IMG/VR virus record: IMGVR_UViG_3300025162_001474
Coordinates: 1 to 35,233 of that record
DNA: 35,233 nt
Source: a virus
Direction: 5' to 3' (one strand)
Of this stretch, positions 1 to 35,233 are shown piece after piece (positions within the stretch are counted from its first letter, which is position 1; every line of letters starts with the position of its first letter). The notes under the pieces were generated by a model that saw nothing but the letters and a program-made list of their open reading frames with translations, did no database searches and was not told the origin of the DNA. Position numbers and translations under genes: made by a program.

Positions 1-275
1 CATTAACCGAGTTGAAAACCGCAGGAAGCATCACCACCATCAACGAGGGATTAAAAGCCATTTACACCCAACAGGGACATCACGAGTTAAAGACTTTCGA
101 CCAATGGGAAAAAGTAGGTATGCACGTGAAGAAAGGCGCAAAAGCACTTTATTTGTGGGGAAAGCAAACCGCCAAGACCATCACCGAGAACGGAGAAGAA
201 AAAGAAATCAAGTACTTTCCTATGTTAGCCGTTTTTTCTGATTTGCAAGTGTATAACTCTGATAATAACAAATAA
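1..275 (+). CDS. ArdC-like ssDNA-binding domain protein, 5' end outside window
   Basis: The reading frame is open to the left edge (first full codon at 3), so the TTG at 12 is probably internal and the gene starts before the window. The visible 90 residues carry the pattern TFDQWEKVGMHVKKGAKAL followed by LWGK and YFPMLAVFSDLQV. This resembles the N-terminal ssDNA-binding module of ArdC-type antirestriction proteins, in which a tryptophan-containing segment is followed by a G-x-x-V-K-K-G-x-K-A turn and a beta strand. Such proteins are carried by plasmids and conjugative elements, where they protect incoming DNA. The stop lies 3 bases before the next gene, so the two are likely co-transcribed. 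There is no metalloprotease domain after this module, so it is either a short form or the end of a longer protein. The family call is moderate; that the gene is real is clear. Confidence 0.6.
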   Translation, partial: LTELKTAGSITTINEGLKAIYTQQGHHELKTFDQWEKVGMHVKKGAKALYLWGKQTAKTITENGEEKEIKYFPMLAVFSDLQVYNSDNNK

Positions 276-278
276 GCC

Positions 279-1148
279 ATGAACACAAAATTTGATTTTC
301 AAAACAACAACATCGAAGTTTTAGACCTCGACACGCTGAAAGCGACACACAAAGAGAATGATATTTACGGCAATCCCTTACGAGGCGTTTATCATTACGA
401 AGTGATTAACCGGGTAATGGACATTTGCAAAAATTCCGGCTTGAATTACGAAGTAGAAGAAATTTTTGCAGCCCAGAACCGGAGCCGACAAAATCCGGGT
501 GTTGTTATCTTGCCACAGGTGGAAGCCATACACGGAGCAAACGCAGCACAAGCGCACATCCTTAGACGTGTTTATACCACCATCAGAATACACGACCAAG
601 AAACGCCCGAAATGACATCTAACATCGTCATCGCTTACCATCAGGACGGAATACAAATTGCTTTTGGTCCATGCGTTCGCATTTGTCACAATCAATGTAT
701 TTTGAACAAGGAGCGCATCGCAAGCAATTACGGCAAAGATGGCATATCCGATGAACAGCTTTTTGAAAGTGTGGGAGATTGGATGTCTAACTTTTTCGAT
801 TACAGAGAAACAGATTTACGCATACTTGCAAAGATGAAAGAAATCAACTGCACACAAAACGACGTTTTTCAATTAATCGGACTTTTGACCTCTTTACGAG
901 TTGCACACGACAGCGACAACGCAGAGTTAAGAAGCGAAGTAAAAACCTACCCATTGACACAGGCGCAAATTTCAGAATTTACAGAAGATTATTTGGAGAA
1001 AGCACAGGAGAGCAGTATTTTTTCGCTTTGGGATATTTACAACATCGCGACAGAATTGTACAAACCTGGCAAAACGGACATCCCGAACCTGATACCGCAA
1101 AATTTTGCACTGATGGAAGTATTAACAGACCGTTACAGCCTGAATTAA
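279..1148 (+). CDS. mobile-element protein, DUF3871-like
   Basis: A 289-residue cytoplasmic protein with no signal peptide or membrane segment. The middle contains a compact region with GPCVRICHNQCIL (near residues 130-142) and then a helical part (QLFESVGDWMSNFFDYRETDLRIL and so on). Size and character match the DUF3871-type proteins found in conjugative elements of Bacteroidota; their biochemical role is not known to me. The gene begins 3 bases after the ArdC-like frame and ends 11 bases before a small SymE-like gene, so the three form one transcription unit. The assignment to DUF3871 is from memory of family style and is tentative. A copied region next to integration or transfer genes outside the left edge is likely. 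The reading frame, ATG start and tight spacing make the gene itself secure. Confidence 0.55.
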   Translation: MNTKFDFQNNNIEVLDLDTLKATHKENDIYGNPLRGVYHYEVINRVMDICKNSGLNYEVEEIFAAQNRSRQNPGVVILPQVEAIHGANAAQAHILRRVYTTIRIHDQETPEMTSNIVIAYHQDGIQIAFGPCVRICHNQCILNKERIASNYGKDGISDEQLFESVGDWMSNFFDYRETDLRILAKMKEINCTQNDVFQLIGLLTSLRVAHDSDNAELRSEVKTYPLTQAQISEFTEDYLEKAQESSIFSLWDIYNIATELYKPGKTDIPNLIPQNFALMEVLTDRYSLN

Positions 1149-1159
1149 TAATTAAAAAA

Positions 1160-1399
1160 ATGGACAAATTACTAACAGTTTGCAGGGCTGCACAAGGGAA
1201 CAAATATACAAACGCCATAAACATCAAAGGGGAGTATCTGAAAAAGTACGGTTTTGAGCAGGGCGATTTTGTAAAAGTGAGCGTTACAAAGAACAAAATC
1301 ACGATTGAAAAAAATGTGGACACAGGGCTTTTGACCTGTATAGGAACGAAAAACCCTGCACTTTTGCAGATGATTGAGGGATTAAGTTTGACGCTGTAA
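1160..1399 (+). CDS. small SymE/AbrB-like swapped-hairpin protein
   Basis: The frame is open further upstream, inside the preceding gene, but the ATG at 1160 follows that gene's stop and an A-rich leader, so a 79-residue product is preferred. The core reads GEYLKKYGFEQGDFVKVSV followed by TKNKITIEK. That is the pattern of the AbrB-like fold seen in SymE-type proteins: a G-x-x-L start, a short helix, then G-F-x-x-G-D-x-V-x-V and a final beta strand ending I-x-I-E-K. SymE in enteric bacteria is an SOS-induced toxin of a type I toxin-antitoxin pair; relatives on mobile elements may instead bind DNA or RNA. No antisense antitoxin RNA could be identified here. It closes the left-hand operon. Fold assignment is reasonable, function is inference. 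Confidence 0.55.
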   Translation: MDKLLTVCRAAQGNKYTNAINIKGEYLKKYGFEQGDFVKVSVTKNKITIEKNVDTGLLTCIGTKNPALLQMIEGLSLTL

Positions 1400-1466
1400 G
1401 TGCCTGAAAAGGGCTGAAAATAGGCTTCTCGCTTCTTATTTGAAGGGGTGAAAAGCCGTTTTTGGA

Positions 1467-1490
1467 CTACTTTTGTCGCGCCAAAAGTAG
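1467..1490. repeat. 9-bp inverted repeat CTACTTTTG / CAAAAGTAG
   Basis: Two perfect 9-base arms separated by six bases (1476-1481). It lies 67 bases downstream of the SymE-like stop codon and ahead of a second hairpin. Similar palindromes built around ACTTTTG/CAAAAGT are frequent between genes in Bacteroidota, where they act as extragenic palindromes or terminators. Here it may mark the edge of the mobile-element operon. Confidence 0.6.
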
Positions 1491-1545
1491 CAAAAGGCGC
1501 AAACGCCCAAAATGGGCAGAGTTGAATGAAATATTTTGTAGTGTT

Positions 1546-1580
1546 AAAGCTCCTGTCTGTGAAGATCGGAGCTTTATTTT
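1546..1580 (+). terminator. intrinsic terminator, AAAGCTCC/GGAGCTTT stem
   Basis: A perfect 8-bp stem (1546-1553 with 1568-1575) encloses a 14-base loop and is followed by an ATTTTT tail. It separates the left mobile-element operon from the lipoprotein gene and fits a rho-independent terminator for the former. Confidence 0.7.
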
Positions 1581-1628
1581 TCGTTAAAGAACATTTGTAA
1601 AATTATTAATTATTAAAAATTAAATTCA

Positions 1629-1636
1629 TATCTTTG
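1629..1636 (+). promoter_or_regulatory. Bacteroidota -7 promoter box TATCTTTG
   Basis: TATCTTTG is an exact match to the TAnnTTTG box used by the Bacteroidota primary sigma factor. It lies 52 bases upstream of the lipoprotein ATG at 1688, in very A+T-rich DNA. No clear TTTG -33 box was seen at the ideal distance. A 7-bp hairpin (CAATAAT at 1649, ATTATTG at 1659) would lie in the 5' leader. Confidence 0.65.
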
Positions 1637-1687
1637 CAAATAAGATTCCAATAATAAAATTATTGTTCATGATAATCTTTCATAATT

Positions 1688-3253
1688 ATGAAAACAATCC
1701 GTAACTATGTTACTTCTCTTTTTGTATTAATTGGTTCAATCGCTTTCACAGCTTGCAACCCGATTGTGAAACCTGAATTACTTCCTATTTTAACGACAAA
1801 TGAAATAAGTCAAATATCTCAAAATACAGCTACATGTGGTGGAAATATCTCATCTGACAATGGTTTTGAGGTTGTTGCACGTGGCGTTTGTTGGAGCTTA
1901 AAACCAAATCCTACTATCAAAGATAGTTTGACGAAAGATGCTGCAGGAACAGGTGCTTTTACAAGTTCTGTAAAAAACTTATTGGCTGATACAACTTACT
2001 ATTTGAGAGCATACGCAACGAACAAAGATGGAACAGGATATGGACTTCAGATTACGTTTAAAACATCACCAGCGGTAACACCTGGACTTACCACTTCAGA
2101 AGTAACAAATATTACTGCAACTGCTGCCACAAGTGGAGGTAATATAACTTTTAATGGTGGTTTAGCGGTTACTACACGGGGAGTTTGTTGGAGTATATCA
2201 GAAAACCCAACTATATTAAATGACAAAACAACAGATGGTAGTGGAAGCGGAATATTTTCAAGTAATCTTACAAATTTACAATCAGGAAAAACTTATTATG
2301 TGAGGGCCTATGCAACCAATGCAACAGGAACGGCATATGGCACACAAGTAATATTTAAAACGCTTTCTGTCCCTACTGTAGCACCTTTAGCTGTTACTAA
2401 TAGAACAACTTCAACTGCCAGTATTAGTGCGAATATAACTTCCGATGGTGGAACACCTGTTACTTCACGTGGCATTTGTTGGAGCATATCATCAAATCCA
2501 ACTATTTCCAATTATATTACTTCTGATGGAACTGGTACTGGTATATTTACAAGTAATATAAGTGGACTGACTGAAGGTGCTATTTATTATGTTCGGGCAT
2601 ATGCCACTAATATCGTAGGAACAGCCTATGGTAGTCAATTGTCGTTATTGACATATAATAATCTTACTGTTGCAGACATTGAGGGTAATATATATCACAC
2701 GGTTACAATTGGCACACAAACTTGGATGGTAGAAAACCTTAAAACAACCAAATACAATGATGGTACAACAATCCCAATGGAAACCAATAGTAGAGCATGG
2801 GCTGCATTATCAACACCAGCATATTGTTGGTATTACAACGTTGCTACATATAATAATACTTATGGCGCTTTATATAACTGGTACTCAGTAAATTCTGGCA
2901 AATTAGCACCAATAGGTTGGCACGTACCTACTAATGTTGAATGGAATACTCTTACAACTTATCTGGGAGGTGCAAGTGTAGCTGGTGGAAAACTTAAAGA
3001 AACAGGAACAACACATTGGTCATCAACTTATATCGGAACTACCAATGAAACTGGTTTTTCTGCCCTTCCTGGTGGCGTTTGTGATAATAACGGCTCGTTC
3101 ACCTCCCTTGGCAACAACGGTATTTGGTGGAGTTCAACCGAGGATGTTGCTGTTAACGCATGGACAAGAAGCATGAATATCGGTAGCAGCGTAGTCAGTA
3201 GCTCAGAATTTAAAACGATGGGGCTCTCAGTGCGCTGTGTCAGAGATAACTAA
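1688..3253 (+). CDS. surface lipoprotein: three Fn3-like repeats plus FISUMP domain
   Basis: 521 residues. The N-terminus is a type II signal peptide with the lipobox ending FTAC, so Cys23 would be lipidated and the protein anchored in the outer or inner membrane. Residues about 31-128, 130-227 and 228-325 are three copies of a beta-sandwich repeat with the marks GGNI, RGVCWS (or RGICWS), NPTI and YYVRAYATN. The C-terminal part (about 326-521) is a FISUMP domain (Fibrobacter succinogenes major paralogous domain, a C-type-lectin/formylglycine-enzyme-like fold): QTWMVENLKTTKYNDGT, ALYNWYS, GWHVPTNVEWNTL, WWSSTE and a terminal SVRCVRD. It has its own promoter box at 1629 and no operon partner. 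The last ~190 bases look more G+C-rich than the rest, and several codons of the variable loop end in C or T after differing first bases; see findings. Role is probably binding or adhesion at the cell surface. Confidence 0.85.
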   Translation: MKTIRNYVTSLFVLIGSIAFTACNPIVKPELLPILTTNEISQISQNTATCGGNISSDNGFEVVARGVCWSLKPNPTIKDSLTKDAAGTGAFTSSVKNLLADTTYYLRAYATNKDGTGYGLQITFKTSPAVTPGLTTSEVTNITATAATSGGNITFNGGLAVTTRGVCWSISENPTILNDKTTDGSGSGIFSSNLTNLQSGKTYYVRAYATNATGTAYGTQVIFKTLSVPTVAPLAVTNRTTSTASISANITSDGGTPVTSRGICWSISSNPTISNYITSDGTGTGIFTSNISGLTEGAIYYVRAYATNIVGTAYGSQLSLLTYNNLTVADIEGNIYHTVTIGTQTWMVENLKTTKYNDGTTIPMETNSRAWAALSTPAYCWYYNVATYNNTYGALYNWYSVNSGKLAPIGWHVPTNVEWNTLTTYLGGASVAGGKLKETGTTHWSSTYIGTTNETGFSALPGGVCDNNGSFTSLGNNGIWWSSTEDVAVNAWTRSMNIGSSVVSSSEFKTMGLSVRCVRDN

Positions 3254-3320
3254 TACCTACAATATGACTCAGTCATTATTTGTCTTGCAAAAAAAGGTGG
3301 TTTGATAGTTTAATTAGAAT

Positions 3321-4592
3321 ATGAAAGAAATAGGAAATATTGACTTTCAACAAATGAATAATGCAATAAATTTCATCAATGAACTAATTGATGAGGATAA
3401 AAGTAATATGCAAAAATTATTTCTATTTTTAAATGAGTTCAATGAAATTTTTACAAAAGAAGAAGAAAAATTACCTTATCATATCAATCTTATTGATGAA
3501 CTGCACGCTAATGAAAATGCTCATAGTCGAATCCTTGGAAAATTATTGCAACAACAAGAATCAATAAACAAAAGATATGAAATTTTGGAAAGTTTTCTTA
3601 AATACATTATTGAAAATTACTCTAATTACGAAGATTTTGGAAGAATTCAAATCAATAAACCTAAGATAACACAAGAAAAGAGGCGAATTGATTTGTGGAT
3701 AAGAGATAAAGATTATGCTATAATCCTTGAAAACAAGGTTGGATGGGCAGGTGACCAGCAAGGTCAATTAGAAAGATATATTGATGTAACCAAAAAAGAT
3801 AATTATAATGAAGAACAAATTTATGTTATATATTTACCACCAACTTATGAGAAAGAGCCTGACAAACAAACTTGGGGAAAGTATTATGAACAAGATATTT
3901 ATAAAAATAGATATTTGAATTTGTCTTTTAAAGATGACATTCTTCCTTGGTTAAAAAATGACGTTCTTTCCCATGTTAGAAAAACAGATCGTTTTCTTTC
4001 TTCCTCGATTGAACAGTACATTGACCATTTGGAAGGTAAATTTAGTTTAAGAGCAATTAATAACAATATGAATATGGAATTACAGAATTTTATTAAAGAG
4101 AAGTTAGGAATAACTGAAGTCGAGCCAGAAATTGCCCTTAGAATTGTAACCGAGAAACGGCAAGAATTGGAAAATGCTTTAACTCAAATAAAGTCATTAC
4201 AGGATGAAATACATGCAGAAATAAACGAAAATTATTTCTCCAAGTGCCATAAAGAATTGATAAACTCAGGTCTGACTGCTTTACGAAAAATTGAAAGCTA
4301 TCCTGATTATTACCCAAGGTCAGTTGGAGTAAAGTTAACAAATAACTTGACTGTATGGTTAGGGAAGGAAGAGGGAATTGACGGTGAATTATTCTGCCAA
4401 ATAAATTTTATTGATAATAATAAAAAACTACCACAAAAAGTAAAACAGAAATTTAAAGAAATTTTCAGAAATGAAGATTTAGGTGAAGATGAAAAAAATG
4501 GTTTCCAGATTTGGGCATATATCGAAAAAAATGAAAATGCCATTATTTATTTAAAAGAATTTTGTGAAAAAATGAGCGACATCACAAGATAA
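3321..4592 (+). CDS. PD-(D/E)XK nuclease superfamily protein (PDDEXK_4 type)
   Basis: 423 residues. An N-terminal helical part leads to the nuclease core: RRIDLWI (Asp124), then AIILENKVGW (Glu137 and Lys139, the E-x-K pair) and DQQGQLERY (Asp145-Gln146). This D...E-x-K...DQ-x-QL arrangement is that of the PD-(D/E)XK family often named PDDEXK_4, common in defence islands and mobile elements. A conserved H-S-R-I-L-G-x-L-L segment (residues 68-76) precedes the core, as in other members. The second half is partly coiled coil (about 265-300) with no recognised domain. The gene stands alone between the lipoprotein and a large palindromic repeat. A second, distantly similar member lies at 19660. 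All visible catalytic residues are present, so it may be an active DNase; its trigger and target are unknown. Confidence 0.75.
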   Translation: MKEIGNIDFQQMNNAINFINELIDEDKSNMQKLFLFLNEFNEIFTKEEEKLPYHINLIDELHANENAHSRILGKLLQQQESINKRYEILESFLKYIIENYSNYEDFGRIQINKPKITQEKRRIDLWIRDKDYAIILENKVGWAGDQQGQLERYIDVTKKDNYNEEQIYVIYLPPTYEKEPDKQTWGKYYEQDIYKNRYLNLSFKDDILPWLKNDVLSHVRKTDRFLSSSIEQYIDHLEGKFSLRAINNNMNMELQNFIKEKLGITEVEPEIALRIVTEKRQELENALTQIKSLQDEIHAEINENYFSKCHKELINSGLTALRKIESYPDYYPRSVGVKLTNNLTVWLGKEEGIDGELFCQINFIDNNKKLPQKVKQKFKEIFRNEDLGEDEKNGFQIWAYIEKNENAIIYLKEFCEKMSDITR

Positions 4593-4613
4593 ATACCTAT
4601 AAACAAACTTTCC

Positions 4614-4729
4614 GCTCGTTGGCGCAAGTTTATAACTTGTGTCTTGCTTTGAAAAAAGCATTTTATTATTTTTTATTTGCTCTAACGAGCAACACACCGA
4701 TTACAAATCGGTGCGAGCGAGGCGTTAGC
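4614..4729. repeat. complex palindromic repeat, attC-like or REP-like
   Basis: Several nested inverted repeats fill the gap after the nuclease gene: GCTCGTT (4614) pairs with AACGAGC (4684); CAAGTT (4625) with AACTTG (4634); TGCTTT (4645) with AAAGCA (4655); CACCGATT (4695) with AATCGGTG (4706); and CTAACG (4682) with CGTTAG (4723). The last two together, an outer CTAACG/CGTTAG pair around an inner 8-bp stem, resemble the R''/L''/L'/R' order of an integron attC site, though the outer box is not a perfect match to GTTRRRY. Similar strings recur between genes in Bacteroidota, so a repetitive extragenic element is the other reading. No integron integrase is in the window. Confidence 0.6.
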
Positions 4730-4797
4730 ATAAAAAAATACAACAATCAAGAAAAAGGTAATAATAACCCTTCCGAAAGGACATAAAAAATTACAAA

Positions 4798-5190
4798 ATG
4801 AAAAAAATAGTAATTTCTCTAATTATTGTTTTTGCAACGATGACTGTGTTTGCTCAAACTCAAACAAACACGATTTCGATTGTTTCACCTGATAGTGCCA
4901 TTGTTTATCGACTTTTTTCAACAACAAATACGTGGACATTCATTAAGCTAAACACAAGAAATGGACAAATGTGGCAAGTTCAATACCACACAGAAAGCAA
5001 ATATCGTTTTGAGACTCCTTTATCTCTAACGACTCTCGTTTCAATAGAAAAGGAGAAAAATGGAAGATTCTTTCTTTATCCGACACACAATATGTATAAT
5101 TTCATTTTACTTGACCAAATTGATGGACGAGTATGGCAAGTTCAATGGGCAATGAAAGAAGAAGATAGGATGGTTATTCCATTAAATTAA
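4798..5190 (+). CDS. small secreted protein with two WQVQ repeats
   Basis: 130 residues with an N-terminal signal peptide: KK, a hydrophobic stretch, then VFA before Gln20, a good signal peptidase I site. No lipobox is present. The mature part contains two copies of one motif: a strand-like segment WTFIKLNTRNGQMWQVQY (about residues 46-63) and a matching NFILLDQIDGRVWQVQW (about 101-117). The shared pattern is N-F/T-x-I-x-L-x(4)-G-x-x-WQVQ-Y/W, suggesting two beta hairpins of a small repeat domain. I know of similar short exported proteins in Bacteroidota but no function. The stop lies 9 bases before the HNH gene, so the two may be co-transcribed, and the leader is A-rich. The product is probably periplasmic. 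Confidence 0.65.
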   Translation: MKKIVISLIIVFATMTVFAQTQTNTISIVSPDSAIVYRLFSTTNTWTFIKLNTRNGQMWQVQYHTESKYRFETPLSLTTLVSIEKEKNGRFFLYPTHNMYNFILLDQIDGRVWQVQWAMKEEDRMVIPLN

Positions 5191-5199
5191 AGGAATGTT

Positions 5200-6225
5200 A
5201 TGAGTATTAATGTTGAAGGTTTTAATAAAGAGGTCGAGTGCATTTACAAAGACGAACGATATTCTGTTCGTGATAATGGTGCTGTATTACGACATTGTCG
5301 AGAGGATAAACGACCTCGCCCAACAGACAACCAATGGACTTTTGGCAAACCAAATGAGAAAACTGGTTATATGGAAATCGCAGCCGTACGAGTTCATAGA
5401 ATCGTTGCAACGGCTTTTCACGGTGAAGCACCAACAAAAGAACACGTTGTTGACCACATAGACACCAACAAACGAAACAATAGACCAGGAAATTTAAGAT
5501 GGGTTACACGGTTAGAAAATGTATTGCTAAATCCAATCACAACCAAGCGTATCGCGTATGTTTGTGGTAGTGTTGAGAATTTTTTAGCTAATCCAGAAAA
5601 ATATCGAGACCAATTTCCCGAACCTAATCTTAGTTGGATGCAAGCAGTAACAGCTGAAGAAGCCAAAATTAGTTTGGAGCGAATGTTGGCGTGGGCTAAA
5701 AGTGACAAAAAATCTACTGGTGGCTCATTAGACAAATGGATTTATAGTAGAGAAATTATTCAAACTATACTTGAAACACAACCTAATTACATCCTGTCTA
5801 AAACACCAAATGCAGCACAACGTATTGTTACCCCTGATGATAAACCAAACGAATTTCCGAGTACTCCACAAGCGTTTGAAGGCGATCCATTGACAGCATA
5901 TTATGAGAGTTTGAATGAGGGAACGGTTTTCTTTCGCAACCATAATGGAGAATACGTGGTTGTGAAAAGTGGATTTTCCAAAGACAGAGAAACTTTATAT
6001 GTAATGACAAGATCTGCATATGTATGGCGAGAACGAGAGAATAGCGAATTTATCCCTATACCCATAGTTGAACTTACAGAAAAAATTTCTTATAAAGATT
6101 TACCTCATTCCCTTACGAGTATAACATATGAAGATGGGTTGTTTGTGCATGAAAAGTTGGAATTGGGTTTCCACCCGACGGAAATGTTGGAAGAAATATT
6201 CGCCAACTATACACAAGGGCTATAA
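5200..6225 (+). CDS. HNH endonuclease-domain protein
   Basis: 341 residues. The N-terminal ~110 residues form an HNH module of the phage/homing type (HNH_3-like): VHRIVATAFHG (His66), HVVDHIDTNKRNN (Asp85-His86, Asp88, Asn90) and NLRWVTRLEN (Asn98-Leu99-Arg100-Trp101). An opening segment with YSVRDNGAVL and a T-G-Y repeat resembles the short DNA-binding strand module often placed before this HNH type. The remaining two thirds (about 120-341) match no family I recognise; they are mixed alpha/beta and end with an acidic helical tail. Such genes are typical freestanding nicking or homing nucleases of phages and mobile elements. It follows the secreted repeat protein by 9 bases, an odd pairing of an exported and a DNA-cutting protein that may be accidental. 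All core HNH residues are intact. Confidence 0.75.
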   Translation: MSINVEGFNKEVECIYKDERYSVRDNGAVLRHCREDKRPRPTDNQWTFGKPNEKTGYMEIAAVRVHRIVATAFHGEAPTKEHVVDHIDTNKRNNRPGNLRWVTRLENVLLNPITTKRIAYVCGSVENFLANPEKYRDQFPEPNLSWMQAVTAEEAKISLERMLAWAKSDKKSTGGSLDKWIYSREIIQTILETQPNYILSKTPNAAQRIVTPDDKPNEFPSTPQAFEGDPLTAYYESLNEGTVFFRNHNGEYVVVKSGFSKDRETLYVMTRSAYVWRERENSEFIPIPIVELTEKISYKDLPHSLTSITYEDGLFVHEKLELGFHPTEMLEEIFANYTQGL

Positions 6226-6379
6226 TGGACAGGCTGAGTTTCAATAGATAATTATTATAATGATAAACAAAAAAAAATATGTGATAACCAAATCGCCGAA
6301 CGCTTAACACACACTTGGTCATTGGCTGGCTGAAGTGAATTAGCTAGTTTTGCTCTTGCATTAATTTTTCTTATTCAAT

Positions 6380-6420
6380 CAATAAAGTCACTCCCAAGTG
6401 GCTTTATTGTTATTTTTTCT
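6380..6420 (+). terminator. intrinsic terminator, 12-bp stem
   Basis: CAATAAAGTCAC (6380-6391) pairs with GTGGCTTTATTG (6398-6409), eleven Watson-Crick pairs plus one G-T, around a six-base loop, followed by TATTTTTT. It would end transcription from the secreted-protein/HNH pair and insulate the defence operon. Confidence 0.8.
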
Positions 6421-6435
6421 CAGTAACTACAATTT

Positions 6436-6463
6436 TTACCCCGACTTACCCCGACTTACCCCA
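6436..6463. repeat. tandem decamer TTACCCCGAC, about 2.8 units
   Basis: TTACCCCGAC occurs at 6436 and 6446 and again, cut after TTACCCC, at 6456. The exact 10-base period places the units on nearly the same face of the helix. It may be a protein-binding site or the trace of a recombination site; nothing more can be said. Confidence 0.6.
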
Positions 6464-6600
6464 CTTTACAAATTCTAATTACAGGTAGAAAAAATGTCCT
6501 TTCCCTACCACCAAATTTCAGTCAATGATGTATGAAACCCCGGAATTTTCACTCTTAATTGACAAGTTTCAGTGTGTAGAAATACAAACTCAAAATCTTT

Positions 6601-6643
6601 TTTCACAAACATATAAAAATGTGAAATGAATTATGTAGTTTTG
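6601..6643 (+). promoter_or_regulatory. candidate promoter and operator of methyltransferase operon
   Basis: TAGTTTTG (6636-6643) fits the TAnnTTTG -7 box. Where the -33 element would lie there is an inverted repeat, TTTCACA (6601-6607) and TGTGAAA (6620-6626). A repressor bound there could block transcription. A second inverted repeat, TGGTTTGTA (6660-6668) and TACAAACCA (6679-6687), lies in the predicted 5' leader and could act as operator or hairpin. Confidence 0.45.
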
Positions 6644-6715
6644 TAGGTAATTAATGAATTGGTTTGTACTAAATATAATACAAACCATTCATTTTTTAAT
6701 CTAATTCAATCCTGC

Positions 6716-9403
6716 ATGAACATTGCCCAGATAACCGACAACCTCGAAAAACTTGTTGAATCATTCAATAAAGAGACCTTTATTTTTGATTTGCTTTTTG
6801 CCTACGGTACGCCGAAAGCCACTATTAGCCGTTTGCAACATAGTGATAAAGACATGTTCTCTGAGGAAATTGTTGTTATTAAGAAAAAGCTATTCTTCAA
6901 AAATGTCACCAATGCAGATTTACAGACGGCATTAGACAATCTCAAATGCAACGAAAAGGTAACCAAACAAGCACCTCGTTTCATTGTAGTTACTGATTAT
7001 GAAACATTGCTGGCCTACGATACCAAAACTGATGAATCATTAGATATTCCGATACTCGAAATTGCACAACATACAGATTTCTTTCTCCCCTGGGCAGGTA
7101 TGGAAAAATCGAAACAACAAACCGAAAACATTGCCGACGTACGGGCTGCTGATCGCATGGCAAAGCTTTACGACGAAATAAAGAAAGATAATCCCACCAC
7201 AACACACGAAGAAGTTCATAATCTGAACGTCTTTCTTTCACGTTTGCTATTTTGCTACTTTGCCGAAGATACAGAAATTTTCGACAAAGATTTATTTACC
7301 AATTCAGTTGATTATCATACCCAAAAAGACGGAAGTGATTTAAATGTGTACCTCGACTCATTGTTTGAGGTTATGAATACAGCACAATCAGCACGCAGAA
7401 ATGATTTACCCGCCTATCTCAAAGCATTTCCGTATGTAAATGGAGGATTATTTCGTAATCAACACGCTGCACCGGTATTTACCCGCAAAAGTCGTCAATT
7501 GCTGATTGAATGTGGTCTTTCTCTCCAATGGCAGGACATAAACCCCGACATTTTTGGTTCGATGATTCAGGCGGTAATAACGCCCGAACACCGTGGAGGA
7601 TTGGGTATGCATTATACCTCAGTCCCAAACATAATGAAAGTCATTGAGCCGTTATTTTTGGACGAACTCAAAGAGGAATTTGAAAATTCAAAAGGAAATA
7701 AGAAAAAGTTGAATGAATTACTTCAACGAATCTGGAAAATAAAAATCTTCGACCCTGCTTGCGGTAGCGGAAACTTCCTGATTATTGCCTACAAAGAATT
7801 GCGTAAATTAGAAATGCTTATTTTCAAAGAATTAGGCACATTGGCTTTCTCCGAAATAAACCTTGGCAACTTTTACGGCATAGAGCTGGACGACTTTGCA
7901 CACGAAGTGGCAACACTCTCCTTATGGCTTGCCGAACACCAAATGAACCAGGCTTTTATGCGGGAATTTGGACGCTGTAAACCTGCATTGCCACTTCAAG
8001 AAACAGGGAATATAGTTCAAGGAAATGCTTGCCGGATTGATTGGGAAATTGTTTGCCCGAAAAATGAAGGAGATGAAATCTATATTTTAGGAAATCCGCC
8101 GTATTTAGGCTCTCATGTACAATCAGAAGAACAAAAGAATGACATGAGTATTGCATTTAATGGTTCTGAATCATTTAAAAAGTTAGATTACATAAGTTGT
8201 TGGTTTATAAAAGGAGCTAACTATATAAGCGAGACAAGTAATAAAGTGGCATTTGTTTCAACAAATTCAATATGCCAAGGGGAGCAAGTTGGAATTCTTT
8301 GGCCAAATGTCTTTGAAAAAAAATTAGATATAGTTTTTGCGTATAAATCATTTAAATGGAATAATAATGCTAAAGATAATGCAGCAGTAATCTGTATCAT
8401 TGTTGGTCTTGCCTCAAATAATAAAGGAATAAAACACCTTTTTGAAAATGACTTTGATAAAAGGGTAGATAATATATCACCTTATTTAATTGGAGGAAAA
8501 AATACTATTATATATTCTCGAAATAAACCATTATGCCAAGTACCATTGATGGTAAGAGGTAGTAGCCCAGTCGATGGTGGGCATTTAATCTTAAATGAAG
8601 ACAATAAAAATACATTAATAGCTGAATCATCAAGTAATTTATTATTTATCAAAGAATTGATTGGGGCTGAAGAATTTGTGAATGGATTAAAAAGATGGTG
8701 TTTGTGGATTACTGACGACAAATATGCTGACGCAATTAAATCTCCATTTATTAAAGATAGAGTTGAAAAAGTAAGATGTTTTCGTTTATCAAGTAAAAAG
8801 AAAGCAACAAGAGAAGCTTCGCAAATACCATATAAATTTTTTGAAACAAAACATTTAAATACTCCTTCAATTATAATTCCTAGAGTTACTTCAGAGAGAA
8901 GGGAGTATTTACAATGTGGATTTTTAGATGAAAAAACAGTTGTTCTTGATCGTGCTCAAGTAATATATGATGCTCAGTTATATATATTTGGAATACTTAG
9001 TTCCAAAATACACATGGTATGGACAAGCATAGTTACTGGGAGATTGAAAATGGATATTAATTATTCTGTATCTTTATGTTATAACAATTTCCCTTTTCCC
9101 CAAATCTCAGACAAACAAAAAAAAGAATTAGAACAACACGTTTATAATATCTTAGCTGAGCGCGAAAAACATTCTGAAAAAACCTTAGCACAACTTTACG
9201 ACCCTGATAAAATGCCCGATGGATTACGTGAAGCACACCGCCAGAATGATTTAGCGGTAGAACGTTGTTATCGAAGTCGTCCGTTTGAAAGTGACGAAGA
9301 ACGGTTGGAATATCTGTTCAAACTGTATGAACAAATGATAGAAGAGGAAAACGATAGAGGAACGTTGTTTGCAGGTGAGAAGAAATCTCAAAAGAAGAGG
9401 TAA
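6716..9403 (+). CDS. MmeI-like N6-adenine DNA methyltransferase, nuclease site lost
   Basis: 895 residues from the ATG at 6716; the frame is open back to a TTG at 6659, but that lies in a leader palindrome. The layout follows type IIL (MmeI-like) enzymes: an N-terminal nuclease-like region (1-150), a helical linker (AADRMAKLYDEIKK, LSRLLFCYFAEDTEIFDK), the methyltransferase core with motif I DPACGSGNFL (from Asp346) and motif IV NPPY (460-463), a target-recognition region (about 480-800) and a C-terminal cap ending LYDPDKMPDGLREAH and ERLEYLFKLYEQMIEEE. In MmeI the N-terminal domain carries D...E-x-K; here the matching strand reads EEIVVIKKKLFF with no E-x-K, so cleavage is probably supplied by another protein. 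It would methylate adenine on one strand of a specific site. The recognition region is markedly more A+T-rich than both flanks, suggesting domain exchange. First gene of a three-gene unit. Confidence 0.85.
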   Translation: MNIAQITDNLEKLVESFNKETFIFDLLFAYGTPKATISRLQHSDKDMFSEEIVVIKKKLFFKNVTNADLQTALDNLKCNEKVTKQAPRFIVVTDYETLLAYDTKTDESLDIPILEIAQHTDFFLPWAGMEKSKQQTENIADVRAADRMAKLYDEIKKDNPTTTHEEVHNLNVFLSRLLFCYFAEDTEIFDKDLFTNSVDYHTQKDGSDLNVYLDSLFEVMNTAQSARRNDLPAYLKAFPYVNGGLFRNQHAAPVFTRKSRQLLIECGLSLQWQDINPDIFGSMIQAVITPEHRGGLGMHYTSVPNIMKVIEPLFLDELKEEFENSKGNKKKLNELLQRIWKIKIFDPACGSGNFLIIAYKELRKLEMLIFKELGTLAFSEINLGNFYGIELDDFAHEVATLSLWLAEHQMNQAFMREFGRCKPALPLQETGNIVQGNACRIDWEIVCPKNEGDEIYILGNPPYLGSHVQSEEQKNDMSIAFNGSESFKKLDYISCWFIKGANYISETSNKVAFVSTNSICQGEQVGILWPNVFEKKLDIVFAYKSFKWNNNAKDNAAVICIIVGLASNNKGIKHLFENDFDKRVDNISPYLIGGKNTIIYSRNKPLCQVPLMVRGSSPVDGGHLILNEDNKNTLIAESSSNLLFIKELIGAEEFVNGLKRWCLWITDDKYADAIKSPFIKDRVEKVRCFRLSSKKKATREASQIPYKFFETKHLNTPSIIIPRVTSERREYLQCGFLDEKTVVLDRAQVIYDAQLYIFGILSSKIHMVWTSIVTGRLKMDINYSVSLCYNNFPFPQISDKQKKELEQHVYNILAEREKHSEKTLAQLYDPDKMPDGLREAHRQNDLAVERCYRSRPFESDEERLEYLFKLYEQMIEEENDRGTLFAGEKKSQKKR

Positions 9404-9409
9404 TAAGTA

Positions 9410-10279
9410 ATGGGAAAATATATTCAAAGTGTAGACGATTTAATTGACGATATTCAAAATAAAGGTTTTGAAAGTGGTAGATTGCTTTTTCGTGGTCATG
9501 CAAACTATGAATGGCGATTACTACCTTCTATGTTAAGATTTGAAAATGATTTTGCATTAAGATTGGAAGCTGCATATTTAGAACCTTTGCTGCGAGGGAA
9601 GAAAATTCCATTTTTAAATACAAATGATCCTATAGTATTAATGATGAATCTTCAGCATTTTGGAGCACCAACAAGATTACTTGATTGGACTTTTGATCCA
9701 CTAATTGCATTGTTTTTTGCCTGTTATGATAACACATCAAAGAATGACGATATTGATGGCAATTTGTTTTTCATCAACAAAAATTTATACAAAAGTTTTG
9801 AAATTGATAATAAAGAAAATGAGTTTTTCAAACAATCGATCACTACAGAAAACGTAGAACGATTTATTAAAAGATCAATTATTGATTCTATTTATGTAAT
9901 TGAACCTATGATTAAAAATCCGAGATTAAGAGTACAGAATGCGTGTTTTATGTTTTTCTCTTTTTTACCGGCAAAAAAAAATGATATTGAATTTGTCGAT
10001 TTATTAAAATTCAACACATGCAGAAATAAATGGTTAAATGAAAACACTGATGAAGGAGATAAATATTGGATTGCAAATAAATTGGTTGATAAAAATTTTA
10101 AAAAATCAATACTAAATGAACTTGACACGAAATATGGAATATCACCTGCAACTATTTTTGTAGAAAGTGAATACATGAAAACATGTGAGTTAGAATATAA
10201 AGACTTATATGAAAATGCTATTTTAAGGACAAAAACAATTAAATTCAATGGTTCACTTCTTGTAAAAACTCCAGATTAA
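9410..10279 (+). CDS. FRG-domain protein
   Basis: 289 residues. The FRG domain (named after its F-R-G motif) is clear at residues 22-105: RLLFRGHANYEWRLLPSML, then MMNLQHFGAPTRLLDWT and DPLIALFFACY. Conserved Arg28, Gly29, the Q-H-F/Y-G-x-P-T-R-L-L-D-W block and the hydrophobic helix after it are all present. The C-terminal 180 residues are lysine- and asparagine-rich and unassigned. FRG proteins are frequent in phage-defence islands and are suspected toxins or nucleases, but the reaction is not established to my knowledge. The gene starts 6 bases after the methyltransferase stop. It is much richer in A+T than the genes around it and is followed by a second copy of the methyltransferase tail, so it looks like a late insertion into the operon. 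Confidence 0.85.
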   Translation: MGKYIQSVDDLIDDIQNKGFESGRLLFRGHANYEWRLLPSMLRFENDFALRLEAAYLEPLLRGKKIPFLNTNDPIVLMMNLQHFGAPTRLLDWTFDPLIALFFACYDNTSKNDDIDGNLFFINKNLYKSFEIDNKENEFFKQSITTENVERFIKRSIIDSIYVIEPMIKNPRLRVQNACFMFFSFLPAKKNDIEFVDLLKFNTCRNKWLNENTDEGDKYWIANKLVDKNFKKSILNELDTKYGISPATIFVESEYMKTCELEYKDLYENAILRTKTIKFNGSLLVKTPD

Positions 10280-10289
10280 TACGGTTTTG

Positions 10290-10433
10290 GAGCATTGTTA
10301 TCGGAGTTGTCCGTTCGAAAGTGACGAAGAACGGTTGGAATATCTGTTCAAACTGTATGAACAAATGATAGAAGAGGAAAACGACAAGGGAACTTTGTTT
10401 GAAACAGAAAAGAAAAGTAAAAAGAAAAAATAA
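10290..10433 (+). pseudogene. duplicated 3' end of the methyltransferase gene
   Basis: These bases repeat the last part of the upstream methyltransferase gene (9261-9403) at a constant offset of 1030 bases with no indels. The block 10321-10384 is identical to 9291-9354 over 64 bases; the outer parts are diverged. Read in the matching frame it encodes CYRSCPFESDEERLEYLFKL and so on to a stop at 10431-10433, compared with CYRSRPFESDEERLEYLFKL in the intact gene; the C-terminal basic tails differ (ETEKKSKKKK versus AGEKKSQKKR). It has no start codon and no upstream part, so it is a remnant. It lies between the FRG gene and the DUF3800 gene, whose ATG follows two bases after the remnant's stop. 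The original order was therefore very likely methyltransferase directly followed by DUF3800. Confidence 0.9.
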
Positions 10434-10435
10434 CT

Positions 10436-11182
10436 ATGCAATATTATCTATTTTTGGACGAATGTGGCGATCAGAACTTGAGTAATTTCAATCCTGATTT
10501 TCCATTGTTTACACTTTGTGGCGTAATTGTGTCCGAAACTGAATATGCTGCCATTACTGAAAAAGTACTGGCACTCAAAAAAACACTGTGGAACGACAAA
10601 AAAATTATTTTGCATTCTCGCGATATTCGTAAATGTCAAAAGGGTTTTGAAGTGTTGTTCGATTTGGACAAAAAGAAATTCTTTTACGAAAGTATCAATT
10701 CCATACTTGGAGAAAGTAACTATCAAATAGTGTGTTGCAGTATTCTAAAAGAGCAATATATTCGCCGTTACGGAAAATTATCAGATGTTTATGCTATTTC
10801 GCTTTCATACATTATTGAGCGTACTGTTTTTCTGTTGGAAGGTTTAAAAAAGGACGGAGTAGAAGAAATTGAACTTCATGCCATTGCCGAACGTCGAGGA
10901 ACTAAAGAGGATAAAAGTTTACTGGATTATTACAATGAATTGTTAGATAGAGGCACTTATTTTGTAAACAACAAACGTATAAAATCGCTTTTCAAATCAT
11001 TTCAGTTTAAAATGAAGTCGGAAGATATAATCGGGTTGCAAATCTCAGATTTGGTGGCTTATCCTATTACACGTTATGTATTGGATAGCAAGGCTGTAAA
11101 TCCGGCTTATGAAGTAATTAAAGAGAAAATTTACACGCAAAATGGGAAAATGCATGGTCTTAAAATTCACCCGGCAGAATAA
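10436..11182 (+). CDS. DUF3800 protein, RNase H-like fold predicted
   Basis: 248 residues. The start YYLFLDECGDQNL (Asp8-Glu9, Asp12) followed by a strand FTLCGVIV is the signature of DUF3800, a family with an RNase H/RuvC-like fold in which the first Asp-Glu belongs to the acidic metal site. Further marks are ILHSRDIRK (about 58-66), an acidic strand EEIELHAIAERRG (about 142-154) and the C-terminal LQISDLVAYPITRYVL (about 201-216), whose Asp is a typical last acidic residue. DUF3800 genes commonly sit beside restriction and other defence genes; a nuclease role is suspected. The ATG lies two bases after the stop of the duplicated methyltransferase tail, which shows that it once followed the methyltransferase gene directly. 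A terminator follows 24 bases downstream, so it ends the first transcription unit. Confidence 0.8.
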   Translation: MQYYLFLDECGDQNLSNFNPDFPLFTLCGVIVSETEYAAITEKVLALKKTLWNDKKIILHSRDIRKCQKGFEVLFDLDKKKFFYESINSILGESNYQIVCCSILKEQYIRRYGKLSDVYAISLSYIIERTVFLLEGLKKDGVEEIELHAIAERRGTKEDKSLLDYYNELLDRGTYFVNNKRIKSLFKSFQFKMKSEDIIGLQISDLVAYPITRYVLDSKAVNPAYEVIKEKIYTQNGKMHGLKIHPAE

Positions 11183-11206
11183 CCTGAGTGTAAAATATGG
11201 ACAAAA

Positions 11207-11253
11207 AAAAGAGTTGTCGAAACAACCCTTTTCCGATTGGGGACACCCCGATC
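11207..11253 (+). terminator. terminator hairpin plus second hairpin
   Basis: AAAAGAGTTGT (11207-11217) pairs with ACAACCCTTTT (11222-11232) around the tetraloop CGAA, with A-runs and T-runs on either side, so it could work in both directions. A second hairpin, GATTGGGG (11235-11242) and CCCCGATC (11246-11253) with loop ACA, follows at once. Together they end the methyltransferase-FRG-DUF3800 unit. Confidence 0.7.
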
Positions 11254-11300
11254 CAGATATTTTAAACTGCATACACAGCTAAACTCTCTTATTTGTGCTG

Positions 11301-11345
11301 CAAAGATAGTGCATAGATTTTGAGAATGTATCTAATTTGATACAT
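11301..11345 (-). promoter_or_regulatory. 20-base palindromic operator beside a leftward -7 box
   Basis: ATGTATC (11326-11332) and GATACAT (11339-11345) form a perfect palindrome with a six-base centre, the size of a dimeric helix-turn-helix binding site. Eighteen bases to its left, on the opposite strand, TATCTTTG (complement of 11301-11308) matches the Bacteroidota -7 box, so the palindrome would cover the -33 region of a leftward promoter. No convincing leftward gene follows; an RNA is possible. Confidence 0.45.
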
Positions 11346-11415
11346 ATTTTGGTTAATAATGGTTAATAGGGTTGAATTGTATTGATTTTCAAAAAGAAAT
11401 AAAGGGGTATTAATG

Positions 11416-11629
11416 ATGAATACTGAAAAAATACATTCTTGATTATTTGTTGAAGTTCGACTCAGTTGTGAAAGAAGATTTTGAAAAAGTACTTTTAGAC
11501 AAACTACCAGATGTTTTAGACATTCCCCAAAAGAAAAATAAAATAAAGAATAACTTGCAATTACTTAGAAAACAGGGTTATATAACAGTAAAAGGGAAGA
11601 TGTGGCGAATGTCTAAACAAAAAAAATAG
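11416..11629 (+). pseudogene. small winged-helix ORF interrupted by a frameshift in an A run
   Basis: An ATG at 11416 opens a frame that stops after eight residues (MNTEKIHS). The overlapping frame from 11420 to 11629 continues without a stop and encodes DYLLKFDSVVKEDFEKVLL and KNNLQLLRKQGYITVKGK, ending WRMSKQKK. If one A of the six-A run at 11426-11431 were absent, a 70-residue protein starting MNTEKYILDYLLKF would result, resembling a small winged-helix DNA-binding domain with its wing at GYITVKGKMW. Alternatives are translation from TTG at 11447, slippage at the A run, or a sequencing error. It stops on the first of four TAGAC boxes ahead of the helicase gene, which would suit a local regulator. 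No family match is claimed. Confidence 0.45.
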
Positions 11630-11671
11630 ACATTCATTAGACGAACTTTAGACATTCTTTAGACGAGACAT
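11607..11671 (+). promoter_or_regulatory. array of TAGAC boxes spaced 11 bases apart
   Basis: TAGAC occurs at 11627, 11638, 11649 and 11660, exactly 11 bases apart. The 11-base units alternate TAGACATTCWT and TAGACGARMWW, giving a 22-base super-repeat, and a half unit GACATT follows at 11667. An inverted copy, GAATGTCTA at 11607-11615, pairs with TAGACATTC at 11627-11635. The array ends about 24 bases before the helicase ATG at 11695. Same-face spacing indicates cooperative binding of a regulator controlling the helicase unit. Confidence 0.7.
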
Positions 11672-11694
11672 TAACTTATAAACGATAAATAGCT

Positions 11695-13827
11695 ATGCCG
11701 GATTTAGTTCATGTTACCTACACCCAAACAGGGCAAAGCTCACAAACCAATCATTTTGGTATGCGTGAGATGCAGGAAAAGGCCTTTGAAGAAAGAGACG
11801 CACAGTATCTATTATTGAAAGCCCCACCGGCTTCCGGTAAATCACGCGCATTGATGTTTATTGCGTTGGATAAACTCATAAAACAAGAACTAAAAAAAGT
11901 AATAGTTGCCGTTCCGGAAAAATCAATCGGTGGTTCGTTTCGTGCTACCGACCTCAAAAGTCATGGTTTCTTTGCTGATTGGGATTTACACGACAATTAC
12001 AACCTATGTACACCCGGTAACGATGGGAGCAAAGGCAAAGTACAGGCTTTCCGTAATTTCATGGATAACGATGAAAAAATTCTGATTTGTACCCATGCCA
12101 CCTTGCGCTTTGCTTTTGAAGATTTGGACATATCAAAGTTCGACAATTGTCTGTTGGCCATTGATGAATTTCACCATGTATCCGCCGACGGTGATAGCAA
12201 GTTGGGAGAACTGTTGCGCCTGATTATGGAAAAATCAACGGCTCATATTGTAGCCATGACCGGCTCCTATTTTCGTGGAGATAGCGTACCAGTTCTATTA
12301 CCCGAGGACGAAGAAAAATTCACCAACGTTACATATACATATTATGAGCAACTAAACGGTTATACCTATCTGAAATCATTGGGTATCGGATATAATTTCT
12401 ATCAGGGAAATTACACTGAAGCCATTCTTGATGTATTAGATACGGATAAAAAAACGATATTACATATTCCAAATGTCAATTCCGGTGAATCACTCAAACG
12501 GAAATACGATGAGGTAAATTTTATCTTAGACGCAATTGGGGACGTGATAAAAGTTGATTCCGAAACAAAAGTAATCTATCTGAAACGTCACACGGATGGC
12601 AAAACCATTAAAGTAGCCGATTTGGTAAATGACAATTCGCGTGAACGTGATTTAATTGTTAGTTACTTGCGAGAAATGAAATCCGTTGACGATATGGATT
12701 TAATTATAGCATTGGGAATGGCGAAAGAAGGTTTCGACTGGCCCTGGTGCGAATATGCTTTGACCGTTGGTTATCGTGGTTCATTGACAGAAATAGTGCA
12801 AATAATTGGACGTTGCACCCGTGACAGCAATAATAAAACACACGCTCAATTTACAAATCTCATTGCTCAACCTGATGCAACAAATGACGACGTAAAGTTT
12901 GCTGTAAATAATATGTTGAAAGCAATTACAGCTTCACTTTTAATGGAACAGGTTTTAGCACCGAACTTTAATTTCAAACCTCGTTTCACACCTGAAGACA
13001 AAGCAGGTCCGGGCGAAATTTTGGTGAGAGGATATAAAGTCCCAAGTTCCAAACGGGTAAAAGATATTCTCAAATCGGATATAAACGATTTGAAAGCCAA
13101 TATATTAAAAGACAATAGCATTTTAGCAGCCATTCCCGGCAATATCGATGCCGAAGTGATAAACAAAGTGTTGATTAAGCAGGTTATTGAAAAAAAATAT
13201 CCGAACCTGAGCGAAGATGAAGTAGAAGAAGTTCGTCAATACGTGGTAATGGATTCTGTAATGAAAAACACCTTACAAATCAACGTGAAGGACCTTAAAA
13301 AGGCTATTGAAAACGATGAAAGCATTAAAAAAGCCATTGCAGACAACATGTCGAAAGAGGATATCAATACGCTGATTCCAAAAGTAATCAAAACTATCTA
13401 TCCGGAACTTTCCGATGACGAAGCAAATGCATTAAACAAAGTAAATATCAATACCAACATTATTGAAAGTACGGAAGCCCAAGCAGACAAACGATTTATC
13501 CGCATGGCAGGTCAATTTGTAAATATCGACGACATTCATATCGACCTGATAGATCAGGTCAACCCGTTCCAACGTGCTTATGAAATTCTTTCAAAATCGG
13601 TTACTCCGAAAGTTTTGAAAGTGATTCAAGATGTCATTGAAACTTCACGAATCAAAATGACTGAAGAGGAAGCTATAATTTATTACCCAGATAAAGTGGC
13701 TAAATTTATGAAAACCTTTGGTCGTGCTCCATATATAAAATCTGCCGATTTTAATGAGCGTAGAATGGCAGAAGCAATTTTGTTTTTGAAAGATTTAAAA
13801 CGTAGAAATCAAGCTAAAAATAATTAG
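11695..13827 (+). CDS. SF2 DEAD/DEAH-type helicase of restriction-like system
   Basis: 710 residues. Helicase motifs are in order: motif I APPASGKS (43-50), motif Ia VAVPEKS (71-77), motif Ic THATLRF (133-139), motif II DEFH (157-160), motif III MTGSY (188-192), and the second RecA lobe with EGFDWPWCEYAL and motif VI QIIGRCTR (369-376). This is the helicase/translocase type that accompanies restriction enzymes. The C-terminal 300 residues contain two similar acidic helical segments, each with a Y-P-x-L-S-x-D-E-x pattern (about residues 501-509 and 564-572), perhaps a scaffold for partner proteins. Its codon use and base composition resemble the methyltransferase flanks, DUF3800 and the GIY-YIG gene, unlike the A+T-rich FRG and TrlF genes. 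It starts the second transcription unit, behind the TAGAC array, and the GIY-YIG gene follows after 8 bases. Confidence 0.85.
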   Translation: MPDLVHVTYTQTGQSSQTNHFGMREMQEKAFEERDAQYLLLKAPPASGKSRALMFIALDKLIKQELKKVIVAVPEKSIGGSFRATDLKSHGFFADWDLHDNYNLCTPGNDGSKGKVQAFRNFMDNDEKILICTHATLRFAFEDLDISKFDNCLLAIDEFHHVSADGDSKLGELLRLIMEKSTAHIVAMTGSYFRGDSVPVLLPEDEEKFTNVTYTYYEQLNGYTYLKSLGIGYNFYQGNYTEAILDVLDTDKKTILHIPNVNSGESLKRKYDEVNFILDAIGDVIKVDSETKVIYLKRHTDGKTIKVADLVNDNSRERDLIVSYLREMKSVDDMDLIIALGMAKEGFDWPWCEYALTVGYRGSLTEIVQIIGRCTRDSNNKTHAQFTNLIAQPDATNDDVKFAVNNMLKAITASLLMEQVLAPNFNFKPRFTPEDKAGPGEILVRGYKVPSSKRVKDILKSDINDLKANILKDNSILAAIPGNIDAEVINKVLIKQVIEKKYPNLSEDEVEEVRQYVVMDSVMKNTLQINVKDLKKAIENDESIKKAIADNMSKEDINTLIPKVIKTIYPELSDDEANALNKVNINTNIIESTEAQADKRFIRMAGQFVNIDDIHIDLIDQVNPFQRAYEILSKSVTPKVLKVIQDVIETSRIKMTEEEAIIYYPDKVAKFMKTFGRAPYIKSADFNERRMAEAILFLKDLKRRNQAKNN

Positions 13828-13835
13828 ATTGTATA

Positions 13836-15017
13836 ATGTTGAATACTGAGAGGAAGAAAAAACTTCAGGATTTGTTTGATAACGACCCGTTGGGCTTATT
13901 AGAAGTTAAGCCCTTAGCAACCGTTAGAAACGAAGACAATATTCTTGTAAGCAAGTTTCAGGAGATAATTGATTTTTATCAACAAAATCAACGCTTACCC
14001 ATTGAAAACAATGGGGTAAATGAACACACGCTTTATTCTCGTCTATGCGATTACAGAGAAACCGAATCAAAAAGAAAGATACTGGAACAGTTCGACGAAT
14101 TCGGGTTATTAGTACCCGTTGAAAAAAAGATATTTACAATTGATGATATTTTGGAAGATGACCCGCTTGGATTATTAGACGAAGACGATATGGGTTTGTT
14201 TGATTTTGATTTGGTTCAACGTCCCGACGAAAGAGCAAGTGCCGATTTTGTAGCCAGACGTAAAGCCATACAAAATTACGAAAAATATGCACAGTTATTC
14301 AAAGATTGTCAACGTGATTTAAAGCAAGGAGATAGAAAACTTGTCAAATTTCATGAGAATCAAATTCAAGAAGGAGCTTTTTTTGTCCTTAATGGATTAT
14401 TGGTTTATGTTGATAAACTAATGGATATTACAGTTGATAAGTTTAGTAAAAGAGATGGAAGGACAAAACTGATATTTGAAAATGGCACTGAATCAAATAT
14501 GCTATTCAGGTCATTAGGTAAAGGCTTGTTTCAGAATGGACAAGGCATAACTTTTACCAATGAAGAAATGAATTCACAGTTTGAAAACAACTACAATAAT
14601 ATCAGTGATGAAGATAAAGAATCCGGCTTCATATACATATTAAAATCCAAGAGCAATAAACAAGAAATCAAGGATATAAAACACCTTTATAAAATTGGAT
14701 TCTCCACAACAACGGTGGAAGAGCGTATTAAGAATGCAGAACAAGAACCAACTTATTTAATGGCTGAGGTGCGCATTGTTATGACTTACAAGTGTTTCAA
14801 TATGAATACTCATAAACTTGAATCATTGTTGCACAATTTCTTTGGCAGCTCCTGTTTGAATGTCGATGTATTTGACAACCTTGGAAATCGTCATACACCA
14901 CGAGAATGGTTTATTGCTCCATTAGATATAATAGAACAAGCCGTTCATTTGATTATTTCCGGTGAGATTGTAAAGTATCGGTATGATGGGGAGAAAGAAG
15001 AAATTTTAATTAGGTAG
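13836..15017 (+). CDS. GIY-YIG nuclease-domain protein (T5orf172/MUG113-like)
   Basis: 393 residues. The C-terminal domain is GIY-YIG-like: GFIYIL (264-269), then LYKIGFS (284-290) and VEERIKNA with Arg297, followed by a helix with LESLLHNFF and a final REWF. This order is that of the T5orf172/MUG113 branch, in which GIY becomes F-I-Y and YIG becomes Y-K-I-G; the catalytic Tyr, the Arg and the late Glu (in KLESLLH) are visible. The N-terminal half has two copies of a DPLGLL motif (residues 16-21 and 109-114) inside acidic linkers, one before a helical module that ends RILEQFDEFG; these could be docking peptides for the helicase or methyltransferase. The gene is 8 bases behind the helicase. 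Since the methyltransferase lacks a visible E-x-K, this protein is the best candidate for the cutting subunit. Function is inferred from context. Confidence 0.75.
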   Translation: MLNTERKKKLQDLFDNDPLGLLEVKPLATVRNEDNILVSKFQEIIDFYQQNQRLPIENNGVNEHTLYSRLCDYRETESKRKILEQFDEFGLLVPVEKKIFTIDDILEDDPLGLLDEDDMGLFDFDLVQRPDERASADFVARRKAIQNYEKYAQLFKDCQRDLKQGDRKLVKFHENQIQEGAFFVLNGLLVYVDKLMDITVDKFSKRDGRTKLIFENGTESNMLFRSLGKGLFQNGQGITFTNEEMNSQFENNYNNISDEDKESGFIYILKSKSNKQEIKDIKHLYKIGFSTTTVEERIKNAEQEPTYLMAEVRIVMTYKCFNMNTHKLESLLHNFFGSSCLNVDVFDNLGNRHTPREWFIAPLDIIEQAVHLIISGEIVKYRYDGEKEEILIR

Positions 15018-15019
15018 AC

Positions 15020-15033
15020 TATCCAATTGGATA
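15020..15033. promoter_or_regulatory. perfect palindrome TATCCAATTGGATA
   Basis: A 14-base perfect palindrome beginning 3 bases after the GIY-YIG stop, 47 bases before the TrlF start. A second inverted repeat, TGATAA (15054-15059) and TTATCA (15073-15078), follows just before the TrlF ATG. Either could bind a regulator or form a weak hairpin that sets the level of TrlF expression. Confidence 0.45.
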
Positions 15034-15080
15034 TATTTAGTGGTTTGGTGTCATGATAAAAAAAAGAAAAACTTATCACA

Positions 15081-17222
15081 ATGAAAATAGATATTCACGT
15101 ACATACAAAGAAAGCCAAATCGGGTGACGCTGACACCAGAAATGTTGATGTAGACAAATTTGAGAGAATTATCAAATCAACTGAAGTAAAAATTATAGCG
15201 ATTACTAATCATAATCATTTTGATTTAGTGCAATACGAGCAATTTTCAGAAAGAATGGGTAACATTTGCCAAATTTGGCCTGGAATAGAACTTGACATAG
15301 TAGATAATGATAAGAGAGCTCATTTGATAGTTATAGTAAATCCAAAAAACCATTCAGAATTTAACAGAAAAGTCGCAAAGTTACTTTTGACCAAAACTCC
15401 AGATAATTTCACAATTACAATCGAAGATACTGTTGATAATTTTGACTCTTTAGACCCGATTTACATACCTCATTATTTTACGAAAAAGCCTAATTTAGGT
15501 GATGAAGGAGTCGAATTACTAATGAGTATAGTCAAAAATAAAAAGAGAGTATTGAAGGAAGCCACAAATTCAATCTCTGCTGGAATATACATAAGTCACG
15601 GACATGAGTCTATTTATGGATCTGACATTCATGATTGGGATAAATATTTAGTAGAATCTAAAGAGTTACCAGACTTAAGGTTACCTGTAGAAAGTTTTGA
15701 GCAGTTTTGTCTATTGCTTGAAAAAGACGATCATACAATTCAAACAATTCTTGATAAAAAATCAAAAGAACTAATACAAGTCACTCCATTTACTGTTGCT
15801 GAACAGATAAACCTTGAAATATATAACGACATAAATATAATTTTTGGGTCAAAAGGAACAGGAAAAACTGAGATACTAAAAGCATTATCTAAGTATTATA
15901 ATGGGAAAGGATATAGCACCTCCGTATATGAATCAAATTCAACTCACTTAAATGATGTGTATAATGTAAAAGGAGCTGATTTAGAAATTGTATTAGAGGA
16001 TTTAGGAATTGATAATTGTGAAGAAGAATTTCAGATAATTAGGGAATCGATTGAAGAGGAAATAACTAGTATTAGTAAATATCTACAGTATTTTTCTAAT
16101 GAGGCAACAAACAAGATTTCTCAGAAAATTGCACTAAAAAACTTTATAAGATTAGATGGTTCTCAAGCATCAAGAAAATTTGAAGAAATTAAAAGTGTAC
16201 TACTTCAATTTAGATCGTTTAATGAATCTATTGCTGATAATAATACTCTTGAAGAAACAATTGGCTTTGACTTATTTCTTGAACTTTTAGAATTAGTTGA
16301 TAAAATTTTAATAAAATTGAAATCTGAATCAGAAAAACGGTTTATTGATTCCAAAAGCATTTCAATGTTCAACTCATTAATTAAAGTGTTTGTTTCTGAA
16401 ATTTCAAAGAAAACTGGACAACCTGAGAAACCTATGAAAACAGGGTTCCAAGAATATGCAAGTAATAGAATAAAAATAGAAAGGACAATTACAAAAATTT
16501 TAGCAAATATCGACATGAACGTTGAACCATTTGTGGAATATGTAGGTGATTTGGGAGATAAAGGGAATCTTGAAAGTCAAACTAATATCCTAGTTCAAAA
16601 TGGTATAATAACAGATAGTAAGTTAACTACTGTATCTAGAGTTAATAAAATTCCACAGAAAGAAGTTGCCAAATCAATGAGAACTATTTCAAAATATGTT
16701 TATTATAATGATTTGTTTGAGAAAATTAGTGAACTGAAATCAATTGATGGTGGAGAAACAATTGAAAATATATATGATTTACTTCTTTTCAATAGGTATT
16801 TTGTTGTTGGAGGAAAAGAATATAACCCATCAAATGGAGAATCATCAATGATTCTTCTTCATAATGAGCTTAAACAAGATAAGGATATATATTTAATAGA
16901 TGAGCCAGAGAAAAGTCTTGGTAATGATTATATTAATGATGTTATTGTGCCTTTGTTGAAACAAAGAGCACGACAAGGGAAAAAAGTGATAATCGCAACT
17001 CATGATGCAAATATAGCAGTTAGAACTTTGCCATACAGTTCTACATACAGACAGCATGACTTAAATAATTATTTCACTTACATAGGCAATCCTTTTACTA
17101 ATAATTTAGTTTGTATCACTGGCGAAAAGCCTAATTTAGATTGGAAAAACATAAGTATGAAAACACTCGAAGGTGGTAAAGACGCTTTCGGAGAAAGAGG
17201 TAAAATATATGGAAAATTTTAA
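15081..17222 (+). CDS. TrlF-type PHP phosphoesterase fused to SMC-like ATPase
   Basis: 713 residues. The N-terminal PHP domain shows DIHVHT (His6, His8), the NHNH block (43-46), PGIE (Glu70), His81, HYF (His131) and a late SDIHDW (Asp182, His184), so the metal ligands look complete. An ABC/SMC-like ATPase follows: Walker A GSKGTGKT (256-263), a long helical and coiled-coil insert (about 310-560), a signature-like PSNGESSMILL segment (about 583-593), Walker B YLIDEP (604-609) with its Glu, and a switch histidine in IATHDAN (His641). This is the architecture NCBI calls the TrlF family. In related defence ATPases the ATPase senses the infection and the attached enzyme acts; whether the PHP part hydrolyses a nucleotide, RNA or DNA is unknown. 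It lies 63 bases behind the GIY-YIG gene and overlaps a small gene by 14 bases. The whole gene is A+T-rich compared with the helicase, suggesting separate acquisition. Confidence 0.85.
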   Translation: MKIDIHVHTKKAKSGDADTRNVDVDKFERIIKSTEVKIIAITNHNHFDLVQYEQFSERMGNICQIWPGIELDIVDNDKRAHLIVIVNPKNHSEFNRKVAKLLLTKTPDNFTITIEDTVDNFDSLDPIYIPHYFTKKPNLGDEGVELLMSIVKNKKRVLKEATNSISAGIYISHGHESIYGSDIHDWDKYLVESKELPDLRLPVESFEQFCLLLEKDDHTIQTILDKKSKELIQVTPFTVAEQINLEIYNDINIIFGSKGTGKTEILKALSKYYNGKGYSTSVYESNSTHLNDVYNVKGADLEIVLEDLGIDNCEEEFQIIRESIEEEITSISKYLQYFSNEATNKISQKIALKNFIRLDGSQASRKFEEIKSVLLQFRSFNESIADNNTLEETIGFDLFLELLELVDKILIKLKSESEKRFIDSKSISMFNSLIKVFVSEISKKTGQPEKPMKTGFQEYASNRIKIERTITKILANIDMNVEPFVEYVGDLGDKGNLESQTNILVQNGIITDSKLTTVSRVNKIPQKEVAKSMRTISKYVYYNDLFEKISELKSIDGGETIENIYDLLLFNRYFVVGGKEYNPSNGESSMILLHNELKQDKDIYLIDEPEKSLGNDYINDVIVPLLKQRARQGKKVIIATHDANIAVRTLPYSSTYRQHDLNNYFTYIGNPFTNNLVCITGEKPNLDWKNISMKTLEGGKDAFGERGKIYGKF

Positions 17223-17499
17223 CGCAGAAATAAAAAGAGAAGACCAAAGAACAACTTTGGTCTTGAAGGGTAAGACTGAAAGTTATGAACTTATTCTCAC
17301 TGAAGACAATCCGAATGCTGTCAAGTCTATATTTAATAGACTTTTACAGGAATTAAAAAAGGGGGCTTTCTCGTTCGTTTTAATAGACGAAAAAGAGGAT
17401 TTATACCAGCAAATTAGTAAAGAGTATATAACACAACTGAATTCTGAATTGCTTAGTGTTTACGAGGAATTGAAAGATTATGAATTATTAAGCGAATAG
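17209..17499 (+). CDS. small acidic protein overlapping the TrlF gene
   Basis: 96 residues from the ATG at 17209, which lies inside the last codons of the TrlF gene (14-base overlap), so translation is coupled. The frame is open further upstream within TrlF, but a start there is less likely. The first part looks like a beta hairpin (TTLVLKGKTESYELILTED), followed by helices (NAVKSIFNRLLQELKKG, LYQQISKEYITQLNSELLSV). No family is recognised. The overlap and lack of any other gene in the unit suggest a partner, inhibitor or antitoxin-like subunit for TrlF. It is the last gene of the second defence unit; no strong terminator is seen directly after it. Confidence 0.65.
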   Translation: MENFNAEIKREDQRTTLVLKGKTESYELILTEDNPNAVKSIFNRLLQELKKGAFSFVLIDEKEDLYQQISKEYITQLNSELLSVYEELKDYELLSE

Positions 17500-17509
17500 A
17501 AAACATGAC

Positions 17510-17705
17510 TGCATAACACCATGCCTATGTCCTAGCTGGAGTGATTTTGCAAACCGTGTCAAATTAAAAATAGCAAACAACTCTGCTCCAGTTGGTGAAA
17601 AAACTCGAGCAACTTATATTTATCAATAGATTGGCTATACCCAATAATCCACAGCTACTGTTAATGAAATGTCCCCCTGTTGGATATGTTTAGGCATTAG
17701 ATGCA
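17510..17705. repeat. imperfect inverted repeat flanking the TrlF/DUF4365 gap
   Basis: TGCAT plus ATGCCTA (17510-17514 and 17521-17527) is matched in inverse order by TAGGCAT plus TGCA (17691-17697 and 17702-17705). Inside, CTGGAG (17536-17541) pairs with CTCCAG (17586-17591). The nested order recalls a folded recombination site, or the ends of a small non-coding element, and lies exactly between two gene groups. No gene is present in this gap of about 220 bases. Confidence 0.45.
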
Positions 17706-17723
17706 AGCTTAAAAAAAACAAGA

Positions 17724-18722
17724 ATGAGTGATTTACCAAATAGAAATAGAACAATAAACGAAGCAACTGGAATGAGGGTTGTTGCGCAATATGTACAAGA
17801 GTTTTGGGAATGCGGATGGCAACCATTTGACGCAAGGAATGATAAAGGAATTGATGGGTTAATTCTTATGAGAAAGAAAAGCATAGACCTTGGCGTAAAA
17901 ATTAATGTTCAGGTGAAATGCGGACCGAAATATATTTCAAGTGAAAATAAAGATGAAATTAGGATTTCAATCGATAATGAAATAGGTTTAATTGAACATA
18001 TTGAATATTGGAAGAAGCAAATTGAACCTGCAATTCTCGTTTTTGTAAATCCATCAAAACCATTACGTGATAAAAGTGGGAAAATTTTAAAAGATGATAA
18101 AAGTAAAATTATATGGAAAGAAAGTCGACTCAATTCAAAAGCTTGGTGGGTAGATTTAAAAAGCGAAAATTTGAGAGTTGAAAATTCAAGAACGTTAATT
18201 TCAATTCCCAAGAAGAATGTATTTGGTGAGCATAGTAAAGGCGAATTTCTAAAATTAACTAAGCCTATATTATCAAATAAACACTTACCACTTATTGAAC
18301 TTAATAGTGATAGCAAAAAATTATTAAATTCAATGAAATTGAAAGATGATGCCCGTGAATTTTACAAACAATGGAAAAATGGAAATTCTATCTTATGTAA
18401 AGCATTAAACAAAGATATTAGAGTTTCAAAAACTGGTTGGAATCATATTCTTTCTGCCAAAAGAGGTAGTGAAAGAAGAATAGGTTCATTAAAACTTTTA
18501 GGTGTTGCAAAACAAATAATTAATGAAATAGAAGAGGGAAAGTATTTTTTACTAAATCAAACCGAAGACCTCTTTGAAATTGAACAAAAATTTGGAATAA
18601 GAGCAAGGTATATTGATAGATTAATGGGAGAGCAGGTGGTTCAAGTAATTGTATTGAGAAAATTAAATACAATGAACAGAAATGAGAAACTATGGTTTTA
18701 CAGTGTTCATTACAGAAGATAG
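17724..18722 (+). CDS. DUF4365 nuclease-like protein with BECR-like C-terminus
   Basis: 332 residues. The N-terminal domain has the DUF4365 pattern: a glutamate in TINEATGMRVV, then DARNDKGIDGLIL (Asp44) and NVQVKCG (Gln63-Val-Lys65), a PD-(D/E)XK-like core in which Q-x-K replaces E-x-K, as is usual for this family. A long basic linker follows. The C-terminal ~120 residues contain SKTGWNHILSAKRGSERR (His241, Arg247), a helix SLKLLGVAKQIINEI, and final strands VVQVIVLRKLN and LWFYSVHYRR. This order (GW-x-H, R, L-x-L-L-x-x-A-x-x-I-I, then strands ending F-Y-S-V) resembles the BECR fold of Barnase/EndoU/ColicinE5/RelE-type nucleases. If right, the protein joins a DNA-directed and an RNA-directed nuclease. 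It stands alone; no immunity gene is seen directly after it. DUF4365 is fairly sure, BECR is inference. Confidence 0.65.
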   Translation: MSDLPNRNRTINEATGMRVVAQYVQEFWECGWQPFDARNDKGIDGLILMRKKSIDLGVKINVQVKCGPKYISSENKDEIRISIDNEIGLIEHIEYWKKQIEPAILVFVNPSKPLRDKSGKILKDDKSKIIWKESRLNSKAWWVDLKSENLRVENSRTLISIPKKNVFGEHSKGEFLKLTKPILSNKHLPLIELNSDSKKLLNSMKLKDDAREFYKQWKNGNSILCKALNKDIRVSKTGWNHILSAKRGSERRIGSLKLLGVAKQIINEIEEGKYFLLNQTEDLFEIEQKFGIRARYIDRLMGEQVVQVIVLRKLNTMNRNEKLWFYSVHYRR

Positions 18723-18845
18723 ATGCATTACCCTTGTTTTATTCACCTTTATAAGCGGTTTACTTGCGTTTAAAACGCTAAAAATAGCCGGCCACACATC
18801 TATCTTGCTGAAATGAGATGCAAATGTAATGAAAATAATTTAAAA

Positions 18846-18862
18846 GCCAGCCCGAGGCTGGC
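18846..18862 (-). terminator. hairpin GCCAGCC/GGCTGGC, leftward terminator
   Basis: GCCAGCC (18846-18852) pairs with GGCTGGC (18856-18862) around a CGA loop. Read on the minus strand it is followed by TTTTAAATTATTTT, as for an intrinsic terminator; on the plus strand no T run follows. It lies 40 bases after the stop of the possible leftward ORF. Confidence 0.55.
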
Positions 18863-18901
18863 ACTGTCTGGCGCACATTAGTTAAGAGTGCCAATACAAA
18901 G

Positions 18902-19087
18902 CTATTCCGCTATTAGGTCTGCAATAAAACCCTGAATTTTTAAAACGCAATTAGTCCCTAAGGTCCCCATTGTCAACCTAAAACATTTTTTTTCGTTTTT
19001 ACAAGGCAATAAACACTTAATAATGTCATTTATACATGGCATTGCCGAATATCTTACACAACGTATTCTGGATCCTTCAGTGAACAT
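18902..19087 (-). CDS. possible small cysteine-containing protein, leftward
   Basis: A 61-residue ORF in an otherwise empty region, beginning ATG at 19087 and ending at 18902. It has four to five cysteines (RCVRYSAMPCIND, CLLPCKNEKKCF) and ends GFIADLIAE. Support is limited to its isolation, the lack of any competing + strand gene and a leftward terminator after it. No family is recognised and no clear promoter was found. It could equally be chance or the tail of a decayed gene. Confidence 0.25.
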   Translation of the reverse strand: MFTEGSRIRCVRYSAMPCINDIIKCLLPCKNEKKCFRLTMGTLGTNCVLKIQGFIADLIAE

Positions 19088-19155
19088 ATTTTATTAAAGT
19101 GCCAAAAAAACATATATTCAATGAAGATGTGCGTAGTTCTGGCATAACTGTATTT

Positions 19156-19163
19156 TATCTTTG
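19156..19163 (+). promoter_or_regulatory. Bacteroidota -7 promoter box TATCTTTG
   Basis: Exact TATCTTTG 94 bases before the ATG at 19257, giving a long A+T-rich leader of about 85 bases. It would drive the membrane protein, PD-(D/E)XK and beta-repeat genes as one unit that ends at the terminator near 21121. Confidence 0.6.
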
Positions 19164-19256
19164 CATCATAAAATAAATCAGTACCAATGCATTGTAAATT
19201 TTAAATTATTTTGTTTCTTTGTTGTTGTAAGAATTTAGCCTAATTAATAGAATGTT

Positions 19257-19649
19257 ATGAAACTAAGTTTTAATGATAAATGCTGGGTGGTTGCCAATAT
19301 TAAAAGAGTTCTTGCCCCTCCTTCTGCAATTCTTTTGTTTGCTGTTTTTTATTCCGCAGAGCAAGCAAAGAAAGAACTTAATACACATAACATATTTGGA
19401 TTTTGGAGCATTTTGATATTAATTATTATGGGACTAATTGCTATCAAATATGCATATCAAATAGCAAAATTTGCATCTGCAAATTTTGATCAGGTAGTTT
19501 CCCGAAGAACAAAATGGAAATCAAGTAATGTGGAGCTACACGAAATGAAATACCGCTTTGTTCTTGAAACCTTCGGTTGGGCTTTGTTTAGTCTGTTTAC
19601 CCCTCTATTCTCAATCGTGTGGTTTGTGATATATATTGTAAAATTTTAA
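19257..19649 (+). CDS. small integral membrane protein, unknown
   Basis: 130 residues with about three hydrophobic segments: a weaker one near 20-33 (APPSAILLFAVFY), a strong one at 48-67 (FWSILILIIMGLIAIKYAYQ) and a C-terminal one at 107-128 (WALFSLFTPLFSIVWFVIYI). Between the second and third is a basic cytoplasmic-looking loop (VVSRRTKWKSSN). No family is recognised. It is first in a unit with a PD-(D/E)XK protein 10 bases downstream, which may couple membrane and nuclease functions. In defence systems small membrane proteins next to nucleases often act as sensors or effectors; here that is only a suggestion. Confidence 0.6.
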   Translation: MKLSFNDKCWVVANIKRVLAPPSAILLFAVFYSAEQAKKELNTHNIFGFWSILILIIMGLIAIKYAYQIAKFASANFDQVVSRRTKWKSSNVELHEMKYRFVLETFGWALFSLFTPLFSIVWFVIYIVKF

Positions 19650-19659
19650 TATATAAGAT

Positions 19660-20769
19660 ATGGAAGAATATGAAAAACTATTCAAAGAAATAAGCAATTT
19701 AAAAGAGAAACATAAAAAAGAAGACCTTTTTAATGGTTTTATGTCCTTTGGTGTTGGTGCTGATGAAACAAAACATTCAAAGTTTATTGGTAATCTTTTA
19801 AATCCAAAAGGCTCTCATAAGCAAGGTGATAAATTCTTAAATTTATTCTTGAAACATCTTGAAATTACAGATTTCAACTTCGATGGCTTAAATGTGGAGT
19901 GCGAAAAGTATGCTGATGGAAGGTATATAGATATAGCTATATGGAACAAAACACAGTTTATAGTAATTGAAAACAAGTTTTGGGCAAGTGATCAAGACAA
20001 CCAATTAAGAGACTATTATAATTTTGCTTTAACGCACACAAAAAACAAGTTTGAGAATGTCTTTATGCTTTATCTTACTCCCTATGGAAGACAACCGTTT
20101 GATAATTCCTTTTCTGTGGGATTATTGCCTGAAGGAATCAAAGTACTTCCCAGAGAAAAAGTAAAATGTATTAGTTACGAAAAGCACGTTTTAGAATGGC
20201 TTGAAGCTTGTATTGACAGCTTTGATGCCAATGATATTATTAGGCTCAATATTATCCTTGAAATGTATATTGAATTAATAAGAAATGTAATTAATAGAGA
20301 CAAATATATGGAAGAAATTATGAGTAAATTTTTGAGTAATTCAGAAAATATGAAACTAGCGATTGATATCGTAATGAGTTTCCAGCAAAGAAACTTTTTA
20401 GGTTCGGTTGATACTAGAGAATTTATATTAAAGCAAATTGACGCTGCTATTTATAGGCACAATGATCCAAAATTGGATTTTGATCAAGATCCTGATAATG
20501 ATATTTTATATTTTACACTTGAAATAGTTAATGAAAATCCAAGTATAGAAAATACAAAAATTGGTGATATATGTTTTTCTGGAGTACACATCTATGGTCA
20601 GAAACTCAATGGAGAAGAGGTTAAAGATAATCAGATTGTATGTAACGATATAAACGATATAAACCTATACAGCATATTGACAAATAATATTGATGGAATT
20701 GATAAATGGCTAAAAAGTATTGTAAATGAGTTATTAAACAAAGGAGAAGCTGAAAACCAAACAGAGTAG
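19660..20769 (+). CDS. PD-(D/E)XK nuclease superfamily protein (PDDEXK_4 type)
   Basis: 369 residues. After an N-terminal helix, the segment ADETKHSKFIGNLLNPKGSH matches the family's pre-core motif. The core shows GRYIDIAIW (Asp91), FIVIENKFWA (Glu104, Lys106) and DQDNQLRDYY (Asp111-Gln112, Gln115), so D, E-x-K and DQ-x-QL are all intact. The C-terminal half (about 210-369) is acidic and unassigned. It is a distant relative of the protein at 3321: both share the H-S-x-I/F-L/I-G-x-L-L and E-N-K plus DQ-x-QL blocks but differ elsewhere, so they are not recent duplicates. It sits 10 bases after the membrane protein and 23 bases before the beta-repeat protein. It is probably a DNase effector of a small defence unit; the specificity is unknown. 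Confidence 0.75.
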   Translation: MEEYEKLFKEISNLKEKHKKEDLFNGFMSFGVGADETKHSKFIGNLLNPKGSHKQGDKFLNLFLKHLEITDFNFDGLNVECEKYADGRYIDIAIWNKTQFIVIENKFWASDQDNQLRDYYNFALTHTKNKFENVFMLYLTPYGRQPFDNSFSVGLLPEGIKVLPREKVKCISYEKHVLEWLEACIDSFDANDIIRLNIILEMYIELIRNVINRDKYMEEIMSKFLSNSENMKLAIDIVMSFQQRNFLGSVDTREFILKQIDAAIYRHNDPKLDFDQDPDNDILYFTLEIVNENPSIENTKIGDICFSGVHIYGQKLNGEEVKDNQIVCNDINDINLYSILTNNIDGIDKWLKSIVNELLNKGEAENQTE

Positions 20770-20792
20770 GCAAAATATAAAATCTAAATATT

Positions 20793-21101
20793 ATGGCAAT
20801 TTCAAGTGTAGAATTAAAAAACAATTACTATCAAGTTTTTGATGAAAGTGGAAAAAAAATATATGAAACTAGCTCTTCTTTTATGGGTAAATTACTCGGT
20901 CATGGAGATGATTTTATTATTCTTTCTATGGATAATTTTTATATCACTTACGATGAGCGCTTTAAGAAAATTAGTAACACAAATCGTATATATGTGGGTG
21001 ACTATAAAGATGCTTCCGGTTCAAATATCTTTTTTACCAAAGACAATTATCTAGGAATTTATGATAAAAATTTCAAGAAGATAGGTGAAAGAAAGGTCTA
21101 A
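20793..21101 (+). CDS. small beta-repeat protein (three Y-x-x-YD-x(3)-KKI units)
   Basis: 102 residues made of three similar units: YYQVFDESGKKIYE (12-25), FYITYDERFKKISN (48-61) and YLGIYDKNFKKIGE (86-99). Each has an aromatic strand, a D-x(3)-KKI turn and a following strand, like short WG-type or propeller-like repeats. I have seen proteins of this type in Bacteroidota next to mobile and Rhs-like loci, but do not know their role. It is the last gene in its unit, 23 bases after the nuclease gene and just before a strong terminator, so it might be a partner or immunity protein of the nuclease. Confidence 0.6.
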   Translation: MAISSVELKNNYYQVFDESGKKIYETSSSFMGKLLGHGDDFIILSMDNFYITYDERFKKISNTNRIYVGDYKDASGSNIFFTKDNYLGIYDKNFKKIGERKV

Positions 21102-21117
21102 AAAATAATTTCTCTCT

Positions 21118-21153
21118 AAAAAACCGCAATTGAATTGTTCATTTGCGGTTTTT
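21118..21153 (+). terminator. strong bidirectional terminator
   Basis: AAAAAACCGCAA (21118-21129) pairs with TTGCGGTTTTTT (21143-21154) across a 13-base loop. It lies 17 bases after the beta-repeat stop, and a rightward reading ends in seven Ts. It separates the nuclease unit from the FtsZ-like gene. Confidence 0.85.
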
Positions 21154-21223
21154 TTATGCTTTTATTTTTAGTGTGCTACCATATGGCATAACTGTCAGAT
21201 ATTTTTGTGGAAAATTTAATACA

Positions 21224-21874
21224 ATGTATAGAATCACAGAAATTACAAATAGGATTTATGCTTTTATAACTGGTCTTTTCTCTCTTAAATCAAGAAGAAA
21301 GCAGATATTGCTCATATTTGTGGGCGATTTAGTATTGGAAACGCTTCATACTAAGTATGAAGAATGGAATAAACAATGTAATCTGTTATTACTCCATACG
21401 GATTTGAATTTATCACTTAAGTATAAGGAGTTTGTTGAAATGAATAATTTGTATATTGGTGACAATGAAACCAATAGTTGTGGTAAAAGGGGATTTGAAG
21501 ACGGAATAAATTATGCTAAAACGAATAGTAAATTAATTTTCAAGGGAATAAATAAGTACAGAAACAACAAAGTAATACTTATCTCAACGCTCAGATACAG
21601 TAGTGCCTCCGGCATAACTTCCGAATTATATACTCAGTTAACTCAGAACAACTATAAAACCGTTGTTGTAGGTATAAAACCGTTGAAATTTGAGGGAGTT
21701 AATGCTTTAAGCAATTGCGAGAAGGCAGTCGAAATGATGAACACCGTAAATTCTCAGGGCTTTATTATCATTGATCCAAACACTGAAATGAAGGATTTGA
21801 ATTTAGTTGCGTTTGTTGTAAATAAGTTGAGTGCATTAATAGATAATGAAATTGGGCATAATCAACCAAACTAA
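21224..21874 (+). CDS. minimal FtsZ/tubulin-like protein with altered signature
   Basis: 216 residues from the ATG at 21224; the open frame extends to a TTG at 21143, but that lies in the terminator stem. The order of elements follows the FtsZ nucleotide-binding domain: QILLIFVGD (first strand), CNLLLLHTDLN (like FIAINTDAQ), LYIGDNETNSCGKRGFEDG (like the L-G-x-x-x-T-R-G-L-G-A-G-G-x-P region), NKVILISTLRYSSASGI (where GGGTGTGAA would be), KTVVVGIKPLKFEGVNAL (like TVGVVTKPFSFEG) and GFIIIDPN (like TLIVIPN). The tubulin signature G-G-G-T-G-[ST]-G has become RYSSASG, so GTP binding is doubtful. The C-terminal activation domain is absent; the protein ends after the first domain. A phosphoesterase gene follows 22 bases later. 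It may be a catalytically inactive relative used as a regulator or as bait for phage or host FtsZ. The homology is inferred by eye. Confidence 0.6.
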   Translation: MYRITEITNRIYAFITGLFSLKSRRKQILLIFVGDLVLETLHTKYEEWNKQCNLLLLHTDLNLSLKYKEFVEMNNLYIGDNETNSCGKRGFEDGINYAKTNSKLIFKGINKYRNNKVILISTLRYSSASGITSELYTQLTQNNYKTVVVGIKPLKFEGVNALSNCEKAVEMMNTVNSQGFIIIDPNTEMKDLNLVAFVVNKLSALIDNEIGHNQPN

Positions 21875-21896
21875 CAGCTACACTAATCACTTACAA

Positions 21897-22460
21897 ATGA
21901 AACTCATAAATTATAAATCGCAACGTATTTTGTGTATGTCAAATACGCATGGACGACACAGAAGTCTTATCATTCCAAAAGCAGATATAGTTATTCATGC
22001 CGGAGATGCCTGTATGTATGGTGATTTGAACCAGCTGATTGATTTTTTTGAATGGTTCTCTTTACTGAATATCAATCGTAAAATATTTGTTGCGGGTGAA
22101 CATGATTTGGCGTTGGTTTTGAAACCAGAAATCTTACGAAAAATGATTCCTGCCGGTGTGATTTATCTTGAGAATGAATTAATCGATTATGATGGAATTA
22201 CATTTTATGGATTGGCTGCACGACCTTTTATGCACAATAAACTTCCGATTCCTATGTATGTAGATATTTTAATCTCACATAGCCCACCATTGGGAATATT
22301 AGATAAAAATAATGGATGCCCTATTTTAAAACAAACAATAAAGGAATTAGAACCGTCTTTTCATGTTTTTGGTCATGTTCATTCATTCCGTACTAAAACT
22401 TTAAAAGCGAAAGAAATAACGTTTTATAATGTTGTAAGTTTGTCTGAAAGAAAAATATAG
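21897..22460 (+). CDS. metallophosphoesterase with altered metal-site residues
   Basis: 187 residues from the ATG at 21897; a start at 21846 would overlap the previous gene by 29 bases and is less likely. The calcineurin-like fold is clear from IVIHAGDACMYGD (Asp37), GEHD (67-70), ISHSPPLGILD (His128) and HVFGHVHS (His160, His162). It belongs to the short MPPED/YfcE-like branch. Two usual ligands differ: the first motif reads SNTHG where most members have SDTHG (Asn16 for Asp), and GNHD is GEHD (Glu68 for Asn). The late histidines are intact. The protein may be inactive, use a different metal arrangement, or be a binding protein. It follows the FtsZ-like gene by 22 bases; both having altered motifs suggests they changed together. 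No signal peptide. Ends 29 bases before a new promoter. Confidence 0.75.
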   Translation: MKLINYKSQRILCMSNTHGRHRSLIIPKADIVIHAGDACMYGDLNQLIDFFEWFSLLNINRKIFVAGEHDLALVLKPEILRKMIPAGVIYLENELIDYDGITFYGLAARPFMHNKLPIPMYVDILISHSPPLGILDKNNGCPILKQTIKELEPSFHVFGHVHSFRTKTLKAKEITFYNVVSLSERKI

Positions 22461-22489
22461 CTATGCTACATATTGGCACAACATTATTG

Positions 22490-22497
22490 TATCTTTG
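22490..22497 (+). promoter_or_regulatory. Bacteroidota -7 promoter box TATCTTTG
   Basis: Exact TATCTTTG 24 bases before the ATG at 22522, with TTGG at 22473 as a possible upstream element. It decides the start of the WYL gene: the in-frame TTG at 22495 lies within the box and cannot be the start. Confidence 0.7.
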
Positions 22498-22521
22498 CCA
22501 TTAAATCTAAAAATAGTTAGT

Positions 22522-23421
22522 ATGGCTTCAAACCTCTTCAACCGTTATATTTGGCTTGTCGATATTATTTACCGTAATGGAAAGATTACGTTAGAAGATA
22601 TCAATAGTAAATGGGTAATACATCCAATGTCTGATGGTAACCCGATACCCAATCGCACATTTCATAATCATCGCACAGCCATTGAAGAAATTTTTGATAT
22701 CAACATTGAGTGTGACAAAAGCAGTTATGAATACTATATAGACCATGCCGAGGATATGGAGCGTGGTGGTGTGCGTCGCTGGCTGATTAATACATTTGCG
22801 GTGAATAACCTGATAAACGAGAGCCACAAGTTAAAGGAACGTATCGTGTTTGAGAATATCCCATCCGGTCAGCAGTATCTGACACCAATCATAGAAGCTA
22901 TGCGTGATGGGCTAAAGGTTGAGATTACTTATCAGTCTTATTGGTCGGAAGCAGCCACATTTGAAATAGAGCCTTATTTCGTGAAAGTGTTTAAACAACG
23001 CTGGTACGTTATTGGTAAAAGCGATAAGGTACGCATCTATGCATTAGACCGTATTAAGAGGCTGAATGTAACAGGAAATACATTTAAGCTGCCGGAAAAC
23101 TTTGACCCGGAAAACTATTTTCAGGATTGTTATGGAATTATTCAGGGGGAAGAAATGAAGGCAGAAACGATAAAGCTGAGATTTGATTCGTCGCAAGCCA
23201 AGTATATTCGGGCATTGCCACTTCATGACTCACAAAAAGAGATTGAAACTTCAAATGAATATGTTGTATTTGAGTATTTTATCAAACCAACTTTCGACTT
23301 TAGGCAAGAAATTTTTTTACACGGCGAAGATGTAGAAGTCCTTGAACCCGAAAGTTTCAGAAATGAATTGAAAAATATTCTCAAAAAGATGATTGAAAAT
23401 TATTATTTAAATATAAAATAA
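22522..23421 (+). CDS. WYL-domain transcriptional regulator
   Basis: 299 residues. The N-terminus is a winged helix (LFNRYIWLVDIIYRNGKITL, then SKW and a FHNHRTAIEEIFDI recognition part). The WYL domain spans about 125-215: LKVEITYQSYWSEAATFEIEP, VKVFKQRWYVIGKSDKVRIY and ALDRIKRLNV, the W-Y-V form of the W-Y-L triad. The C-terminal WCX extension (about 220-299) contains LRFDSSQAKYIRALPLHDSQ and FRNELKNILKKM. Such proteins bind ssDNA, nucleotides or related ligands through the WYL barrel and repress or activate nearby defence operons. It has its own promoter at 22490 and two terminators behind it, so it forms a single-gene unit; it might control the FtsZ-like/phosphoesterase pair or the adjacent prophage. 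The family is certain, the target is not. Confidence 0.9.
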   Translation: MASNLFNRYIWLVDIIYRNGKITLEDINSKWVIHPMSDGNPIPNRTFHNHRTAIEEIFDINIECDKSSYEYYIDHAEDMERGGVRRWLINTFAVNNLINESHKLKERIVFENIPSGQQYLTPIIEAMRDGLKVEITYQSYWSEAATFEIEPYFVKVFKQRWYVIGKSDKVRIYALDRIKRLNVTGNTFKLPENFDPENYFQDCYGIIQGEEMKAETIKLRFDSSQAKYIRALPLHDSQKEIETSNEYVVFEYFIKPTFDFRQEIFLHGEDVEVLEPESFRNELKNILKKMIENYYLNIK

Positions 23422-23531
23422 TCAGTCAGGCTTTGCCTGGAAGTTCATTACGGGCAGTTCCGCAGGTCAAATCCCCAGCCGCCAAAAATCCAATCCCTTC
23501 GAACTTTAAGGCTTGAACTGTCTTTTTGTCG

Positions 23532-23555
23532 GCTACTCCGGGTAGCTTTTTTCTT
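23532..23555 (+). terminator. terminator of the WYL gene
   Basis: GCTAC (23532-23536) pairs with GTAGC (23542-23546) around a short loop and is followed by TTTTTTCTTGTC and a second T run. Confidence 0.5.
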
Positions 23556-23571
23556 GTCTTTTTTTATCCAT

Positions 23572-23618
23572 AGCCTTTGAGGTTCATTTGCATTGCAAAT
23601 AATCTCAAAGGCTTTTTT
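23572..23618 (+). terminator. strong hairpin directly before the first prophage gene
   Basis: AGCCTTTGAG (23572-23581) pairs with CTCAAAGGCT (23604-23613), a perfect 10-bp stem, and the loop itself contains ATTTGC/GCAAAT. Six Ts follow and the next base starts the ATG at 23619. This is either a terminator that shields the prophage genes or a leader hairpin that hides the start codon. Confidence 0.75.
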
Positions 23619-24767
23619 ATGCAATATTCTCAACGCCCTACCGAGTGGCAACTCTACTTTCATAATTCGATACCGGACATTATTTGCATCAAAGATGTTG
23701 CAACTGAAGGACTTTCATTTGCATTGAAAGTGAGAGGGGTATTGGTATTGGAGGAACATTACACCTGGGACACAAACGGGAAAATCCGTGTTAGAAACCT
23801 TAGCGAAATCATTGAGAAATTCCTAGATACAACAGCAACAGTGGACAGAGCCGATGTGGTAAGTTACCTTTGGAACGGTACGCCTATTATTGAATTCAAA
23901 TTCACGGAAGTAACCACAGAGTATGTTGGCAATTTTATTGCTTGCAAATGTGACGTGGACTTGGGTAATTTAAATGATTCAAGTTGGGCAGCTCGTAATT
24001 TCCTTACCCGATGCCTCGGAACAAAGAAAACGGCTCTGGATCGTAAAGAAACATTGTCATATTTACAGAAAGACACAGACAATTATCTTTATTTGGTGGC
24101 TAAAATTACCTACCTTGCCAATGGAGTAATCACTGAACAGCAAGGCAATTTGACCTTGTTTGGACACGCACCTAACACAACTCACAGCCATTTAATTGCA
24201 ACTCTCAACACTTCATTGAAGTATGTTCTCAAACAATTAGGACTTACCAACACCACGGAAGTTTTGAATTATCAAGTGTGGGTGTCGGCTACAAGTAATG
24301 GTGAGTCTGGGACTTTATGCAATGCCTATACTTATTTGGTCGACTCAACGCCTTACAGGGATACAGCTAGTTTTCTTTTCCTAAATGCCTTTGGAACGCT
24401 GGAAACGTTCACGGCAACAGGACTAAAAACCACCGAAAAAACTGCTGAATATAATTTAGGCAATATAGACAACCACTACAGAAAGCTAACACAAGATTTT
24501 CAGAGCGAACAAACTTGTAATAGCGGGTTTCTATCGGAAAACGAAATGGAATGGGCTGACGACCTTGTGAGGAGCTATATGGTGGCATTGGTAAGTAGCA
24601 ATAGCATTGCTCAAATAACTCTTACCAAAGTGAGTAAAATGGACACAGAAGCCAATGTTTTACAGTCGTTTACATTTAGCTATCAATTGGCCAAAAATAA
24701 GAACTTCATGTTTATGAGTAAACATGTTGGCATTTTTGATGCAGCATTTGACAAAACTTTTCAATAA
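23619..24767 (+). CDS. prophage protein of unknown function, probably structural
   Basis: 382 residues from the ATG at 23619, chosen because it follows the hairpin T run and because the upstream extension to 23577 would translate the hairpin. The protein is beta-rich with repeated strand patterns (GLSFALKVRGVLVLEEHYTW, FIACKCDVDLGNLN, LYLVAKITYLANGVITEQ), no signal peptide and no membrane segment, as expected for a tail or fibre-associated part. It is coupled by a TAATG overlap to a 75-residue gene, which is followed by the portal gene, so it belongs to the phage late operon. No family is recognised; a capsid or receptor-binding role cannot be decided from sequence. Confidence 0.55.
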   Translation: MQYSQRPTEWQLYFHNSIPDIICIKDVATEGLSFALKVRGVLVLEEHYTWDTNGKIRVRNLSEIIEKFLDTTATVDRADVVSYLWNGTPIIEFKFTEVTTEYVGNFIACKCDVDLGNLNDSSWAARNFLTRCLGTKKTALDRKETLSYLQKDTDNYLYLVAKITYLANGVITEQQGNLTLFGHAPNTTHSHLIATLNTSLKYVLKQLGLTNTTEVLNYQVWVSATSNGESGTLCNAYTYLVDSTPYRDTASFLFLNAFGTLETFTATGLKTTEKTAEYNLGNIDNHYRKLTQDFQSEQTCNSGFLSENEMEWADDLVRSYMVALVSSNSIAQITLTKVSKMDTEANVLQSFTFSYQLAKNKNFMFMSKHVGIFDAAFDKTFQ

Positions 24768-24994
24768 TGATACACATAAATGCAGTCCGGAAAATATTGC
24801 AAAATAACAAAACGCCTTTTTCCTGTAGAGTGTGGAAAAAGAACGGTGAGATATTGGCATACAATGACGTGGTATGTAGTTCAAGCAATTTTGCCAGAAA
24901 TACGGCAAACCTGCTTTTTACCGAAAGCCGACAAATGCGAAGAATACGCATTGTCTGCCTGTTTGAAATCAATGACGAAGAAATTTATATCTAA
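24767..24994 (+). CDS. small prophage protein
   Basis: 75 residues. The start overlaps the previous stop (TAATG) and its own stop lies 2 bases before the portal ATG, so it is embedded in the phage operon and surely translated. The sequence contains SCRVWKKNGEILAYNDVVC and a basic RQMRRIRIVCLFEIND segment, suggesting a small alpha/beta protein. No family is recognised. Confidence 0.6.
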   Translation: MIHINAVRKILQNNKTPFSCRVWKKNGEILAYNDVVCSSSNFARNTANLLFTESRQMRRIRIVCLFEINDEEIYI

Positions 24995-24996
24995 CT

Positions 24997-26355
24997 ATGA
25001 GCAGAGAAATCAATGTTTTTGAAATTCCGATAGGAAAGGCAAGTCGTCTAGCGATTGACAAAATGAATGAAGGAACACAAATTTTCGATACCGATAATTT
25101 AGTTCCTATGGCATTACCAACACCCGGAGCGTTGCGTGGATATGTACCCTGGGGTGACGACAACCTGAGACCCAATGAGATACTTCGCCTTATGCGGAAC
25201 GATGAAGTAATGTCCAGCAATATGTTTTTCAATATCCAGTCGGCCTATTCCAATGGACTTACCATGCTAAAGTCAGACAAATCGCCGATTACAGAAACCG
25301 AAATACTTGACTTTTTCAAGTACAACCGTTCCAGTAAATATCTGTTTGAACAGCACACCGATATGAAACACTTTTACTTCAGTATTTCAGTACTTATATT
25401 GAGTGGCGATGGCAGTAAAATTGTAAAGCTGAGACACAAAGATGCTTTGTATTGTCGTTTTGAAACCTGTAACCCGCTTAATGGCAAGATAGAACACATC
25501 ATATTTGCTAACTGGGAAACAGGAGCTCCAACACCCGAAAAACGAGAAGAAATAGAGTTGTTGGACGTATCCGATCCATTAGGCGACCTAATGGTACGAA
25601 TGGGCAAATTACCCAATGATGATGGCAAAACACAACCGGCAACCACAACCCGAAAGTTTGCCATGATGAATGCCATTCCGATTCCTGGGAATAAATACTA
25701 TCCATTCCCTTATTATTGGTCTATCTTCAATAGCGGTTGGTATGATATAAAACAACTTATTCCTGCAGGTAAAAAAGCCAAATTCACCAACGGTTTAGTA
25801 GTAAAATACCAAGTAGAAATAAACGACAAGTATTGGGGAATGCTTTTCGAGAGTGAAAAGATAACAGACGAAGCAAAACAAAAAGCTAGGATTACGCTCG
25901 AAAAAGAGAATATAAAATCCTTTCTCACCGGAATGGTAAACGCCGGAAAAGTTTGGTTTTCGGGTTTTTATATCGACCCATTAGGCAAAGAACAATCCTT
26001 TGTCCGTATTACAATCGTAAATAAAGACAAAGAGGGTGGCGACTGGATTCAGGACATGGAAGAAGCCAGCTCAACGGCTTGTTATTCCATGGGCGTACAT
26101 CCTTCGTCCATTGGCGCAACACCCGGGAAAAGCAGCAGCAATATGAGTGGTAGCAATGTGCGGGAGATTTTCACCATGAAACAGGCATTGGAAAAGGGGA
26201 GTAAAGACATTGTGTTGGAACCTTATTTTGTAATCAAAAATTACAACAATTGGGATGTGGAATTTGATATTCCGTTTATGCAACTCACCACCTTGGATAA
26301 AAATACCGGTGCACAGGATACCACATCAAATGCAACTGATAATACCAAGAAATAA
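24997..26355 (+). CDS. phage portal protein
   Basis: 452 residues. Portal features are present: NDEVMSSNMFFNIQSAYSNG near residue 70, a clip/stem region with GWYDIKQLIPAGKKAKFTNG and a C-terminal SMGVHPSSIGATPGKSSSNM (from residue 360) followed by the helix MKQALEKGSKDIVLEPYF, the pattern of the portal wing/crown helix in Bacteroidota siphophage and prophage portals. Portals form the dodecameric DNA channel at the capsid vertex and the docking site for terminase. The asparagine- and threonine-rich tail is probably flexible. It lies 2 bases after the small gene and 12 before a connector-like gene. Terminase and capsid genes are not visible on either side, which is unusual. Confidence 0.75.
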   Translation: MSREINVFEIPIGKASRLAIDKMNEGTQIFDTDNLVPMALPTPGALRGYVPWGDDNLRPNEILRLMRNDEVMSSNMFFNIQSAYSNGLTMLKSDKSPITETEILDFFKYNRSSKYLFEQHTDMKHFYFSISVLILSGDGSKIVKLRHKDALYCRFETCNPLNGKIEHIIFANWETGAPTPEKREEIELLDVSDPLGDLMVRMGKLPNDDGKTQPATTTRKFAMMNAIPIPGNKYYPFPYYWSIFNSGWYDIKQLIPAGKKAKFTNGLVVKYQVEINDKYWGMLFESEKITDEAKQKARITLEKENIKSFLTGMVNAGKVWFSGFYIDPLGKEQSFVRITIVNKDKEGGDWIQDMEEASSTACYSMGVHPSSIGATPGKSSSNMSGSNVREIFTMKQALEKGSKDIVLEPYFVIKNYNNWDVEFDIPFMQLTTLDKNTGAQDTTSNATDNTKK

Positions 26356-26367
26356 AAAACGACAGAA

Positions 26368-27207
26368 ATGCTAATAACCACCGTTTCCGATTTTCTGAAA
26401 TCCATTCCTACAGCACAAGGCACGGAATGGGCAGCCATTGAACCATTTGTAAAAGCAGCCGATAGGCATACAAAATCCACCTTGACAGGTGTTGATTTAT
26501 ATAATTACATTGAAGGAATTACCTCCAATACCAATTTATTGCAAGATGAACTTCGCAATATCATTGCGTACAAAGCCTACAGAAATGCAATACCTTTTGT
26601 TGATTTGATCCAAACTCAAAACGGTTTTGGAGTTGTGAGTAATGCCAACATTGCACCCGCCAGTAAAGAGCGTGTGGAAAGATTGATAGCACAATGCGAA
26701 CAACAACTTGACACTGCAACCGATATGCTGATTTTGCAAATTTCAGCAGTACCGGCAGCACTGGCCGAATGGACCAAGTTTGGAGGTTTTGAAGAACTGA
26801 CAAATAGCATTTTTCAAACCGGAATTGATTTTTGCAAGTATACAAAATCTGAAAACTTGAAACGAGAAGCATTTTTGGCAGCCAAAAATGACCTTCTTTC
26901 GTTTCAATACTCAGAAATTGCAGAAGTAATAAGTATAGCTTTTATGGATGAACTTGTAAGCCAAGTCCGTACCAACGGATTGACTTTGCCAAATACTAAA
27001 ATTGTACGGAAACTAAAACCTATTTTAGGACTTTTGACTCAGCATAAAGAAGTGGAAGCAGAGGAACTGTTGGGGCAATTGGCAAATTTGCTGGATAACA
27101 ATCTTTCAAATTACGCTTCTTATGCCGGCAGTTCCGAATACGCACTTAAAATTGCAGCAAAGTACCAGAATAAACAAACCGATAGCACTTTCTTTTTTGG
27201 AATATAG
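26368..27207 (+). CDS. DUF6712-like phage connector-type protein
   Basis: 279 residues, mostly helical, with LKSIPTAQGTEWAAIEPFVKAA, DELRNIIAYKAYRNAIPFVDLI and VERLIAQCEQQLDTATDMLIL. Its size, composition and place directly after the portal match the DUF6712 proteins of Bacteroidota prophages, thought to be head-tail connector or head-completion parts. No signal or membrane segment. It ends 4 bases before the first copy of a palindromic repeat that separates it from the next gene. Confidence 0.6.
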   Translation: MLITTVSDFLKSIPTAQGTEWAAIEPFVKAADRHTKSTLTGVDLYNYIEGITSNTNLLQDELRNIIAYKAYRNAIPFVDLIQTQNGFGVVSNANIAPASKERVERLIAQCEQQLDTATDMLILQISAVPAALAEWTKFGGFEELTNSIFQTGIDFCKYTKSENLKREAFLAAKNDLLSFQYSEIAEVISIAFMDELVSQVRTNGLTLPNTKIVRKLKPILGLLTQHKEVEAEELLGQLANLLDNNLSNYASYAGSSEYALKIAAKYQNKQTDSTFFFGI

Positions 27208-27211
27208 TGAA

Positions 27212-27304
27212 CCCCAAACCCCTAAAGGGGCTTAAAGACCAAGTTTATGACAAAAAACAAAGCAGCCGAAACTAATCTCAGTCCCCCTTCAGGGGCTAGG
27301 GGTC
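27212..27304. repeat. palindromic repeat copy 1 (CCCCAAACCCCTAAAGGGG type)
   Basis: The left arm CCCCAAACCCCTAAAGGGG starts at 27212 and an inverted, diverged right arm, GTCCCCCTTCAGGGGCTAG, starts at 27281. A second copy is at 28026-28096. Such paired arms built from CCCCTAAAGGGG are a common intergenic repeat in Bacteroidota. The right arm lies inside the coding sequence of the next gene. Confidence 0.75.
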
Positions 27305-28050
27305 AAATAAATCTAATAATACCAAAACGGTACTCCGAAATGAGCAAAGAGCAGACGAACTTTGTCTGTTTATTGCTCAGTAGGAATGAGTCGGAAGAAA
27401 CAATCTGGACAAAATGTTTTATTCGATTTGCAGGTATTAAACCATTGACGGCAGATGAAAATAGCTATTACTTTGTGCATAGGGGCACAAAAAAATTATT
27501 TTCGCTTGCCTACCAAGAAGTAAATTACTTCAGCAAAATGCTGAAATTTACAACCCGGGATTATACAGGGATAAAACCAATATCCACAATAAAAGGCTGT
27601 AAGTCATGCGACCAGCTTTTAAGGGATATAGATTTTGGAACGTATTTAGAAATTGAAAATTTCTATCAGGCTTATCTATTTACCAAAGAGGAAAAATACA
27701 TAAGCCGATTAATGGCAACACTTTATACAAAAAAGGGAAAAAGAAAGCAGAATTTTGATACATGCACACCCACCGAAAAGCTATGGACAATTATGTGGAT
27801 TGTGGGCATTAAAAGCTATTTCTCCCGAAAATTCAGCTACCTTTTTGAGAGAACAGCACCAACGGAACAGGACGAAGCACCAACCGCACCCGATATGTAT
27901 TCCATTATTCAAAACCAGGTACGCGCCCTTACAGATGGCGACATTACCAAACGGGAAAAGGTTTTGAAATCAAATACATGGGATGCATTGGATGAATTGA
28001 ACCAAAAGGTAAAAGAAAGTAGGATGCCCCAAACCCCTAAAGGGGCTTAA
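27247..28050 (+). CDS. prophage protein whose ends are built from repeat arms
   Basis: 267 residues if started at the ATG at 27247; a shorter form from the ATG at 27340 (MSKEQTNFVCLLLS) is possible. Residues about 11-19 (LSPPSGARG) are encoded by the right arm of the repeat, and the C-terminal RMPQTPKGA plus the stop are encoded by the left arm of the second repeat. The native protein therefore seems to begin near INLIIPKRYSEMSKEQ, similar to phage proteins that start with a K-x-W/Y-x-E-M/L-x-x-E-Q motif, and to have lost its original ends. The middle contains a CKSCDQLLRD segment and a tryptophan-rich CTPTEKLWTIMWIVG part. The function is unknown; the position after the connector suggests a head-tail or tail-assembly role. 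Confidence 0.65.
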   Translation: MTKNKAAETNLSPPSGARGQINLIIPKRYSEMSKEQTNFVCLLLSRNESEETIWTKCFIRFAGIKPLTADENSYYFVHRGTKKLFSLAYQEVNYFSKMLKFTTRDYTGIKPISTIKGCKSCDQLLRDIDFGTYLEIENFYQAYLFTKEEKYISRLMATLYTKKGKRKQNFDTCTPTEKLWTIMWIVGIKSYFSRKFSYLFERTAPTEQDEAPTAPDMYSIIQNQVRALTDGDITKREKVLKSNTWDALDELNQKVKESRMPQTPKGA

Positions 28051-28096
28051 AAAATATTACTAACCAACTCTTATTCCCCTTTAGGGGTTAGGGGCC
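28026..28096. repeat. palindromic repeat copy 2 (CCCCAAACCCCTAAAGGGG type)
   Basis: The left arm begins at 28026 and the inverted right arm (TTCCCCTTTAGGGGTTAGG, from 28074) ends near 28096, with about 23 bases between them. The left arm supplies the last codons and the TAA of the preceding gene. It can form a hairpin of nearly 25 bp in mRNA and might act as a terminator or stabilise upstream message. Confidence 0.8.
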
Positions 28097-28108
28097 ATTA
28101 TTATAATT

Positions 28109-28591
28109 ATGTTCAACTTCGTAAATTATTTTGAAACCCTCAACGGAAAATTAAAGACTACAAAGGATGCCTATCATTTTTGCCGTGTGTCGGGAATAAA
28201 TGGATTGGAAGATGTGTTGGCCAATTACATGACTAAAAATGCCTTCTTAGCTGTTGATGATAGCGATGATGGAATGACTATTCGCCTTGGCGGTGGCTAT
28301 TTCAACCGTAGAAGCATCGTGATTTATGTCCTCAAAAAATACAAAATTACCGATATGTCAGAAAGAGAAATGGTCCTTTCAGAAACCAGAGCTATCCGAA
28401 ATAGCTTAATCAGTAAGTTATTGGTTGATGCAAACAGAAATGCTGAGGGATTGAATTACCTGAACAAGGAACGCATTCCGTACCACGAAGTACCAGGCTA
28501 TTTTGCTGCAGGAACAACCGGAATCTATTTTATCATAACCATTGACGAACCAGTAAATTTAGCGTATAATGCCAACGAATGGACAACCTGA
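28109..28591 (+). CDS. prophage tail/head-completion type protein
   Basis: 160 residues, mixed alpha/beta: NAFLAVDDSDDGMTIRLGGG, a helix RSIVIYVLKKYKITDM, LISKLLVDANRNAEGLNYL, and the end FFIITIDE-like strand (GIYFIITIDEPVNLAYNANE). The size and the position directly before a HK97 gp10-like gene fit a tail-completion or neck protein, but no family is recognised. It starts 12 bases after the second palindromic repeat and overlaps the next gene by 23 bases, so translation is coupled. Confidence 0.55.
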   Translation: MFNFVNYFETLNGKLKTTKDAYHFCRVSGINGLEDVLANYMTKNAFLAVDDSDDGMTIRLGGGYFNRRSIVIYVLKKYKITDMSEREMVLSETRAIRNSLISKLLVDANRNAEGLNYLNKERIPYHEVPGYFAAGTTGIYFIITIDEPVNLAYNANEWTT

Positions 28592-28952
28592 CAAACGAAA
28601 GTATTACGATGCATGGGCGAAAATGATGATCACTATCTGGGAAGACAAAATCATTAAACTCAATGTTCGGGACACTGGCGCATTGCTTTCCTCTTTTGCT
28701 ACGCATGTTGAAGCAGCTGCCAATGGTGAAGTCGCAAAAATTGTACACACCTACAATTATTATGGGCGAATGGTGGATATGGGCGTGGGTAGGGGAGTCA
28801 GCAAAGCCGACAGTGGTGAGGGAAGTGGAAGACGAGCAAAACCGTGGTACAACAAATCTTATTACCATTCCGTAAAAGTCCTTTCCGAAAAAACAGCCGA
28901 ACTGTACGGAGAACAATTTCAAACTATACTATTTGAGACACTCAATTTCTGA
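28569..28952 (+). CDS. HK97 gp10-like tail-completion protein
   Basis: 127 residues. Features are a basic start PDKRKYYDAWAKMMITIWED, a DTGALLSSF motif and a conserved HTYNYYGRMVDMGVGRG segment followed by KPWYNKSYYHSVKVL. The D-T-G-x-L motif and the Y-Y-G-x-x-V/M-D-M-G-V-G loop are typical of gp10-like minor tail proteins of Bacteroidota prophages, which join head and tail. It overlaps the previous gene by 23 bases. Its TGA stop (28950-28952) lies inside a terminator hairpin, a compact arrangement. Confidence 0.65.
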   Translation: MPTNGQPDKRKYYDAWAKMMITIWEDKIIKLNVRDTGALLSSFATHVEAAANGEVAKIVHTYNYYGRMVDMGVGRGVSKADSGEGSGRRAKPWYNKSYYHSVKVLSEKTAELYGEQFQTILFETLNF

Positions 28953-28966
28953 GTGTCTTTTTTTTT
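28936..28966 (+). terminator. intrinsic terminator, AGACACTCA/TGAGTGTCT
   Basis: A perfect 9-bp stem (28936-28944 with 28950-28958) with a five-base loop and a run of nine Ts. It would end or attenuate transcription in the middle of the prophage late region, so the downstream genes may have their own promoter or depend on antitermination. Confidence 0.85.
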
Positions 28967-29007
28967 GCCTTCAAAAACCAATTCATTTGTATTTTAAACA
29001 GCAAAAC

Positions 29008-29604
29008 ATGGGAAAATTAGAAGAAGCACAGATATTATGGAATGCTATTGGAACTGAAACAGAACCTGATGCCAATACCACTACAAGAGTCAGAAATGCA
29101 GCGACCAAAATAATTGATTTCATTTCCGATCTTGTAAACGTAGTATCGACGAAAGTTGACAAAGTAACCGGAAAAGCCTTATCAACTAATGATTATAGTA
29201 ATACAGAAAAAGCCGAAGTGGCTAAAGTTGCAGACAAAGTGGATAAAATTGCCGGAAAGAGTTTATCTACTAATGATTATAGCAATGTAGCCAAAGCCGA
29301 AGTTGCAAAAGTCACAGACAAAGTAGATAAGATTGCCGGGAAAGGATTGTCAACAAATGATTTTAGCAATGATGCCAAAGCGGAAGTGGCTAAAATAGCT
29401 GATAAAGTAAATACGGACTTCTTTAATTCTACTATAGAAGATGAATCTGCTGAAAGGTCTTCAGGCGATACTGCACTTCAAGATGAAATTAATGTTATTG
29501 ACGGACAACTTGGGAATATAAAATCCTTTATCAATCAGTTTCTAATCACCGAAACAGGCGAATTAATTCTGGATATAAATAACAATATAATAGTAACTCT
29601 TTAA
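29008..29604 (+). CDS. fibre-like prophage protein with three 28-residue repeats
   Basis: 198 residues from the ATG at 29008; the longer frame to 28933 would read through the terminator. After a helical start (EEAQILWNAIGTETEPDANT), three tandem 28-residue units occur (about 49-132), each with VDK-x-x-GK-x-LSTND-[YF]-SN followed by KAEVAKV. This V-D-K-x-x-G-K-x-L-S-T-N-D motif is widespread in trimeric tail-fibre and baseplate proteins, where it caps coiled-coil segments. The C-terminus is helical and ends LITETGELILDINNNIIVTL, a likely trimerisation or attachment part. The copies are close enough at the DNA level (84-base unit) that the copy number could change by recombination. Likely a short tail fibre or connector. 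Confidence 0.65.
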   Translation: MGKLEEAQILWNAIGTETEPDANTTTRVRNAATKIIDFISDLVNVVSTKVDKVTGKALSTNDYSNTEKAEVAKVADKVDKIAGKSLSTNDYSNVAKAEVAKVTDKVDKIAGKGLSTNDFSNDAKAEVAKIADKVNTDFFNSTIEDESAERSSGDTALQDEINVIDGQLGNIKSFINQFLITETGELILDINNNIIVTL

Positions 29605-29615
29605 TAATTAATATC

Positions 29616-30353
29616 ATGGCTCACATAACGGATTATTTCGAAAACAGTTTGGAACAAACTAATCCTGGAAAAGGATTGGATGCCCGTATGGGAATAGAAA
29701 TCAGCAAACGACCTACCATTGTTATTCCACGACTTGAAGTTCAGGTTCGTAAAACACCAACAAATGGCATTTCCAATACGGTTATCGTAAAAGTGTATAC
29801 GGAACAAAACACTGAATACATGAAACTTAATCCGGTAATTGTATTGATGCGGAAACACAATGCCAAAAGGAAAATGAATGGAAGTCAGGTAGTACTGAAG
29901 CACGGAAAAAACAAATGGGTAGAACCGGGAAGACAGTACGAAATGGATTCACCCAAGAGTAAAACAAACTACCTGTCGAGTAGACGCGATTTTCAGTTTA
30001 AAATTCAAAATTGCTCCTGGTTCACACCCAGATTAATTTCGGACACTTCAATCGCTATGAGTGCTGATTATCTGATGGATTCATTTATCAGGAATCTTTC
30101 GAGCGATGCCCCAAATTTTTTATTAATGACCAGCAATGGATCTACTCAGGTACCTGAAGGTAAAAGTGCTGTTAGTTTATTTGGGTTAGCATTACGCATT
30201 GACAACCCAAAATTTGCAGGTGACATTCAGGCTTATCCGAAATGTACCATGTACCAGCGAGAACCCAAATACCTGTATGGAGAGATTACCAAAGTGCTTT
30301 TTCGGTTGGAAGTGAAAGATGATTTTCCGATAAAATCCTTGGCGGTTTTATAA
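29616..30353 (+). CDS. prophage structural protein, unknown
   Basis: 245 residues starting 11 bases after the fibre-like gene. Beta-rich segments (RPTIVIPRLEVQVRKTPTNG, NTVIVKVYTEQNTEYMKLNP) suggest a tail-tube or baseplate part. The LSSRRDFQFKIQNCSWFTP and YQREPKYLYGEITKVLFRLE regions match nothing I recognise. No signal peptide or membrane segment. An inverted repeat follows the stop by 7 bases. Confidence 0.5.
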   Translation: MAHITDYFENSLEQTNPGKGLDARMGIEISKRPTIVIPRLEVQVRKTPTNGISNTVIVKVYTEQNTEYMKLNPVIVLMRKHNAKRKMNGSQVVLKHGKNKWVEPGRQYEMDSPKSKTNYLSSRRDFQFKIQNCSWFTPRLISDTSIAMSADYLMDSFIRNLSSDAPNFLLMTSNGSTQVPEGKSAVSLFGLALRIDNPKFAGDIQAYPKCTMYQREPKYLYGEITKVLFRLEVKDDFPIKSLAVL

Positions 30354-30360
30354 AAAAAAC

Positions 30361-30406
30361 GAACCACAACTGGGCTATATTTCAAGACACCGAGTGTTTG
30401 TGGTTC
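30361..30406. repeat. inverted repeat GAACCACAA/TTGTGGTTC
   Basis: Perfect 9-base arms (30361-30369 and 30398-30406) enclose 28 bases that include a small ACAC/GTGT hairpin. On the minus strand a run of eight Ts follows, so it fits a leftward terminator, although no leftward gene is known. The remaining gap to 30560 holds nothing recognised. Confidence 0.55.
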
Positions 30407-30560
30407 ATATACAAGTGATACCAAAGTCTGGAATCACCATTAATCGAGCCTCAAGCTATATGATCCTACCGAAGCAGTCATAGGTATGAGATTCGAATAC
30501 ACAAAAGTAATACTAATTTTTCTTTAAAACAAGTGTTTTTTACAATAAACAAAATCGATT

Positions 30561-31031
30561 ATGCAACTCAACACAATTCTAAAATGGGCACTGTCATTCG
30601 CCACTGGTTTTTTGACCCTGATAGAGCCAACTTTCCCTTTCATTCTTATTTGTGCCATGGCAATTTCATTGGATGCATATTCAGCTTACAGGCTGAGTAA
30701 ACGAGTGAAAGCAAAAACCGGAAAGGGAACCGGCAAATTCCGTTCAAGCAAAGGCAGTAAAGTATTTGTAACCACCATTCAAATGCTTGCCTTAATTGTA
30801 TTAGCGTATCTGATAGATACTAAAATACTGGTCATGTTCAACGGTCTGTATCTTGCCAACTACGTTTCATTGGTTTTCTGCTTTATTCAGATATGGTCGA
30901 TTCTTGAAAATGAAAGCAGCATGAATGACAAGCCCTGGGCAAAAATTGCACAGCGCATTATGGTGGACAAAGCCGAGCGGCATTTCGATATTGATTTGCA
31001 TGAATTGAAAGAACCGGAGGACGTAAAATGA
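30561..31031 (+). CDS. phage holin-like membrane protein
   Basis: 156 residues with four hydrophobic segments (about 8-20, 26-41, 73-91 and 93-115) and a basic loop KRVKAKTGKGTGKFRSSKGS between the second and third. It is followed by an acidic tail. Size, membrane pattern and position directly before a lysozyme gene, overlapping it by four bases (ATGA), identify it as the holin that would form pores in the inner membrane. It resembles the holin family common in Bacteroidota prophages. Confidence 0.7.
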   Translation: MQLNTILKWALSFATGFLTLIEPTFPFILICAMAISLDAYSAYRLSKRVKAKTGKGTGKFRSSKGSKVFVTTIQMLALIVLAYLIDTKILVMFNGLYLANYVSLVFCFIQIWSILENESSMNDKPWAKIAQRIMVDKAERHFDIDLHELKEPEDVK

Positions 31032-31504
31032 AGCTAAGCAAAAAAGGGCTTGACTTACTCAAGCAGTTGGAAGGATTTCGCTCAAAACCCTATCTGTGTT
31101 CTGCAGGTGTTCCGACCATTGGATATGGAAGTACCCGCTACTCAAACGGGGTAAGAGTAAGTTTGAAAGACCCTGAAATAAGCGAAGCAAAAGCAGTTGA
31201 AATGTTGATTTTTGATGTAACAGCATTTGAAAATGATGTAACAATGCTCACCAAAACAGTTATCCTTACTCAAAATAAGTTTGATGCATTAGTGCTTTTT
31301 GCCTACAATGTAGGTTCTGACATTGATATAGACACAATACCTGAAGGACTTGGCGATAGTGGGTTGTTGAAGAAAATACTCAAAAATCCAAATGATGCCA
31401 GCATTGCACCCGAATTTATGAAATGGGTACATGCAGGTGGAAAAATCTCCAATGGATTAATAAAACGAAGAGAAATTGAATCAAACTTATACTTTGCAGC
31501 ATGA
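31028..31504 (+). CDS. GH24 (T4-type) phage lysozyme
   Basis: 158 residues. The active-site region reads LEGFRSKPYLCSAGVPTIGYG, with Glu15 as the catalytic acid and Thr30, which match Glu11 and Thr26 of T4 lysozyme; the position of Asp20 is held by Cys24. Work on T4 lysozyme reported that Cys at this place keeps much activity, so the enzyme can be functional. The rest (TQNKFDALVLFAYNVGS, GLIKRREIE) is typical of GH24, the family that cleaves peptidoglycan between MurNAc and GlcNAc. No N-terminal signal is present, so export depends on the holin encoded just upstream. It overlaps both neighbours by four bases. Confidence 0.9.
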   Translation: MKLSKKGLDLLKQLEGFRSKPYLCSAGVPTIGYGSTRYSNGVRVSLKDPEISEAKAVEMLIFDVTAFENDVTMLTKTVILTQNKFDALVLFAYNVGSDIDIDTIPEGLGDSGLLKKILKNPNDASIAPEFMKWVHAGGKISNGLIKRREIESNLYFAA

Positions 31505-31992
31505 AAACAACTTTTTATCTATTACTCATAGCAATCACACTTTTGGCTTGTCGAACCACCAAAAGTGCAACTGAAAACACGATAGTAACCGAAACTAAAA
31601 CCACTCAGCAATCGGACAGCAGCAAAACGAATGTCCGATTTGTGGAAAAGAACCTGGAACAAATCGAAAAACAATCGGGCGAATGGTCAGCTAAACTGAC
31701 AACCTACGACACCACTTTGCCAGTGGAAAAGGCCACCGGCAAACCGCCAGTGAAAAGTGAATTGCTGATAACCAACAAAACTCATGAGGAAATAAAAACA
31801 ACTGAAAAGGTCATATCAAAATCACTTGCTGAACATAAAATTTCTGTCAAATCAGAATCGAGTAAAAAAGAAAAAACCCACAATTCAGAACAATCAAGTC
31901 GTTGGTGGGTGTGGATTCTGGTGGGAATAGGAATTCCAATTTTGTTGTTTTTAGGATGGAAATTAGTACCTAAGTATTGGAAATTAGTTTAA
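31501..31992 (+). CDS. one-gene (u-type) spanin lipoprotein
   Basis: 163 residues. The N-terminus is a type II signal with LLAC (Cys17), which would anchor it to the outer membrane. The middle is a polar, charged helical region without cysteines, and the C-terminus has a transmembrane segment (about 135-152: WWVWILVGIGIPILLFLG) followed by a short basic tail. A lipoprotein at one end and a membrane anchor at the other is the layout of unimolecular spanins such as T1 gp11, which span the periplasm and fuse the membranes in the last step of lysis. The position after holin and lysozyme supports this. It overlaps the lysozyme gene by four bases, and a terminator follows 12 bases after the stop. 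Confidence 0.7.
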   Translation: MKTTFYLLLIAITLLACRTTKSATENTIVTETKTTQQSDSSKTNVRFVEKNLEQIEKQSGEWSAKLTTYDTTLPVEKATGKPPVKSELLITNKTHEEIKTTEKVISKSLAEHKISVKSESSKKEKTHNSEQSSRWWVWILVGIGIPILLFLGWKLVPKYWKLV

Positions 31993-32003
31993 TTCCTCAC
32001 TCA

Positions 32004-32032
32004 AACCTCACAGCAATGTGAGGTTTTTTTGT
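32004..32032 (+). terminator. terminator AACCTCACA/TGTGAGGTT after the lysis genes
   Basis: A perfect 9-bp stem (32004-32012 with 32017-32025), tetraloop GCAA and a T-run. It closes the holin-lysozyme-spanin unit. Confidence 0.85.
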
Positions 32033-32086
32033 CTTTTTTCTATCCTGAATTGTGCGTGTTCTTTGCATTTCTAAAAAGGAAATGTT

Positions 32087-35000
32087 ATGCAAAACGAAAG
32101 AGCACAAAGCACCGTAACCGTAAATGGAGAGCAAGCCAAACAGGAACTGAATCTATTGGAATCAAAAGCCATACGGTTACGTGAAGCCCTTATTCAAGCA
32201 GGGAAAGCCGCACCCAGTCCCGAAGCCGAAAGAGCATACAGCCGTTTGAAAAAAGAGCTGGCAGCTACCGACAAGGAAATACGCCAACTCACAAAATCCA
32301 ATTGGGATATCAAAAAGGTACTTGACAATCTGTCAGGAGCTTCCATGCGCGACCTTATCAAGGCTCAAAAGGAATTGACCAACTCTATGAATAAATCCAG
32401 CATAGACAGAAGTTCAGAAGCGTGGAAACAACACGCTAACCAACTTAAAGCAGTCAAAACAGAAATTGCCTTGGTCAATGCTGAAACAAAGGTAGGTCAA
32501 TCCGGCTTTATGAAATTTGCTGAATGGACTAATCAAACCTGGCAACTTTTCGCCGTAGCAGGAATGGCAATTACAGGAGTAATAACCGTGTTGAAAAAAT
32601 ACATGGATATGAAAAACGAATTGGAAGATACCACCGCCAATTTAAAAGCACTTACCGGCTTAGAGGATAAAGATGTAAACAAACTTAGAAAATGGGCGGA
32701 ACAAATGGCTTCTAATCCATTGGAAGGCACCGGTATTCGTATTCGTTCCTCAGTAAATGAAATTATGAATGCCTATAAATTAGTTGGTTCAGCAAAACCT
32801 GAATTACTGGCGTTTCCTGAACAACTGAACGAAGTAACAAAGAACGCCATGATCATGTCGGAAGCAGCCGCCATGCCATTGGCAGATGCAGTAATGGGAT
32901 TGACTACTTCATTAAATCAATACGGTGCAGCAGCCGATAAAAGCAGTCAATTTATTAATGTGTTAGGTGCAGGTGCAAAGTTTGGTGCAAAAGAAATACC
33001 CTACATTGGCGAAGCACTTACCAAATTTGGTGCATTAGCAAAAGATGCTAATGTACCATTAGAAGAATCGGTTGCAATAATCGAAACATTGGGTGCAAAA
33101 GGTCATCAGGCCGATGTGGTTGGTACCGGAATGAAACAAATGTTTGTAAAAATGATGGCAGGGGCAAAAGAAACCAATCCGGCGATTGTAGGTATGGACG
33201 TTGCACTCGACAACTTAAATAAAAAATTTAGCGGTCCCGGTGGATTTAATAAGATGATTGATATGTTTGGAGAACGTGAGGTGGTAATAGCACGTTCCTT
33301 AATTGCCAACCGCGAAGAATTTAAAAATCTGACAAAACAAGTTACAGGAACTCAAACAGCCATTGAACAGGCCGGAATTGCCAGTAATACCACCAATGCA
33401 AAAATAGCACAAGCTACCAATCAATTAGGAATTTTGGCTATGCAATTATTCGCTAATGTAAGTCCTGCATTTTTAAAAGTTGCAAATCTAACTAATGTAT
33501 TTCTTAAAGTCATAATACAACTGCCTGCATGGCTTAAAGAAAATGCTGGTTTATTGTGGACGCTTACCGGTGTAATGATAAGCTATACAATAGCAGTAAA
33601 TGCTTTTACAATAGCAGAAAAAGCAAAAAATGTACAGAGAGCAATAGGAACAGCTTTAGAAAAAGCCAATATGATAGCACAATTAGCCGGTTGCGCCATT
33701 CAACAACTTTTTGCCGGTAATTTAAGAACCTCACAACTTGCTATGAAAGCATTGAACGAAGAAATGAAACTGAATCCCTATATAGCAGTTGGAATTATAA
33801 TAGCAGCAGTAACAATCGGAATATACAAACTGGCAACCGGTTTGAGTACGGCAGAAAAAGCATGGAGGGATTATAAAATAAATAGTGAAATAGAAACAAG
33901 TTCAGCCAATCAACTTTTTGAAGCATTAAAAAAAGCAAGTGAGGGAACAGAATTAAGAGCAAAATACATAAAAGAAATAAATTCAAAATACGGAGAATAC
34001 TTACAGAATCAACTTACAGAAAAATCAAACTTAAATGATATTAACGAGGCACAAATGGCAGTCAATTCCTCTTTAAGAGAAAAAATAGCCATTGAAACTA
34101 GGGATGCAGCCAACGCAGAAACACTTAAAAATGCAATTAAAAATCAAGTGGAATACTTAGATGGGATTAAAAGTATAATTAAGAAAAAAGTAGGTGAGAA
34201 TTCAGCAGATATTTTGGTTGAAGAAGTAAAGAAAATTATTACTGAAAACCAAAATGATTTACCAAAAGCCAATAAACTGGCAAATGAATTTTTGCAAAAT
34301 AATACAGGGATTAAATTTGATCCGTTACACGTTGCTGTTTCAACAGATTATTCTGTTTATGTTCAACAATACGCAAATTCGCTTAAAGATATGAATAAAG
34401 ATATTTTAGAAACAGATAATAAATTTCAAAAAGTATTAAATGGTAGAGGTCCATTAATTATTTATGCACCGGGTAAATCAGATAGTAAAACCCCAAAAAT
34501 CAATCCAAAAGTCAATAACGAAGTTTACGACAACCCTAACGATGCTCAGAAAAAAGCATTGGAAGCTGTGGATATTTGGACAGCCAAAGAGCAGGATAAA
34601 GCCAAACAACGCCATTTAAAAGGATTGGACATCGAAGAGAAATACCAAAACAAACTGATTGACATTGCAGAGAAATCTCTCGAAAAGAAACAAAAACTTT
34701 ATTCCAAATCAGACAAAGAGTATTCCGACATTCAGGTACAACTGGATGATATCAGAATTAAACGGCAGGACGATGCCGAGAAATTAAGTCTGAAAGCAAT
34801 GAAGCAATTAAACGATGGTCGTTTTAATGCTATTGTTTTGTACGATAATGCTCAACGGGAGGAGGTGAATCAACAATTAGAGGATGGACTTATTTCAGAA
34901 GATGAGTATAAAAACTCCATTCTGGCATTGGATAAAGTACTTGCCGAATCCCGATTGTATGCTGCAAAGGAAAATGCGCATGAAATTGCCAGTTTTCAAT

Positions 35001-35233
35001 ATAAGTCAGACGAAGAACGAATTGCGGCAGTAGAAGCCTCCAACAAAGAAATTGAAAAAGCTGAAGAAAACCTGACTGCAGCCGAAAAAGCCATTCTACA
35101 CAAAAGTGCCGCTGATAAAAGAGAAATTCAACGACAGGTTGAAGAGTTGGAAAAGAAGTATGGAATTGATGAACGTAAATCCAAATACAAAGAGTATCAG
35201 GAAGGTTTGGTAGAATTGAAAAATAAGTACCAA
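32087..35233 (+). CDS. phage tail tape-measure protein, 3' end outside window
   Basis: 1049 codons are visible without a stop, so the gene continues past the right edge. The start is the ATG at 32087 after AAAAAGGAAATGTT. The protein opens with a coiled-coil region (GEQAKQELNLLESKAIRLRE and more), followed by a hydrophobic segment (about residues 152-166, WQLFAVAGMAITGVI). A tape-measure domain of the TP901/phage-related type follows (ADAVMGLTTSLNQYGAAADK, VLGAGAKFGAKEIPYIGEAL and MKQMFVKMMAGAKETNP). More hydrophobic segments lie near 485-505 and 565-580, and the rest is long charged coiled coil (EQDKAKQRHLKGLDIEEKY onwards). Tape-measure proteins set the tail length and help eject DNA. The length of the missing part cannot be judged. 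The gene is preceded by the lysis terminator, so it probably starts its own unit. Confidence 0.9.
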   Translation, partial: MQNERAQSTVTVNGEQAKQELNLLESKAIRLREALIQAGKAAPSPEAERAYSRLKKELAATDKEIRQLTKSNWDIKKVLDNLSGASMRDLIKAQKELTNSMNKSSIDRSSEAWKQHANQLKAVKTEIALVNAETKVGQSGFMKFAEWTNQTWQLFAVAGMAITGVITVLKKYMDMKNELEDTTANLKALTGLEDKDVNKLRKWAEQMASNPLEGTGIRIRSSVNEIMNAYKLVGSAKPELLAFPEQLNEVTKNAMIMSEAAAMPLADAVMGLTTSLNQYGAAADKSSQFINVLGAGAKFGAKEIPYIGEALTKFGALAKDANVPLEESVAIIETLGAKGHQADVVGTGMKQMFVKMMAGAKETNPAIVGMDVALDNLNKKFSGPGGFNKMIDMFGEREVVIARSLIANREEFKNLTKQVTGTQTAIEQAGIASNTTNAKIAQATNQLGILAMQLFANVSPAFLKVANLTNVFLKVIIQLPAWLKENAGLLWTLTGVMISYTIAVNAFTIAEKAKNVQRAIGTALEKANMIAQLAGCAIQQLFAGNLRTSQLAMKALNEEMKLNPYIAVGIIIAAVTIGIYKLATGLSTAEKAWRDYKINSEIETSSANQLFEALKKASEGTELRAKYIKEINSKYGEYLQNQLTEKSNLNDINEAQMAVNSSLREKIAIETRDAANAETLKNAIKNQVEYLDGIKSIIKKKVGENSADILVEEVKKIITENQNDLPKANKLANEFLQNNTGIKFDPLHVAVSTDYSVYVQQYANSLKDMNKDILETDNKFQKVLNGRGPLIIYAPGKSDSKTPKINPKVNNEVYDNPNDAQKKALEAVDIWTAKEQDKAKQRHLKGLDIEEKYQNKLIDIAEKSLEKKQKLYSKSDKEYSDIQVQLDDIRIKRQDDAEKLSLKAMKQLNDGRFNAIVLYDNAQREEVNQQLEDGLISEDEYKNSILALDKVLAESRLYAAKENAHEIASFQYKSDEERIAAVEASNKEIEKAEENLTAAEKAILHKSAADKREIQRQVEELEKKYGIDERKSKYKEYQEGLVELKNKYQ

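Follow-up and report, generated by a model that had tools for sequence, protein, structure and literature searches.

The locus studied here raises the question of how both ends of a gene in a packed phage operon can come to be made of a repeated sequence. The window, that is the whole 35,233-nt stretch analysed (positions 1 to 35,233 of IMG/VR record IMGVR_UViG_3300025162_001474), contains the exact 19-mer CCCCAAACCCCTAAAGGGG at 27212–27230 and 28027–28045, with inverted partners at 27284–27302 (3 mismatches) and 28076–28094 (1 mismatch). The chance expectation for these arms was 0.00 over 100 shuffles. The direct repeat reaches 25 nt (CCCCAAACCCCTAAAGGGGCTTAAA), the extended repeat of copy 1 covering 27212–27236. 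The initial annotation described two copies of a palindromic repeat flanking one gene. The flanking was borne out, but each copy consists of two inverted arms around a spacer (53 and 30 nt) rather than a single palindrome. The features are arranged as follows.

26368–27207, plus strand: gene A (PF20459, DUF6712), upstream neighbour of gene B
27212–27230, plus strand: copy 1 left arm (CCCCAAACCCCTAAAGGGG), between the gene A stop and the gene B start
27231–27283, plus strand: copy 1 spacer, 53 nt, holding the gene B start codon (27247–27249) and codons 2–12
27284–27302, minus strand: copy 1 right (inverted) arm, in-frame residues 13–19 (PPSGARG) of gene B
27247–28050, plus strand: gene B, 267 aa, a conserved phage operon protein with both termini element-derived
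28027–28045, plus strand: copy 2 left arm, gene B residues 261–267
28046–28075, plus strand: copy 2 spacer, 30 nt
28076–28094, minus strand: right (inverted) arm of copy 2, followed after 14 nt by gene C
28109–28591, plus strand: gene C, 160 aa, downstream neighbour of gene B

The translation of gene B runs MTKNKAAETNLSPPSGARGQINL...KESRMPQTPKGA*. As first noted, the right arm of copy 1 codes near the N-terminus, but its core accounts only for PPSGARG, and the coding spacer adds the start codon at 27247. The left arm of copy 2 likewise encodes the C-terminus, its core corresponding to PQTPKG plus the first base of A; the stop codon TAA (28048–28050), previously assigned to the arm, sits past the core in its CTTAA extension. 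Gene C begins MFNFVNYF where close homologues have MWNAVNYF. Gene B has no match in Pfam or PHROG, the window gave 0 Rfam matches at gathering threshold, and its segment 24900–29700 has no blastn match among 50,697 phage records. Elsewhere in the window, the left half (3321–20769) carries restriction/defence-like genes: two PDDEXK_4 genes (3321–4592 and 19660–20769), an HNH gene (5200–6225), an MmeI-type enzyme (6659–9403), an FRG domain (9410–10279), DUF3800 (10436–11182), a DEAD/ResIII helicase (11695–13827) and T5orf172/MUG113 (13836–15017). The FRG-domain gene is flanked by a 163-nt direct repeat (82%) at 9241–9403 and 10271–10433. The ORF at 28933–29604 contains three 84-nt tandem coding repeats (VDKVTGKALSTNDYSN...) at 29152–29413.

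Twenty-seven distinct gene B loci, obtained from scans of viral contigs and genome contigs, were compared. The 5′ end is readable in 24 of them, L035, L038 and L039 being cut at a contig end. Thirteen of these are arm-free with a native start (M..INL), such as METINLTAPKNY. Three (L017, L005 and L030) have a solo left arm together with a native-like start, and eight have an element-encoded N-terminus: that of the window's phage (L015), MRLFKKFRTNSYHPLGVRG in the group L018/L019/L020/L037, MRLFRRNKEINTNSSSPLGVRG in L023 and MRFGRKKENKSNFSSPLGARG in L026/L027. At the 3′ end, 5/27 loci finish in an arm, with TPKGA* in L015 and MQTPNP* in L018, L019, L020 and L037; relatives at 91% identity terminate KESNQLLANSN* or KESKQLLANSK*. 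Since arm-free homologues have other termini, the native ends of gene B were replaced. This agrees with the proposal of the initial annotation that the repeats had changed both termini; homologues sharing the same termini without the repeat would have spoken against it, and the 13/24 native, arm-free 5′ ends do not. Closely related phages differ in the presence of elements: in L004 a complete one lies directly 5′ of the gene A start, where the window and L005 have none. In L007 a single left arm is read in frame inside the gene A homologue (DUF6712; 4555–4600, APKGDVRG). Solo left arms are present at junction 1 in L004, L005 and L030, so that the events there do not amount to one clean insertion.

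The repeat is not confined to the phage. Gene B occurs at 100% in contig 108 of the metagenome-assembled genome (MAG) "uncultured Bacteroidales bacterium, bin-1918" (G001, 4 Mb), whose first 20 kb correspond to window positions 28378–8379; the copy 1 element is found there as well (locus L109). As G001 is a MAG, binning and the common repeat are what tie the phage to the host. The genome-wide count proposed with the initial annotation gave 102 exact matches to CCCCNNNCCCCTNWAGGGG in this MAG and 0 to the reversed pattern which, together with the shuffles of the window, excludes a chance origin. The repeat is thus a host-genome repeat common to host and phage and not a phage feature; its genome-wide distribution in the host rules out a phage-specific regulatory site. 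The arm pattern was also counted in a phylum sample of 395 genomes, where it is rare (11/395), and in 61 genomes of the family of G001, where it occurs in 18, the highest counts being those of G397 (104; one 3,685,504-bp contig), G001 (102) and G430 (94). The 54 loci fetched around arm matches in G001 hold 45 left–right pairs (spacers of 30–127 nt) and 35 solo arms. Most of the copies examined in G101, G216, G263 and G365 represent a relative of higher G+C content (CCCCCTTCAGGGGGCTGGGGG), in which spacer starts are scarce (examples are L315, L316, L325 and L326). The element family very probably dwells in high copy in a Bacteroidales group related to Paludibacter and in the phages of that group, a confidence that applies to the takeover explanation given below as a whole. 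Two further observations concern individual loci. A related arm of the CCCCC type marks the beginning of two ORFs that by eye resemble hisF, in L313 (G216) and L325 (G263), from two genomes of the phylum sample, and L234 (G430 C14, 238500–242577) is a local array of at least 8 elements with near-identical spacers.

The arms (CCCCYAACCCCTAAAGGGG ... CCCCTTTAGGGGTTAGGGG) are inverted around an A-rich variable spacer of about 30–130 nt. An alignment of 104 elements gave the arm consensus CCCCTAACCCCTAAAGGGG, which lacks a GTAG or CGTC tag at the palindrome foot. Folding of four elements paired the two arms in every case, which places the start codon in the loop. With REPINs the element shares two inverted REP-like palindromes with a spacer, as in the 45 pairs from 54 loci, and a high, dispersed copy number near gene ends; it has the terminal inverted repeats of a MITE (DDE transposon) and, as with the Rickettsia elements, an in-frame palindrome inside genes of conserved proteins. 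Spacer interiors are weakly alike, with a mean identity after the ATG of 0.473 compared to 0.431 for shuffled sequences. In 25/104 elements, 8 of these in one tandem array, an ATG lies 30–54 nt before an arm with no gene fused to it. A test of whether the element strongly conserves the ATG gave weak support.

The arms prefer gene ends. A long-ORF stop falls in the range −40 to +60 relative to the outer edge in 51/112, 25/78 and 13/52 arms, compared to 66/2160, 59/1200 and 11/400 random positions in the same loci. In G001, ORFs of at least 60 codons enter arms in 22 cases, some of them antisense and spurious; the frame read is that of TPNP* or alike in 11, PLTPKGE in 8 and the third frame in 3.

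Gene starts are found on the opposite side. Each of the 45 paired G001 elements was read in both directions, giving 90 orientations, 29 of which continue in frame as an ORF of 100 codons or more. An in-frame spacer ATG is present in 18 of these 29, in every case 11–16 codons before the arm, and a spacer mini-ORF in 4/54 orientations facing no gene. When solo arms are included, 20 host genes of G001 start in the spacer and read through the arm in frame, among them trpB, trpE, trpG, leuC, nadA, murI, rsmH, pstA, pstB and ilvD. The lists of such genes drop two short or antisense ORFs (L079 minus and L099 minus), and the host counts omit the window's own phage gene (L109). Seven more cases come from G397, where L226 and L230 look spurious, and eight from G430, with spacer ATGs 13–16 codons before the arm. 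All 20 G001 proteins match known families. For the 10 scanned against NCBIfam, the match begins at residues 19–36, past the leader, and at positions 1–8 of the gene's own profile (residue 26 to position 1 for TrpB, 25 to 2 for TrpG, 20 to 1 for MurI, 24 to 3 for LeuC and 30 to 2 for PstB). The leaders, of about 20 residues, consist of M, an N/K-rich stretch, TN and then SPLGVRG or VPLQGLGV. Three arm frames are used (PLGVRG, PLQGLGV and PFRGWG), and the PLQGLGV frame requires TTCAGG instead of TTTAGG, since TAG must be avoided. If translation starts in the element, TrpB may begin (M)NKEKDMQNETNSNSPLGAGG and NifE (M)KNIKTNIINDTNFNSPLGAGG.

The same genes exist with and without the element. A leader precedes trpG in G001 and G430. 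The remaining 27 loci whose upstream sequence could be read lack the arm, among them that of G397, whose 93% identical trpG begins with the native MKILVFDNYD. The leader of trpE is likewise present in G001 and G430, with the native MKLFVHSKK in G397; G001 TrpE has TTGAAACTA in place of the native ATGAAACTA. All three genomes carry the leader at trpB. There the arm of G397 reads CCT TTA GGA GCT GGA GGC, and its palindrome is broken; the changes relative to G001 (GGG to GGA and GGT to GGC) are silent in frame. Among nif genes, named by eye, nifB and nifV have the leader in G430 and are native in G397, and nifE has it in both. Finally, the leaders of nadA and pstB in G001 correspond to sites lacking the arm in 9/9 and 6/6 relatives, respectively. 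We infer from these filled and empty pairs an order of events in which the element inserts before the start, takes it over, and the old start is lost; the repeat would then decay while the protein is kept.

Taken as a whole, a REPIN/MITE-like palindromic element very probably takes over the start and stop codons of the genes that it borders, both ends of gene B included. On the upstream side, the previous gene would read into the left arm, which, as is visible in the sequence, supplies or adjoins its stop codon. On the downstream side, insertion would occur just 5′ of the native start or at it. Where the spacer offers an in-frame ATG, translation would proceed from there through the right arm and add an N-terminal leader of about 20 residues. 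The native start would then be dispensable and decay, a step suggested by intermediate states in which both starts coexist, a near-cognate TTG persists, the start has gone, or silent changes have eroded the arm. For gene B of the window, copy 1 would have taken over the start and copy 2 the end. A host enzyme would presumably mobilise the element.

Whether the spacer ATG is the true start bears on a further account, in which the arms are ordinary 5′ untranslated repeats and translation begins downstream; PMC3733652 argues this for many N-terminal REPs. Some fused genes do keep an ATG, GTG or TTG at most 20 codons past the arm, in places just past it, as in L125 (ATG) and TrpE (TTG), so that not every case is a complete takeover. 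However, in 13 of 20 G001 spacer-ATG genes (a set that counts the window's phage gene and drops the two short or antisense ORFs) there is no ATG, GTG or TTG in the first 10 codons after the arm, yet family similarity begins within a few residues. In gene B, a start at the next Met (M32) would remove five invariant residues (N22, L23, P26, Y29 and E31). An annotation effect is thus highly improbable, and the absence of a usable native start points to the spacer ATG as the one used. Exchange between phage and host genes, with the arms as homologous patches and the altered termini as by-products of recombination, would explain why diverged phages (the window and the L007 lineage) carry elements at the same junctions, at both ends of gene B, and why DNA adjoining some elements is also replaced. 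The gene bodies flanking filled and empty sites are nevertheless about 90% alike, for which insertion is simpler than exchange, and we regard a recombination seam as unlikely.

A bolder version of the takeover is that a sub-family of the element itself carries the initiation leader, the ATG and the N-terminal peptide, so that insertion hooks a gene onto a portable start. The fixed position of the ATG (18/18 within 11–16 codons of the arm in G001, 13–16 in G430), the similar leaders on unrelated genes (MNKENIQNETNFNSPLG, MNKENIHNKTNLVPLQG and MIDKQENIQNNTRSNSPLG) and a likeness above all shuffles in the 24 nt on either side of the ATG are in its favour. The excess identity around the ATG is small, however (0.473 versus 0.431; 0.370 versus 0.348), the scarcity of mini-ORFs in the 54 orientations facing no gene is unexpected for an intrinsic start, and the fixed spacing could also come from a need to hold the ATG clear of both hairpins. 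We consider this version doubtful. Because the spacer interior is weakly conserved, takeover of whatever ATG the spacer offers is kept as the main reading.

A candidate RAYT-type mobiliser was sought with PF01797 in G001, G002, G397, G430, G435, G365, G216 and G263, with 7 matches in G001, 4 in G397 and 3 in G430. Arms on both sides of a Y1 transposase were found at 0 of 25 loci (7 of G001 and 18 of G397, G430, G365, G216 and G263). One arm lies about 150 nt 3′ of the transposase gene in L280, and L283 and L073 have an arm pair within 1.5 kb. In L071 (G001, 1438–2999), a RAYT-like gene ends VGTGRDLS, a peptide that recurs in a neighbouring ORF; this suggests that the gene belongs with another, second coding repeat family of G001.

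The preferred takeover reading suggests a way for a repeat to spread into densely coding DNA, including phage operons: it would replace the borders of genes and leave the genes themselves unbroken. Takeover of start codons, and N-terminal innovation driven by repeats, can be tested directly on the filled and empty pairs of trpG, trpE, nadA, nifB, nifV and pstB. Through the repeat that they share, the phage record is linked to a host group. More tentatively, the mobile hairpin might act as a portable gene-border cassette that terminates the preceding gene and equips the following one with a start codon and N-terminal leader, sparing both when it inserts into a packed operon. The genome would then start many biosynthetic genes from repeat codons, and phages sharing the host would acquire the cassette in their structural operons.

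Coding palindromes as such are known already, in the Rickettsia palindromic elements (RPEs) and in GTAG and CGTC REPs. A literature search with little reach into subscription journals found no description of this family or of start-codon replacement by it, and start replacement by a non-GTAG family looks new. REPINs and REP doublets (BIME-type, RAYT) have the same inverted arms, variable spacer, high copy number, gene-end preference and solo arms. GTAG REPs often provide the stop codon TAG, and both GTAG and CGTC REPs occur at N-termini (PMC3733652), many of these being thought untranslated, while Rickettsia proteins with an N-terminal RPE-1 are expressed (PMC3733652). In contrast to REPINs of the two super-families (PMC3733652), the arms described here carry neither a GTAG nor a CGTC tag, the spacer houses gene start codons, and none of the 25 loci has an arm-flanked RAYT. 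The TnpA-REP subclass 2.6 of Bacteroidetes, from the same phylum, has "atypical" flanking structures with genomic copies elsewhere (PMC6006769); no such gene is flanked by CCCC arms in the 25 loci, and we treat the link as a lead. Fusions of RPEs and RUs to genes have been reviewed (PMC2229807, PMC2759123). RPE-1, RPE-4 and RPE-6 are, like the present element, read in frame in conserved genes, N-terminus included (PMC3733652, PMC2229807). Going by their description, the element differs from them in replacing the native start and ending upstream genes, and in residing in another phylum and in phages. The enterobacterial RU-1 (ERIC), RU-2 and RU-3 are likewise small and mobile repeats, and their open frames are joined to genes (PMC2759123); they differ in sequence and host, and here the arms and spacer end one gene and start the next. 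Being without GTAG or CGTC tags, present in Bacteroidales and their phages, and replacing native starts, the family is therefore judged a novel variation on coding palindromes.
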